Below are positions 1 to 50,847 of a stretch of 50,847 bases of DNA, piece by piece. Below the pieces are notes generated by a model. That model saw only the letters and a list, made by a program, of their open reading frames with translations. It was not told where the DNA came from and did not search any database. Position 1 is the stretch's first letter. Every line of letters starts with the position of its first letter. The stretch is from Lachnospiraceae bacterium (GTDB lineage: Bacteria; Bacillota; Clostridia; Lachnospirales; Lachnospiraceae), in assembly GCA_021769135.1 (NCBI GenBank), contig JAETTM010000045.1, positions 1 through 50,847 on the forward strand, read 5' to 3'. Position numbers and translations under genes: made by a program.

Positions 1-1025
1 GTCTTAAGCGCTACTGCCAAAGCTGCTGCCCCCTGGCAGATGTTGGAAACAAAGCTTCCCGGCCCCATAATCGCTTCATAGCCATATGTTGCATAAGACT
101 GTACAATAGGAGGCACAAAACTCCAATGCATACCCGTCATTACCAGCAAAGGCATAAATGCGCCCATCAGTGTAGGTACCAGCCAGCTTACATGCTGATT
201 CAGGTAATCCGCCCCAGATGCCAAAGCAGTACCTATCGTATATCCTAAAGGCCCTAAAACGATAAATGTTACCGGCGCTACAATCAGAATTGTAATTAAC
301 GGCTTGGACAAAAACTTAATGGGCTTGGGCGAAATTTTATCCGCAAAAGGCTCCACATAAGACATCAGCCATATAGCCAGGATGCTGGGGATTACACTGG
401 AGCCGTAAGAAATCAATGTTACCGGAAGCCCTATAAACCGAACCGGCTCCCCCGCCGATACCAAAGTGGCAAAATTGGGGTGTATCAAAGCCGCTCCTAT
501 AACAGCCGCTACATATAAGTTACACTTTAATTTAGATGCCGTAGATAATGCCACCAGTACAGGCAGGAAATAAAATGCAGCATCTGAGATAAAATTAATT
601 ATGTAATAGGTCTGTGAATCCCCCGTCACCAAGCCAAAAAATGTCAGCAACGTCAGTAAAGCCTTCAACATACCTCCGGCAATCAGGGCCGGGATAATTG
701 GTGCAAAGATGCCCGAAACCATGCTCATAGCCCGATTGACGATATTCTCCTTCTTCTCCAATCCGGCTTTTTCCTCCCCAATAGGTCCTCTTTTCCGAAT
801 TTCCTCCAATACATGGGGTACATCTGTGCCGATAATAATCTGATATACGCCGCCCTTTTTCACAGCGCCTACTACTCCCTTCACCGTCTTAACCCCATCC
901 AAATCCGCTTTTGAATCGTCCTTCAGATTAAGGCGCAGCCTGGTGGCACAGTTGGTCATGAAAGATATGTTATCAATCCCTCCCATGTGAGTTAAAATTC
1001 CGTCTGCCATTTCTTTGTAATTCAT
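1..1025 (-). CDS. PTS beta-glucoside transporter EIIBC, C-terminally cut by window edge
   Basis: The protein reads from ATG at 1025 and runs off the left edge, so only about 341 residues are visible. The N-terminal EIIB domain has the motif NCATRLRL with the phosphorylatable cysteine at residue 26. It is followed by a linker and the polytopic EIIC domain, starting near residue 100 with FAPIIPALIAGGM, as in BglF/BglP proteins. Such transporters import and phosphorylate aryl-beta-glucosides or cellobiose-type sugars. A ribosome-binding site (GAGGAATTACC) precedes the start. The gene lies directly downstream of a licT-type antiterminator gene and has its own RAT-like sequence in the intercistronic gap. 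Whether an EIIA domain is fused at the C-terminus cannot be seen. The exact sugar is not determinable. Confidence 0.93.
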   Translation of the reverse strand, partial: MNYKEMADGILTHMGGIDNISFMTNCATRLRLNLKDDSKADLDGVKTVKGVVGAVKKGGVYQIIIGTDVPHVLEEIRKRGPIGEEKAGLEKKENIVNRAMSMVSGIFAPIIPALIAGGMLKALLTLLTFFGLVTGDSQTYYIINFISDAAFYFLPVLVALSTASKLKCNLYVAAVIGAALIHPNFATLVSAGEPVRFIGLPVTLISYGSSVIPSILAIWLMSYVEPFADKISPKPIKFLSKPLITILIVAPVTFIVLGPLGYTIGTALASGADYLNQHVSWLVPTLMGAFMPLLVMTGMHWSFVPPIVQSYATYGYEAIMGPGSFVSNICQGAAALAVALK

Positions 1026-1053
1026 GGTAATTCCTCTCTTTCTTTTTTATTTT

Positions 1054-1086
1054 TAGGTTTTGCCCACTCAGTTGCGGTTACAATCC
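1054..1086 (-). promoter_or_regulatory. Second RAT (ribonucleic antiterminator)-like site between licT and EIIBC
   Basis: On the minus strand the sequence begins GGATTGTAACCGC and ends GGGCAAAACC. This matches the conserved RAT consensus bound by BglG/LicT proteins (GGATTGTTACTGC..GCAGGCAAAACC). The central CCGC/GTGG arms can pair. No clear terminator stem follows before the EIIBC start codon 29 bases on, unlike the upstream copy. The E. coli bgl operon also has a second RAT between bglG and bglF. Confidence 0.75.
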
Positions 1087-1101
1087 GTATTTACAATATG
1101 A

Positions 1102-1947
1102 CTATTTTATATCTTCACGCCGAATCACACGGCCGATATGAAGCATTAGATACATTTTTTCTTCATTGGTGATATTGGTCTTAAATTTCTGTAAAAAATA
1201 CTCCTGTATTTTGCATACACAGGAATAGCATCCCGGATAAACCGCTTTCACCTGTTCATATAAAGTATCGTCATCGCTGTCTGTCAATTCCCCCTCCAAA
1301 ACCCTATGTACAAAATAGCGGATATGGGTAACCAGCCGCTGATAATCCAGGCTATCCTCATTCAAATGCAGATTAAAATGAATCTGAATAATCCGCAGTG
1401 TTTTCTGCACTGTCCTTGTAGCCAGAATTGTAGTTTCCATCTCTTCCCCTGATTGCGTAGCATTCACAAAATGCAAAGCAATATAGCCGGCCTCGTCTTC
1501 CGGCAGCCAGGTATTTTCATAATAAGCGATTATCTTTATCGCTTTCTTTGCCGCCTCATATTCTTTTGGATAAAAACGTTTAATCTCCCAAAGCAAATTG
1601 TTTTTTAATGGGAGCCCTTGTTTACTCCGATACAGCGCATAGCTGATATGGTCTGTCAAAGCCACATAAATGGCATCTGAAAAAGTAACTTTTAAAAATT
1701 TCTGTGCCTCTTCAATAATCCGCCAGGACAATTCCAGATGATTTGCCGGAATCTGTCCCATAAGCTCTGTAAAGCGGGAAGTAAGTTCCGGAGAATCTAT
1801 CACAAATCTCTTCTCCGCCAGCCCGGCATCTATCTTGTCGCCGGGCTTTTTTCCAAATGCGAGCCCTCTCCCTATCAAAACCATCTCCAGCTGTTGGTTA
1901 TTTTCCACTAAAACAATATTATTGTTATAAACCTTTTTAATCACCAT
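1102..1947 (-). CDS. licT: BglG/LicT-family PRD-containing transcriptional antiterminator
   Basis: This 281-residue protein fits the BglG/LicT family: an RNA-binding CAT domain (about residues 1-58, starting MVIKKVYNNN) followed by two PTS regulation domains (PRD1 about 65-170, PRD2 about 171-281). Conserved PRD histidines are visible in LTDHISYAL, ALHFVNA, THIRYFVH and MLHIGRV. I start at 1947 because GGAGGTG lies 8 bases upstream. An ATG-like extension to 1968 has no ribosome-binding site. The protein should bind the RAT hairpins at 2024-2054 and 1054-1086 and prevent termination when the cognate sugar is transported. EII-mediated phosphorylation of PRD histidines would control it. It is transcribed with the downstream EIIBC gene. 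Confidence 0.93.
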   Translation of the reverse strand: MVIKKVYNNNIVLVENNQQLEMVLIGRGLAFGKKPGDKIDAGLAEKRFVIDSPELTSRFTELMGQIPANHLELSWRIIEEAQKFLKVTFSDAIYVALTDHISYALYRSKQGLPLKNNLLWEIKRFYPKEYEAAKKAIKIIAYYENTWLPEDEAGYIALHFVNATQSGEEMETTILATRTVQKTLRIIQIHFNLHLNEDSLDYQRLVTHIRYFVHRVLEGELTDSDDDTLYEQVKAVYPGCYSCVCKIQEYFLQKFKTNITNEEKMYLMLHIGRVIRREDIK

Positions 1948-1978
1948 CTTTCCTTCACCTCCTTCCAACGCAATAAAA

Positions 1979-2029
1979 AAGACCAGACAAATAAAGCCAA
2001 CTTCTACGTACAGCCTTATTTTCCAGTCT
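1979..2029 (-). terminator. Leader terminator overlapping RAT1
   Basis: On the minus strand AAGAC..AATAAGGCT pairs with GGCTTTATTTG..GGTCTT and is followed by TTTTTTATT. The 5' arm overlaps the 3' end of the RAT hairpin, the classic mutually exclusive antiterminator/terminator arrangement upstream of licT. Confidence 0.8.
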
Positions 2030-2054
2030 TGCCTGCCACATGCAGTTACAATCC
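2024..2054 (-). promoter_or_regulatory. RAT antiterminator site upstream of licT
   Basis: The minus-strand sequence runs GGATTGTAACTGC-atgtg-GCAGGCAAGACTG, a near-perfect match to the BglG/LicT RAT consensus. ACTGC and GCAGG form the central stem. It overlaps the terminator just downstream, so LicT binding should stabilise it and allow read-through into licT and the EIIBC gene. Confidence 0.88.
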
Positions 2055-2073
2055 GAATGTTTTTGTTAAATTT

Positions 2074-2102
2074 AAATTACCACATTCCCCCTTTCTTGTC
2101 AA
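2074..2102 (-). promoter_or_regulatory. Promoter of licT operon
   Basis: TTGACA at 2102-2097, a 17-base spacer, then TAATTT at 2079-2074, all on the minus strand. Transcription would begin near 2067, just upstream of the RAT. Confidence 0.7.
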
Positions 2103-2240
2103 ACGTTTTTTTATAAATCTAATCACACAAATTAACCCACATTATAACAATCCGCTTTCTTTCTACCAGAAGAATAAAAAAATAGAAACTGCCCAAAATA
2201 AGGCAAAGAAATTATGGCATGATTTATAAACACCGAAATA

Positions 2241-2264
2241 GCAAATGCCCTGAAAATCATTTGC
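2241..2264. repeat. Inverted repeat in POR leader
   Basis: GCAAATG, ten bases, then CATTTGC, a perfect 7-bp inverted repeat about 26 bases upstream of the POR start. It could be an operator or an RNA hairpin. No regulator can be named from sequence alone. Confidence 0.45.
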
Positions 2265-2289
2265 GGAACCGGAATTAGGAGGCTTATAT

Positions 2290-5200
2290 ATGAAAAGAAT
2301 GCAGAAAACAATGGACGGAAACCAGGCGGCTGCCCATGTGGCGTATGCTTACAGCGATACGGCTGCCATATACCCTATCACCCCCTCATCCACTATGGCG
2401 GAATATACCGATGAATGGGCCACGGAAGGGCGGGAAAATATTTTCGGGCAGACGGTTAAAGTGGCGGAAATGCAGTCCGAAGCCGGTGCTGCCGGCGCTG
2501 TACACGGCTCTCTCGCCGCCGGTGCGCTCACCACTACATTCACCGCCTCCCAAGGGCTTCTCCTTATGATTCCCAACCTTTATAAAATAGCGGGCGAACT
2601 GCTGCCCGGCGTATTCCATGTGGCCGCCAGGACTATCGCCAGCCATGCCCTTTCCATCTTCGGCGACCACTCCGATATCTACGCCTGCCGCCAGACCGGA
2701 GCGGCTATCCTTGCCAGCGGCAGCGTGCAGGAAGTCATGGACTTATCCCCCGTTGCCCATCTGGCCGCCATCAAAGGGCGCCTTCCCTTCCTGAATTTTT
2801 TTGACGGCTTCCGCACTTCCCATGAAATGCAGAAAATCCATGTATGGTCCTACGATGATTTGAAGGAACTGGCGGACATGGATGCCATTGGGCAGTTCCG
2901 GCATAATGCCTTAAACCCCAACCATGCCAGACTTATGGGCTCCGCCCAGAACCCTGATATTTTCTTCCAGGCCAGGGAAGCTTCCAACGGATATTATAAT
3001 GCCCTCCCTTCCCTGGTGGAGTCTTACATGGGGCAAATCAACGAAAAAATCGGAACCAATTACGGCCTTTTCAATTATTATGGTGCCCATGATGCCCAGC
3101 ATATTATTATCGCCATGGGTTCCGTATGCGAAACCATCAAAGAAACCATCGACTACCTTGCACAAAATAACAGCGGCATCAAAGCCGGGCTGATTGAAGT
3201 ACATCTTTACCGCCCTTTCAGCGCCGTCCGCCTGTTATCGCTGATTCCCGATTCCGTATCCAGGATTACCGTTTTAGACCGGACTAAAGAGCCCGGGGCC
3301 GTAGGGGAGCCCCTTTATCTGGACGTAGTTGCCGCCCTGAAGGATACCAGGTTTGGCCAAATCCCTGTTTTTTCCGGCCGGTATGGCATCAGCTCGAAAG
3401 ATACTGAGCCCAGCCAGATTTATGCCGTATACAAAAACAGCATATCCATGTCCAAACGGGTATTTACCATCGGCATTACGGACGATGTAACCCACCTTTC
3501 CCTGGATACTCCGGATTCCATATACCCCGCCCCTTCAGCGACTATATGCTGTAAATTCTGGGGTCTAGGCGGCGATGGAACGGTCAGCGCAAATAAAAGT
3601 TCTATTAAAATTATCGGAAATCACACCGACAAATATGTGCAGGCTTATTTTGACTACGATTCGAAAAAATCCCGCGGCCTCACAGTATCCCATCTCCGTT
3701 TTGGCGATGCCCCCATCCGCTCCGCTTATCTAATCAATAAAGCGGATTTCGTAGCATGCCATAACCCTGCCTATCTTCATAAATATAATATGGTACAGGA
3801 AGTCAAAGACGGCGGCACTTTCCTGCTCAACTGCTACTATAAGGAAGAGGAACTGGAAAACTATCTTCCCGGCCAGGTGAAGCGTTATATTGCTGACCAC
3901 CATATCAAGCTCTATGTCATCGACGCGCTCCGCATCGGGAAGGAAATCGGGCTCAACAATAAAATCAGCACCATTTTGCAGGCCGCCTTTTTCCGTCTGG
4001 CCAACATCATCCCTATGGAAGAGGCCAGGAGGCTTATGAAGGAGGCAGCCGCCGTAAGCTATCAGAAAAAAGGCGAAAAAGTAATTCAGATGAACTATGA
4101 AGCCATTGACAGAGGGCTTGAAGGCGTATTGGAAATCCCCGTCCGCCCCGAATGGAAAGATGCGGCGGATGAGCCTCTGGATGCCAGGCTTTTGCCCGAC
4201 CGCCCGGAAGTCTTGGCTTATGTGGAAAATTTGCAGAAGCCAATCTCCTTGCAGCAAGGCAATTCCCTGCCCGTATCCGCTTTCCTCCCTTATGCGGACG
4301 GTTCCTTTCCTTCCGGAAGCACCGCCCATGAGAGGCGCAATGTGGCTACGGAAATTCCCGTATGGAAGCCGGAAAACTGTATCCAATGCTGCCGCTGTTC
4401 CTTCGTATGCCCTCACGCCGTTATACGCCCTGCTGCCATGACCGAAGAAGAGAAGGCCAATGCGCCGGAAGGCATGCGGACTCTGCCCATGGCCGGTATG
4501 CCCGGTTATACTTTTTCCATTACCGTTTCCGAAACGGACTGTACCGGCTGCGGCTCCTGCGCCGGAGTATGCCCCGGCAAGAACGGGGAAAAAGCCCTTG
4601 CCATGTGCCCGGTGAAGGAGCACGAAGAACGGCAGCAATATTTCGACTACGGAAAATCCCTGCCCCCAAAAACGGAAATAATAGAAAAGTTCGGCAAAAC
4701 CACGGTAAAAGGAAGCCAGTTCCGCCAGCCGATGCTGGAATTCCACGGAGCCTGCGCCGGATGCGGGGAAACCCCTTATGCCATCCTGATTACCCGGCTG
4801 TTTGGGGAACGGATGTATATTGCCAATGCCACAGGCTGTTCCTCCATCTGGGCCAACTCTTCCCCTTCCACCGCCTATACCGCCAATGCCCTTGGCCAGG
4901 GGCCGGCCTGGGCCAATTCCCTTTTCGAGGATGCCGCAGAGTTCGGCTATGGCATGGCATTAGCCCAAAATGCCCTCCGCAGCAGGCTGAAAGGCCATGC
5001 CAGGCAGCTTCTCCAGCTACTGGACGGCGCTGGAGATAACGGCAACAGCCGCGCTCCCGCCAATAATCACATTGAGGCCAAAATCAGCGCTAGTTCCGAC
5101 AAATTATTCCAGGCTCTTGGCCAATGGCTTTCCACCTTTTCTGACGGCGGCCAGAATACGGCTGACACCAATGCCCTGATAGCAGCGCTGGAAACTTATC

Positions 5201-5979
5201 TTGCCGAAAGCAACTGTCAAGCCGACAAAACAGAGCAAAAGGAATATGCTCAATCAAATTCCACAACACAACTATGTCAGAAGTTATTGGACGGCAAAGA
5301 CTTTCTCGCCAAAAAATCCCAATGGATTTTCGGTGGCGACGGATGGGCCTATGACATCGGATTCGGAGGCTTGGACCACGTGCTGGCCAGCGGAGAAGAT
5401 ATCAATGTGCTCGTTTTCGATACGGAAGTCTACTCCAACACCGGCGGCCAGGCTTCCAAAGCCACCCCTACCGGCTCCACCGCCAAGTTCGCTTCCGGCG
5501 GCAAAACCCGGAAAAAGAAAGAGCTGGCCGCCATGGCCATCACTTACGGCTATGTTTATGTGGCCCAGATTGCCATGGGCGCCGACTATAACCAGGCCAT
5601 AAAGGCCATTACGGAAGCGGAATCCTATCCGGGCCCTTCCCTTATTATCGCCTATGCCCCGTGCATCAGCCACGGCATCCGCTCCGGCATGGGAAGCTCT
5701 CAGCACGAGGAAGCCAAAGCGGTAGAAACCGGTTACTGGCATCTTTTCCGCTTCAATCCATCTTTAAAGGAGCTAGGGGGAAACCCTTTTACTTTAGACA
5801 GCAAAGAGCCCACCATGGATTATGAAGAATTTTTATCCGGGGAAAACCGGTATCAGCTGTTAAAACGGATGCATCCCCAGATGGCGGAGGAACTATTTGC
5901 CCAAGCCGCCTCCCATGCCAAAGAAAGATATGAATATTTGAAAAAACTTATCGACCTATACGATACCAGTCTGCTATAA
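2290..5979 (+). CDS. nifJ: Pyruvate:ferredoxin (flavodoxin) oxidoreductase
   Basis: This single-chain POR oxidises pyruvate to acetyl-CoA and CO2 and reduces ferredoxin or flavodoxin, a central step in anaerobic fermentation. The N-terminal domain has YPITPSS at residues 28-34. Two 4Fe-4S clusters are bound by Cys 697/700/703/707 and Cys 751/754/757/761. CAGCGE near 822 contributes a further cluster ligand region. The thiamine-diphosphate site GDGWAYDIGFGG is near 1016, followed by YSNTGGQ. The ATG at 2290 has TTAGGAGG at the right distance. At 1229 residues it is slightly longer than the usual 1170-1190. The excess sits in a poorly conserved Gln/Asn-rich linker around residues 905-1005, just before the TPP motif. 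Confidence 0.97.
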   Translation: MKRMQKTMDGNQAAAHVAYAYSDTAAIYPITPSSTMAEYTDEWATEGRENIFGQTVKVAEMQSEAGAAGAVHGSLAAGALTTTFTASQGLLLMIPNLYKIAGELLPGVFHVAARTIASHALSIFGDHSDIYACRQTGAAILASGSVQEVMDLSPVAHLAAIKGRLPFLNFFDGFRTSHEMQKIHVWSYDDLKELADMDAIGQFRHNALNPNHARLMGSAQNPDIFFQAREASNGYYNALPSLVESYMGQINEKIGTNYGLFNYYGAHDAQHIIIAMGSVCETIKETIDYLAQNNSGIKAGLIEVHLYRPFSAVRLLSLIPDSVSRITVLDRTKEPGAVGEPLYLDVVAALKDTRFGQIPVFSGRYGISSKDTEPSQIYAVYKNSISMSKRVFTIGITDDVTHLSLDTPDSIYPAPSATICCKFWGLGGDGTVSANKSSIKIIGNHTDKYVQAYFDYDSKKSRGLTVSHLRFGDAPIRSAYLINKADFVACHNPAYLHKYNMVQEVKDGGTFLLNCYYKEEELENYLPGQVKRYIADHHIKLYVIDALRIGKEIGLNNKISTILQAAFFRLANIIPMEEARRLMKEAAAVSYQKKGEKVIQMNYEAIDRGLEGVLEIPVRPEWKDAADEPLDARLLPDRPEVLAYVENLQKPISLQQGNSLPVSAFLPYADGSFPSGSTAHERRNVATEIPVWKPENCIQCCRCSFVCPHAVIRPAAMTEEEKANAPEGMRTLPMAGMPGYTFSITVSETDCTGCGSCAGVCPGKNGEKALAMCPVKEHEERQQYFDYGKSLPPKTEIIEKFGKTTVKGSQFRQPMLEFHGACAGCGETPYAILITRLFGERMYIANATGCSSIWANSSPSTAYTANALGQGPAWANSLFEDAAEFGYGMALAQNALRSRLKGHARQLLQLLDGAGDNGNSRAPANNHIEAKISASSDKLFQALGQWLSTFSDGGQNTADTNALIAALETYLAESNCQADKTEQKEYAQSNSTTQLCQKLLDGKDFLAKKSQWIFGGDGWAYDIGFGGLDHVLASGEDINVLVFDTEVYSNTGGQASKATPTGSTAKFASGGKTRKKKELAAMAITYGYVYVAQIAMGADYNQAIKAITEAESYPGPSLIIAYAPCISHGIRSGMGSSQHEEAKAVETGYWHLFRFNPSLKELGGNPFTLDSKEPTMDYEEFLSGENRYQLLKRMHPQMAEELFAQAASHAKERYEYLKKLIDLYDTSLL

Positions 5980-6096
5980 TATGGAAATATAAGATGTACC
6001 GGTGCGCTGCCCGGCACGAAACCACAGTAAGCGACAAGTGCAATTCGCCGTTTACAAAACCTATACACATAATGCAGCGCAGAAATGGGGTTTATT

Positions 6097-7275
6097 ATGA
6101 AAGCGACAAAAATAAAAGACGGCATTTACTGGGTAGGCGCGGTAGACTGGAATATCCGCAATTTTCATGGCTACAGCACAGAGGAAGGCACCTCTTATGG
6201 CGCTTATCTGATTGTGGATGAAAAAATCACATTGATTGATACTGTAAAAGCTCCTTTTGCAGAAGAAATGCTCTCCCGCATCAGCGATATCCTCCCTCCG
6301 GAAAAAATCGACATTATCATATCCAATCATGTGGAAATGGACCATTCCGGCGCACTGCCCGCTATTTTGGAGCGCTGCCCCAATGCCGCCGTTTACACAA
6401 GCAGCCCGGCCGGGGCCAAAGGGCTTGCCGCCCATTACGGCGACCGTGGATACCTTCCCGTGAAAAGCGGCGATTCCCTTTCCATCGGCAAGCGCACCCT
6501 TACCTTTGTTTCCACTCCAATGCTCCATTGGCCGGACAACATGGTAACTTACTGCCCGGAAGAAAAAATTCTTTTCTCCAATGACGCCTTCGGCCAGCAT
6601 TATGCTTCCACGGAGCATTTCGATGACGAAGTGGACCTTCCCCTTCTTTTATCGGAGGCCAAGAAATATTATGGGAATATCCTCATGTGCTTCGGCAGAC
6701 AGATACAAAATGTATGGAATACCATAAGCAGCCTGGACATCGAGATGATAGCCCCCAGCCACGGCCTTATCTGGCGCAGCCACATCGAAGATATCCTGAA
6801 AGCCTATAGCACATGGAGCGCCAACAACCCGGAAACAGGCGCGATGATTGTCTATGACAGCATGTGGCGTTCCACGGAGATTATGGCAAAAACTATATGC
6901 GAAGCCTTTGCGGATAGCGGCATACCTGCCAGAATCTATGATTTAAAGGCCAACCATATTTCCAATATCATACCGGAAGTATTGACCAGCAAATATATTG
7001 CGGTAGGTTCCCCCACTTTAAACAATCAAATGATGCCTTCCGTGGCGTCCTTCCTTTGCTATTTGAAAGGCCTTTCCCCGAAAAGCAATCGGGAAGCTTT
7101 TGCCTTCGGCTCCTATGGATGGAGCGGCCAGAGCATCGAATTGGTAGAAAAGGAACTGGAAGCCAGCGGATTCCATATCGCTATGGACAAAATACGAATT
7201 AATTATATCCCTTCCGAAGAACATCTGAATGAAATCTATCAAAATGTAAAGAATATGATAGAACAGACAAAATAG
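6097..7275 (+). CDS. A-type flavoprotein / flavodiiron protein (O2 or NO reductase)
   Basis: The N-terminal metallo-beta-lactamase-like domain carries the diiron ligand set HVEMDH (His78, Glu80, Asp82, His83), His144 in MLHWPDN, Asp163 in FSNDAFG and His222 in PSHGLIW. A flavodoxin-like domain follows from about residue 249 (IVYDSMWRSTE) to the end at 392. Family members reduce O2 to water or NO to N2O with electrons from rubredoxin, protecting anaerobes. I start at 6097 rather than 6085 because GGGG sits 7 bases upstream and the alignment of FDPs begins there. A rubredoxin gene starts 23 bases after the stop, which fits a donor/acceptor pair. No terminator is evident between POR and this gene, so read-through is possible. 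Confidence 0.94.
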   Translation: MKATKIKDGIYWVGAVDWNIRNFHGYSTEEGTSYGAYLIVDEKITLIDTVKAPFAEEMLSRISDILPPEKIDIIISNHVEMDHSGALPAILERCPNAAVYTSSPAGAKGLAAHYGDRGYLPVKSGDSLSIGKRTLTFVSTPMLHWPDNMVTYCPEEKILFSNDAFGQHYASTEHFDDEVDLPLLLSEAKKYYGNILMCFGRQIQNVWNTISSLDIEMIAPSHGLIWRSHIEDILKAYSTWSANNPETGAMIVYDSMWRSTEIMAKTICEAFADSGIPARIYDLKANHISNIIPEVLTSKYIAVGSPTLNNQMMPSVASFLCYLKGLSPKSNREAFAFGSYGWSGQSIELVEKELEASGFHIAMDKIRINYIPSEEHLNEIYQNVKNMIEQTK

Positions 7276-7298
7276 GCTGGGAAGGGAAGTGAATAATT

Positions 7299-7457
7299 GT
7301 GGAGAAATATATGTGCGGGCCCTGCGGGTATATTTATGACCCGGAATTGGGCGACCCAGACGGCGGCATAGCCCCCGGCACCCCCTTTGAGGATATTCCC
7401 GATGACTGGGTATGTCCTGTGTGCGGGCTCGGGAAAGATGTGTTTGCCAAAATGTAA
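7299..7457 (+). CDS. Rubredoxin (52 aa) paired with flavodiiron protein
   Basis: This short gene starts at GTG 7299 with GGAAG upstream. The protein carries the two rubredoxin iron-binding knuckles, CGPCGY and CPVCG, separated by the hallmark [15 protein letters not shown] stretch, and ends at 7457. Rubredoxin is a one-electron Fe(Cys)4 carrier. Its position immediately after the flavodiiron gene indicates that it is the electron donor to that enzyme. It is 60-70% similar by eye to the second rubredoxin at 33884. The knuckle cysteines are all present. Confidence 0.93.
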
Positions 7458-7519
7458 TTCATTTCATGTATTATCCCATAATTTAGGGCATATTGCCCCG
7501 AAAACTCTACACGTAAAGT

Positions 7520-7565
7520 GGCCGCCAGAAGAGCGTTTCCATATCAACATGCTCTTCTGGCGGCC
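7520..7565. terminator. Long hairpin between convergent rubredoxin and proS genes
   Basis: GGCCGCCAGAAGAGC at 7520-7534 is perfectly complementary to GCTCTTCTGGCGGCC at 7551-7565, with a 16-base loop. It lies between converging genes and probably stops transcription from both sides. Flanking T-tracts are weak, so efficiency is uncertain. Confidence 0.6.
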
Positions 7566-7610
7566 CTTATTTAACATAAGGATGGCTGGCAAAGCCTGGC
7601 ATCCGTTGTT

Positions 7611-9041
7611 TTAATAAGCCCTTCCCCAATATACCATCTTCTTCGCCGGTTTCCCGCAGTAGATGCACGTATCCGACAGGCATTCCTGCTCATAAGGCAT
7701 ACAGCGGCTTGTTACGCCCATGTCTTCCTTTATCTTTTCTTCGCATTCCTGTTCGCCGCACCACATGGCTTTCACGAAGCCCGATTTCTCCGCAAAGTGC
7801 TTCACGAATTCATCCCTCGTTTTCACTTCATAGGTATGGGATTCCAGATGGGCTTTTGCTTTTTTGTACATGCTTGCATGAATATCCTCCAGAATCTCTC
7901 CCACAGCCTTCTCCAGCTCATCCAGCATAACTTCCACTTTCTCCCCATTATCCCGGCGGCAGATGATGCATTTGTTCGCTTCGATATCTTTGGGGCCGAT
8001 TTCCACACGGATAGGAATCCCCCTCATCTCCTGCTCGGAGAATTTCCATCCGGGGCTCTTATCCGAATCATCCACTTTCACCCGGAATCCGCTCAGCCTG
8101 TCTTTCAGTTCAAAGGCTTTATCCAGCACGCCCTCTTTCTTCTGCTGAATCGGGATAATCATCACCTGTGTAGGCGCTACTTTAGGAGGCAGCACCAACC
8201 CTGAATTATCCCCATGCACCATGATAATCGCTCCGATAATACGTGTGGACATCCCCCAGGAAGTCTGATGCACATATTTCAGCTTATTATCCCTGTCCGT
8301 AAACTGGATGCCAAATGCTTTTGCAAATCCATCGCCAAAATTATGGCTGGTTCCTGATTGCAGGGCTTTGCCGTCATGCATCAGCGCTTCAATCGTATAA
8401 GTCGCTTCCGCCCCTGCAAATTTTTCTTTATCCGTCTTGCGCCCTTTCACCACGGGTATCGCCAGAACCTGTTCGCAGAAGTCCGCATAAACATTCAGCA
8501 TCTGCTCTGTCCTTTCCTGGGCTTCTTCCGCAGTAGCGTGCGCCGTATGCCCTTCCTGCCATAAAAACTCCCTGGAACGCAGGAATGGCCTGGTCTCCTT
8601 TTCCCACCGAACCACGCTGCACCACTGGTTATACACACGGGGCAAATCCCTGTAAGACTGGATATCCCCTTTATAAAAATCGCAAAACAGCGTTTCCGAA
8701 GTAGGCCTTACGCACATTCTCTCCTGCAAAGGATTCAGCCCCCCATGGGTTACCCATGCCACTTCAGGCGCAAACCCTTCCACATGGTCTTTTTCCTTTT
8801 GCAGCAGGCTCTCCGGGATAAACATTGGCATGTATACATTTTCCACGCCCGTAGCCTTAAACATATCGTCCAACTGCCTTTGGATTAATTCCCAAATCGC
8901 ATATCCCGCCGGCTTAATGACCATACAGCCCTTCACGTTGGAATAATCAATCAACTCCGCCTTCTTCACCACATCCGTATACCACTGCGCAAAATCCTCG
9001 TCCATGGATGTGATTGCTTCCACCAATTTCTTTTCCGCCAT
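7611..9041 (-). CDS. proS: Prolyl-tRNA synthetase, short archaeal/eukaryotic-like type
   Basis: The enzyme charges tRNA-Pro with proline. The 476-residue protein matches the short ProRS class that lacks the bacterial editing insertion: class II motif 2 region ([19 protein letters not shown]), QEGHTAH, motif 3 near GMSTRIIGA, an anticodon-binding domain, and a C-terminal extension rich in cysteines ending in a tyrosine (YWGRAY), as in the archaeal type. I start at ATG 9041 with GAGGAGAAA directly upstream. An in-frame extension to 9092 lacks support. A T-box leader lies upstream, so expression should respond to uncharged tRNA-Pro. A hairpin follows the stop codon. Confidence 0.96.
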
Positions 9042-9104
9042 TTTCTCCTCATTTCTGCGCCGTTCTTTTCTTATCGCAGAGCCTGTGTGCACGGCGCTGG
9101 CACA

Positions 9105-9370
9105 AACTCAAACGCCGGGAATCCAATCCCATAAAGGGACCGGATACCCGGCGTTACCACCCTGATTAATGCGGTTTCCCTTCCCGCCGCCATTTCCATA
9201 TTCAGCCCGCCGGAATCATTTGTCACCGCAATCTCTTATCCTGCCGTTAACGCCGGCGCTACGTCGGATTTCTGCAGAAAATAAACTTCCCCGCTGTTCA
9301 CCCGCTGCTCCAAGGCCGGTTCCGGGCCCTTCTGTAAGAACCTTACACCAACCGGTTCCCTCTCTGCTAC
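9105..9370 (-). promoter_or_regulatory. T-box riboswitch upstream of proS
   Basis: On the minus strand the leader begins AGAGAGGGAACCGG near 9366 (stem I), contains GGTGTAAGG and AGCAGCGGGTGAAC, and ends with the T-box AGGGTGGTAACGCC (9163 and downstream). The terminator pairs AACGCCGGG (9155-9147) with CCCGGCGTT (9119-9111), followed by TGAGTTTG. The T-box and terminator arms overlap, as required for tRNA-dependent antitermination. The specifier should be a proline CCN codon. I could not assign it uniquely by eye. Confidence 0.85.
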
Positions 9371-9448
9371 ATATCTGCCCGTACTAATCCTCTTCTTCGC
9401 ATCAAAAATATTGATTTGATTAGATTCTAGGAGAAAAAGCCCCGTTTG

Positions 9449-11065
9449 TCAACCCAAATTTTTCTCCTTCGCCAGCGCTTCCCCCATCCCCAGCATCAGG
9501 AAAATAAACGGGGTGCTTAAAATCTGCTGGAAGCTCACCATATTATGTATGGTATATGCAAATACGCTTATACCAAAAATATACAGATACCTCTTCCTTC
9601 TTCCCGGCATCTTTTCTCCATAATAAAGATAACGCACGAATGCGCTGACAAAAATCCCCCCATAACTAACCAGGCCCAAAATCCCCTGATTCACCAGCAC
9701 CGTCAGCCACTCGTTATGGGCATTGGTCAGCCTTGCTCCGTCAAACTGGCTCGCCATGCGCTCCGCCAAATCCGGCAGAGTATACAAATACATAGCAAAA
9801 CAGTCCGGGCCCACGCCGATAAGTTTATCCACACCGTGCATGTTTTTATAAACTTCCGCCCCTGCCGCCCAGGTCGCCCCCCTGGCATTTCCCCATCCTG
9901 CGTTAAACACCAGGGCGGACAGGTTCCCCATAAAACGGATGCCTCCCGCCTTGGAGTTCAGCACCAGAAGCAGGGCATATACCCCAGCCGCCACCACCGT
10001 TCCCAATATGGCAATCTGCCGCAATGCCTTAAGCCTTTTCATATCCGCGCTTCCCTTCTTTTCCGCCATGTACAGCAGAAAATAAGCAATCCCCGCCGGA
10101 AACAGCCCGAATAAGGTAACCTTTGACATCGTTATCCAATCGCTTAAAGTGCCGCTGTAAAAGTTAAATCCTCCCGGCTGCAGAATCCTCCACAATCGCA
10201 GTCCCTGACAGACCGCACAAAATAAAATCACCAGTTCCAAAAAACGCTTCATTCTATCCATGCCCTTAAAAGAAAGGCAAAACAGACAAAGATAGATGCC
10301 TACAAATACCAGCGCCGCACTGTTGCTCCCCTGGCTTACCCCGGCGGCAATCCCTATTGCCGTACCAATCAGCGCGGCCAGGCGCAGCCATAGCTTATCC
10401 GTACACCAGTACAGCACAAAACTCACCGGAAAAAGCACCGCCCAATAGCCGCAATACCAGTTGATATTTCCCAGCGTGGATAAAAATCCGATATCCGTCC
10501 CCCCCATATCAATGGGATATATGGAAAAACGGTTTAACACCCCCAGCAGAAAAACTGCCGAAGCCGCCGCTATGAATGCCGCAAGCAGATTCTCCTCATA
10601 CTCCCAGAAAAAAGAAATCAGAAAATAGGAAATCACAAAAGCAAGCTGGGTCATCAGCCCCATATTCCACCCCGGTTCCCCCCATAGCCCTTTTCCCTTA
10701 AAATCAGAGCAAATATAAGAAAGGATGACGGCAATCCCATACCCCGCCACTGCCCAGTCCGTCAGCGAAAAACGATATTTCCCATCCCTGATGCGGAAAA
10801 AAATGCACAGGAGGGCCAATGGCAGAATCAGTCCCAAACCGCCCACCGTAATATATTTATAAAACTGAAACTTTTCATTGCCTATGTCCGAATAACCATT
10901 TTTTACATAAAAAGGATAAATGCAAAAAATGATGAACAGATAAGCCGTCAGCAGCAGGGAAACCGCCTCTTCCAGAAAGCCCCTGATGTCAAAACCGCCC
11001 TGCTCCATATCCTCTCCCGGATTTATCTCCCTATCTTCACTCTCCACATTCTTCCTTTCGTCCAT
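9449..11065 (-). CDS. O-antigen ligase-like polytopic membrane protein
   Basis: The protein has about a dozen hydrophobic segments spread from residue 30 to the C-terminus and a charged N-terminal tail. Near residue 460 it carries NAHNEWLTVLVNQGILG, the Wzy_C-type signature (His-Asn followed by a Gly-rich helix) of O-antigen ligases/polymerases. In Gram-positives such proteins act in polysaccharide or teichoic-acid assembly, but the substrate here is unknown. The start is uncertain: GTG 11080, ATG 11071 or ATG 11065. I prefer 11065, where GGAG lies 9 bases upstream. It overlaps the end of the upstream AI-2E permease gene by 29 bases, implying cotranscription. Confidence 0.8.
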   Translation of the reverse strand: MDERKNVESEDREINPGEDMEQGGFDIRGFLEEAVSLLLTAYLFIIFCIYPFYVKNGYSDIGNEKFQFYKYITVGGLGLILPLALLCIFFRIRDGKYRFSLTDWAVAGYGIAVILSYICSDFKGKGLWGEPGWNMGLMTQLAFVISYFLISFFWEYEENLLAAFIAAASAVFLLGVLNRFSIYPIDMGGTDIGFLSTLGNINWYCGYWAVLFPVSFVLYWCTDKLWLRLAALIGTAIGIAAGVSQGSNSAALVFVGIYLCLFCLSFKGMDRMKRFLELVILFCAVCQGLRLWRILQPGGFNFYSGTLSDWITMSKVTLFGLFPAGIAYFLLYMAEKKGSADMKRLKALRQIAILGTVVAAGVYALLLVLNSKAGGIRFMGNLSALVFNAGWGNARGATWAAGAEVYKNMHGVDKLIGVGPDCFAMYLYTLPDLAERMASQFDGARLTNAHNEWLTVLVNQGILGLVSYGGIFVSAFVRYLYYGEKMPGRRKRYLYIFGISVFAYTIHNMVSFQQILSTPFIFLMLGMGEALAKEKNLG

Positions 11066-12128
11066 TTCCATCTTCTCCACAGACCCCGTTTTTCCCTTTC
11101 AGAAAAAGATATACTTCATAAATGGTAATCAGAGCCAACGGCCCCTTTATAATGCCGAAAACCCCGAACAGCTTCACTCCCGCATATACGGAAAACAAAA
11201 TCGCCACCGGAAATATCCCCATCCGTTCCCCAATGAGCTTAGGTTCCAAAAATTCCCTGGTCAGCGCACATACTACATATAGAATAACACAGATTACTGC
11301 TTTTGCATAATATCCGTTTAAAATTTGCCAAAAAGCCAGCGGCATTAAGACAAGCCCTGTTCCGATAAAGGGCAGCATATCCATAAATCCCGTACAGAGC
11401 CCGATTGCGATGCCCCCTTCGAAACCCCCAAAAAACAAAACGCTCCCGCACAGCAGACTGATAATAAGCAAAATAATGAACTGCGCCCGTATAAAAGTGC
11501 CGATATGGCGGAATATTTTTTTCCCGATATTAATGGCGCACCTCATTTCCTCCCTGCGGTAAAGCTTCCTCATTATCTCGTTGTAGTCTTTGGCCAGCAG
11601 CACCGCCGCTATAATCATAATAGCGAGGAAGCTGACCACCGCCACAAAGTTTTTCACATATCCCACCGATTCGTTCATAATTCTCGGCACTACCTGTACC
11701 TGAAAATTTTCGATGAAAATATTTACCCGCTCCAGAATAAACTGTTCTATCCCGTCTCCATCCATCCCGAACTTTTTCTCTATCCCCTCGCAGCAATTGC
11801 CTACAAAAATGCAGAACTTTTCTTCAAACACATCCACCTGCCCCAATATATCCCCCAGCTTTTGGATAGCAAAAACGACCAGGCACCAAATCCCCACTCC
11901 TGCCGTCACGCAGAAAAGCAGCAATATCCCGGCGGTTAAAACCCCTTTCTTTATATGAATTTTATTCTGAACCTCTTCCAGCCAGGGATGAAGCCATGCC
12001 ACAAAGGCAAAGGCAAAAAGAAAAGGAGCGGCCAGCGGACTCAAAAACCGAAATCCTATGTACACTCCCACAATAACTGCGCCGAGAAGCGCATATTCTT
12101 TTACTTTTGCTTCCATTTCTTTTTCCAT
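11037..12128 (-). CDS. AI-2E family (YdbI/PerM/YtvI-like) membrane permease
   Basis: The 363-residue protein has the AI-2E transporter layout: N-terminal paired helices (residues 10-60), a soluble segment in the middle, then a C-terminal cluster of helices. The family motif region DMLPFIGTGLVLMPLAFW is present, followed by EPKLIGERMG and VFGIIKGPLALI. Family members include TqsA, PerM and the Bacillus sporulation protein YtvI. The transported substrate cannot be read from sequence, and the family name does not prove AI-2 export. GGGG lies upstream of ATG 12128. Its 3' end overlaps the following O-antigen-ligase-like gene. Confidence 0.85.
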   Translation of the reverse strand: MEKEMEAKVKEYALLGAVIVGVYIGFRFLSPLAAPFLFAFAFVAWLHPWLEEVQNKIHIKKGVLTAGILLLFCVTAGVGIWCLVVFAIQKLGDILGQVDVFEEKFCIFVGNCCEGIEKKFGMDGDGIEQFILERVNIFIENFQVQVVPRIMNESVGYVKNFVAVVSFLAIMIIAAVLLAKDYNEIMRKLYRREEMRCAINIGKKIFRHIGTFIRAQFIILLIISLLCGSVLFFGGFEGGIAIGLCTGFMDMLPFIGTGLVLMPLAFWQILNGYYAKAVICVILYVVCALTREFLEPKLIGERMGIFPVAILFSVYAGVKLFGVFGIIKGPLALITIYEVYLFLKGKNGVCGEDGNGRKEECGE

Positions 12129-12187
12129 AACCCCATCCCGCCCTTATATTTTCTTAAGGTTAGTATGGAGCATTTTGCGGAAATTAT

Positions 12188-12200
12188 GTAACAGTTCAGC
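12188..12200 (+). repeat. Solo copy of MITE terminal sequence
   Basis: GTAACAGTTCAGC here equals the first 13 bases of the 227-bp palindromic element at 27338-27564. No inverted partner is visible nearby, so it is either a relic end or chance. It lies 13 bases past the RluA-type gene's stop codon. Confidence 0.35.
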
Positions 12201-12212
12201 TTTCCGGATTCT

Positions 12213-13133
12213 TTATCTTATCTGCGTATTTGCACGGACTTTGCAGCAAGCGCACTGGAAAAAAGGAGCAAAAGCCATACCTTTCGGCGTTATCTCAAAA
12301 TTCATTTTTCTCCCTGTCAAGGGATGGATGAATTCCAGGCTGTAAGCGCACAAAGCAATATTCTTTATGCCCATCCTGCGGCTATAATCCTTCGATTCCA
12401 TGCTGCCATATTTGCCATCCCCCAGCAGGGGCATGCCCCCATGGGCCATCTGCACCCGAATCTGATGATGCCGCCCTGTTTTAAGCTGTACCCTAAGCAG
12501 GGCAATTTTCTTTCGTACTGCCGCCTCCGTTTCCATTCCGGAAATGTCCGTATCATCCCCGTTTTCCCATAATACTTCCCTGGCCGCCAATACCTCATAG
12601 ATAAGTTCCGCCCGCTTTCCGTCCTTTGCATTCTTATCCACTACTTTGGAAATATTCTCCCTGCCGTTTCTTTGCAGATAATCCACCAAAACCTGTTCTT
12701 TTCCTTCCTCCATGAAGAAATCTGCTGCCGAGGCCCCTATCCTGAAAGCAGGTGCCTCGCCGATGCCTTCCATCCGCGGCCCATTCCCAAAGGAATATGC
12801 CATCCCGGAATTTCCCCTGAAAAAATCCATCCTCTGTGCATCCATTATCGCCACAGCGTAATACTTCTTGTTCATTATCTGCCCGGCACTCTGCCTGCTT
12901 AATCCGGCAGCCGCTTCCTTCGTTCTGGCAAAAACCAGGATGCCCTCCACCGGTTGGTCCAGGCGATGAATAACCGCCACATAGGAAGCCTTCCAGTAAT
13001 TTTTTAAAGCGGATTCCAAATCCTGCTCCCCCAGCCTGGCCGTCTGGGTTGCCATCCCCGCCCGTTTGCGGCACACGATGATGGAAGCATCTTCATATAA
13101 AATATCTTCCTCCGCCAGCCCGTTTCCATTCAT
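12213..13133 (-). CDS. RluA-family RNA pseudouridine synthase
   Basis: The protein isomerises uridine to pseudouridine in rRNA or tRNA. The catalytic motif is HRLDQPVEG with the essential aspartate (most family members read HRLDxxTSG). GRHHQIRVQMA and HPLTG..M occur later, in the usual order. The conserved linker between the two is longer than usual, with roughly 60 extra residues of low conservation around the middle. The most likely start is ATG 13133, preceded by GGGAAAG. GTG 13145 is an in-frame alternative. The RNA target cannot be assigned. Confidence 0.88.
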   Translation of the reverse strand: MNGNGLAEEDILYEDASIIVCRKRAGMATQTARLGEQDLESALKNYWKASYVAVIHRLDQPVEGILVFARTKEAAAGLSRQSAGQIMNKKYYAVAIMDAQRMDFFRGNSGMAYSFGNGPRMEGIGEAPAFRIGASAADFFMEEGKEQVLVDYLQRNGRENISKVVDKNAKDGKRAELIYEVLAAREVLWENGDDTDISGMETEAAVRKKIALLRVQLKTGRHHQIRVQMAHGGMPLLGDGKYGSMESKDYSRRMGIKNIALCAYSLEFIHPLTGRKMNFEITPKGMAFAPFFQCACCKVRANTQIR

Positions 13134-13174
13134 AATCTTTCCCACGCCTGCCGCCTTATTACGGCCCTTCCTAA

Positions 13175-13864
13175 TTATACCTTAAACCGGTATCCCACAC
13201 CCCAAATCGTCTCGATATATTGGGGTTTAGCAGTATCAAATTCTATTTTTTCCCGTATTTTTTTAATATGGACGGTTACAGTGGCAATATCCCCTATGGA
13301 ATCCATATCCCAGATTTCCCGGAACAGCTCTTCCTTGGTAAATACATGATTGGGATTCTCCGCTAGGAAGGTGAGCAAATCGAATTCCTTGGTTGTAAAG
13401 TTCTTTTCCTCCCCGTCCACATAAACCCTACGCGCAGTCTTATCAATCCGTATGCCCCGTATTTCCACAATGTCATTGGCCTTCTGGGTAGAGCCTACCA
13501 GCCTGTCATACCTGGCCATATGAGCTTTCACCCTGGCTACCAGTTCGCTGGGGCTGAAGGGCTTTGTCATATAATCATCCGCTCCGAGGCCCAATCCCCT
13601 TATCTTGTCAATGTCATCCTTCTTCGCCGATACCATAAGGATAGGGATATTTTTTTCTTCCCTGATTTTCTTGCATACCTCAAATCCATCCATTCCAGGC
13701 AGCATCAAATCCAGGACAATCAAATCAAAATTTTCCTTCAGGGCCTTTTCAAGGCCCTCATTGCCCGTATGTTCAATTTCCACTTCAAAATCGCTTAGTT
13801 CCAGATAGTCCTTCTCCAAATCCGCAATCGCTTCTTCGTCTTCTATTATCAATATCCTGCTCAT
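13175..13864 (-). CDS. OmpR/PhoB-family response regulator
   Basis: The receiver domain (residues 1-120) has the acidic pair in IIEDEE, phosphoacceptor Asp52 in VLDLMLPGMDG and Lys101 in DDYMTKPF. A winged-helix DNA-binding domain follows (about 130-229, ending GVGYRFKV). The gene starts 18 bases after the stop of the histidine kinase gene at 13883-15358, and the two form a two-component system. The target genes are unknown. Its length of 229 residues is normal for the family. Confidence 0.95.
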   Translation of the reverse strand: MSRILIIEDEEAIADLEKDYLELSDFEVEIEHTGNEGLEKALKENFDLIVLDLMLPGMDGFEVCKKIREEKNIPILMVSAKKDDIDKIRGLGLGADDYMTKPFSPSELVARVKAHMARYDRLVGSTQKANDIVEIRGIRIDKTARRVYVDGEEKNFTTKEFDLLTFLAENPNHVFTKEELFREIWDMDSIGDIATVTVHIKKIREKIEFDTAKPQYIETIWGVGYRFKV

Positions 13865-13882
13865 AGTCCATTCCTCTCTTCT

Positions 13883-15358
13883 TTATTCCATCACTTCTCG
13901 GTATTTTCTGAATACGAAGTGGAGACATGTGCCTTCCCCTTCCTTGCTGGTGGCCCATATATAGCCGCCATGGTCTTCTACGATTTTCTTTACAATAGAC
14001 AGCCCTATTCCGCTTCCTCCTTTCGAAGAATTTCTGGAAGCATCCGTACGGTAGAAACGTTCGAAAATATTCGGCAGGTCCTTAGCCGCAATGCCCCGCC
14101 CATTATCTTCGATTTCTATACGAATAGAATCCACTTCATCCAATATCCTGATATCGATAATTCCCCTTTCCCGCTCCAAATACTTCACACTGTTTCCTAT
14201 AATGTTGTTAATTACCCGTTTCAGCTGCTCCGGATCGGCAATAATCATTGTGTCCGGTGAAACCAAATTGGAATAATTCAGTTCTATATTCTTCGACTCC
14301 AAATCCAAGCCCACTTCTTCTATACAATCGCCAAAATAATCGGCTACGTTCAGCCTGTGGAAATGATAGGGAATCCGGTTGGAATCGATGCCGGAGTAGA
14401 TGGTGAGCTCATTGATCAGCCGATCCATATCATTGGCTTTATTATAAATAGTTTTAATGTATTTATCTACTTTTTCCGGAGTGTCCGCCACGCCGTCCAT
14501 AATGCCTTCCACATATCCTTTAATGGCTGTAATGGGCGTCTTCAGGTCATGGGAAATATTGCTGATTAATTCCCTGTTCTGTTTCTCATGTTCGAATTTT
14601 TCATCCGTGGATTCTTTCAGCCGGAGGCGCATCTCTTCGTAATTTTTATAAAGCTCGCCGATTTCCCCTTTGCTGTCCGTATTCAGCATATACTCCAGGT
14701 TGCCGTCGGCAATATTTTTCATCGCAGTATTCAATTCGTTGACCGGTACGAATACCCCCCGCTGTATCCATTGCGTCAGCATCAGGCTGGTAAAAATAAG
14801 TATCACAACAATGGCGATGAGCATATCCACAAGCAGCCTTTTGGAAATAAGGGCATTGATTCGGGTAACAACAAAGAAGCTGCCTTCCGAACCGTCTGAA
14901 AATCTGAAATCCAGCTGTCTTACAAGTTTAGACAAATTGTTATAATAATATCCCGCATCCTCTCCTGCATTCGCATATCCATAATCCGGAAGGTGAGGGA
15001 ATATTTTCCATGCCGCTTCTTTATTCCCTGTATAGTATATGTCATCCCCTTTGCGGACTATAATGTAAGAGGCTTTATTTTCGATTTCTTTGTTTATAGC
15101 AGATAAATATCCGATATCTTCCATTCGGGTTTCGTCTGAAGCAATCTGCATTTCTACTTCTTCGAAAATCCCTTCCGAAATTCTTTCAAATGCCTGGGCG
15201 GGTTCGGACATCATGGCATAGTCCATATTCACCAGGCCGAATTCCTTCTGCGCGTTCATTAAGTATCCGCCAATGCTCATAAATGCTATCATGGTGAGGA
15301 GCAGCGGCAGAAGGACGATTGTCAGGAAGGTCACTAAGAGTCTTGTTTTAAATTTCAT
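13883..15358 (-). CDS. Sensor histidine kinase with HAMP domain
   Basis: A 491-residue membrane kinase: an N-terminal membrane segment (residues 7-30), an extracytoplasmic sensing region of about 140 residues, a second membrane segment near 180, HAMP, the H-box SHDLKTPITA with phosphorylatable His270, and an ATPase domain with DNGRGIA and GSGIGLSIVKKI. I start at ATG 15358, where GAGAGGATACC lies upstream and a signal-anchor begins. The open frame continues to 15604, but that part translates a low-complexity repeat region and is not coding. It partners with the response regulator immediately downstream. The signal is not identifiable. Confidence 0.94.
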   Translation of the reverse strand: MKFKTRLLVTFLTIVLLPLLLTMIAFMSIGGYLMNAQKEFGLVNMDYAMMSEPAQAFERISEGIFEEVEMQIASDETRMEDIGYLSAINKEIENKASYIIVRKGDDIYYTGNKEAAWKIFPHLPDYGYANAGEDAGYYYNNLSKLVRQLDFRFSDGSEGSFFVVTRINALISKRLLVDMLIAIVVILIFTSLMLTQWIQRGVFVPVNELNTAMKNIADGNLEYMLNTDSKGEIGELYKNYEEMRLRLKESTDEKFEHEKQNRELISNISHDLKTPITAIKGYVEGIMDGVADTPEKVDKYIKTIYNKANDMDRLINELTIYSGIDSNRIPYHFHRLNVADYFGDCIEEVGLDLESKNIELNYSNLVSPDTMIIADPEQLKRVINNIIGNSVKYLERERGIIDIRILDEVDSIRIEIEDNGRGIAAKDLPNIFERFYRTDASRNSSKGGSGIGLSIVKKIVEDHGGYIWATSKEGEGTCLHFVFRKYREVME

Positions 15359-15400
15359 GGTATCCTCTCTTTTTTGGGGGGCGGGGAGGGTTCCCTGGGG

Positions 15401-15488
15401 CGGGGATTCGCTTCGCTCTCCCCTGGATTTGGGGGAATGAAGGTTTCCGTTGGTTGTTCTTCTGGAACGGGGATTCGCTTCGCTCTCC
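15401..15488. repeat. Diverged tandem repeat, 67-bp period
   Basis: CGGGGATTCGCTTCGCTCTCC occurs at 15401-15421 and again at 15468-15488. Each copy contains the self-complementary core AGCGAAGCG and is followed by a G-rich stretch and GGTTTC. The region is upstream of the histidine kinase gene and has no credible coding potential. Confidence 0.65.
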
Positions 15489-15529
15489 TCGTTTTGGAGG
15501 AGGAGGTTTCTTGCCGGTTCTCCGCAGTG

Positions 15530-15632
15530 TATTCGGGAAACCTTCGGTTCCCCGAATCGCGGGCTTCGCCCTATCAAAATACAATCTGGCAAATTTTCCT
15601 GCAAGCAGGAAATTTGTCATCTTGTATTTTGA
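15530..15632. repeat. Cluster of three hairpins, including a 58-base near-perfect palindrome
   Basis: Three successive inverted repeats are seen. ATTCGGGAAACC pairs with GGTTCCCCGAAT. GGGC-ttc-GCCC is a short tetraloop-like stem. TCAAAATACAA..CAAATTTTCCTGC (15575 onward) pairs with GCAGGAAATTTG..TTGTATTTTGA, ending near 15632, with only two loop bases. They lie between the divergent perR promoter and the kinase gene. They may terminate transcription or belong to a repeated palindromic element. Confidence 0.6.
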
Positions 15633-15735
15633 CACTGCTCATTGCCTTCGCGTACATTATACCATATCCTGGGCTGGGAGATTATTAAAAGAACAAAAGA
15701 AAGTTATAAAAACTTTGTAAACCTTGAAAATTCTA

Positions 15736-15763
15736 TTGACAGGATGTATTTTTTTGCTATAAT
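15736..15763 (+). promoter_or_regulatory. Consensus promoter of perR-rubrerythrin
   Basis: TTGACA at 15736-15741, a 16-base spacer, and TATAAT at 15758-15763. Both hexamers match the housekeeping consensus exactly. Transcription would start near 15770, inside the PerR-like box. Confidence 0.85.
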
Positions 15764-15769
15764 TGGAAA

Positions 15770-15784
15770 TAGTAATGATTACTA
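15770..15784. promoter_or_regulatory. PerR/Fur-type 7-1-7 operator
   Basis: TAGTAAT-G-ATTACTA is a perfect 7-1-7 inverted repeat, close to the Bacillus Per box TTATAATnATTATAA. It sits at the predicted transcription start of perR, so the regulator should repress itself and rubrerythrin until peroxide oxidises it. Confidence 0.78.
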
Positions 15785-15804
15785 GTTTTACTAGGAGGGT
15801 TGAT

Positions 15805-16197
15805 ATGGCTCTGAAATACAGTCGGCAGCGGGAAGTCATTAAAGATTTTCTCTGTACGAGAAAAGACCATCCTACGGCTGATGTAGTTTATATGAATGTC
15901 CGGCAGCAGTACCCGAATATTAGCCTGGGAACAGTATACCGTAACCTTACTCTGCTTTCCGATATGGGGGAAATCATGCGGCTTCGTGTGGGGGATGGGG
16001 TGGATCATTTTGATGCCGATACTTCGCCGCATAATCATTTTGTTTGTTCGGAATGCGGCAGCGTGATTGATTTGAAAATGGAAAATATTGACTATATTCA
16101 GGAAGCAGCCGGAAAAGATTTCAGCGGACGGATTGATGGCTATACCGCTTATTTTTATGGTTTATGTGGGAGTTGCTGCGGGAAACTGCAGTCATAA
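15805..16197 (+). CDS. perR: PerR-type Fur-family peroxide regulator
   Basis: The 130-residue protein has the Fur-family winged helix (about residues 1-75, with VYRNLTLL in the recognition region) and a C-terminal dimerisation domain. A structural zinc site is formed by CSEC (Cys81, Cys84) and CGSC (Cys121, Cys124). The regulatory metal site residues fit PerR: His23, Asp70, His76 and His78 in FDADTSPHNHF. I start at ATG 15805, preceded by CTAGGAGGG. Its own promoter carries a Per-like box, and the next gene is rubrerythrin, a classic PerR target. Fur-type iron regulation is the alternative, but context favours peroxide sensing. Confidence 0.88.
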   Translation: MALKYSRQREVIKDFLCTRKDHPTADVVYMNVRQQYPNISLGTVYRNLTLLSDMGEIMRLRVGDGVDHFDADTSPHNHFVCSECGSVIDLKMENIDYIQEAAGKDFSGRIDGYTAYFYGLCGSCCGKLQS

Positions 16198-16237
16198 TAA
16201 ATTAAAACTATATTTTAAAGTAAAGGAGATTTGAATT

Positions 16238-16777
16238 ATGAAATTTGTATGTCAGGTATGTGGATATGTACACGAAGGAGATGCTGCTCCTGAAAGATGC
16301 CCTCAGTGCAACGCACCGGCTGAGAAATTTACACAGCAGAGCGATAGCATGACATGGGCCGCTGAGCATGTAGTAGGCGTAGCAAAGGGCGTAAGCGAAG
16401 ATATTATGGCTGATTTAAGGGCTAACTTTACAGGAGAATGCACGGAAGTTGGTATGTATCTTGCAATGGCTAGAGTAGCTCACAGGGAAGGCTATCCGGA
16501 AATCGGCCTTTACTGGGAAAAAGCTGCTTGGGAAGAGGCAGAGCATGCTGCAAAATTCGCAGAACTGCTGGGCGAAGTAGTTACTGACTCCACAAAGAAG
16601 AACCTTGAAATGAGAGTGGAAGCTGAAAACGGCGCAACAGCTGGTAAATTTGACCTTGCAAAACGTGCAAAGGCTGCTAATCTGGATGCAATCCATGATA
16701 CCGTTCATGAAATGGCAAGGGATGAAGCAAGACACGGAAAAGCCTTTGAAGGACTTCTTAAGAGATACTTTGGCTAA
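16238..16777 (+). CDS. Reverse rubrerythrin
   Basis: An N-terminal rubredoxin-like iron site (Cys5, Cys8, Cys21, Cys24) precedes a four-helix diiron domain with Glu-rich helices ([40 protein letters not shown]). Having the rubredoxin part first defines the reverse rubrerythrins of clostridia, which reduce hydrogen peroxide with NADH-derived electrons. AAAGGAG lies 9 bases before ATG 16238. The gene is 40 bases downstream of perR without a terminator between them and should be induced with it by peroxide or oxygen. Confidence 0.95.
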
Positions 16778-16802
16778 TCAGAACGCAGGATTTTAAAGAT
16801 TA

Positions 16803-16838
16803 AGGGAATGAATCAGAAATGGTTTGTTCCCTTTTTGA
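16803..16838 (+). terminator. Intrinsic terminator after rubrerythrin
   Basis: GGGAATGAATC and GGTTTGTTCCC form a stem around a short loop, followed by TTTTTGATT. It is 26 bases past the rubrerythrin stop codon. Confidence 0.7.
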
Positions 16839-16860
16839 TTGTCCTTTTACATCTTACAAC

Positions 16861-16985
16861 AACTCTATAATAACTTGTCTGGAATCCTCCGCCGAATCCC
16901 CGTTGATAACCTCTTGATACTTGCCCAATTCTACAATGTGTCCATGGACTACATCACAGGTGCAAGTAATGTAAAAACAGAATAT
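16861..16985 (+). pseudogene. XRE-family regulator, C-terminal HTH fragment
   Basis: The reading frame gives RRIPVDNLLILAQFYNVSMD followed by YITGASN, the typical end of a Cro/C1-type helix-turn-helix domain (P..L..LA.FY.VS.DYI.G). The first two thirds of the domain and any C-terminal domain are missing. The fragment runs directly into the brnT remnant. It is interpreted as a deletion scar, not a functional regulator. Confidence 0.65.
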
Positions 16986-16989
16986 CCAA

Positions 16990-17218
16990 AACATAGGCAG
17001 CCGCACTTACACGGAATTGATTTTGAAACGGCAATGTTAGTTTTAACGATTTACACCGCATTGAAATATATGATATGGAACACAGTATTAATGAAGACCG
17101 TTATAATACTCTTGGAATGGTAAATGATGTTCTGTTTGTTGTTTATACAGAGCGAAAAAAACATACGTTTAATATCGGCAAGGCTTGCCACCAAAACCGA
17201 AAGGAGCATTTATTATGA
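16990..17218 (+). pseudogene. brnT: Frameshifted BrnT-type toxin remnant
   Basis: One frame gives HGIDFETAMLV up to about 17043. After a missing base the +1 frame gives FNDLHRIEIYDMEHSINEDR and then YNTLGMVNDVLFVVYTERKK, ending in a Lys/Arg/Glu-rich tail at TGA 17216-17218. This is the BrnT pattern: HGxxFEEA, then D..RW..G..., then VVYTER, then ISAR.A...E. The N-terminus is lost into the XRE fragment and the frame is broken, so no active RNase is expected. The stop overlaps the antitoxin start as ATGA, the normal toxin-antitoxin arrangement. Confidence 0.75.
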
Positions 17219-17403
17219 TACGGACAGTTACTTTGGATAGAAACCAGAAACCTACAAAGGAACAAATCAAGCAAATAGAGGAAGCAGCAAAAAGGAAGAT
17301 TGTATTTGATGAGGATTCTCCCGAACTTACTCCTGCAATGGAAAAAGCGTTTCGTTTAGCAGCAAAAAACCGCAATACACAGAGAAAAACAAACATTTCT
17401 TAA
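17215..17403 (+). CDS. brnA: BrnA-like antitoxin, orphaned by toxin decay
   Basis: The 62-residue protein starts at ATG 17215 with AAAGGAG at the right spacing. It contains IVFDEDSPELTPAMEKAF, the motif of short BrnA-type antitoxins found behind brnT in Firmicutes, and a Lys/Arg-rich tail. The frame is intact while the overlapping toxin gene is broken, so this looks like an antitoxin that outlived its toxin. Retained function could be autoregulation or neutralising a related toxin elsewhere. The family call rests on one motif plus the brnT context. Confidence 0.7.
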   Translation: MIRTVTLDRNQKPTKEQIKQIEEAAKRKIVFDEDSPELTPAMEKAFRLAAKNRNTQRKTNIS

Positions 17404-17434
17404 TTTTTATGAACAATAAAAATGCCAAAATCCC

Positions 17435-18050
17435 TTATTTCTTTGCCACAATCAGATAACGGTGTATAGTTCCTTCAATTTCCCCCCGGCTCTCAATCAT
17501 TTTATGCATTTCCAGCAATTGTTCAAAGCATCTGTCAACCGAAAACCCTGAAAACTCCCATTCAATGACATGCGCAAACCATACAAATGCGCCGATGTCA
17601 TAAAATTTTATTGGGCGAAAGGCTTCCTCCCCCTCAAGAATATGGAATCCCGCATCTTCAAACACTGCTTTCTGTTCTTTTAAATTCAAGTGGGGGAACG
17701 GCTTCTCCGTATCGGGGAGCACCCTCTCAACCAAATCCCTGTCATTCTCCTCGCCGACCTGCTCGGTTACGAATATCCCGCCTTTTTTCAACAAGCGATA
17801 TAACTCCTCCGCATTAAAACTTCCATGCCTGTTTATAATCATATCAAAGCTTTCATTTTCAAATGGAATATTTGCCGGATTATCGCATGGCATAAAATTA
17901 ATCCCCAGAGGCAGCAATTTTTTTTGCATAATTCCACGGCAAATCCTTTTCTTCCTCATATCTGCCATGAATATGGGCAAAATCCCAGCCGTGGATATGG
18001 GCCGACTCTTCTTCCTTCTTCCAAACCGCTTCCAATTCTCTTTTATTCAT
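17435..18050 (-). pseudogene. Class I SAM-dependent methyltransferase with internal deletion and frameshift
   Basis: From ATG 18050 the frame encodes MNKRELEAVWKKEEES, then AHIHGWDFAHIHGRY and DLPWNYA, ending at a TAA just after. The continuation lies in another frame: LLPLGINFMPCDNPANIPF, FDMIINRHGSF, LLKKGGIFVTEQVGEEN, ending at 17435 with YLIVAKK. The roughly 40-50 residues that should carry the SAM-binding motif I (D-x-G-x-G) between these parts are missing. The protein therefore cannot bind SAM. A downstream frame of 181 codons remains open but begins without a convincing start site. Confidence 0.78.
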
Positions 18051-18199
18051 TTACACTGCTTCCTCTCCGGGATTTTACCAATCAGTTCCTTATCCTCATA
18101 AAAGCCATGGAACGGCCAACCCCAAAACCCGCGCCTTTTCCTGTCCGCCAACCATTGCACAGGCATCCGCTTTTCTGCAGGCGCCCCTAAAGAACACAT
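18047..18199 (-). CDS. Small 50-aa ORF overlapping the broken methyltransferase start
   Basis: ATG 18199 opens a 50-residue frame whose TGA overlaps the methyltransferase ATG (ATGA). The product has an unusual aromatic cluster, GFWGWPFHGFYED, flanked by Lys/Arg-rich segments. GGGA precedes the start. I do not recognise it. The 4-base overlap suggests translational coupling, but it may also be the tail of a longer lost gene. Confidence 0.35.
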   Translation of the reverse strand: MCSLGAPAEKRMPVQWLADRKRRGFWGWPFHGFYEDKELIGKIPERKQCK

Positions 18200-18210
18200 T
18201 GTCCCTTAAA

Positions 18211-19914
18211 CTACTGCCCCTTCCCAAACCGCACTTCACAATCCTTCCGGAAAAACGCTACCCCATAACAATCTATTTTGCGATATCCTTCCACCCGTAA
18301 CTCCTCCGCATATTTTTTATCATATATCTGCTGCAGTGCCTTTTGGGCATCCTTCTCCAAATCATCAATGGAATCCGATACCTTTAACTCCAGAACAAAT
18401 GACCTTCCCCGCAGCGAAGGGCTCTTCACCATAATATCAGAACGGCCATTCCCCGATTCGCGGTTAGATTTTACCAGATAATTCTCGCTCTGGCTTAGTA
18501 TTCCTGTCAGAAATCCATGGTAAAAGTTCTCTACGCTATCGTAGAAGCTGATGGTACGGAAAAGCTGTCCATTCAGTATACCCGTCATCCTTTCCGCATC
18601 CCCATTTTCCATTGCCCGGTATAAATCATGAAAATCTTCTTTCTTTATGATATCTCTCATCCAGCTTAAAACAGTATTCTGATAAATCGTCTTAACCTCT
18701 ATATTGGGAATCCTTGCCCGCAAAAAGATAGACGCTTCCTTAAAATATTCGCTTTCCTTCGTCAGATATCCTGTAAAATAAAGGAAGTTCCACAGATTCT
18801 CGCCATGGCTATGCATATCCTCATAAGTAATCTCTTCGTGGACCCGAATATCAAGCGTTTCTCCACGCAGCAGCGCCTCAATCTGCCCCTTTGTCTCCCC
18901 GTCGGCCCTGGAAATCAAGTCCTTAATGATTTCATTGGAACTGGTATTAATCCAATAGGGGCGGGGAAATGCGCCTTCATCCGAATATAAATCATACAGG
19001 AACTTAATTACGCTCCATGGATTATAAACTTCCGTATCCCCAAACAAATATCCGTCATACCACTCTTTCATCGTCGGGAAACGGTTTTCCACTTCATAAT
19101 AGGACATCATCCTAAGAACTTCCTGTTCTGTAAAACCAAAATGCTCGCTGTATTTTTTATCCAGTACAGAAATAATATTTAGATGATTTAATCCGGTAAA
19201 TATGCTCTCCTTTGAAATCCGCAGGCATCCTGTAATAACGCAAAACTGCAAATACTGGTTTGTCTTTAGAGCCGCTTCAAACAAGGCATGGACAAAACCG
19301 GCCATCCTTTCATAAAAACCTCTGAAATATGCATTTTCTAAAGGAACATCATATTCATCAATTAAAATAACCGAATTTTTACCAGTAATTTTATGCATGC
19401 ATTGGCAAAACAGCCTCAAAGAATTCCTTACTGTCTTTTCTTCTGCTTTCCCTTCCGCAACCGCAGTATATTGTTCATATTCCCTGGCGGAAAGACGTTC
19501 TTTCCCCCTCTCCACAACATCCCTGTGCCTTTCAAATTCCGTACTGACTGCATCTTGTATCATATAATAAGCCATATCGTAGTCTTCCTGTTTTGCTGAT
19601 TTCAACGTCAGTTCAAACACAGGATACATTCCCATCTGGGCTGTGTAGGCATCGCCGGCATCTATAATTTTCATCCCCTGAAAAAGATTCTTATTTTGTT
19701 CATTTCTTTTTTCATCCCCTGTATCTTCAAAAAAATATCGGAGCATGCTTAAGTTCAAAGTTTTTCCGAACCTTCTTGGGCGTGTGAACAGATTGACTTC
19801 TCCTTTTCTATCCAATAGTTCTTTTATGAGCATGGTTTTATCTACATAGCAATAGCCAGAATTCACCATGTCTTCAAAATTTTCAACACCTATCGGCAAC
19901 GGTCTCTTCATCAT
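18211..19914 (-). CDS. AAA-ATPase-like / PD-(D/E)XK nuclease-like protein
   Basis: The protein begins [20 protein letters not shown], then has [17 protein letters not shown] (a Walker-A-like GKT) and [10 protein letters not shown] (Walker B), the AAA-ATPase-like family PF09820 pattern. The C-terminal part, with [33 protein letters not shown] and GVAFF, is the linked PD-(D/E)XK-like domain (PF08011). Length about 567 residues is normal. These proteins occur in many copies in gut Firmicutes and Bacteroidetes, and their role is unknown, with mobility or defence having been suggested. GGAGG lies just upstream of two adjacent ATGs (19914 and 19911). It appears intact and monocistronic. Confidence 0.88.
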
Positions 19915-20010
19915 CACACCTCCATATAGTGCCATTTTCCATATTATACCCTATCCTTTCTTATTCCACAATCGATTTGCCCACCCTATTATGGAAATTA
20001 ACTTACAAGT

Positions 20011-20040
20011 GGCCGCACTGCAAATCACTGCAATGCGGCC
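20011..20040. terminator. Hairpin after PTS operon
   Basis: GGCCGCA at 20011-20017 pairs with TGCGGCC at 20034-20040, and inner TGCA segments also pair. It lies 70 bases past the last gene of the minus-strand PTS operon. The following T-run is weak, so its role as terminator is tentative. Confidence 0.45.
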
Positions 20041-20111
20041 GCCCAAATATATTCCCTATGCTGTTGCATATCAGCTCAACTGATGGCCCGCTATTGCCGT
20101 ATCCGGCCATC

Positions 20112-20894
20112 CTATCTCTTCGCTTCGCTGATAAAAATTTTCGCCCTCTCCGGGTCGATAGGGTTTTTCATATCCCCGTTTTTAATCCAAGTGGCTACAG
20201 AAACGCCGTCATAATACTGCATCAGTTCATGGACGTTCTCCCCTGTAGCTCCTCCGCCTAAGAAAATGGGCGTATCCCCAACCCGCTTCCTTGCTTCTTT
20301 TGCCATTTGGATGCTCTCTTCCACCGTTTTCCCCGACATAAAGAGCCCGTCGGCAAAAGCTTCATGGACGCATTCCCATGCCGCATCCCCTATAGGCTTC
20401 CTTCCTAAAGGAATCCCATGGACTTCATATACATCCGCGTAAACCGGAACCTTGGAGCCGGTCCTTTTCCTTAATTCCGCGATTTCCACACACTGCGCCT
20501 GCAAAATGCCTGCGCTCGTAACATTCGCCCCGGTAAAAAGATGCTCCACCCGGACAAAATCAGCGCCCACCGCATCCGCTACGGAAAGCCCGGCCACCCC
20601 ATCCCAGTTAATCAGAATGCCCATCACCAATTCCGGAAAACGCTTCCTGATTTCCATTCCAATCCTGGTCATATATGCAATAGCTTCCGGGCGCGATGTT
20701 TGACGGATTGGCATGTCATTCATATTTTGGAGTATAATTCCGTCAAAATGGTTTTCCGCCACCATTTCCGTTTCTTTCAGCGCCAAATTCGTAATTTCTT
20801 CAATGCCCATATCCCGATGCCGGTAGCTGCCCGGCAAAGGCTCCGGCTGTATCATAGATAATATCAATTTACCGTTATTTTTTAACCCCTTCAT
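20112..20894 (-). CDS. BtpA/SgcQ-family TIM-barrel protein
   Basis: The sequence fits the BtpA family: LILSMIQPEPLPGSY at the N-terminus, FDGIILQNMNDMP, NWDGVAGLSVADAVGADFVR, VYADVYEVHG, then FLGGGATGENV near the C-terminus. E. coli SgcQ, from a PTS-containing operon, belongs here. The cyanobacterial BtpA was linked to photosystem I stability. The catalytic role of the bacterial operonic members is not established. I start at 20894, where GGAG lies 7 bases upstream and family proteins begin MKGL. ATG 20930, overlapping the previous gene, is an alternative. It is the last gene of the PTS operon, and a sugar-phosphate aldolase-like or isomerase role is only inference. Confidence 0.85.
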   Translation of the reverse strand: MKGLKNNGKLILSMIQPEPLPGSYRHRDMGIEEITNLALKETEMVAENHFDGIILQNMNDMPIRQTSRPEAIAYMTRIGMEIRKRFPELVMGILINWDGVAGLSVADAVGADFVRVEHLFTGANVTSAGILQAQCVEIAELRKRTGSKVPVYADVYEVHGIPLGRKPIGDAAWECVHEAFADGLFMSGKTVEESIQMAKEARKRVGDTPIFLGGGATGENVHELMQYYDGVSVATWIKNGDMKNPIDPERAKIFISEAKR

Positions 20895-20923
20895 TCTTGT
20901 CTCCATTTCCATGTCGCTGCTTT

Positions 20924-21895
20924 TCAGCATCTCAGCTTTCTGCTATATTCCATGCTAACCCCATACATCTGCCCTGATGGAATAATCCCTTCCTCTGTAA
21001 TAAATGCCCGGATGAATTCCGGCGCTACCCCAATTAACTCTGGGGTTACAAAATCAATCTCTTCCGTTTTAATGTCGCCGCCCCATGAGGCTGAAAGTTT
21101 TTCCTTAAGGTCATCGAAGACCAGGTTCTTCCTTCCGCCTGTTACGGGCCGTATATCCACTTTAATCATCGGTGTGAGGAAATAAAGCGGGATTCCATAG
21201 TATTTACAAATCAGCCCTACGATATCCGAGCCTGTCGTATTAAAGCCGGTCCCGTCAGGATAAAAAGTCTCCGCCCCCATAAAAGCGCCGTCACATTCTT
21301 TCAGGTAATACATCATGGACGCCTCCGGGATAAACTTAATCCGATGCCCCGCCTCCTGGCAGGCTTTCACAAATGGTTTCCCTCCATCTATAACCCTGCT
21401 TTCCGCTATATAAATTTGATATTGCTTTTGGTTTTCCGCCAGCCTCCGGAGGAACTTTTCCACTGTGCTGGAATAATCGTAAACGAATATGTTTTCCATA
21501 TCGTTAGCCAGCTTGACGCCATATGCCACGCATTTTTCAATAGCCGCAGCAGCAGTGCCTGCATAGCTGTCCTTGACGGAAAGGATTGCCTCCGCCGCCT
21601 TGTCCATATCCCAGCCATTATAGTTCCTGATATTATGTACCATAAGGCGGATGGCATTGCTGACAGCCTGGCTGGCTTCCCCTCTGGTCGCTATAAAATA
21701 GTCGGTAACTTCCACGATGTCTTCAATCACAGAAGCTGCCAAACGGTGCTCCCGCACCCCCCTTTCCACGATAGCGGCAATCATATCCCCAATCATGGAG
21801 ATATGGTTCCCCGCACCCAGAACCCTTTGTTCCACAATGGAATCAAAAGCTTCCCTGACTTCCTCCGGAAGTATCGCCCTGATTTTATCTTCCAT
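20924..21895 (-). CDS. eIF2B alpha/beta/delta-related protein without isomerase catalytic residues
   Basis: The C-terminal half follows the initiation factor 2B fold: FVYDYSSTVEKFL, IYIAESR, GHRIKFIPEASMMYYL, GAETFYPDGTGFNTTGSDIVGL, YGIPLYFLTP. Bacterial and archaeal relatives MtnA and ribose-1,5-bisphosphate isomerase use a Cys in a THCNxG loop and an Asp in GADR. Here the first reads YDYSS and the second GAET, which is the pattern of eIF2B subunits, not of the sugar-phosphate isomerases. A regulatory or ligand-binding role is therefore possible, although PTS context suggests sugar-phosphate metabolism. The stop overlaps a possible start of the BtpA gene. Confidence 0.82.
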   Translation of the reverse strand: MEDKIRAILPEEVREAFDSIVEQRVLGAGNHISMIGDMIAAIVERGVREHRLAASVIEDIVEVTDYFIATRGEASQAVSNAIRLMVHNIRNYNGWDMDKAAEAILSVKDSYAGTAAAAIEKCVAYGVKLANDMENIFVYDYSSTVEKFLRRLAENQKQYQIYIAESRVIDGGKPFVKACQEAGHRIKFIPEASMMYYLKECDGAFMGAETFYPDGTGFNTTGSDIVGLICKYYGIPLYFLTPMIKVDIRPVTGGRKNLVFDDLKEKLSASWGGDIKTEEIDFVTPELIGVAPEFIRAFITEEGIIPSGQMYGVSMEYSRKLRC

Positions 21896-21992
21896 ATACT
21901 ACCGCTCACATCCTTTCCACAATCTACGGCCCACGTCACGCATCCTATGCAGGCCGCAGATAACCCAAATAACCTCCAGCATTCCGTTCAAT

Positions 21993-22721
21993 TCATGCCC
22001 GTCCGGCCAGGAGCCTTTCCGCATTATCCCCAAGCCATGCCTTTTTCCACCCTTCCCCCGGATGCAGCGTATCGAATACGTCCAGGGAACAGCGGGTAAA
22101 ACGTTCCGGATACATAGAACCGAACAAAACCTTATCCTCCGAAACCGTTGTAAGCGCTTTTTTCAATATTTGGATTTCATACTGGTTGGATGTCTCCAAC
22201 CAGATATTCTTATATTCTTTTGCCAGTTCCACACAGCCATAGCCGTAATCAAAGCACCCCATGTGAAGAAAAATAAATTCCAGTTCGGGATGATTTTCCA
22301 CATGCTTTACCCACTGCCAGGGGATTGCCCGTGCCCCAAGGCCGGAAAAAATCTTCACTGGCACTTTTTTCTCGGCGGCTGCCTGCAGCACTTCCTCCAC
22401 CCCAGGGCAAATATCGGGATAATAGCTGTCTTCCAGCGAATTCAGTTCCAACATTACCATACCGGGGAGGGAAAGGGCATCCAAAGCTTTTTCCCTGCAA
22501 TCGGCTTCTTTAGGATTAACTACCGCACAGCCCATAAGACAATCCTGATGCCTGGATACAAACTCCGAGATATACCGGTTGCCCTCTTCATAAGGCGTGC
22601 TCACAGAAGAAACCACTCGCCTATCAATCCCGTTTTTTTTCATATCGGCAAGCAGCCTTTTTTCTTCCTCTTCCCTTGGCACATAACCGCACCCTATATG
22701 TGAATGAATGTCTATAATCAT
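21993..22721 (-). CDS. Amidohydrolase-family paralogue with missing metal ligands
   Basis: A TIM-barrel amidohydrolase (PF04909 type) starting DIHSHIG, with LHMGCFDYGYGCVELAKEYK and WLETSNQ. It aligns along its length with the second operon amidohydrolase at 25501-26241. Where that protein has QTHVGTAP and CFGTDWPYK, this one has KIFSGLGA and LFGSMYPER, so a conserved histidine and the usual catalytic aspartate are absent. It may be non-catalytic, use an altered centre, or act as a partner. I start at 22721 because GGGG lies 6-7 bases upstream. ATGs up to 22745 are in frame. It sits between EIID and the eIF2B-like gene. Confidence 0.83.
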   Translation of the reverse strand: MIIDIHSHIGCGYVPREEEEKRLLADMKKNGIDRRVVSSVSTPYEEGNRYISEFVSRHQDCLMGCAVVNPKEADCREKALDALSLPGMVMLELNSLEDSYYPDICPGVEEVLQAAAEKKVPVKIFSGLGARAIPWQWVKHVENHPELEFIFLHMGCFDYGYGCVELAKEYKNIWLETSNQYEIQILKKALTTVSEDKVLFGSMYPERFTRCSLDVFDTLHPGEGWKKAWLGDNAERLLAGRA

Positions 22722-22774
22722 TTTTAACCCCATTTCTGCGCTCATTCCGCCGCATATGCGGCATTCAATATTCC

Positions 22775-23584
22775 TTAACCAAAAATTCCAAGATAAGTGC
22801 CTGCAATCCCCACCACCATCGTTACCAGAATTAATTTGATTGCCGAAACCTTCTTTTTAGATATCAGCCAGTACATGAGCCCGGTGTACAAAAGGCCAAG
22901 GACTCCCGGCATCAGACCGTCCAATGTCTCCTGAATGCTCAGTACCGTATCGCCGCTTACGTATTCCAACGGTATGGAAATAACCACCAAAGCCGGAATA
23001 AATCCGCCTACTATGGTATATGCGGCTATGGCCGCCAAATCGGATATTTTGCTGATGAGGCCGCTGGTCTGGATTGCTTCTACAAATTTCACACCCTGTT
23101 TGTACCCCTGGAATACGCCGAGATAACGTACGCCCAGCGATACCAAGGCCATGCCAAAGATAAAGAATATCGGTCCGAACCATCCAAGCCCCGATGTAAT
23201 GAAGGAGATTGCAAGCCCTGCCAGGATTGGCCTTGCAGTTCCGTTCAGCAGAGAATCACCCAGACCTGCCAGCGGCCCCATCAGCGCTGTTTTTACCGCA
23301 TTGATGGAATCCGGATCGATGTCGCCTTCCGTTGCATATCTTTCTTCCATAGCTGCAGCCACCCCGACGGGTATTGCAGACGTAATATCATTTGTCAGGA
23401 AATATTCCATATGCCTTGCATAGGCTTCCTTTTTTGCTTCAGGATCTTCATAATATTTCTCAATAACCGGCATCATCGCTTCCGTAAACCCGGCATTTTG
23501 CTGACGTTCATAGTTATTTGCACCGCGAATGGTGAGCTGATGCAAAAATACTTTCCAAAGTTCTTTTTTCGTTAGTTTTTCCAT
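22775..23584 (-). CDS. PTS mannose/fructose/sorbose-family EIID
   Basis: The EIID integral component forms the membrane channel with EIIC. N-terminal LTIRGANNYERQQNAGF, then EYFLTNDITSAIPVGVAAAMEE, KTALMGPLAGLGDSLLNGTARPI and multiple C-terminal hydrophobic helices match the family. I start at ATG 23584 after GGGGCG. The open frame extends to 23620 but would overlap EIIC. The gene follows EIIC by 16 bases. Length 269 residues is normal. Confidence 0.95.
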   Translation of the reverse strand: MEKLTKKELWKVFLHQLTIRGANNYERQQNAGFTEAMMPVIEKYYEDPEAKKEAYARHMEYFLTNDITSAIPVGVAAAMEERYATEGDIDPDSINAVKTALMGPLAGLGDSLLNGTARPILAGLAISFITSGLGWFGPIFFIFGMALVSLGVRYLGVFQGYKQGVKFVEAIQTSGLISKISDLAAIAAYTIVGGFIPALVVISIPLEYVSGDTVLSIQETLDGLMPGVLGLLYTGLMYWLISKKKVSAIKLILVTMVVGIAGTYLGIFG

Positions 23585-23600
23585 AATATACGCCCCTTTC

Positions 23601-24347
23601 TTATGCCTTTGCATCCGCAATCTTGAAATAATAGTACATAGCTACACAAATAACTGCCAAAAGCGCAATACCCACCATGTTAATCCCTAAGTAGGATGCC
23701 ATGAAAAATCCGAGCATGCAGAATGGCCAGAATTTCTTAGCCTTGATAGAATTCAGCAAAAGAGCAAAGCCGACTGCCCCTATCATATTCCCGCCTACGG
23801 AAAGGCCCGTAATAATCTTGTCCGGAATAGCATCGATAATCCCCTGTACATATGCTGCCCCAAAATAAATCGCCAGGAAGGTAGGCACCCCATAAAGAAG
23901 CGCATTGACTGCCATCGGCAAAATCAGGTTGTTCGTCACGATTCCTTTCGTATCCAGCCGTTCCGCCGCACGCTCCACGCGGTGCATAAAGAATACGTTG
24001 ATGACCGAGTTCTGCACTGTTTCAGCCACCTGACCGATAAAGGATACAGGAAGGGCTGTAGCTACTGCGATATCCGTTCCGCCGCCTGCCAGGATTGCGA
24101 TGCCCGTAGCGATTGCCGTGCTGATGGTAGGGTTGGGCGGCACTGCCGTTCCTACGAAAATGACTGCCAGGAACATAAGCTCCACCGTGATGCCTACCGC
24201 AAACCCCGTCTGCACATCCCCCATAATAAGCCCCACTACCGGACCTACCACCACCGGCCTGAATATATGTATCTGCGTCGTATGGGAATCGATAAATGCA
24301 ATTGTTACAAATAATGCCACTAAAAATGCCTGCATAAATAAACTCAT
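23601..24347 (-). CDS. PTS mannose/fructose/sorbose-family EIIC
   Basis: The 248-residue polytopic protein has the EIIC-Man pattern: RPVVVGPVVGLIMGDVQTG, VELMFLAVIFVGTAVPPNPT, ATGIAILAGG, HRVERAAERLDTKGI and a C-terminal hydrophobic run. It forms the sugar-translocating part with EIID. AGGAGGAAAAT directly precedes ATG 24347. A 214-base structured spacer separates it from EIIB, unusual for this otherwise compact operon. Confidence 0.95.
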   Translation of the reverse strand: MSLFMQAFLVALFVTIAFIDSHTTQIHIFRPVVVGPVVGLIMGDVQTGFAVGITVELMFLAVIFVGTAVPPNPTISTAIATGIAILAGGGTDIAVATALPVSFIGQVAETVQNSVINVFFMHRVERAAERLDTKGIVTNNLILPMAVNALLYGVPTFLAIYFGAAYVQGIIDAIPDKIITGLSVGGNMIGAVGFALLLNSIKAKKFWPFCMLGFFMASYLGINMVGIALLAVICVAMYYYFKIADAKA

Positions 24348-24378
24348 ATTTTCCTCCTATTTTAGTTCCGCATCTTTT

Positions 24379-24493
24379 GTCCTAAGGGGGTATCAGGCGA
24401 AGCCTGGTGGATTCCTTAGGACCTTTCCTACCAGTGCCCTTTCTCGCGGAGCAATTTCCTGTCCGCTGCGCGGCCATGAAATTCTCCGGGAGC
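24379..24493. repeat. Two large hairpins in the EIIB-EIIC spacer
   Basis: GTCCTAAGG (24379 onward) pairs with CCTTAGGAC, with CAGGC-gaa-GCCTG nested inside. CGGAG..AATTTC pairs with GAAATT.CTCCG, ending near 24493. Next to them, TAGTTCCGCATC near 24363 recurs near 24518, and CTGTTTTCT occurs twice near 24511-24555. The spacer has no ORF. It may set the EIIB:EIIC ratio by processing or attenuation, or be an inserted repeat element. Confidence 0.6.
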
Positions 24494-24561
24494 ACTGTCC
24501 GGCATGATGCTGTTTTCTAGTTCCGCATCGCCCCTTCCGGGTTGATACTGTTTTCTGGTTC

Positions 24562-25050
24562 CTAAACTAATTTACTTTTTTTGAGAAGTTCCATTACGTC
24601 CTGGCTTTTTTCGTTGGGTACTGCGCGGACTTCCATTTTTACCCCTTTGTCATAGATGCTTTTAATCAGCTCCACATCCTCCGGAAATACCCATAGATTG
24701 CCCAGCACTTTGGTTTTCCCCTTTTTCATGTTCATGTTTCCTACATTAATCACATGGTCTTTGTATCCGGCCTCAATAAAGGTGAGCGCTTCCTTGGGGC
24801 TTCTTACCAAAAGCAGTGCTTTCCCTGCCTCTTCCGTTGTCTGTATCCACGAAATAGCCTCTTCTACTTTCAGAATTTTCAGCTGTATGGAATCCGGGGT
24901 TGCCATCTTCAGAAGAGACTGGGTAAACTCATCCCCCGCCGCCTTATCATCCGCCACTATAATCGTCTTTGCATCCGCATAAGCTATCCATGCGGTAATT
25001 ACTTGTCCATGAATCAGTCTGTCATCAATACGAAATACGCTTACTTCCAT
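24562..25050 (-). CDS. PTS mannose/fructose/sorbose-family EIIB
   Basis: The 162-residue soluble protein transfers phosphate from EIIA to the incoming sugar. DDRLIHGQV contains the phosphorylated His14, followed by AWIAYADAKTIIVADD and INVGNMN, as in the family. GAGGG lies 4 bases upstream of ATG 25050. It lies 58 bases after EIIA in the operon. The sugar is unknown: homologues carry mannose, sorbose, N-acetylgalactosamine or fructoselysine. Confidence 0.95.
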   Translation of the reverse strand: MEVSVFRIDDRLIHGQVITAWIAYADAKTIIVADDKAAGDEFTQSLLKMATPDSIQLKILKVEEAISWIQTTEEAGKALLLVRSPKEALTFIEAGYKDHVINVGNMNMKKGKTKVLGNLWVFPEDVELIKSIYDKGVKMEVRAVPNEKSQDVMELLKKSKLV

Positions 25051-25108
25051 TTTTCCCTCATTTCTGCGCTTCTTTCGCGCTCAAATCACTTTGGGCGTAT
25101 CAAGTGTA

Positions 25109-25504
25109 TTATATATCACTTACGCCAATCGTTTCGTTAAACTGCTGCTTCAGCGACTCCGTTAGACCGGCCAGCGTCGCCCCTTCATTCTGGGCTTCCA
25201 GCAGAGCGGTGACCAACGTCGGTAAATTAACCCCGTAAATCACAGTTACATTGTCGTTTTTGAAAGAATATCTGGATACTACATTAAAAGGAGTTCCGCC
25301 TTTTATGTCGCACAGGATTAAGTATTGGTTTTCGTTGGAAACTTCTGTGATTTTCTCAGCATATATTTCATTCAGCTCCTCCGCCCCCATGTCAGGCGCA
25401 AAAGTTATGCATTCCACGTTTTCCTGTTCCCCGATAAGCATATTGGACGATTCCATCAGCCCTTCCGCCAACCCGCCATGAGATGTTACAATAATGTGAA
25501 TCAT
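25109..25504 (-). CDS. PTS mannose/fructose/sorbose-family EIIA
   Basis: The N-terminus HIIVTSHGGLAEG contains the phosphorylatable His9 of EIIA-Man domains, followed by LILCDIKGGTPFNV and YGVNLPTLVTALL. At 131 residues this is a free-standing EIIA. ATG 25504 overlaps the previous gene's TGA as ATGA and has GGGGGCGG upstream, which decides this start over 25525. Phosphate comes from HPr. Confidence 0.95.
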   Translation of the reverse strand: MIHIIVTSHGGLAEGLMESSNMLIGEQENVECITFAPDMGAEELNEIYAEKITEVSNENQYLILCDIKGGTPFNVVSRYSFKNDNVTVIYGVNLPTLVTALLEAQNEGATLAGLTESLKQQFNETIGVSDI

Positions 25505-26241
25505 GCTTCCGCCCCCATTCTCCATAAATATTCTGCATTTTTGTAAAAAATATACTCCAGCTGTCCTTCTGGCACATTCAGTTCATAGAACTTCTCAACC
25601 TCTATATTCACCGGTTTATAAGGCCAGTCTGTTCCAAAGCAGACCCGTTCCGGCCCCAGTATATCAATAGCCTTTTTCAGCGTTTCCACATCCATCTGCC
25701 CTGACGTTTCCACCCAAACATTTTTTAGGCCTTTCACCAGTTCTATCGTAGAAATCCCAAATTCATAATAGCCGATATGGGTGAACAGAAAATCTATCTT
25801 CGGAAATTTCCTGGCATATTCGACCCATGCATAAGGCGTTGAAAATGGGGCTGTGCCGACATGCGTCTGTACGTGGGCGCCATACCCTTGGATGCGGGAT
25901 AAAATATCCGTTAGAGCCGGCGTATTGTCCGGATAATAGCCATGTTTCCATGAATGGAATTTGATTCCGTCCATACCGCAATCCCCCAGGCATCGGTCCA
26001 CCTCATCCAGCGCCTCAGGCGATTTCGGGTTAATGAACGCATAGGCTTTGATTTCATCCGGATGCGCTCGTTTCGCCTTTAAGACAAGGTCATTCTGCCC
26101 TCTCATTGACGTGCCGGACAAACTGCTAATCCCAACTTTTGATATTCCATATGCATTCAGATCCTGCAACAGCTCTTCCGGAGTATTTTCATCCCCCGAG
26201 CTTGTTTTTCCAAGATGCGAGTGAATATCATAAATTTTCAT
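25501..26241 (-). CDS. Amidohydrolase-family metal-dependent hydrolase, first gene of PTS operon
   Basis: A PF04909-type TIM-barrel hydrolase with the expected metal and catalytic residues in order: DIHSHLG, GIKFHSW, QTHVGTAP, FTHIGYYEFG and CFGTDWPYK with the conserved aspartate. Relatives hydrolyse or decarboxylate small cyclic or aromatic substrates, or open lactones. The substrate here is unknown but probably derives from the PTS sugar. It is translationally coupled to EIIA and is transcribed first, directly from the operator-containing promoter at 26271-26316. The second paralogue in the operon has lost two of these residues. Confidence 0.86.
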   Translation of the reverse strand: MKIYDIHSHLGKTSSGDENTPEELLQDLNAYGISKVGISSLSGTSMRGQNDLVLKAKRAHPDEIKAYAFINPKSPEALDEVDRCLGDCGMDGIKFHSWKHGYYPDNTPALTDILSRIQGYGAHVQTHVGTAPFSTPYAWVEYARKFPKIDFLFTHIGYYEFGISTIELVKGLKNVWVETSGQMDVETLKKAIDILGPERVCFGTDWPYKPVNIEVEKFYELNVPEGQLEYIFYKNAEYLWRMGAEA

Positions 26242-26270
26242 CTCCTTCCCTCCTTTTTAACATATTAAAG

Positions 26271-26284
26271 TTATAATGTTATAA
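26271..26284. promoter_or_regulatory. Putative GntR operator at PTS operon promoter
   Basis: TTATAATGTTATAA is an inverted repeat of TTATAA around two bases, located just downstream of the predicted -10. The complementary TTATAACATTATA occurs in front of gntR (27233-27245), so the adjacent GntR/UTRA protein is the likely ligand. Confidence 0.6.
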
Positions 26285-26288
26285 TAAT

Positions 26289-26316
26289 ATAATAAACGTT
26301 TTTACCAAAATGTCAA
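26289..26316 (-). promoter_or_regulatory. Promoter of PTS/amidohydrolase operon
   Basis: Minus strand: TTGACA at 26316-26311, a 16-base spacer, TATTAT at 26294-26289. The putative operator begins 5 bases downstream and would block initiation. Confidence 0.65.
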
Positions 26317-26352
26317 TAGTTTTTTTAAAATTTTTATTCTATAATTAATATA

Positions 26353-26380
26353 AAAAAATACGGCTAAACTAGTTTAGCCG
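26353..26380 (-). terminator. Terminator overlapping the gntR stop codon
   Basis: CGGCTAAACTAGTTTAGCCG is a perfect 20-base palindrome at 26361-26380, followed on the minus strand by TATTTTTTTATA. The TAG stop of gntR is at its centre, so the last codons form one arm. Confidence 0.85.
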
Positions 26381-27118
26381 CAGTTCTATTTTATATTGAT
26401 AATAATCAGGGTTGTAAAACATTTCCACATATTCAAAGGGCTTTTCATCTTCGGAACAGGTAATCCGCTTTTTATGAAATACTGCCGTATGGGGAGGAAG
26501 GCCTAAAATATTTAAAATACGTTCCGACGGAATCTTAACTTCCAGCGTCTCCTTCGCCGTAGTAGGGATAATGCCGTTCTCCCGCAGCATCACATACAGC
26601 GACGCATCGGACTTAAAACTTTCCGCCTTCAGCTTCAGCCCGGAAGTTTTTCTGATATAAGCCTTATGAAGCCCCACTACCGTATTCTGCCTGCACCGTT
26701 TCCGCTCAATATAATAAACGGTCTCCTGGGGCCAAAGCCCCAGCTGCTCTGCGATTTCGCCTCTGGGAATCAATTCCCTAAACTCCAAAAGCTCCGAACT
26801 GGCATTTTCCCCATACATGTGTACATCGTCGGTAAAGCTGGTCAATTTTCGCATATCATAAATATGTTTGGAACGGCATACGACAGTACCCTTTTTCCCC
26901 CGGTTTTTCTCTACAATCCCTTCCTGGGCGAGCATCTCCACAGCCCCCCGCACCGTAATCCTGCTAACATCATAAATCCGTTCCAGTTCCGCCTCCGACG
27001 GTATTTTTTCCCCCGGTTTGAATTCACCGCCCTGTATTTTTTTCAGCATGTCCAAATATATCTGGTAATGCAGAGGTACTTTAATCTTTTTGTCAATTGC
27101 AGAATTTGTACTTTTCAT
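26369..27118 (-). CDS. GntR-family regulator with UTRA ligand domain
   Basis: The N-terminal winged helix-turn-helix reads PLHYQIYLDMLKKIQGGEF, IPSEAELERIYDVSRITVR and GIVEKNRGKKGTVV, and a UTRA domain (about residues 90-245) follows, as in the HutC/TreR subfamily. UTRA domains bind sugar phosphates or related effectors. The gene lies immediately upstream of, and in the same direction as, the PTS/amidohydrolase operon, with a terminator between them, and both promoters carry the same AT-rich inverted repeat. It is therefore the probable local repressor, relieved by the phosphorylated PTS substrate or a product. Confidence 0.92.
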   Translation of the reverse strand: MKSTNSAIDKKIKVPLHYQIYLDMLKKIQGGEFKPGEKIPSEAELERIYDVSRITVRGAVEMLAQEGIVEKNRGKKGTVVCRSKHIYDMRKLTSFTDDVHMYGENASSELLEFRELIPRGEIAEQLGLWPQETVYYIERKRCRQNTVVGLHKAYIRKTSGLKLKAESFKSDASLYVMLRENGIIPTTAKETLEVKIPSERILNILGLPPHTAVFHKKRITCSEDEKPFEYVEMFYNPDYYQYKIELRLN

Positions 27119-27232
27119 TTTTCCCCCATTTCCGCGCAGCCGTTACGCATATTGAATTCATAGATGCCGCACAGGCATAAACTGACTTGTATATCGAAAA
27201 TCATCCCCTGGCGCAAACATTTAACGCAAACA

Positions 27233-27245
27233 TTATAACATTATA
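27233..27245. promoter_or_regulatory. Putative GntR operator at its own promoter
   Basis: TTATAACATTATA, the same motif as at 26271-26284 in the other orientation. It overlaps two TATAAT-like -10 boxes on the minus strand, suggesting autorepression. Confidence 0.55.
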
Positions 27246-27337
27246 TTTTAATATTTTCACCTTTTAAAATGGAAAATATTTATTTTTATGCCCTTCCAGC
27301 TCTCCCGGAGTTTTAAAGTTTTGATTTTAATTGATTC

Positions 27338-27564
27338 GTAACAGTTCAGCCCACAATGTCATTTAGTTAATGGTGACGGATGCCGCGGGAATGATAGAAT
27401 CCTCCGTCGCCACGCTCTCGCTCTGGGAAAAACGCAGCGGACACATAAGGCGCTAAAACAAAGCGCCTAAGTGCCGGCGTTTTTCAAAGGGCTCCTTGAG
27501 GATTTTATCATTCTCTCAGCTGGCTAAGGTGTTAACTTAATGGCATTGAAGGCTGAACTGTTAC
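27338..27564. mobile_element. MITE-like palindromic element, 227 bp
   Basis: The terminal inverted repeats start GTAACAGTTCAGCC (27338) and end GGCTGAACTGTTAC (27564). They continue inward with CAATG, CATT and AGTTAA matched on both sides, for about 35 bp with few mismatches. A middle pair GAATGATA..AATCCTC / GAGGATT..TATCATTC and an inner pair AAAAACGC..GGCGC / GCGCC..GCGTTTTT give complementarity across the element. TGATT occurs at or near both flanks and may be a target-site duplication. There is no coding capacity. It lies between gntR and the solute-binding protein gene. The solo end at 12188 supports a repeated family. Confidence 0.75.
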
Positions 27565-27592
27565 TGATTTCCTGTACAGGCCGGACGGCAAC

Positions 27593-27621
27593 TTGAAAAC
27601 GCAGGAAATATATGCTATCCT
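27593..27621 (+). promoter_or_regulatory. Candidate promoter of lipoprotein-kinase unit
   Basis: TTGAAA at 27593-27598, a 17-base spacer, TATCCT at 27616-27621. The leader to the start codon is about 175 bases and contains GCCGGCTTTTTTG near 27663, possibly a weak attenuator. I did not recognise a riboswitch in it. Confidence 0.4.
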
Positions 27622-27801
27622 ATTATAAATAGAAACCTGTTTAGCATCTCTGTACCGCCTGGGCCGGCTTTTTTGTCCTGCCGTTTCAAAGCGCTTGGAA
27701 TCTATCCCCGCGTCGTTTTCCTTGCAAGACGAAATTATTCCAGCGTACCTGGCGATACAGAGCAATTTTTAACCAAGCAAAAAGGAAAGGGGCACAAGAT
27801 T

Positions 27802-29265
27802 ATGATAACTACAGGAAACACCGGAAAAAGGGCCTGTCTGGCGTGTTTGGCCGCGGCATTGATGTTTACTTTTGCGGGGTGCGGGAACAAAAGCCCCCTG
27901 GATCCCAAGAATCCGGTGTCGCTGACTGTGTGGCACTACTATAACGGCTCCCAGCAGGCCGCATTTGACGCGCTGGTGGAAGAATTTAACGACACTGTAG
28001 GCCGGGAAGAGGGCATCTATGTACAGAGTTATTCTCAAGGGTCTGTTTCCGACCTGGAGTCGGCGGTACGGGATGCCATCGACGGCAAAGTGGGCGCAGA
28101 TACCATGCCGGACATCTTTTCCTCCTATGCGGATACCGCCTATGAGGTGGAGCAGGCGGGTGCGCTGGCCAATCTGTCCGACTATCTTGAACAGGAAGAA
28201 CTGGACATGTATGTTGACTCCTACATTGAGGAAGGCCGAATCGCCTCCGATGGTTCGCTCCGGATTTTTCCTACAGCAAAATCTACGGAAATCATGATGG
28301 TAAACGAAACGGACTGGGAACCATTTGCCGTAGCCACCGGCGCTTCTATGGATGATTTGGCGACCGTGGAGGGCGTTACAGCCACCGCGAAGGCCTATTA
28401 TGAGTGGACGGACAGCCTCACCCCCGATGTGCCGGAAGACGGCAAGGCGTTTTATGGAAGGGATGCTTTGGCCAATTACTTTATCATCGGAATGCAGCAG
28501 CTGGGCGTGGAGATTTTTCAGGTTGAAAGCGAAGGGTTTACTTTGAATGTGCCCAGGGAAGAGCTGCACCGCCTGTGGGAGAACTATTATGTTCCCATGG
28601 TCAAGGGATACTTCGGGGCCTATGGCTCCTTTCGCTCGGACGATGTGAAGACCGGGGACATTCTGGCCTATACCGGTTCCACCACCTCCGCCATGTATTT
28701 CCCGGATCAGGTGGAACTCGACAGCGGAACCCATGCTATCGACTATGCCGTGCTCCCCGCTCCCATATTCGAGGGTGGGAAAAACTATGCTGTACAGCAG
28801 GGAGCCGGCATGGTGGTCAGCAAGTCCGACAGACAACACGAATACGCTGCCGTTGAATTCCTGAAATGGTTCACCCAGACGGAAAACAACCTTCGGTTCG
28901 GCTGCGTGTCCGGCTATCTGCCAGTACGGAAGGAAGCTGCCAATGTTCAGAATCTGGAACGGGTCATCGCAAATCAGGGCCTGTCGGTGGTGCCCAAGAC
29001 CTATGACTGCCTGACTAGCATTTTCAACGAAATGGATGGGATGACCCTCTATACTAACAAAAGTTTCCAAAACGGTTCCGCAGCGCGAAAGGTATTGGAA
29101 TACAATCTGGCAGACCGGGCAGCTGAGGACCGGGCGGCAGTAGCGGCAGCCCTGGCCCGGGGGGAAAGCCTTGATGAGGCATCCGCCCCCTATGTGACAG
29201 ATGAGGCCTTTGAAAACTGGTACAATTCTTTCTGCGATGCGCTGAACGCTGCAATTGATGGGTAA
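27802..29265 (+). CDS. Extracellular solute-binding lipoprotein adjacent to hybrid kinase
   Basis: A 487-residue family 1-type solute-binding protein. The signal peptide ends in a lipobox (FAG-Cys27), so it is membrane-tethered outside the cell. VSLTVWHYYNGSQQAAFDAL begins the mature domain, in the style of sugar-binding components, and GAGMVVSKS and AVEFLKWFTQ are typical of the C-lobe. I start at ATG 27802 with GGGG upstream. There are no ABC permease or ATPase genes nearby. The hybrid histidine kinase begins 8 bases before this gene's stop codon. I infer that it delivers a ligand to that kinase and does not feed a transporter, though orphan transport use is possible. Confidence 0.9.
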   Translation: MITTGNTGKRACLACLAAALMFTFAGCGNKSPLDPKNPVSLTVWHYYNGSQQAAFDALVEEFNDTVGREEGIYVQSYSQGSVSDLESAVRDAIDGKVGADTMPDIFSSYADTAYEVEQAGALANLSDYLEQEELDMYVDSYIEEGRIASDGSLRIFPTAKSTEIMMVNETDWEPFAVATGASMDDLATVEGVTATAKAYYEWTDSLTPDVPEDGKAFYGRDALANYFIIGMQQLGVEIFQVESEGFTLNVPREELHRLWENYYVPMVKGYFGAYGSFRSDDVKTGDILAYTGSTTSAMYFPDQVELDSGTHAIDYAVLPAPIFEGGKNYAVQQGAGMVVSKSDRQHEYAAVEFLKWFTQTENNLRFGCVSGYLPVRKEAANVQNLERVIANQGLSVVPKTYDCLTSIFNEMDGMTLYTNKSFQNGSAARKVLEYNLADRAAEDRAAVAAALARGESLDEASAPYVTDEAFENWYNSFCDALNAAIDG

Positions 29266-32200
29266 AGATGCTATGAAAGGTAATAGTCGAAACAAAAAAA
29301 AATCATCAATTTTCCGTATGTTCCTCTTCCCGTTAATCGGCATAATGCTGCTGCAGAGCGCCATTACCATCGGCACATTGGTGTTTAGGCGGACCACGAA
29401 AACCCTGGAGGAGTATTCCGCCAATATGATAAGCCGTCTGGTGGAAAACCGGGGAGTGATTCTGCAAAGCGATATGAACCAGCGTTGGGCCTCCATCCAC
29501 AGTCAGGAAGACAGGATTGACAGCATCTTGAGGCAGTACCTGGACATCAGGGAAGAGGAACTGGACGTTCTTCTGCGTTCCGATGAAATGAAGCAGGAGT
29601 TATTGGAACTGCTGTTTCCGGAGTGTTTGGATATCCTGCAAAATAATTCCACCACGGGAGTCTTCTTTATTTTGACCGGATCGGATATACAGAATCCAGA
29701 TGAGTTTGACGGGTTTTTTATCCGGGATTCCGACCCAAACACAAACCCTGCCAATTACACAGATTTACTGCTGGAACGGGGCAGCAAGGAACTGTCCCGG
29801 GCCTGGAACATCCCGTTAGACACCCACTGGACTACCCGGTTTCATATGGACGGCCAGGGGAAAAATCAGGCTGATTGTTATTTTTACGAGCCTTGGCAGG
29901 CCGGCATGGACTATCCGGACGCGGACACGTCGGATTTGGGCTACTGGGCCATGCCTTTCCGCCTGGAAAAGGACAGCACAGACTCCCATGAAATGATTAC
30001 ATATTCCCTGCCTCTGCGGTATAAGGGAAAGACTTACGGCGTGCTGGGGATAGAAATCTCCAGCAGGATTTTGTACAACTACTTTCCCGTGGCAGAACTG
30101 AACGATTCCCAGCAATCGGGGTATCTGCTGGCTGTCAGAAAGGAGGACGGCGGTTATACGCCTTTAGTAGGCAAGGGAATCCTTTATGATTTGATTCGGC
30201 CCATGGAGGGCGGATTCGATTTAGATGAAACGGATTACCGGCAGCTTTACCGAGTACGGAATGCCAAGTTGAATGGCCAGGGCATCTATGCCGTGGCGTA
30301 TCCCCTGAAACTGTACAGCAACCATGTACCCTATGACAATACGGAATGGGTGCTTTTGGGGCTGGATACGGAAGAAGACTTGTTCGGCATGAGCCGCCAG
30401 CTATATATCTGGATAGTTATTGCTGTCCTAATCGGCCTGAGTTTCGGCGTAATAGGAATCTATCTGGCTGTGAGGCATCTGACCAAACCGGTTCAGCGGC
30501 TGATGGATTGCATCAGCAGGGGGCGGGCGGGCCTTCAAAACTACAAGCTTTCCAATATTCTGGAGGTTGATGCTCTCTACGATGTAGTAGTCGGCCTGAC
30601 GGAGCAGCAGAAGAAAGCGGAAAATATTCTCCTGGAGGAGAAAGAGCGCTATAAAGTGGCCCTTGAATCCTCAAAAGATTGCTTTTTTTCTTATGATTTG
30701 CAAAGCCAGATGCTGGATATTGTCAATGACCCCATGAGCGGGCAAAGGCTGTGCCCTAAAACGGAAATATGTTTTATTAACCCCGAGTATATCTATGAAG
30801 ATGATAGGGCGGGGGCTGTGGAGGCCGTGCAGAGGGATCCGGATAATCCGTATGCGGAATTCCGGCTGTGCTGGCCAAAGGCAGCGGAGTTCGTCTGGAT
30901 TGCCCTGTCGGGCAAGACGGTCCACAATACGGATGGGCAACGGTGGAAGCTGGTGGGAAGTATCCGCAACATCCAGGAGCAGAAGGAGAAGGAGGCTGAG
31001 CAGCGCAGGAAAAGCACAATGGACGGCATCACAGGGCTCTATAGTTTCGGGGCAGGCATGGAACAGCTGATTGGATACCGGAAGAACCAGCCGGAGGGCG
31101 TGCTGTCCTGCCTGTACGTAGGGCAGCTGAAACAGACCAACGAGAAAAACGGCATTGTCTTCGGAGACATGATTCTGGAAGAACTGGGCATTATGATTCG
31201 GGAAAGCTGCCGGGAACTTACCGAGCAGACTGGTTGCCGAACGGTCGCCCTGCGCCTGAACCGGGATGAGTTCGTCCTGTGGCTGGAAAGCTGTACCAAA
31301 ATACAGGCTGCGGAGTTTACAGGATGTCTGCTGAAAAAAGCGGCGGCGCGCTTTGGGAATGAGACCTTCCGCATTCAAATGTGTGCCGGCCTGGCACTGG
31401 GAGAGCAGGAACGAAGCACGGAACAGCTAATCAGGATGGCAAAACTGGCGCGGAGCCTTATTCATCCCGGAGCCAGGGAACAGTTGCTTTTTTATGATGC
31501 AATTCCCTCTAAGGAATGTGCTGCCCTGCCCCCGCTTCAGGAACAGGAAAGCAGTTTGCTGGGTTACGGGGAGGACACGAGTCTGGTGTCGGTAGCCTTA
31601 AACCTATTTGGCAAGGGGGGCGACTTCGATGCGCAGATGATGCTGATGATTAGGAAAATCGGGCGGTACTACAATGCCTGCAGCGTGTTGGTTTCCCTGC
31701 TGCAGGCGGATTTCAACTCCAACTATTTGAATTATCAGTGGCACCAGTCGGGGGAAACTGATGCAAACAACGTCATAAAATACACCAATGCGGAAAAGAA
31801 TGACTTTTTACGCTGGCTGGGCCAGGACGAAGTTCGGTATTTCTCTCCGGAGGACAGCGGCCAGGAAGTTCTTCAGCGTTTCCTGAATATCTCTCCGGGC
31901 CAGGAAGGAATTGTGCTGCCCATGTACGACAGCGGCAACTATATGGGTAACGTCTGCATTTTGGGCATGCCGAAAAACCGTCTGGAAGAACCCGACGAGT
32001 ATCAAAATCTGGCAGAACTGGGCCAGGTCATCCAGGGCCAGCTCAACCAACAGCAGCATGATACTGCAAGCAAGGCGAAATCCGAATTCCTTTCCCGCAT
32101 GAGCCATGAAATCCGCACGCCCATGAACGGCATCATCGGTATGACTTCCATTGCCCTTCAGAAAGGACAGAATCAGGAGCGGATTCTGGACTGCCTGCAA

Positions 32201-33196
32201 AAGATTCAGTCCTCTTCCAATTATCTGCTGGGGCTCATCAATGACATTCTGGATATGTCCAAAATCGAAAGCGGCAAAATGAAGCTGGATTCTGTGAACT
32301 TTGATTTATATGAGATGCTTGACACTATCCGGGAACTGATTATGCCCCAGGCTACGGAAAAGAAAATTGAATTTGTGCAGGATATCACCCTGACTCACCG
32401 ATGGTTCATGGCGGACAGGATGCGAATTAGCCAGGTGCTGATTAATTTGCTGGGCAATGCGGTAAAGTTCACCCCTGAAGGGGGCCGGGTTACCTTGGGC
32501 GTAAAGGAGTCCGATGCAGCGGAAGATGTGCCCGTCATCAGCTTTATGGTACAAGATACCGGCATCGGCATCGCTAAAGAAGAGCAGGAGCGTGTCTTCC
32601 GTTCCTTTGAACAAGCCGGAGCGAACTCATCCAAGCAACAGGGAACCGGCCTTGGCCTTTCCATCAGCAGCCGTCTGGTACAGATGATGGGGAGCAGCAT
32701 CCGGCTGGAGAGCGCGCCTGAAAAGGGCAGTACATTCAGCTTTGCCGTTCCTCTGGCGCTGGGTGAAGAGGAAGAAAGCAGAACCAATGCGGAGAATCTT
32801 TCCTTCGAAGGGTACCGCATTTTGGTAGTGGAGGACAACGAGCTGAACGCCGAAATTGCGCAGTGCCTGCTGGAAGAGCGCAATTTTGAGGTGGAATGCG
32901 TCCATGACGGCGCTCAGGCGGTGGAACGCATTCGCACGACAAAGCCGGGAACCTATGATGTGATTTTGATGGACATTATGATGCCGGTAATGGACGGTCT
33001 GGAAGCTACCCGCATCATCCGAAGCATGGAGCGGGAGGATTGCCATACTATACCTATTATCGCCATGTCGGCAAACGCTTTTGACGATGATTTGAAGAAG
33101 TCAGTGGAATGCGGCATGAATGGCCACTTGTCCAAGCCGGTGGAGGTTGACAAACTGTATCAGACCCTGAGCGAGGTACTCCGTGTTTACATGTAA
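29258..33196 (+). CDS. Large hybrid sensor histidine kinase with degenerate GGDEF and receiver domain
   Basis: A 1312-residue protein with, in order: membrane segment (about 20-42), extracytoplasmic sensor of about 330 residues, second membrane segment (382-404), HAMP-like and PAS-like region (to about 570), a GGDEF-like domain whose signature reads RLNRDEF (Asp670, Glu671) and so lacks both glycines, a further GAF-like region, the H-box SHEIRTPMNG with His950, an ATPase domain (GTGLGLSISSRL), and a receiver with VVEDNE and phosphoacceptor Asp1239. It overlaps the lipoprotein gene. ATG 29258 is chosen, and ATG 29273 is possible. Having no DNA-binding output, it must pass signals through a separate phosphotransfer or regulator, not present here. 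Confidence 0.92.
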   Translation: MGKDAMKGNSRNKKKSSIFRMFLFPLIGIMLLQSAITIGTLVFRRTTKTLEEYSANMISRLVENRGVILQSDMNQRWASIHSQEDRIDSILRQYLDIREEELDVLLRSDEMKQELLELLFPECLDILQNNSTTGVFFILTGSDIQNPDEFDGFFIRDSDPNTNPANYTDLLLERGSKELSRAWNIPLDTHWTTRFHMDGQGKNQADCYFYEPWQAGMDYPDADTSDLGYWAMPFRLEKDSTDSHEMITYSLPLRYKGKTYGVLGIEISSRILYNYFPVAELNDSQQSGYLLAVRKEDGGYTPLVGKGILYDLIRPMEGGFDLDETDYRQLYRVRNAKLNGQGIYAVAYPLKLYSNHVPYDNTEWVLLGLDTEEDLFGMSRQLYIWIVIAVLIGLSFGVIGIYLAVRHLTKPVQRLMDCISRGRAGLQNYKLSNILEVDALYDVVVGLTEQQKKAENILLEEKERYKVALESSKDCFFSYDLQSQMLDIVNDPMSGQRLCPKTEICFINPEYIYEDDRAGAVEAVQRDPDNPYAEFRLCWPKAAEFVWIALSGKTVHNTDGQRWKLVGSIRNIQEQKEKEAEQRRKSTMDGITGLYSFGAGMEQLIGYRKNQPEGVLSCLYVGQLKQTNEKNGIVFGDMILEELGIMIRESCRELTEQTGCRTVALRLNRDEFVLWLESCTKIQAAEFTGCLLKKAAARFGNETFRIQMCAGLALGEQERSTEQLIRMAKLARSLIHPGAREQLLFYDAIPSKECAALPPLQEQESSLLGYGEDTSLVSVALNLFGKGGDFDAQMMLMIRKIGRYYNACSVLVSLLQADFNSNYLNYQWHQSGETDANNVIKYTNAEKNDFLRWLGQDEVRYFSPEDSGQEVLQRFLNISPGQEGIVLPMYDSGNYMGNVCILGMPKNRLEEPDEYQNLAELGQVIQGQLNQQQHDTASKAKSEFLSRMSHEIRTPMNGIIGMTSIALQKGQNQERILDCLQKIQSSSNYLLGLINDILDMSKIESGKMKLDSVNFDLYEMLDTIRELIMPQATEKKIEFVQDITLTHRWFMADRMRISQVLINLLGNAVKFTPEGGRVTLGVKESDAAEDVPVISFMVQDTGIGIAKEEQERVFRSFEQAGANSSKQQGTGLGLSISSRLVQMMGSSIRLESAPEKGSTFSFAVPLALGEEEESRTNAENLSFEGYRILVVEDNELNAEIAQCLLEERNFEVECVHDGAQAVERIRTTKPGTYDVILMDIMMPVMDGLEATRIIRSMEREDCHTIPIIAMSANAFDDDLKKSVECGMNGHLSKPVEVDKLYQTLSEVLRVYM

Positions 33197-33243
33197 ACCG
33201 CAAAAAACAACCTTTAAAGAAGCTTAAAACAGAATCCCTTCTG

Positions 33244-33594
33244 CCGTTTCTTTATTTTCAAACGGCCCAGGCAGCGGATGGATACCCCTCCAAATTCGCT
33301 TTTTTCACATAGTCCGTTAAATCTTCACGAACCGGCTGCTGCACAAAAATATTGTTGTAGAACCGGGCATCCCCATGGAGAATCGTCATAAAGCCCGCCA
33401 CTTCCGTCCTGTGGGGAACATGGTACGGCCTGTATCGGTTGGACGCAAGGATGCCGGTGCCGTTGTCGGTGCTATCCCCCACCCAGGTAAAAGAGCCTGC
33501 AATCAAATTATGCACCAATGCAGTTCCCTGGGAAGGGGTTTTCCTTTGTGCCATCGCCATTTCTTGCTGCTTTTGCTGAAACATAATACTTCAT
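33244..33594 (-). pseudogene. Decayed, internally deleted copy of the GH120 gene
   Basis: The start region (KYYVSAKAARNGDGTKENPF from ATG 33594), an internal block (TALVHNLIAGSFTWVG, RTEVAGFMTILHGDARFYNN, EDLTDYVKKANLE) and a few C-terminal bases match the gene at 34180-36186 at about 90% nucleotide identity by eye. Two large deletions join these blocks, one of about 1.2 kb and one of about 0.4 kb. A degraded copy of the downstream terminator is at 33202-33222. The open frame of 108 codons is therefore a chimera of fragments, not a functional gene. Confidence 0.88.
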
Positions 33595-33693
33595 TCCGCG
33601 TCTCCTTTCTTTCACATGTGATAGTGATTGCAAAAAGCCTGGGCTGTGAGAATATTCTGGCCATATATTGCTATCCAAGAGAAGGGGCACTTT

Positions 33694-33757
33694 ATGAATC
33701 CGTTTTATGAACAGCAAGCAGGGATATTTCGTACTTTCATTGTCAGGAATTTTTCCC
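33694..33757 (+). pseudogene. Truncated 5' end of a duplicated AraC-family gene
   Basis: ATG 33694 and the following 21 codons (MNPFYEQQAG then FRTFIVRNFS) repeat the start of the AraC gene at 36562, including its upstream AGAAGGGGCAC. Similarity stops at about 33757. With the fragment at 33244-33594 it preserves the divergent layout of the intact locus, proving a segment duplication. Confidence 0.85.
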
Positions 33758-33808
33758 GGTCATTTATTATAACATAAAGCATATGGGAAATGTAGGTAAA
33801 CTTATAGC

Positions 33809-33837
33809 TTGACGCAAACCCATGCTAATGCTAAAAT
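33809..33837 (+). promoter_or_regulatory. Promoter of second rubredoxin gene
   Basis: TTGACG at 33809-33814, a 17-base spacer, TAAAAT at 33832-33837, then a leader of about 40 bases. Confidence 0.65.
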
Positions 33838-33883
33838 ATTTACAGCTTTTAAATTTTACATAATATGGAAGGAGATTATCGAA

Positions 33884-34057
33884 ATGAAAAAATATTTTTG
33901 CAATCCTTGCGGCTACACATATGACCCTGCAAAAGGCGACCCGGAACATGGAATCAAACCGGGAACAGCATTTGAAGACCTTCCCGATGATTGGGTATGC
34001 CCTGTTTGCGGCATTGACAAGAGTATGTTCCAGCCGTGCATTGACAACTACAACTAA
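33884..34057 (+). CDS. Rubredoxin (57 aa)
   Basis: The protein carries iron-binding knuckles CNPCGYTYD and CPVCGI around [14 protein letters not shown], as in typical 52-57-residue clostridial rubredoxins. ATG 33884 follows AAGGAGATTATCGAA. It has its own promoter and a strong bidirectional terminator at 34095-34157, so it is monocistronic. It sits between the decayed and intact copies of the xylosidase locus. Unlike the rubredoxin at 7299 it has no redox partner gene beside it, so its electron acceptor cannot be inferred. Confidence 0.94.
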
Positions 34058-34094
34058 ACAAACCCAAATATATGTTTTTTAAATGCATCGCAAA

Positions 34095-34157
34095 AACAAC
34101 CTTAAAGGAAGCGATACCTGTCAGATACCGCATATTCCCTTTAAGGTTGTTTTTTTA
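34095..34157. terminator. Bidirectional terminator between rubredoxin and GH120 genes
   Basis: AACAACCTTAAAGG (34095-34108) pairs perfectly with CCTTTAAGGTTGTT (34138-34151), followed by TTTTTT on the plus strand and preceded by AAAAA, giving a T-tract on the minus strand. Confidence 0.85.
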
Positions 34158-34179
34158 CCTTAAAACATCTTAATACATC

Positions 34180-36186
34180 CTAAAATAAAACTTTTTCCGC
34201 CGCTTCCTTGTTTTCAAACGGCCCGGGCAGCGGGTGGATGCCCCTGTGCTCCCCCATATAGTCATAATCGAAGAAAATCGGCGTGCCGTCCGGGTTTTCA
34301 AACTTTTGCTCCGGTTCAAAGGCTTCCCCCAGCACCTCCGTAGAAATAAAAGGCGTTTTAAACTTCAGCATATAATCATAGAGGTTCGTCTCCAACGTGA
34401 TTTCGCCGTCCGCCTCTTTTAACTGCCACTGAATCTCATGTTCCGTGTCAACCCGGTAATTTTCTTCCGTATCGCAGGGCTGAGCGCCGTTAAAATATAC
34501 GTTCCCGCCTGTATAAACGGGCATATGGTCATAATAAAAATCTTTATGGCCGTGGGCCGTAATGGACCTGGGGGTGAACTGCGCCCGGTAAGCCTCTTCC
34601 GTGGGATATCCGTCATAGGGCTTTGTCCCGCAGACAAAAGTAAACTGCTTCTCCAAATTCGCTTTTTTCACATAGTCCGTTAAATCTTCACGAACCGGCT
34701 GCTGCACAAAAATATTGTTGTAGAACCGGGCATCCCCATGCAGAATCGTCATAAAACCAGCCACTTCCGTCCTGTGGGGAACATGGTACGGCGTATAACG
34801 GTTGGACGCAAGGACGCTGGAGCCATTGTCCGTGCCAGCCCCTACCCAGGTGAAGGAGCCTGCAATCAAGTTGTGCACCAGGGCAGTTCCCTGGGTGCTG
34901 ATGCGGCAGGAACAGTTGGACAGCAGCAGATTATTATCCACCAATGTAGGGCCATGGGATACTTCTATAAAAATATCTTCCGCCAAGGACAAAGAATTGG
35001 TAATCCGCGTTCCTTTCGGCGGAACATTGTCATGGAACAGATTCTGCGTCACGCGGGTTCCCTGGGCCTGCCAGTCCAGCCAAAGTCCCCGGGTGCAGTG
35101 ATGGATGTGATTCCTTCTGTAAATCACATCGATAGCCGCATGCATTTTAATGCCGCCGATTTCCGCCCCCGCCAAATCCTGCTTATTATTGATATGATGT
35201 ATATGATTATCCTCAATCACCGAAAAGACGCCGCCCAAATGCCCTACGATACCGGTCTGCCCGCAGTCATGGATGTTGCAGCGGCGCACAATATGATGGC
35301 CGATGTTCTCTTTCGTCCACCCCTCTATCTGCGCCTGGCAGATGGCATCCCTTTCCGTCTGGGTCCCGTCTTTATAATACCGGGTTGTCCATTTATTTTC
35401 ATTATTAGGCTGAAGGTACTTTCCAAGGGAAATGCCGCTGCATCTCGAATCCGAAATTTCGCAGTCCTCGATGACCCATCCTTTCGACCAGTGCGGGCCT
35501 ACCATCCCTTCCTGATATGCTGTAGGAGGTGCCCACTGTGTCGCCGCCTGCTTTACCACAAACCCGGAAAGGGTAATATAGTTTACTCCTGTCTTGTCCG
35601 GATAAAAACAGTTTCTGCGCACATTTATCTCCACATTTTCTTCTCTTGGGTCCGCCCCTTGAAAATTGGCGTAAATTACCGTTGTATTCCCTTCCTGCTC
35701 CGTGTACCATGTATAAACCGTTCCCGCCGGGTCCCAGGACGAATTGTCCACCGTCGGGTTAAGCACTTTATCCAGGGCAACTTCTTCATACATTGCCTTT
35801 CCGTTCAGATAAACTTCCCCTGTATGCACCGGCTTTATCGTTTCGTCATACCAGTCGCCTTTTACCAGCACGGTATATGGGTTATAGCTGCCGAAAATCC
35901 CATTGGGTATTTTGGCCACCCACACGTTCCCTTCTTTCTTTTCCCAATCTTTCACTTCTTCCGCCCCGGTAATCACGGCTTTCCCCGGAACCTCCGAGCG
36001 GTATACAATCGGCGCATCCTGTTTTCCTGCATTTACCGGGTTTACATATTCGCGGTATACTCCCGGCATCACAATTACTTCATCCCCGGCCACTGCGATT
36101 TTAGCTGCCTGTGTAATTGTCCGGAAGGGGTTTTCCTTTGTGCCATCGCCATTTCTTGCTGCTTTTGCTGAAACATAATACTTCAT
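34180..36186 (-). CDS. GH120-type beta-xylosidase, right-handed beta-helix enzyme
   Basis: The 668-residue protein resembles Thermoanaerobacterium XylC, the type member of GH120: KYYVSAKAARNGDGTKENPF at the start, VYANFQGADP-type segment, INVRRNCFYPDKTGVNYITL, QWAPPTAYQEG, HLGGVFS, GIKMHAAIDV, then LWLDWQAQGTRV with Asp371 and FIEVSHGP with Glu408, the positions of the proposed catalytic Asp/Glu pair. No signal peptide is seen, so it acts inside the cell on imported xylo-oligosaccharides or a related glycoside. ATG 36186 has AAAGGAG upstream. It is divergent from an AraC regulator. A decayed copy lies at 33244. The substrate is inferred from my recall of the family. Confidence 0.8.
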   Translation of the reverse strand: MKYYVSAKAARNGDGTKENPFRTITQAAKIAVAGDEVIVMPGVYREYVNPVNAGKQDAPIVYRSEVPGKAVITGAEEVKDWEKKEGNVWVAKIPNGIFGSYNPYTVLVKGDWYDETIKPVHTGEVYLNGKAMYEEVALDKVLNPTVDNSSWDPAGTVYTWYTEQEGNTTVIYANFQGADPREENVEINVRRNCFYPDKTGVNYITLSGFVVKQAATQWAPPTAYQEGMVGPHWSKGWVIEDCEISDSRCSGISLGKYLQPNNENKWTTRYYKDGTQTERDAICQAQIEGWTKENIGHHIVRRCNIHDCGQTGIVGHLGGVFSVIEDNHIHHINNKQDLAGAEIGGIKMHAAIDVIYRRNHIHHCTRGLWLDWQAQGTRVTQNLFHDNVPPKGTRITNSLSLAEDIFIEVSHGPTLVDNNLLLSNCSCRISTQGTALVHNLIAGSFTWVGAGTDNGSSVLASNRYTPYHVPHRTEVAGFMTILHGDARFYNNIFVQQPVREDLTDYVKKANLEKQFTFVCGTKPYDGYPTEEAYRAQFTPRSITAHGHKDFYYDHMPVYTGGNVYFNGAQPCDTEENYRVDTEHEIQWQLKEADGEITLETNLYDYMLKFKTPFISTEVLGEAFEPEQKFENPDGTPIFFDYDYMGEHRGIHPLPGPFENKEAAEKVLF

Positions 36187-36204
36187 TCCGCGTCTCCTTT
36201 CTTT

Positions 36205-36215
36205 CACATGTGATA
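36205..36215. promoter_or_regulatory. Shared motif ACATGTGATA, candidate AraC-type operator
   Basis: CACATGTGATA at 36205-36215 in the xylosidase leader recurs as ACATGTGATA at 36429-36438, inside the araC promoter, and is kept in the decayed copy near 33616. The repetition in both divergent control regions suggests a site for the adjacent AraC protein. Confidence 0.45.
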
Positions 36216-36238
36216 GTGATTGCAAAAGCCTGGGCTGT

Positions 36239-36400
36239 GAGAATATTCTGGCAATATAGTCTGTTCAAATCCTACTGTGCCGGGCATTCCATCAAGCCCA
36301 ATAAAGCAGAAGCCAGTCGGGGAGCGGCCCTCCTGTCTTCTATGGTCTTGATTCCATGGCACAAAAGGGCTTTTCACAGACTATATTGCCAGAATATTCA
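36239..36400. repeat. 162-bp imperfect palindrome in xylosidase-araC intergenic region
   Basis: The 24-base ends starting GAATATTCTGGCAATATAG at 36239 and finishing at 36400 are exact reverse complements. Weaker pairing (TGCC..ATCAAG..CC blocks, AGCAGAAG/CTTCT) continues inward toward a GC-rich centre. It carries no ORF. In the decayed copy of the locus this segment is absent, but that can be explained by a deletion between TGGCAATATA and TGGCCATATA. Confidence 0.7.
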
Positions 36401-36425
36401 GCAAGGTTATCGGTTTCGCAATAAC

Positions 36426-36453
36426 TTGACATGTGATAATTCTTTAATAAAAT
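36426..36453 (+). promoter_or_regulatory. Promoter of araC-type gene
   Basis: TTGACA at 36426-36431, a 16-base spacer, TAAAAT at 36448-36453. The ACATGTGATA motif overlaps the -35 and spacer. The leader is about 100 bases long. Confidence 0.6.
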
Positions 36454-36561
36454 ATATGCTAAAAACTATATACTTGTATATTATCATGTGCTGTCATATA
36501 ATGATAGTCAAAGGAGCAATGATTTTGGCCATATATTGCTATCCAAGAGAAGGGGCACTCT

Positions 36562-37344
36562 ATGAATCCGTTTTATGAACAGCAAGCAGGGGTATTTCGT
36601 ACTTTCATTGTCAGGAATTTTTCCTTTCCGGAGCATCTCCATGCCCACACGGAATTTATATACATGGCGGAAGGGCAAGCGTTGCTTTCCATCGGGGAAA
36701 CAGTTTACCAAATGGAACAGGGAGGATGCGCCATCATTTTTCCCGGACAGGTCCATAGCTACCGTTCATCCGCCGATTGCAGCATGCGGCTTCTCATATT
36801 TGATACTGGCATGGCCTCTTCCTTTCAGTATCAACTCCGGAAATTCCAGCCGGAATCCCCTTATATCAGTTCTGAACATGTTCATCCGGATATTTTGCTG
36901 GCCATTGACCGCCTTGGCCGTATTGGTGCAGAAGATATTTCCACCCTCGGCTCCGCATGGATACAGGTTATACTGGGCCTTGCTTTTCCCCATATAAGGC
37001 TGACGGAAAAAAATCAGCTGGAAAGCGAAAACCTTACTTACCAGCTGATTCGGTATCTGTCCGAGCATTTTCAAGAGCCGTTGACTTTGGAACGTTTGGC
37101 CAAGGCGCTCCATATCAATAAATATTATCTTTCCCATATATTTTCCGAAAAGCTGCACATCAGCTTTCCTCAATATCTAAACCACCTCCGTGTGGATTAT
37201 GCCTGCAATGCTATGCAGATTACGGAAAAGCCTTTGACCGAAATCTGGGCGGAAGCGGGTTTTTCCAGCCAGCGAAGCTTTAATCGGATATTTCATAATA
37301 TAAAGGGGATGAGCCCTCTGGCTTACAGGAAAACAGTGCGGTGA
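36562..37344 (+). CDS. AraC-family transcriptional regulator with cupin domain
   Basis: Residues 1-120 form a cupin-like sensor (HLHAHTEFIYMAEGQALLSI, IIFPGQVHSY). Residues 165-260 hold two helix-turn-helix motifs (TLERLAKALHINKYYLSHIF and TEIWAEAGFSSQRSFNRIFH), ending GMSPLAYRK. AGAAGGGGCAC precedes ATG 36562. It is divergent from the GH120 gene and probably activates it in response to a xylose-type ligand, through the ACATGTGATA sites between them. A 5' fragment of an identical gene lies at 33694. Confidence 0.93.
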   Translation: MNPFYEQQAGVFRTFIVRNFSFPEHLHAHTEFIYMAEGQALLSIGETVYQMEQGGCAIIFPGQVHSYRSSADCSMRLLIFDTGMASSFQYQLRKFQPESPYISSEHVHPDILLAIDRLGRIGAEDISTLGSAWIQVILGLAFPHIRLTEKNQLESENLTYQLIRYLSEHFQEPLTLERLAKALHINKYYLSHIFSEKLHISFPQYLNHLRVDYACNAMQITEKPLTEIWAEAGFSSQRSFNRIFHNIKGMSPLAYRKTVR

Positions 37345-37792
37345 AATGATGGGTTTTTAAATTGCATTTCAGTTCCGCATGTTCTTCCCCGTTGCTCCAA
37401 CGGATTGCCAGTTCGCTGCCGTTGTTTTCCACTTCATGTTTTCCATCGAAAGCAGCGCATTACTTAGTTTTACGGTAATAAGGAAGTATAGAAACTATCT
37501 TATCATCAACGCCGACAAACAAAGTGCAAAAGAGGGAAGTAATCACTATAGTATGAAAACGAGATAGGGAAGATGCTGTCCATGCTGGATGTGGACAGCA
37601 TAAGAAAGGCATTGGAATCGAAAGGGGAATCTCCCATGAAATAGAGCATATCTTTATATTTTTAACTAGCACCAAAGGTGGTGCTGCGGCGCATAACGGT
37701 TTATAAGTTTAACCTGTAGACAAATCTGGATATGATTGAAAATATTTCGATTGTATGGTAGTATAGAGATACAAAAATGGAAGGGGAAGCAG
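37345..37792. other. Gene-free stretch with coding debris
   Basis: Two short coding-like fragments are visible. On the minus strand near 37348-37445 a frame reads ENNGSELAIRWSNGEEHAEL, resembling the C-terminus of a larger enzyme, but a stop cuts it upstream. On the plus strand 37569-37643 reads MLSMLDVDSIRKALESKG and ends in a stop. AGCACC-aaa-GGTGGTGCT near 37665 is a small hairpin. I cannot assign the parent genes. Confidence 0.4.
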
Positions 37793-38605
37793 ATGGAAAG
37801 TTTGACAGTGACGGAACAGATAGAGCAGAAACATCAGGAAGATTTACAGAGGCTAAGAGGTTTTCGCCTGCTCGATGATGATTTCCTCACAAAGTGTTTT
37901 GAGGGAGATACGGCAAGCATAGAACTGGTATTGCGGATTGTACTGGAAAAGCCGGATTTAAAGGTGTTGGACGTCCATACCCAGGTATTTGTGGAGAACC
38001 TGCTGAACCGTTCAGTGAGGTTGGATATTCTGGCTACAGACAACACAGGGGCAAAACTGAACGTGGAGGTACAGCGCTCCGACAAAGGAGCCGGGAGAAA
38101 AAGAGCCAGGTATAACAGCAGCATGATGGACGCAAACCTTTTGAAGAAAGGCGAGGACTTCGACAAGCTGCCAGAAACGTGGGTAATCTTTATCACAGAG
38201 AATGACGTAATGGAAAAAGGGCTGCCGCTCTATCCGATTGAGAGGTGCTTTTTAGGAACCGGGGAAAAATTTGAGGACGGTTCGCACATACTGTATGTAA
38301 ATGGCGCTTACCGTGGAGATACGCCAATCGGGAAGTTAATGCACGACTTCTCTTGCACAGACGCAGCGGATATGTATTATGGAATACTGGCAGACAGGGT
38401 GAGATTTTTCAAAGAGAGCAGGGAGGGAATCGAGATTATGTGCCGTGCTATGGAAGATATGAGGAATCAGACATTGAAAGAGGGAGCAATCAATTCCGCA
38501 AAGAGAATGTTGGCAGATGGGATTTTAACACTTGAAAAAATTGCGGAATATGCAGGACTTCCTCTTGACGAAGTGAAAAAATTGAAAGCAGAACGGACAG
38601 CATAA
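37793..38605 (+). CDS. Rpn/PD-(D/E)XK nuclease-family transposase-like protein
   Basis: The 270-residue protein belongs to the group annotated as PD-(D/E)XK transposase or Rpn recombination-promoting nuclease. The nuclease core is visible as RLDILATDNTGAKLNVEVQR, with Asp78, Glu92 and Gln94 in catalytic positions, and the segments MMDANLLKKGEDF..LPETWVIFITENDV and LYPIERCF are standard for the family. The C-terminal helix-turn-helix-like region (TLEKIAEYAGLPLDEVKKLK) is also typical. AAGGGGAAGC precedes ATG 37793. These proteins are multicopy in Lachnospiraceae. It is intact and may still be active. Confidence 0.9.
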   Translation: MESLTVTEQIEQKHQEDLQRLRGFRLLDDDFLTKCFEGDTASIELVLRIVLEKPDLKVLDVHTQVFVENLLNRSVRLDILATDNTGAKLNVEVQRSDKGAGRKRARYNSSMMDANLLKKGEDFDKLPETWVIFITENDVMEKGLPLYPIERCFLGTGEKFEDGSHILYVNGAYRGDTPIGKLMHDFSCTDAADMYYGILADRVRFFKESREGIEIMCRAMEDMRNQTLKEGAINSAKRMLADGILTLEKIAEYAGLPLDEVKKLKAERTA

Positions 38606-38627
38606 AACAAAACCGTAGGCCGGGAAT

Positions 38628-39037
38628 CTAAAAACAGGTTCCTGGTCTTATCTGTACCATCGGTACATCTCCATCCGGTATACGGGCAATTTCTTTAAAA
38701 AAGTTTTGTTGATAGAAACGAACTAATTTTGCATTGTCACGGCATTCTATCATCACATAACGTCCACCAACAGCTCCTTCCTCATTCGATTTGATATTTC
38801 TTTTGGAATTGTCAAAATTTTAAGCGCAAATGAAATATAGCCATAGATAGTTATACGATCAAGCCCATTGTTTGCCAGCTGTTCTTCATCGCATATCAGA
38901 TATGTTCTTGACTTCGAAAGTCTCTCAAATTTAATTGCTCTATTATGTAAAAATGATTCAATATCTTCATCCTCAATACACGAAAAAGAAGACAGGAACT
39001 GTTTTAGCAGTATATCGTCTTCTTTCAAATTCATCAT
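38628..39037 (-). pseudogene. GNAT-type acetyltransferase with core deleted and frame broken
   Basis: From ATG 39037 the frame encodes MMNLKEDDILLKQFLSSF and continues through LTIPKEISNRMRKELLVD, then stops. Directly after, another frame continues with GGRYVMIECRDNAKLVRFYQ then FKEIARIPDGDVPMVQ, the standard C-terminus of a GNAT enzyme, ending at 38628. The acetyl-CoA-binding core between these parts is missing. Its start overlaps the stop of a small broken gene upstream, giving a two-gene unit of the kind seen in GNAT toxin-antitoxin-like loci, though that functional label is inference. Confidence 0.72.
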
Positions 39038-39218
39038 CAGCTCTTTGAGCAGGATAAGCACTGCTTTAATAATTTTTCACTCCTGTCTCTTTCCGCATCT
39101 GAAAAGGGATGCTGTGAGAACGGTTTTGAAGGCGCATCAGCCTTCATTATATTAAGCAGTTTTTTTAAGATTCTGGTTCATTAATCTCAATTTTACGTTC
39201 GAACGTACTTGTTGCCAT
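39037..39218 (-). pseudogene. Small antitoxin-like gene with single-base frameshift
   Basis: ATG 39218 after GGGGG opens MATSTFERKIEINEPES, then a stop appears. If one T is restored near 39168, the frame continues KKLLNIMKADAPSKPFSQHP, FSDAERDRSEKLLKQCL and ends with TGA 39037, which overlaps the GNAT start. The size (about 60 residues), position and charged composition fit the small partner of a toxin-antitoxin-like pair. I do not know a confirmed family for it. Confidence 0.6.
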
Positions 39219-39297
39219 TAGCATTCCCCCTTTCTTACAACGTTTCAAATTTCCTAATAGGACTTGTATCAATCACCAATAAAAGCTTTTCGTTTCT

Positions 39298-40833
39298 CTA
39301 AACCCTTCCCCGAAACGGCTTCGCCGGGAGCCCCATGCTATTATACAGGTTTACCTCACAATACCCGCTCCAGGCAAATTCCACCAGGACTTCCCCGTCG
39401 GCCAAATTTGCGCATTCCAGGACCAGCTTATCCTTTTGAAGCGACATATCCGTTATACTGACCGCTTCCCCGTTTTGCCATACCTCCAACGCCTTTAACC
39501 GGCATCCGTCCAAAGCCAATCCATCGCCCACATTCCGGAATACTATCGTCAACCGGCTCCCTCGGCAGACCATTTCCCACATTTCCGGGCATTCCCCCAG
39601 CACCGGGAGATAATACAAATGTTCCATCGCCAAAAGCGCCAGCCTTCTGGCAATTTCCGACTTTTCCTTCGGATGGATATCTTCATACATGCCCAAATCC
39701 ATAATGGAAGTCATATACACGCCTGGAATATTTTTCGCCGCCTTTTGCTGGCTTTCCCTCACAATCGGATAGAGTTCCCCGTTGCATTCCATCCATTTCC
39801 CGAAGGGAGCCAACTGTACAGTAAAAAACGGAAGTTCCGAATCCCTCCAAGCATCCCTCCAACAATCCACCAAAGCCTCGAAAGTCCTGTCATAAATATC
39901 CCCATGTATATCGTCCGATTCCCCTTGATACCAAAGAACGCCTTTTACCGTATACGGGGCTATCCTGCTCACCATTGTATGGTATAAGCCGGATGGGCGC
40001 CGGTGATGATAAGGCCCCATCGGTATCACAGGGTCCTGCCCATGTTCTTTTATCCATTCCTCCTGCTCTTCCAAGGTAAGGCCATACATCATAGCCCTCC
40101 AATCCATTTGCTGCCGGTAAGAGTCCTCAAAATCCCATCCCTCTTTGCTTTCTTTTTCTATTTCCAGTTTAGACTTTCCCTGCATGGCCAGTTCATATTC
40201 CTGCTCAAATACGTTCAGCGGGGACTTCTCCAAATACTCCTCCGAAATCCATGCAGCCGCAGGCGTTCCACCCCAATTGCACCCAATAATCCCTACAGGA
40301 ACCCCTGTCACTTCCTGAATATATTTTGCAAAAACATATCCAATAGCACTAAATGAGCGCCATGCCTTGCTGCCCTTGGTAAACCAGTACCCGGAATCGC
40401 AGAGTTTTCTTTCCTGCCCTTCATAAGCAATCCGCGGCACATTATACATATGTATATCCGGATTCTCCGGCTCCCGCCGAAGTTCATCAAAATGAGCTTC
40501 ATAGCGGAGGAAATACTCCATATTGGACTGCCCCGATGCCAGATAGACATCCCCAATGCTGATATCATGCAAAATAAGGGGAGCATCCTTTCCCGAACCC
40601 GTTAATATATCTCCCCTTTTTGCCGATACAGATAATTCCAGCCCTCTCGCCGCAGGCATCGGCGGAAGCTTTGCACAAAAATTTTCCCCTTCCGCCGTAC
40701 AGGACACCTCCTGCTTGCCCAGCCGTACCGTTAATTCCATTCCCGTTTCACATTCTCCCCAGATATATACAGGCTTATCCCTCTGCAATACCATCGAATC
40801 CTGAAAAATATCCGCTAATTTCACGCCGCCCAT
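39298..40833 (-). CDS. Sialate O-acetylesterase-like SGNH esterase
   Basis: The 511-residue protein is a SASA-family (PF03629) esterase. The catalytic serine lies in ASGQSNM (Ser103), WYQGESD supplies the oxyanion region, and EDIHPKEK carries the Asp385/His387 pair. An N-terminal beta-sandwich-like part (residues 1-95) is usual. It removes acetyl groups from sugars: sialic acids in the founding members, xylan or other polysaccharides in many bacterial ones. No signal peptide is present, so it acts on imported oligosaccharides. The GH120 gene 3 kb away makes acetyl-xylo-oligosaccharides an attractive but unproven substrate. The start ATG 40833 has only a modest ribosome-binding site. Confidence 0.88.
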   Translation of the reverse strand: MGGVKLADIFQDSMVLQRDKPVYIWGECETGMELTVRLGKQEVSCTAEGENFCAKLPPMPAARGLELSVSAKRGDILTGSGKDAPLILHDISIGDVYLASGQSNMEYFLRYEAHFDELRREPENPDIHMYNVPRIAYEGQERKLCDSGYWFTKGSKAWRSFSAIGYVFAKYIQEVTGVPVGIIGCNWGGTPAAAWISEEYLEKSPLNVFEQEYELAMQGKSKLEIEKESKEGWDFEDSYRQQMDWRAMMYGLTLEEQEEWIKEHGQDPVIPMGPYHHRRPSGLYHTMVSRIAPYTVKGVLWYQGESDDIHGDIYDRTFEALVDCWRDAWRDSELPFFTVQLAPFGKWMECNGELYPIVRESQQKAAKNIPGVYMTSIMDLGMYEDIHPKEKSEIARRLALLAMEHLYYLPVLGECPEMWEMVCRGSRLTIVFRNVGDGLALDGCRLKALEVWQNGEAVSITDMSLQKDKLVLECANLADGEVLVEFAWSGYCEVNLYNSMGLPAKPFRGRV

Positions 40834-40857
40834 AAACGTAATCCTATTCCCTTTCCT

Positions 40858-41697
40858 CTACTTCTGCACTGTATAAAATCCATACGTTGCCCTTCCGTTC
40901 TCCCATATTCCCGTCACTTCATACACATAATCGCCGTCCACGCCTTCCAGCACGAACTCCCCATCCTTTTCCGCTACCGGCACTTCTTCCCCTTGGGGTG
41001 CATCCTGCGCTTTTCCGCGCAGCGATGAATCATAGCGCACAGCTGTTACTTCCATGGGTTTATCCGAAAATGAAAGGGTTAAATCAAGCGGCTCCGTTAA
41101 CGTTACATCTATCAGCAACTCTCCCCAATCCAACACATGGGCGCTGTCTGCAACCACCGCATTGCTCAATCCATCCTTATCCGTATACACCCATTCGTAG
41201 CCGCCCCGGTTCGCAAGCACTGTAACATTCGCCATATTTGTAGTATACTCCACCTGCATAGTAGGCGGCTCCGCCGGATCCGGTTCCGTATAAATTTCAT
41301 CCACTATTTCCTGATATTGGTCGGCATCGGAAGGGTTCCCCTCTTCCACTACTTCCATTTTATGAACTCCCGGATACTGTCCGGGATAGGACTCCGCCAT
41401 TATATTATCCCCGTATATCTTTACCATGTTCCCTTTGCTCAACTGCTCCATGGTTATTTTATTCCCATTGATATCAAAAACCTCATACGAATCCGGCTTT
41501 GCAGTAACCGTAAAAACCCCTGCCGTTTCCCCTACAAAAATATATTCGCCATCTCCGTATGGTACATACATGGCCGTAATAGCCGTCTCTTCTTCCCTGG
41601 AATTCTTTCCGCCCTTCATTCCATAAACAAGGGCTGCCGCCGCACCGATTATAATCGCCGTTCCCACCAAAAGCCACACATATTTTTTCTTTTTCAT
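40858..41697 (-). CDS. Membrane-anchored protein of unknown function
   Basis: A short Lys-rich N-terminus and a hydrophobic helix (residues 6-26) anchor a 250-residue extracellular domain. The first part of this domain (VFTVTAKPDSYEVFDINGNK, LSKGNMVKIYGDNIMAESYP) resembles small OB-fold DUF3221-like proteins. The rest (YEWVYTDKDGLSNAVVADSA) looks like a separate beta domain with an acidic linker. I do not recognise a function. ATG 41697 is chosen because GGAGG lies 6 bases upstream. The frame extends to 41736 without support. It stands apart from its neighbours on the same strand. Confidence 0.75.
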   Translation of the reverse strand: MKKKKYVWLLVGTAIIIGAAAALVYGMKGGKNSREEETAITAMYVPYGDGEYIFVGETAGVFTVTAKPDSYEVFDINGNKITMEQLSKGNMVKIYGDNIMAESYPGQYPGVHKMEVVEEGNPSDADQYQEIVDEIYTEPDPAEPPTMQVEYTTNMANVTVLANRGGYEWVYTDKDGLSNAVVADSAHVLDWGELLIDVTLTEPLDLTLSFSDKPMEVTAVRYDSSLRGKAQDAPQGEEVPVAEKDGEFVLEGVDGDYVYEVTGIWENGRATYGFYTVQK

Positions 41698-41803
41698 AAT
41701 CATCCTCCATATTATTTTTATAGACTTCCATTCCAAAACATATCAGGCAAAAGCCTTAAAATTCCTTCATTCTTTCATATTGTATCAAATTTTTTCGATT
41801 TTA

Positions 41804-42394
41804 TCATGCAAAATAAACTTCTTTTTCTCCCTGGGATTGAAAGCTTTTCCCTATTCCAAAATCAGTCATTGTATCCGCCAATAGAGCGAGCCCGTTATCA
41901 AATACCGGGGATAACCGATATGATTTGGATTTCATGTTATAAATTACTCCAATGTTATTTGTATGACGGTCCTCATTCACAAAAAATGCATCCAATGCCA
42001 AAATCGCCGTTATATATTTTCCAAACTGCACAAGCCCTGTAAAATTAATCACATTTTCAACCATATACACAATGCGGTCTTCCACATCAGGAATTTTACC
42101 CAGCTCTGCCGACAAGCTGCCTCCTCTCCACTGGCGGAATAAGTGCTCAACCGTCACAAACTCTTCATCAGTATCAAGAAAGCTGCTGCTTTTGCATCCT
42201 ATATACTTTTTATCCTTGTATTGAATCTCCGCAGAAAAATACCGCACATAATTTTCCACATCGGAATACTCCAAAAGCCCGGATACCATCACTTCTGCCA
42301 AGCCTTCATAGCCCATATAATCAGCTTTATACCATATATTATCCACTCTCCATTTTAGCTGATTCCCCTTCGAAGAATGGCCTGCGCATTCCAT
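41804..42394 (-). CDS. HipA-like kinase-fold protein, C-terminally truncated
   Basis: The 196-residue protein has the HipA-C kinase core: KWRVDNIWYKADYMGYEGLA, the catalytic loop FFVNEDRHTNNIGV and the metal-binding PVFDNGLALL. Full-length relatives in Lachnospiraceae continue for about 50 further residues after the DNG motif. Here the sequence after TDFGIGKSFQSQ turns into an unrelated charged tail and stops. Catalytic residues remain, so activity is not excluded, but loss of the C-terminal lobe suggests a degrading gene. No HipB-type DNA-binding partner is seen upstream. Confidence 0.7.
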   Translation of the reverse strand: MECAGHSSKGNQLKWRVDNIWYKADYMGYEGLAEVMVSGLLEYSDVENYVRYFSAEIQYKDKKYIGCKSSSFLDTDEEFVTVEHLFRQWRGGSLSAELGKIPDVEDRIVYMVENVINFTGLVQFGKYITAILALDAFFVNEDRHTNNIGVIYNMKSKSYRLSPVFDNGLALLADTMTDFGIGKSFQSQGEKEVYFA

Positions 42395-42464
42395 CTCTTA
42401 CTTCTTTCCATTCCTCCATCAATTGCTTTTTATCTTATGGCTTGCCGCCAGGCGGGCTTCCTCA

Positions 42465-43424
42465 TCATCCGCCCACCACATTCCTCTCCACCCCTTCATA
42501 AAAGGCCTTAATATTCTTATAAGTTTCCTCAACCACCCTGTTTCTCGCCTCAATGCTGGCCCATGCCAGATGGGGGGTAATAATCAGCTTATTGCTGTCC
42601 ATAATCCTGCTCAAAGGGTTGGATTCCTTCATAGGTTCTGTTCCCGTCACATCCAGCCCGGCACCGGCAATCATGCCCTCGGTCAAGGCAGTATACAGCG
42701 CTTCGTCATCCACCACCGGTCCTCTGGCCACATTAATCAGTATAGCCGATTTTTTCATTTTCCTAAGGGCATCCAAGTCAATCAGTTTCCTCGTCTTATC
42801 GCTTAACGGGCAATGCAGGGATAAGAAATCCGACTTTTGCAGCAATGTGTCAAAATCCACCCTTTCATAATCCGTACATGTGCTGTTCCCGGAAGCGGAA
42901 TAAAAAATAACCTTGCACCCGAAGGCTTCCGCAATCTTCGCCACCCTCCTTCCGATATTTCCCATTCCTACAATCCCCCAGACCTTCCCTTCCAGTTCCG
43001 TAAAGGGTATATCAAAATTGGAAAACCTGCTCTGTGCCGCGTATTCCCCGGATTTTACATAATGGTCATAATGATGCAGCTTTTCCAGCACATAAAAGCA
43101 GAGGGCAAATGTATGCTGCGCTACCGCCGCCGTAGAATAATCCACCACGTTGGCCACCCGGATTCCCTTCTCCCTGCAGTACTCCAAATCTATATTGTCA
43201 AACCCTGTAGCGAACTCGCAAATCAGCTTCAGAGAAGCCGCATCCTTCAGCGTCTCCCTGTTTAAGGGCGCTTTATTGGCAATAACAATATCCGCCTCTT
43301 TCACCCGCTCTTCCACTTCCCCGGCCACGGTATTATGGTAAATCACCGTTTCCCCCAATTCCTTAAGGCAGTCTACCGAAACGTCATCGCCTACGCTGCC
43401 CCTCTCCAGAATTACTATTTTCAT
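42465..43424 (-). CDS. D-2-hydroxyacid dehydrogenase, NAD(P)-dependent
   Basis: The 319-residue protein carries the Rossmann motif GIVGMGNIGRRVAK, followed by the catalytic set: Arg in NVARGPVVDD, Glu in DVTGTEPM and His in ITPHLAWAS. This is the layout of glycerate, lactate and hydroxypyruvate reductases of the D-isomer family. The substrate cannot be fixed; glycerate dehydrogenase-like is most plausible from the GTEPM and LAWAS variants. AAGGATGGGA precedes ATG 43424. The open frame to 43481 has no start signal. It appears monocistronic. Confidence 0.92.
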   Translation of the reverse strand: MKIVILERGSVGDDVSVDCLKELGETVIYHNTVAGEVEERVKEADIVIANKAPLNRETLKDAASLKLICEFATGFDNIDLEYCREKGIRVANVVDYSTAAVAQHTFALCFYVLEKLHHYDHYVKSGEYAAQSRFSNFDIPFTELEGKVWGIVGMGNIGRRVAKIAEAFGCKVIFYSASGNSTCTDYERVDFDTLLQKSDFLSLHCPLSDKTRKLIDLDALRKMKKSAILINVARGPVVDDEALYTALTEGMIAGAGLDVTGTEPMKESNPLSRIMDSNKLIITPHLAWASIEARNRVVEETYKNIKAFYEGVERNVVGG

Positions 43425-43454
43425 AAAAATCCCATCCTTTCCCAAATGTGTGGG

Positions 43455-43541
43455 GTATTTGACCCTCGCGGCATTCGCCAAGTCGGATTGTTGACTTTAT
43501 GCTCGTGCACGCACGGCACTTGGCTCATTGCTCGCGGGAAT
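43455..43541. repeat. Palindromic intergenic repeat element of about 85 bp
   Basis: The left arm (CTCGCGGCATTCGCCAAGT) and the right arm (ACTTGGCTCATTGCTCGCGG) are imperfect reverse complements enclosing GTGCACG-rich loop sequence. It is GC-rich and non-coding, directly before the terminator of the HPr-like gene. I believe similar sequence occurs repeatedly in gut Lachnospiraceae genomes, but this cannot be verified here. Confidence 0.6.
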
Positions 43542-43582
43542 AATAAAACCGCCCGGCTCAGTTATGAACCAAACCCGGCGGT
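43541..43582 (-). terminator. Terminator of HPr-like gene
   Basis: Minus strand: ACCGCCGGGTTT pairs with CCGGGCGGT, followed by TTTTATTATT. It lies 22 bases after the stop codon. Confidence 0.75.
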
Positions 43583-43603
43583 CTCCCCACGAACATATTA
43601 CTT

Positions 43604-43864
43604 CTAAATAGCAATATCCATGTTTTCCCCCACAATGCAAAACGCAATCTTATCCAGGATTTCCTCCACTGCCTTATTATCATCGGTGTGAAGCTTTAAC
43701 TCCAACTCCCGATGTAATCCAAAACCTATAATCCCTAACATGGATTTCCCATCAATTATCTGCCTTCCACTCTGCAAATCAATATTAAACGGGTAATCCT
43801 CAATAGCCACTACAAATCTTTGGCAATCTTCCATCGTCTGAAATAAAACTCTGATTGGTTCCAC
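43604..43864 (-). CDS. HPr-like protein lacking the active-site histidine
   Basis: The 86-residue protein follows the HPr fold from residue 18 on: FVVAIEDYPFNIDL, IDGKSMLGIIGFGL, ELELKLHTDD, then the final helix. The segment DGKSMLGI matches the region of HPr around regulatory Ser46. The N-terminal loop that should contain His15 in the form H-x-R-P reads FQTMEDCQRF, with no histidine. It therefore cannot transfer PTS phosphate the usual way and resembles Bacillus Crh in logic. The start is GTG 43864 with AAGG and GGAG upstream. It is monocistronic with its own terminator. Confidence 0.8.
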   Translation of the reverse strand: MEPIRVLFQTMEDCQRFVVAIEDYPFNIDLQSGRQIIDGKSMLGIIGFGLHRELELKLHTDDNKAVEEILDKIAFCIVGENMDIAI

Positions 43865-44039
43865 TGTACCTTCTCTCCTTTCTTGAAAACATTTCCCCCT
43901 TTCATCTATCCTTGTAGCCCTGATTAATTATTTACCCCCATTCTAACATGAAACTTCACAAAAATATATTGAATTTCTATAAAGTTCATTAATTTTTCAC
44001 GAATTATTTTCCAGTCAGGCCACATTCGCCGCTATCAAA

Positions 44040-45116
44040 CTATGTCTTACTGAAATACATGGCGAACTCCGTCCTCCCATCCCACAGAGTCTCCGCCTTC
44101 ATATATCCCTTTTCCCCTTCCAGCACTTCCCTTGCAATGGTGAGCCCCAGCCCGACTCCTTCGGATTTTCCGGCCTCTTTCCCCCTGTAAAAGCGCTTAA
44201 AAACCTTGTGATATTCATCCTTTTCTATTTTTATCCCATAATTGCGCACTGCCACACATACATACCCGGTAAGCTCCGTCACCTGAATTTCCATGCTGCT
44301 GCCTTCATTTCCATATTTCACCCCATTATCCAGCACATTAAAAATCGCTTCCGCCGTCCATTTTCCGTCCACCATGGCAAAAGTATGTTTTTCTCCCGTC
44401 AGTTCTATATTCATCCCTTTCTGCACAGCCTTTTCCATCACCTGGTTTACCGCTTCCAAAATCACCGGCAGCAAATCCTGCCTTTCCGGCCTTTGGCGGA
44501 TAATCCCTGTCTCCATTCGGGAAATTTTGGAGAACCCCTCCCCCAGCCAGCTTAGTTTCTTAGCCTGCGCCTCTATATAACATGTAAATTTTTCTCTTTC
44601 CTCCCGCGTCAAATCCTCCCTTTTCAAAAAACCGCCATACAGGCCGATATTTGTAATCGGCGTATTAATCTGATGAACCAGATTCCCGATATTTTCATCC
44701 AACTGCCTTCGCATTTCCTGTTCCCTTACTTCATAACAACGCATCATATCGTATAATTTCAAAAGCTGCCCTTGCAGCTTGGATAATGCCGTATCCTCCT
44801 GCGGGCAAAAAGCCTCCCTTTCCTTCCCGTTGCCCGCAGAAGTCAAATCCTCCGCCAAATCGCTCAGCTTCTCCAAAGTGCTGTTCACCTCTTTTGCCAC
44901 CGCAAAATAAACGCCGCAAAGCACCCCCAGATTTCCTGCCCCAGACAGCAATGTCAAAATTGCCAGCTTAGGAAACACTTCCTGCGCGTTCCCGTCGGTG
45001 CCTCCCCAAAACAGCCAAACTGCCGCCGCAAAAAACATAAAAAGCAGCATAACCATAACGCCTATGCCGCCTTTCCAAATCCTGTCTGCCCTTTCCCCTT
45101 CTCCCGTTTTTCTCAT
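44040..45116 (-). CDS. Histidine kinase of intramembrane-sensing type
   Basis: The 358-residue kinase has two closely spaced membrane segments (residues 16-38 and 49-72) separated by only about ten residues, so it has almost no extracellular sensor. The H-box VHQINTPITN has His148, and the ATPase domain shows NVLDNGVKYG and GVGLGLTIAREV. This is the architecture of BceS-like kinases, which are informed by their partner ABC transporter. It is the last gene of the operon, 12 bases after the response regulator. Confidence 0.92.
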   Translation of the reverse strand: MRKTGEGERADRIWKGGIGVMVMLLFMFFAAAVWLFWGGTDGNAQEVFPKLAILTLLSGAGNLGVLCGVYFAVAKEVNSTLEKLSDLAEDLTSAGNGKEREAFCPQEDTALSKLQGQLLKLYDMMRCYEVREQEMRRQLDENIGNLVHQINTPITNIGLYGGFLKREDLTREEREKFTCYIEAQAKKLSWLGEGFSKISRMETGIIRQRPERQDLLPVILEAVNQVMEKAVQKGMNIELTGEKHTFAMVDGKWTAEAIFNVLDNGVKYGNEGSSMEIQVTELTGYVCVAVRNYGIKIEKDEYHKVFKRFYRGKEAGKSEGVGLGLTIAREVLEGEKGYMKAETLWDGRTEFAMYFSKT

Positions 45117-45128
45117 TTCCGCTTTCCC

Positions 45129-45800
45129 TCATTCCCATTTATAACCGATTCCGAATACCGTCCTGATATGCGCCGGCTTTTCCGGATTAACCTCTACCTT
45201 TTCCCGCAGCCTGTGGATGCTCACATTCAATGTTCTGTCCTCCACATACCGCTCCTGAACATCCCATATCTTTTCCAAAAGCGTTTCCCGCGTAAGCACC
45301 ATCCCCTTATTTGAAATCAAAATCTCCAGAAGTTTTACCTCCAATGCCGTCAGCTCTATTTTCTCCCCCCGCTTATGCAATGTCTTATTCGCAAAATCAT
45401 ACACCAGCTCCCCATCCGCATATATCTTCCCGGAAGCCCTTTCGCTCCGTTTCAGCACCGCCCCTATTTTCATTACCAGAACTGCTATGGAAAAAGGCTT
45501 CGTGATATAATCATCACACCCCAGGCCAAACCCTTTCAGCATATCCTCCTCGGAGTTCCTGGCCGTAAGAAAAAGAACCGGCACCGGTTGTCCGGCAAGA
45601 ACATTTTTTAAAAACTCCCTGCCATCCCCATCCGGCAGATTAATGTCCAAAAGTATCAGGTTCATCTGCTGCCCCAGCCTCTTTCGCGCCTCCCCCAGAG
45701 AATAAGCGCTATGCACCGCATACCCCTCCTTCTCTAGGGCAAACGCAATCCCGTCATTTAACATCCTGTCATCCTCTATGATTAAAATATGCCTTTTCAT
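45129..45800 (-). CDS. OmpR-family response regulator of ABC-transporter operon
   Basis: The receiver begins HILIIEDDRML and has phosphoacceptor Asp in LLDINLPDGDG and Lys in DDYITKPFS. The winged-helix effector ends GIGYKWE. ATG 45800 overlaps the permease stop as ATGA and has GGAGG 4 bases away, which settles the start over 45875. It should bind the 11-bp-spaced repeat at 49181-49197 and activate its own operon when the kinase signals. It belongs with the kinase immediately downstream. Confidence 0.94.
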   Translation of the reverse strand: MKRHILIIEDDRMLNDGIAFALEKEGYAVHSAYSLGEARKRLGQQMNLILLDINLPDGDGREFLKNVLAGQPVPVLFLTARNSEEDMLKGFGLGCDDYITKPFSIAVLVMKIGAVLKRSERASGKIYADGELVYDFANKTLHKRGEKIELTALEVKLLEILISNKGMVLTRETLLEKIWDVQERYVEDRTLNVSIHRLREKVEVNPEKPAHIRTVFGIGYKWE

Positions 45801-48364
45801 GCAACCTCCCGCAGCCGCTCCACCACCGATTTCCTGTTCATCGCTTTCGTCAAAATATGCGCCATCACCCCGCAAAGCAATATGGAAAACACCAAAAGCA
45901 GCGCCAGGGCCTGTAAAAATTCCGGCAGGGAAAAGCCGGTGAACTGATAATTCAGTCCAAGGGCATAAGTAAGGGGAGCCCCCACTGCCGCGGCCAAGCC
46001 TACCGCCGAAAAAACGTAGCGGGCATACTGGCCAAAAAGAGCCATTTCCATTTGCCTTTTCGTCATACCTATCGACTGCATCGCCGCATATTCCAGCCTG
46101 CGGGCGGACAGCTCCGTAGCCACCGTATTCATCACATTAGAAATGCCAATCAGCCCTACAATACCGGCTATAAACATGCCAATCGCCCCTATAATCCTCT
46201 TCTCTTCATTAAAATGCATCTCGTCTTCATATTCCGACTGGAAGTACAGCTGTAAATTGCCATCTTCCCCTATCGCTTTTTGAATCGCCTCATACTCCTC
46301 CCTTTCCTCTTCCAGGGAAATATGTCCGTTTCCATCAAAGCATATCTTGCTGATATAATCCTCACAGCCGGAATAAATGCTCCGGAATGTCTCATCCGTA
46401 AGGATAATATTGGCATTTTGTATATTAGAAGTAGAAAACGGGTCTATCTCTGCAATAATTGCCAGCACTGTAAATTTTTTCTCTACATATCGATTGGCAT
46501 CGGCATCATAAAACGAGATTTCCACCTCATCCCCCGCATGCACTTGATAGCCCCCACCTTCACCCGTTATTCCCCTGCCTCCATTCTGTTTCCGCTGGTA
46601 AATCATATAATTCCCCGAAGCGAATTTCTTTTCATCCAGTTCCCCTTCCAATACCTTAAAATATTTTTCTTCATCAGTCAAATATTCCGCATCCATCCCC
46701 AGCACCTCTAACTGATAATTCCCCCGTTCGCTTTCCCTGATTCCATAATAGTATTTTTCCGCACCTTCCTCTTTCAACCCCTCATTGTAAGCCTCTACGT
46801 CACGGGCAATTTCCCCGTTTTTCCCAATCTCCCCAGTAGAGGAAAGATATATGGCGGCCTCTCCATCCACTTCAACATAATCCGGCATCGTCCTGGCCTG
46901 ATAATATATCCTGAAATTCTCCGCAAAAGGAAACCCTGCCAATTCTTCCGCCAGTTTCCGGGAAATGGGCTGATAGGCTTCATCCAATGACCACATGCTC
47001 CCTTTATGGCTAATCCTGAAATCCGTCTCATTATACCGCTCTCTCATCACATCCACGCGATACCCAATTGATAAGGTATACACCGCCAGAAAAAGAATGC
47101 CGCTCAAAGAAAATGACAAAATAGAAAAAATCCCTTTTTTCCTTTTCCCCCTGTATCTGACGGCCTCCACAGGAGAAATATTCCCGGCAGCCCGAAACGG
47201 CTTCATCGTGCTGATGTATACCGTAACCCAGGAGAAAAATGCCCCTAAAACAAAAACCTCCAAAACTCCTGCCGTCTGATAATACCCCTTAACCCCTTCC
47301 GCAAATGAGCAAATAATTTCCCTGCCCGCAATCTTTCCGGTTCCAAAGCCAATCAGAGAGCCCGCCGCAATCCCTTTCCAGGCAATCCGGTTCATCTGGA
47401 TAAACAGCATGCGGCGCAGCTGCCCGGATGTCATTCCGATGGTTTTTAGTTCCCCATAAAAACGGATATCATTTGTAATTGAAATGTCAAAAATATTGTA
47501 TATAAAAAAATATCCGCACAGCATAACCAAAAATACAATAAGGAAAACAGGTATGATAAAAACAGCGCTCATGTCGCTCATTTTATATCCGCTGCTACTC
47601 GCCCCGGAGGCATTTGCCACTTCTTCCAGCTTTTCATATTTATCATGTCCAAATCTGAAAAAATCCAGATTATTTAATTTCACGTAAATAATATCGCGCC
47701 CCGAAGAAAGTTCCGGGTTATATACGCTGATAAAGCTTTCATCCGTATATATTTCTTCATAGATTTCTTTCACATTGCGGAGGGGATTATTATAATACCC
47801 GCATACGTTCATCGATATTTCCTTTTCCACATCTTCCCCGTTTTCCCGGACAACAACCATAAGCGGATAAGAAATCCCCACTTCCTCTTCCAAGCCCAGC
47901 CTCTTCGACATCGTATCGGATAAAAGTATCTCATTTTCTTTCTCAGGATACTTCCCTGTAATCAAATCGACCATATTTTTTTCATAATGTACCTTGTCCG
48001 CCGCAAATAGCCTGACTTCCACACCGGCAAATTCCCTGTTATGCAGATATGTGCTGCTGCATCTTTTCACATGGGCGGCCCAATCGACTTGGGGAAGCGC
48101 CCTTACCTTTTCCAGCACCTCCTCATCTCCATAAACGCAGTTTCCGTCTGCGCCAGGCCCCGGCGCTGCCGTAACCGCCAGGGAAACTGTCCGCACCAGG
48201 CTCAATCCCACAGTGAAAATCAAAGTAATGAGAATCGTTGTGAGCGTAACAGCCAGTACCGCCATCCGGTTTCTCGCCTTATGCGCCCTATACTCTTCTA
48301 TGGCCAGTTCTTTTTCTATCCCTGTATTGGAATTTCTATACATTATGCTCATATCGATATTCAT
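45797..48364 (-). CDS. FtsX-family ABC transporter permease
   Basis: An 855-residue permease with an N-terminal membrane segment (35-60), a soluble domain of about 220 residues, a helix cluster around 280-400 including IGMTSGQLRRML, a second large extracellular domain of about 280 residues (to about 745) and a C-terminal helix cluster with MQSIGMTKRQMEMALF. Two FtsX-type repeats are seen, and the GMT motifs interact with the ATPase. Its size exceeds the approximately 640 residues of BceB and resembles the long permeases of peptide-antibiotic detoxification systems. ATG 48364 follows GGAAAGG. It is translationally coupled to the response regulator. Confidence 0.92.
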   Translation of the reverse strand: MNIDMSIMYRNSNTGIEKELAIEEYRAHKARNRMAVLAVTLTTILITLIFTVGLSLVRTVSLAVTAAPGPGADGNCVYGDEEVLEKVRALPQVDWAAHVKRCSSTYLHNREFAGVEVRLFAADKVHYEKNMVDLITGKYPEKENEILLSDTMSKRLGLEEEVGISYPLMVVVRENGEDVEKEISMNVCGYYNNPLRNVKEIYEEIYTDESFISVYNPELSSGRDIIYVKLNNLDFFRFGHDKYEKLEEVANASGASSSGYKMSDMSAVFIIPVFLIVFLVMLCGYFFIYNIFDISITNDIRFYGELKTIGMTSGQLRRMLFIQMNRIAWKGIAAGSLIGFGTGKIAGREIICSFAEGVKGYYQTAGVLEVFVLGAFFSWVTVYISTMKPFRAAGNISPVEAVRYRGKRKKGIFSILSFSLSGILFLAVYTLSIGYRVDVMRERYNETDFRISHKGSMWSLDEAYQPISRKLAEELAGFPFAENFRIYYQARTMPDYVEVDGEAAIYLSSTGEIGKNGEIARDVEAYNEGLKEEGAEKYYYGIRESERGNYQLEVLGMDAEYLTDEEKYFKVLEGELDEKKFASGNYMIYQRKQNGGRGITGEGGGYQVHAGDEVEISFYDADANRYVEKKFTVLAIIAEIDPFSTSNIQNANIILTDETFRSIYSGCEDYISKICFDGNGHISLEEEREEYEAIQKAIGEDGNLQLYFQSEYEDEMHFNEEKRIIGAIGMFIAGIVGLIGISNVMNTVATELSARRLEYAAMQSIGMTKRQMEMALFGQYARYVFSAVGLAAAVGAPLTYALGLNYQFTGFSLPEFLQALALLLVFSILLCGVMAHILTKAMNRKSVVERLREVA

Positions 48365-48422
48365 ATCCTTTCCTTCATACCCTCTGGCAGCTAATGATAC
48401 CGCAAGTCAGCACCCATTTCTC

Positions 48423-49085
48423 TCACACCAGTTTTCCGTCCTCCAAATGAATGATATCGTCGGCCAGCTGGGCGATAGCTTCGTTATGGGTAATCATTAT
48501 GATTGTCTGGTTAAATTCCTTTTCCGTCATTTTCAGAAGCCCCATGACTTCCGCCCCGGTACGGGAATCCAGGTTTCCTGTTGGCTCATCAGCCAGAAGT
48601 ACCGCCGGTTTTGCCGCAATTGCCCTGGCAATCGCCACCCTTTGCTGCTGCCCGCCGGACAGCTGGTTCGGATAACTTTCCATTTTTTCCTCAATCCCCA
48701 GCGTTTTGCATATATGCCTGATATATTCCCCATCCGGCTTATTTCCATCCAGACGGATGGGGAGGGTAATATTTTTATATATATTCAGTGTGGATATCAG
48801 ATTGTAATTCTGGAAAACAAAGCCGATATTCCGGCGGCGGAACACGGTCCGTTCATCATCGTTCATTTTCAGGACGGATTTTCCCCCTATCATTACTTCT
48901 CCTTCATCGGCATAGTCCAAGCCGCCTATCAGGTTCAGAAGGGTAGTTTTTCCGCTGCCCGAAGTGCCCACAATAGCCGTAAAGCTTCCCTTTTCCACGG
49001 AAAAGCTTATGCCGTCCACAGCCTTTATCAGGCTTTCGCCGCTGCCATAATATTTTTTTAAGTTCCGTACCGCCAGAATTTCCAT
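48423..49085 (-). CDS. ABC transporter ATP-binding protein
   Basis: The 220-residue ATPase has Walker [10 protein letters not shown], the Q-loop in VFQNYNL, the signature [14 protein letters not shown], Walker [13 protein letters not shown] and the H-loop ITHNEA. This is the LolD/MacB/BceA class. It energises the permease encoded 58 bases downstream. I start at ATG 49085, 9 bases after AGGAG. The frame extends to 49109 without a signal. It is the first gene of the four-gene operon. Confidence 0.95.
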
Positions 49086-49164
49086 ATATTTTGTTCTCCT
49101 ATTCTGCACAATTCGCCATTGGCAAGTGACAGTTTCGCAATTTCCTACTTGCCATTTTAGAGAT

Positions 49165-49197
49165 ATTATAAATGGGAAGTGTTACATTTAGGTTACA
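49165..49197 (-). promoter_or_regulatory. Promoter with response-regulator direct repeat
   Basis: A -10 TATAAT (49170-49165) lacks a good -35. In its place, TGTAAC occurs twice on the minus strand, at 49197-49192 and 49186-49181, exactly 11 bp apart. Direct repeats one helical turn apart over a weak -35 are the usual OmpR-family activator site. Confidence 0.62.
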
Positions 49198-49239
49198 TTT
49201 TATGGTTTAAAACATTTAGTATTATCAAGTTGAGCCATA

Positions 49240-50022
49240 CTAGTTTAAGGAGTATATCAATAACACACAAATTACAATGATTGCCAGGGCCGCAAATATG
49301 ACTCCGATATTTATCCTCGTTTTCCCCGCTTGCTTTTTCCCTTCGTTTAATGCCCCCGCTTGCGGCCGGGCCGCTCCGCCGCCCGAAAAAGGATACATTC
49401 CCGCCACAGAGCCGCAGGATTGCTGGCCTTCCCCGCATTCGCCAGACCTCCACACAAACGCAACACGCGGCTCATCCCTTTCGGGAATCAGACCGGCGCG
49501 GCGCAAAGCGCCCACAACAGGCTTGTACAAAAGCATCGTTATCGCCGCATTTAGCCCGCCCTTGATGAAATTAAAGGGCAAAAAGGCCGGGAGCAACAAT
49601 TCCGCAATGGCTTCTCTGGGATAACCCATGTAAATCGGGGCGATTAAATAATTCCAAAGCATCATCACCGCAACCTGGCATGCACAGCCGCCGAAAAGGC
49701 CCCAAATCGCCCCTGACAGCCTGCGCCTCTTTTTGTAAATAAATGCTGCGGTACACGCGAAAGAACAGCTGGAAATGATATTCATCATGCAGCCCAAAAT
49801 ACCCGTTCCGCTGATGGTGAACATTTGCGCCAGGGAAACAATCACCGTTATCGCCAATGAGACAAGCGGCCCATAAATCAATCCGCCTATTACGATGACA
49901 ACGTCTTTCGAATCATACCTTAGAAAAAGTACGATTGGAATACGCCCAACCGCCGCCGCGATATAAGCCAGGGCACATAACATGGCTATTGTTGTAAGTT
50001 TCTTTGTTTTGCTGATATTCAT
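49240..50022 (-). CDS. ribU: RibU-like riboflavin ECF transporter S component with extra C-terminal helix
   Basis: Residues 1-185 form the six-helix S component: LTTIAMLCALAYIAAAVGRI, PIVLFLRYDSKDVVIVIGGL, GLFGGCACQ and LLPAFLPFNFIKGGLNAAIT. This fold captures riboflavin or FMN and docks with a shared ECF energising module encoded elsewhere. An FMN riboswitch in its leader supports the substrate. After the normal end (LRRAGLIPE) there is an unusual extension of about 65 residues: a Gly/Ser/Cys-rich linker and then a hydrophobic helix (IGVIFAALAIIVICVLLIYS). AAGGAGG lies 7 bases upstream of ATG 50022. Confidence 0.9.
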   Translation of the reverse strand: MNISKTKKLTTIAMLCALAYIAAAVGRIPIVLFLRYDSKDVVIVIGGLIYGPLVSLAITVIVSLAQMFTISGTGILGCMMNIISSCSFACTAAFIYKKRRRLSGAIWGLFGGCACQVAVMMLWNYLIAPIYMGYPREAIAELLLPAFLPFNFIKGGLNAAITMLLYKPVVGALRRAGLIPERDEPRVAFVWRSGECGEGQQSCGSVAGMYPFSGGGAARPQAGALNEGKKQAGKTRINIGVIFAALAIIVICVLLIYSLN

Positions 50023-50033
50023 CGGAATACCTC

Positions 50034-50081
50034 CTTAAAAAAAATTAACACTTGAAAGTATCCGAATGCCTTTCAGGTGTT
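50034..50081 (-). terminator. Riboswitch expression-platform terminator
   Basis: Minus strand: AACACCTGAAAG pairs with CTTTCAAGTGTT and is followed by AATTTTTTTT, directly before the AAGGAGG of ribU. It lies between the FMN aptamer and the gene and should form when FMN is bound. Confidence 0.8.
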
Positions 50082-50243
50082 AATATTTAAGGTGTATTAA
50101 AAATGTCAACAGAGCGGCTCATTAAAAAAAGTGCAAAATCATGGCAGGCTCATGCACTGTCTAAATCCAAACCCCCCGCAGCAGCGTCCTCGCTGCCCAC
50201 GGGAATCAATGAAACAGTACACTAATTCCGACAATTTCCATAC

Positions 50244-50355
50244 ACCTTCTTTAATCCGGACTATACCGTCGGTTTTGGAATTTCACCAAACCCCGCGCTT
50301 CCGCGCCCGCGGACTATCACCGCCGATCGGGAATTTCACCCTGCCCTGAAGACAT
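50244..50355 (-). promoter_or_regulatory. FMN riboswitch (RFN element)
   Basis: The minus-strand sequence contains the conserved RFN blocks in order: TCTTCAGGGCAGGGTGAAAT, CCCGATCGGCGGTGATAGTC, TTTGGTGAAATTCCAAAACC, GACGGTATAGTCCGGAT and AAAGAAG. The outer TCTTC/GAAGG ends can pair as P1. It controls the downstream ribU-like gene. Confidence 0.95.
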
Positions 50356-50379
50356 TACCGATATTCAATTGTTTGGATT

Positions 50380-50408
50380 ATTATAGCATTGGGGGGAGGG
50401 GGTGTCAA
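50380..50408 (-). promoter_or_regulatory. Consensus promoter of FMN-controlled transporter gene
   Basis: TTGACA at 50408-50403, a 17-base spacer, TATAAT at 50385-50380 on the minus strand, both perfect. Transcription begins near 50373, just upstream of the aptamer. Confidence 0.88.
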
Positions 50409-50487
50409 TTTTTTTAATTATCAATGGGAAAAGCTCGTAACAGAACTGCCACAAAAACCCACCATAATACTGTCTCGCGCTATAGTA

Positions 50488-50733
50488 CTACAGTAAAACA
50501 TCCTCCAAGTACAAAACCCCAAATTTATCATAAATCCTTATGTACTTTACTTTCATTGCCTTCTGATTGCGGATATACAAATCTGTTGAAGCAAAGAAAA
50601 AAGATTCCGCATACTTTTTTCCATTTCCATCTTCCGCAACGCACAAATGATTATATCCCCGATTCTTTTTCTCAAATAAAATATATTTTGCCTTTAGGTT
50701 AGAACCTATTAAAGACGCATTGAAATTAATAAC
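50488..50733 (-). pseudogene. Coding-like remnant without start codon
   Basis: Between an in-frame TGA and a TAG, the minus strand reads 81 codons of protein-like sequence, including YILFEKKNRGYNHLCVAEDG, KKYAESFFFASTDLYI and KYIRIYDKFGVLYLEDVLL. There is no Met start at the beginning and no ribosome-binding site in a useful place. It looks like an internal or C-terminal piece of a degraded gene. I do not recognise the family. Confidence 0.4.
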
Positions 50734-50801
50734 TCAAACTTCCCACAATAAAAATGGGATTCGCACCTTGAAAAATCAATACTTTAGCCCACAAAATACC
50801 C

Positions 50802-50847
50802 TTATGCGGCTGCCTCTCTCCGTTCCAATGCATCCTGCATATACTTT
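50802..50847 (-). CDS. C-terminal codons of a gene extending beyond the window
   Basis: From the right edge the minus strand reads KYMQDALERREAAA and stops at TAA 50804-50802. The helical, charged composition is protein-like, but only 14 residues are visible, so neither function nor reality can be established. Confidence 0.3.
   Translation of the reverse strand, partial: KYMQDALERREAAA

Follow-up and report, generated by a model that had tools for sequence, protein, structure and literature searches.

An operon on a contig (JAETTM010000045.1) of a Lachnospiraceae bacterium places a BtpA protein and an eIF2B-like protein that lacks the isomerase residues beside a phosphorylating transporter and little else, which raises the question of what compound such a set would process. 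To our knowledge, the widespread BtpA/SgcQ proteins have no settled reaction, nor do bacterial eIF2B-like proteins without isomerase residues.

Organization of the operon

The operon occupies positions 20112-27118 on the minus strand of the window, the 50,847-nucleotide stretch of DNA analysed here. The nine-gene operon is real: Pfam profiles recover every gene, in the order and of the families originally predicted, led by a GntR/UTRA gene.

26369-27118, minus strand, GntR/UTRA regulator (PF00392 and PF07702)
25501-26241, minus strand, amidohydrolase B (PF04909; full metal site)
25109-25525, minus strand, EIIA of the mannose class (PF03610; in-frame ATG at 25504)
24562-25050, minus strand, EIIB of the mannose/sorbose class (PF03830)
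23601-24347, minus strand, EIIC (PF03609)
22775-23620, minus strand, EIID (PF03613; TTG start as listed)
21993-22745, minus strand, amidohydrolase A (PF04909; degraded metal site)
20924-21895, minus strand, eIF2B-like protein (IF-2B, PF01008)
20112-20930, minus strand, BtpA-family protein (PF03437, TIGR00259)

ATGA couplings had been reported for the operon, and one exists, between the amidohydrolase B stop and the EIIA in-frame ATG at 25504; the overlap of the eIF2B-like and BtpA genes is a 7-nt ATGCTGA, and the remaining gaps measure 16 to 214 nt. For EIID, an alternative ATG at about 23584, 36 nt inside the listed TTG and behind the Shine-Dalgarno-like GAAAGGGG, appears from the sequence to be the more likely start. 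The end coordinate first assigned to the locus, 27245, takes in the gntR leader.

The presence of separate IIA, IIB, IIC and IID proteins (PF03610, PF03830, PF03609 and PF03613), all far above the Pfam cut-offs, identifies the transporter as an EII-Man system. None of the 15 EII matches to models of named EII-Man specificities (GalNAc, galactosamine, mannose, sorbose) reaches its NCBIfam cut-off (AgaW, 179.2 against 300; TIGR00822, 161 against 339.85; TIGR00828, 203 against 292.75), the nearest being TIGR00824 (95.3 against 98.35).

Recurrence of the cassette in other genomes

The same gene set is found, nearly gene for gene, in six further loci of related bacteria, which argues for more than a chance association. 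The original prediction, a PTS-linked catabolic pathway without an assigned reaction, depended on the genes co-occurring outside this genome; they do so in these six loci, and the prediction is supported. Two loci deviate in layout: L033 has a different gene order and no EIIA within 19.9 kb, and in L130 EIIA is relocated behind BtpA. A GntR/UTRA gene is present in six of the seven cassettes, and the contig of the seventh (L149) begins at amidohydrolase B, downstream of the gntR position, so that no gntR is seen for it. L037, from the same genus as the window, shares the window's flanks; the other five loci have no flanking protein in common with it (E<=1e-10, over the available flanking stretches). 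The cassette is conserved but rare, and self-contained. No named pathway or paper joining these genes was found among the matches listed from open-licence papers.

Elsewhere in the phylum, lone PF04909 genes occur in varied settings without the cassette. A DeoC-like gene (L033:3652-4314) is separated from BtpA by approximately 5 kb that hold sucrose-type genes (names assigned by eye) and was not included in the cassette.

The eIF2B-like protein and BtpA

The archaeal ribose-1,5-bisphosphate (R15P) isomerase is of the same fold family as the eIF2B-like protein and acts on a nucleotide-derived sugar phosphate, with Cys133 and Asp202 as the catalytic residues of the Thermococcus enzyme (PMC5789824). 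The eIF2B-like protein can be aligned with R15P-isomerase and eIF2B chains along most of its sequence but lacks both residues, as Tyr141 and Glu209 stand at the Cys and Asp places in all seven cassette copies. Its scores against the models of ribose-1,5-bisphosphate isomerase (TIGR00511, 62.1 of 314.1 bits) and methylthioribose-1-phosphate isomerase (TIGR00512, 27.1 of 279 bits) miss the cut-offs, and it falls far under that of every isomerase model among the NCBIfam matches listed. The isomerase role first proposed for this protein was dropped on these grounds. No protein relatives were found in plasmids at E 1e-5.

The BtpA protein belongs to the BtpA/SgcQ family (PF03437, 176.9 bits against a cut-off of 30; TIGR00259, 180.1 against 153.4). 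In a tree of BtpA proteins, the only sequences that group with the window clade come from PfkB-SIS-BtpA loci (four loci, support 100/98), and the same holds in a second tree with three such loci, the long-branched fourth being left out (support 99/98). In both trees the window BtpA and SgcQ fall in separate supported clades, so that an SgcQ-like function, suggested at first from the family name, was abandoned. The E. coli sgc operon (plasmid copy L042) likewise holds a BtpA-family protein in a PTS operon, of the galactitol type, but carries an M42 peptidase and an epimerase, and its SgcQ belongs to another BtpA clade.

Identity between the sister proteins and the window BtpA is low, at 30-33%. 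Nucleobase or ureide genes occur in two of the four sister loci. L113 encodes a Bmp/PnrA binding protein and a PF02133 permease together with xanthine-dehydrogenase-type subunits and a dihydropyrimidinase that scores above its cut-off; L115 encodes a DeoC-family aldolase, FdrA and AllG. No nucleobase genes were recognised in L116 and L117. The SIS protein of the sister operons weakly matches NF008481 (fructoselysine-6-phosphate deglycase; 21.8 of 430 bits); for the one in L115, GlmS models give the highest scores, which likewise stay under the cut-off. The C-terminal half of BtpA gives weak profile matches to TrpA, CutC and GGGPS, which suggests that the protein is probably a phosphate-binding TIM barrel. 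Predicted structures (four close rows) have mean pLDDT values of 61.2 for BtpA and 63.8 for the eIF2B-like protein, too low for use; a search for similar folds, run with the BtpA model, reached TM-scores of about 0.3 to mixed TIM barrels and was not taken as evidence.

The two amidohydrolases

The two amidohydrolases, originally treated as equivalent, differ at the metal site. Amidohydrolase B retains the complete PF04909 site (H7, H9, H127, H155 and D205), whereas amidohydrolase A of the window has F in place of H127 and M in place of D205, and metal-site residues of A are lost in all seven aligned copies. In six copies F replaces H127 and M, S or H replaces D205; the Klebsiella protein described below lacks the HxH, H127 and H155 and keeps D205. 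Amidohydrolase A is probably a partner subunit, to judge from these residues. The PF04909 decarboxylases of gamma-resorcylate and 5-carboxyvanillate belong to the same superfamily as amidohydrolase B, but the matches are distant and mostly partial, and no reaction can be transferred from them.

A Klebsiella version with an ADP-ribosylglycohydrolase

A Klebsiella plasmid (CP067510) carries amidohydrolase B, EIIA, EIIB, EIIC, EIID and amidohydrolase A in this order, followed by an ADP-ribosylglycohydrolase (PF03747) and a GntR gene; the annotation of this stretch shows neither eIF2B nor BtpA, and a single glycohydrolase thus stands where the eIF2B-like/BtpA pair does in the window. The Klebsiella EIIC and EIID (54 and 57% identical to those of the window) are closer than those of G022 (51 and 48%), which has eIF2B and BtpA, and this suggests a shared substrate. 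However, EIIB (37% against 47%), amidohydrolase A (35% against 39%) and GntR (23% against 35%) are farther from the window than their G022 counterparts, so the Klebsiella substrate may differ. A DNA search of E. coli genomes, at the sensitivity used, gave no relative of the Klebsiella cassette.

Eight loci with related hydrolases were opened from 57 matching plasmid records, and all eight adjoin a phosphorylating device. In six it is a PfkB kinase (L045, L046, L047, L124, L125 and L127), and the partners there include an annotated aminoimidazole riboside kinase (L045), nucleobase permeases (L047, L124 and L125) and UshA (L046). In L048 and L126 it is a PTS IIABC, and the hydrolase follows beta-glucoside-type PTS genes, which makes a non-riboside glycoside possible. 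The Salmonella cluster L045 (MFS, aminoimidazole riboside kinase, ADP-ribosylglycohydrolase, GntR), whose glycohydrolase is 55.6% identical to that of Klebsiella, has the same logic of GntR control, uptake and phosphorylation and then a glycohydrolase; it differs in using an MFS protein and a PfkB kinase rather than a PTS, and its annotated neighbours include no amidohydrolase, eIF2B or BtpA. We know of no established catabolic reaction for this cluster. E. coli yegTUV, which comprises a nucleoside permease, an ADP-ribosylglycohydrolase and a sugar kinase (PMC10819704), follows the same uptake-phosphorylation-glycohydrolase logic with no PTS and no amidohydrolases; its functions are called unknown in that paper, and a link to ADP-glucose is suspected by the authors. 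The SIS and PfkB genes that accompany the hydrolase in Yersinia are only distantly related to those that accompany BtpA, so this second swap is an analogy and not orthology.

Association with dihydropyrimidinase

The cassette of G727 ends in a dihydropyrimidinase joined by an ATGA overlap (TIGR02033, 466.6 bits; cut-off 393.25). It is found in only one of the seven cassettes, and the genome of the window has none (best match 158.8 bits). A dihydropyrimidinase-type enzyme (E<=1e-70) is present in eight of the 20 BtpA genomes scanned, a family chosen after the first sighting, and in four of these eight, such an enzyme is encoded no more than 7 kb from a BtpA. The family is common, occurring in 5 of 14 control genomes at the same threshold. 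In the class of G479, BtpA occurs in only two of 22 genomes, one being G479 itself, too few to test BtpA/dihydropyrimidinase adjacency.

Proposed function and alternatives

The best reading, tentative and held at rather less than even confidence, is that the cassette serves, as a self-contained unit, to catabolise a nucleoside-like N-glycoside. Judged by the genes exchanged in relatives, a phosphorylated N-glycoside would be a better candidate than a sugar lactone, and an N-riboside with a cyclic-amide aglycone such as a dihydropyrimidine or hydantoin would be the most likely substrate. EIIABCD would import the N-glycoside and phosphorylate the sugar's primary hydroxyl (the 5'-OH if ribose), taking the role of the permease and PfkB kinase in related operons. 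The eIF2B-like protein and BtpA would then split the phosphorylated sugar from the aglycone, as one ADP-ribosylglycohydrolase may do in Klebsiella, and the sugar phosphate released would enter central metabolism. BtpA may be the likelier catalyst because it resembles a phosphate-binding barrel, with the eIF2B-like protein binding the sugar phosphate as a partner or altered isomerase; for simple hydrolysis, however, an eIF2B-like protein would be superfluous. Together with A as a non-catalytic partner in a putative heterodimer, amidohydrolase B would hydrolyse or decarboxylate the aglycone, a step to which one relative may add its dihydropyrimidinase. A bolder form of this proposal, which we consider unlikely, is a PTS that imports a nucleoside-like compound together with a BtpA/re-purposed eIF2B-fold pair that splits riboside phosphates, a new kind of enzyme interchangeable with ADP-ribosylglycohydrolases; as a bold suggestion, the substrate could be 5,6-dihydrouridine derived from tRNA turnover, or a similar pyrimidine riboside in reduced or oxidised form. 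We know of no nucleoside-importing PTS; if the proposal were true, bacteria would use the PTS for such compounds, and one clade of the large orphan BtpA family would gain its first reaction class.

The phosphorylated compound may be another glycoside, although this is quite unlikely: a hexose O- or N-glycoside whose aglycone would have to be hydrolysed and for which BtpA/eIF2B or the ADP-ribosylglycohydrolase would be the phospho-glycosidase. EII-Man systems usually carry hexoses, L112 and L114 combine EII-Man with a BtpA of another clade, and beta-glucoside-type PTS IIABC genes directly precede the ADP-ribosylglycohydrolase on Listeria and Enterococcus plasmids; the PfkB kinases of six of the eight hydrolase loci, several with nucleobase or nucleotide genes, and the dihydropyrimidinase of G727 argue against a hexoside. 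A glycated amine of the Amadori type is improbable. EII-Man systems for glucoselysine exist, and the SIS protein of the sister BtpA operons has a fold that includes fructoselysine-6-phosphate deglycase, a weak match; in glucoselysine and fructoselysine operons SIS deglycases perform the step that would here fall to the eIF2B-like protein or BtpA acting on an imported amino-deoxyketose. The cassette, however, has no SIS gene, the L115 protein favours GlmS models, and the ADP-ribosylglycohydrolase swap indicates a glycosidic bond. The original idea of an imported sugar, or sugar-derived lactone or amide, on which the amidohydrolase would act as a hydrolase and the eIF2B-like protein as an isomerase is quite improbable: PF04909 includes lactonases, amidohydrolase B keeps its metal site and the eIF2B-like protein aligns with R15P isomerases, but the replaced catalytic residues, the missed isomerase cut-offs and the exchange of eIF2B and BtpA together for one glycohydrolase speak against it. 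Compatible with any of these readings, and somewhat unlikely, is that the eIF2B-like protein is a non-enzymatic sugar-phosphate sensor or scaffold and BtpA alone catalyses. Eukaryotic eIF2B subunits are not isomerases, DYSST and GAE are invariant among the cassette copies, and the eIF2B-like query has no match near BtpA in 29 other loci; however, its gene directly precedes BtpA in all seven BtpA-bearing cassettes, and the two are missing together in Klebsiella.

Regulator and putative control sites

The GntR/UTRA protein is probably a local repressor, and three features near its gene may bear on control.

26359-26382, minus strand, terminator-like stem-loop after gntR (10-pair stem and T run)
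26289-26316, minus strand, promoter-like TTGACA-16-TATTAT before amidohydrolase B (one of the two best sites in the stretch)
26271-26284, strand not assigned, palindrome TTATAAYRTTATAA, candidate GntR operator just downstream of the -10 box

The stem-loop is no evidence by itself because the stretch holds seven terminator-like sites where 8.4 are expected; a similar one occupies the same place in L037 and not in L038 or L039. Promoter-like sites number 21 against 14.9 expected, and the TTGACA before amidohydrolase B is unchanged in four aligned cassettes. A related GTTATAATGTT precedes gntR in the window and L037, with one mismatch in L038, and is not found in L039. The regulator would sense the substrate or its phosphate and repress from the palindrome next to the promoter, which is kept in the window and L037, is perfect in L038 and has one mismatch in L039.

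Gene content and control region of the cassette

A gene and family search of the window bears out the nine minus-strand genes at 20112-27118, with the families named in the original prediction, and the set is a PTS catabolic cassette. The ATGA couplings described there stand in part: the junction sequences contain one ATGA overlap, between amidohydrolase B and EIIA, and the other confirmed overlap, between the eIF2B-like gene and BtpA, spans 7 nt. The interval between gntR and amidohydrolase B contains the following features:

Terminator-like stem-loop, first in order (pattern search)
Promoter-like TTGACA-16-TATTAT, after the stem-loop (pattern search)
Palindrome TTATAAYRTTATAA, in the same interval as the promoter-like site (sequence inspection)

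By count, promoter-like sites (21 in the window, with 14.9 expected from shuffled sequence, s.d. 3.8) and terminator-like sites (7, with 8.4 expected) are no scarcer when the sequence is shuffled. What favors the promoter-like site and the palindrome is that four cassettes conserve both, in L039 with a single mismatch in the palindrome, although large parts of their intergenic DNA have diverged. A related site, GTTATAATGTT, lies 5' of gntR in the window and the L037 cassette and, with one mismatch, in the L038 cassette; it is absent before gntR in L039.

Distribution of the cassette

The gene set co-occurs outside the window's genome: seven cassettes with both eIF2B-like and BtpA genes are present in total, window included. 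Among commensals that can be cultured, Clostridiales bacterium 1_7_47_FAA is a carrier. Scanning a collection of 84,980 species (by its own description) with an eIF2B-like profile revealed at least three loci, a lower bound because the profile uses two short peptide patterns; their identities are 92, 76 and 67%, and each has nine genes in the order of the window. The L033 cassette (genome G022), from another family of the same order, is rearranged, and no EIIA is found within 19.9 kb of it. In L130 (G727, same family as the window) EIIA sits behind BtpA, and in L149 (G971, same genus) the contig begins at amidohydrolase B. Genome G970 and locus L148 present the L037 contig again, and L150 (G023) is a contig end with EII genes and one amidohydrolase only. 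Flanks on both sides are common to L037 and the window; in the available stretches of L149, L038, L039, L033 and L130, no flanking protein is common with the window at E≤1e-10, and the L038 and L039 cassettes adjoin an rpoC-like and a trmD-like gene, respectively (names by eye).

The cassette is rare. A full-length eIF2B-like relative besides that of the window is present in 1 genome among 295 of the order, the 45 other matching genomes giving weak partial matches (best 3.1e-10), and at E≤1e-20 the 398 phylum genomes contain one remote match (24%) besides the window's own. At E≤1e-40, 2 of 299 genomes of the family encode amidohydrolase B, as do 6 of 195 relatives and 3 of the 16 same-genus genomes among those listed, the window's genome being included in each count. 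The EIIC open frame of L037 (L037:7538-8089, equal to L148:7255-7806), in an otherwise full cassette, encodes 183 aa vs 248 in the window, so that either the gene is disrupted or the assembly is wrong at this point.

The two amidohydrolases

In one alignment, residues H7, H9, H127, H155 and D205 of amidohydrolase B are intact in all six copies; in amidohydrolase A, F or T replaces H127, and position 205 is M, S, H or D. In the A copy of the Klebsiella plasmid CP067510, the HxH motif and H155 are missing as well, and D205 is retained. An automatic alignment reveals one intact and one altered copy in six of seven other tandem PF04909 pairs (L076, L085, L086, L087, L088 and L089, with L077 as the exception), although the L076 and L085 pairs differ at a single residue only. 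These metal-site losses, together with the pairs elsewhere, indicate that A is probably a partner subunit, and tandem PF04909 genes in transporter operons suggest a general active/inactive heterodimer.

The eIF2B-like and BtpA proteins

The eIF2B-like protein aligns with archaeal R15P isomerases and eIF2B subunits across most of its length. In PMC5789824, Cys133 and Asp202 of the Thermococcus R15P isomerase are named as catalytic, and a third residue, the Lys of an Asn-Lys pair, touches the sugar. The corresponding positions are Tyr141, Glu209 and Thr in all seven cassette copies.

No close solved-structure relative of BtpA was found. The C-terminal half of a 25-row BtpA profile weakly matches TrpA-type chains (1e-5), CutC (3e-5) and GGGPS (1.5e-4), and TrpF at 0.02 only; these matches suggest that BtpA probably binds a phosphorylated ligand. 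Among BtpA residues, N69, R127 and K250 are invariant and D194 is nearly so. At E≤1e-15, PF03437 is detected in 17 of 299 phylum genomes, with 24 places listed, two of them in the window's genome. Neighborhoods were read at 20 loci, covering 21 of the 22 places outside the window's genome (G318:C109 was left out), and PfkB, FGGY or EII-Man genes lie within 8.5 kb of BtpA in 13 of these; several of the remaining seven loci end at contig ends.

Two trees of 32 rows each were built. L101, which showed no clear BtpA frame, and L120, a near duplicate of L119 in sequence, were omitted, as were G318:C109 and the second copy from L099. In the first tree, the window clade groups solely with L113, L115, L116 and L117 (support 100/98); in the second, from which the long-branched L114 and L117 were removed and to which L130 and L149 were added, it groups with L113, L115 and L116 (99/98). 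A PfkB-SIS-BtpA module is common to L113, L115, L116 and L117, with SIS identities of 33-52% among the four loci and 32-39% for the three PfkB proteins compared. Additionally, L113 encodes a dihydropyrimidinase that exceeds the cut-off (498.5 vs 393.25), along with xanthine-dehydrogenase-type subunits, a PF02133 permease and a binding protein of the Bmp/PnrA type. In L115, FdrA exceeds its cut-off and a dihydropyrimidinase-like protein falls short (287.1); AllG and an aldolase of the DeoC family are also encoded there. By eye, no such extra genes are recognised in L116 and L117.

The SgcQ, FGGY and M42 settings belong to another BtpA clade than that of the window. The second BtpA of the window's genome (L034:2566-6167, G000:C69), which has a xylose-isomerase-like gene and a gene for an FGGY kinase as neighbors, falls on the FGGY/SgcQ side. 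A second, simpler PTS-BtpA arrangement is present at L112:8774-15246 and L114:3327-9488, where a sigma-54/PRD regulator precedes mannose-class EIIABCD genes and the gene immediately after them encodes a BtpA from the other clade.

Substrate class of the cassette

Klebsiella pneumoniae plasmid CP067510 has the order amidohydrolase B, EIIA, EIIB, EIIC, EIID, amidohydrolase A, ADP-ribosylglycohydrolase (PF03747) and GntR, with its amidohydrolase B 53% identical to that of the window. The annotation of the 24.7 kb read lists neither eIF2B nor BtpA, and querying the plasmids with the eIF2B-like protein of the window returned zero matches. The simplest reading is that the two cassettes serve one substrate class with two ways to split it; alternatively, the substrate of the Klebsiella cassette may be shifted. 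Klebsiella is nearer to the window than G022 in EIIC/EIID (54/57% vs 51/48%), but further in EIIB (37% vs 47%), amidohydrolase A (35% vs 39%) and GntR (23% vs 35%).

The Klebsiella hydrolase matches 57 plasmid records (25 listed), one being the Klebsiella plasmid itself, and eight of the others were examined. A phosphorylating device lies beside the hydrolase in all eight: PfkB in L045, L046, L047, L124, L125 and L127 and PTS IIABC in L048 and L126 (genes of the unannotated L124 and L127 were read from open frames and Pfam). The L045 kinase is annotated as an aminoimidazole riboside kinase, a cytosine permease is annotated in L047 and L125, L124 has a PF02133 permease, and UshA is present in L046. 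The hydrolase matches listed also include yegU, adjoining a nucleoside permease; PMC10819704 describes its function as unknown, with ADP-glucose suspected.

The G727 cassette ends with EIIA and, through an ATGA overlap, a 463-aa dihydropyrimidinase (466.6 vs cut-off 393.25 bits). At E≤1e-70, the family is detected in 8 of 20 BtpA genomes (7 + 13), within 7 kb of a BtpA in four (G727, G464, G479 and G539); the G479 copy near BtpA scores below the cut-off (a better one is 75 kb away) and the G539 copy is truncated by a contig end. None is near BtpA in G451, G318, G372 and G680, the copies of the first three being on other contigs. The adjacency is only suggestive, because the family was picked after three of the adjacency cases had been noticed, is common (5 of 14 well-known control genomes at E≤1e-70), and in G539 neighbors a BtpA of another clade. 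The window's genome has no true dihydropyrimidinase (best match 158.8 bits) and tblastn finds none near the six cassettes other than that of G727; thus, the enzyme cannot be essential.

The glycohydrolase swap, the PfkB-SIS clade and the riboside kinase, as well as the nucleobase permeases, the Bmp/PnrA binding protein and dihydropyrimidinase, point to a phosphorylated N-riboside-like compound as the cassette substrate, a reading that we hold tentatively and with some doubt. The bolder proposal of nucleoside-like PTS import with BtpA and the eIF2B-like protein as a new riboside-phosphate-splitting enzyme is less likely still. The role of the eIF2B-like protein is the weakest point, as one glycohydrolase can replace it together with BtpA. 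A remote hint toward the N-riboside-like compound comes from L092:7353-16112 (G417), where a 24%-identical eIF2B-like gene lies in a run with a Bmp/PnrA binding protein, Bmp/PnrA-type ABC genes, a PfkB kinase and a gene of PF04227, the family that includes pseudouridine-5'-phosphate glycosidase.

No other gene travels with the cassette, which therefore seems to hold transport, phosphorylation and every enzyme needed. All parts belong to known families; the gene combination and the exchange of eIF2B-like plus BtpA for a glycohydrolase are new to us, and a search of the open-licence literature turned up no publication that brings these genes together.

Genes surrounding the operon

Just downstream of the operon, 18211-19935 encodes an AAA-ATPase_like and PDDEXK_9 protein, which is not among the flanking genes common to the window and L037. 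Divergent from gntR, 27673-33196 encodes a solute-binding protein and then a 1313-aa GGDEF-histidine kinase-receiver hybrid in overlapping frames. The protein encoded at 34180-36225 has a GH120 insertion domain and a beta-helix, which we take to indicate a possible xylosidase-type enzyme, and a close relative adjoins the L037 cassette.
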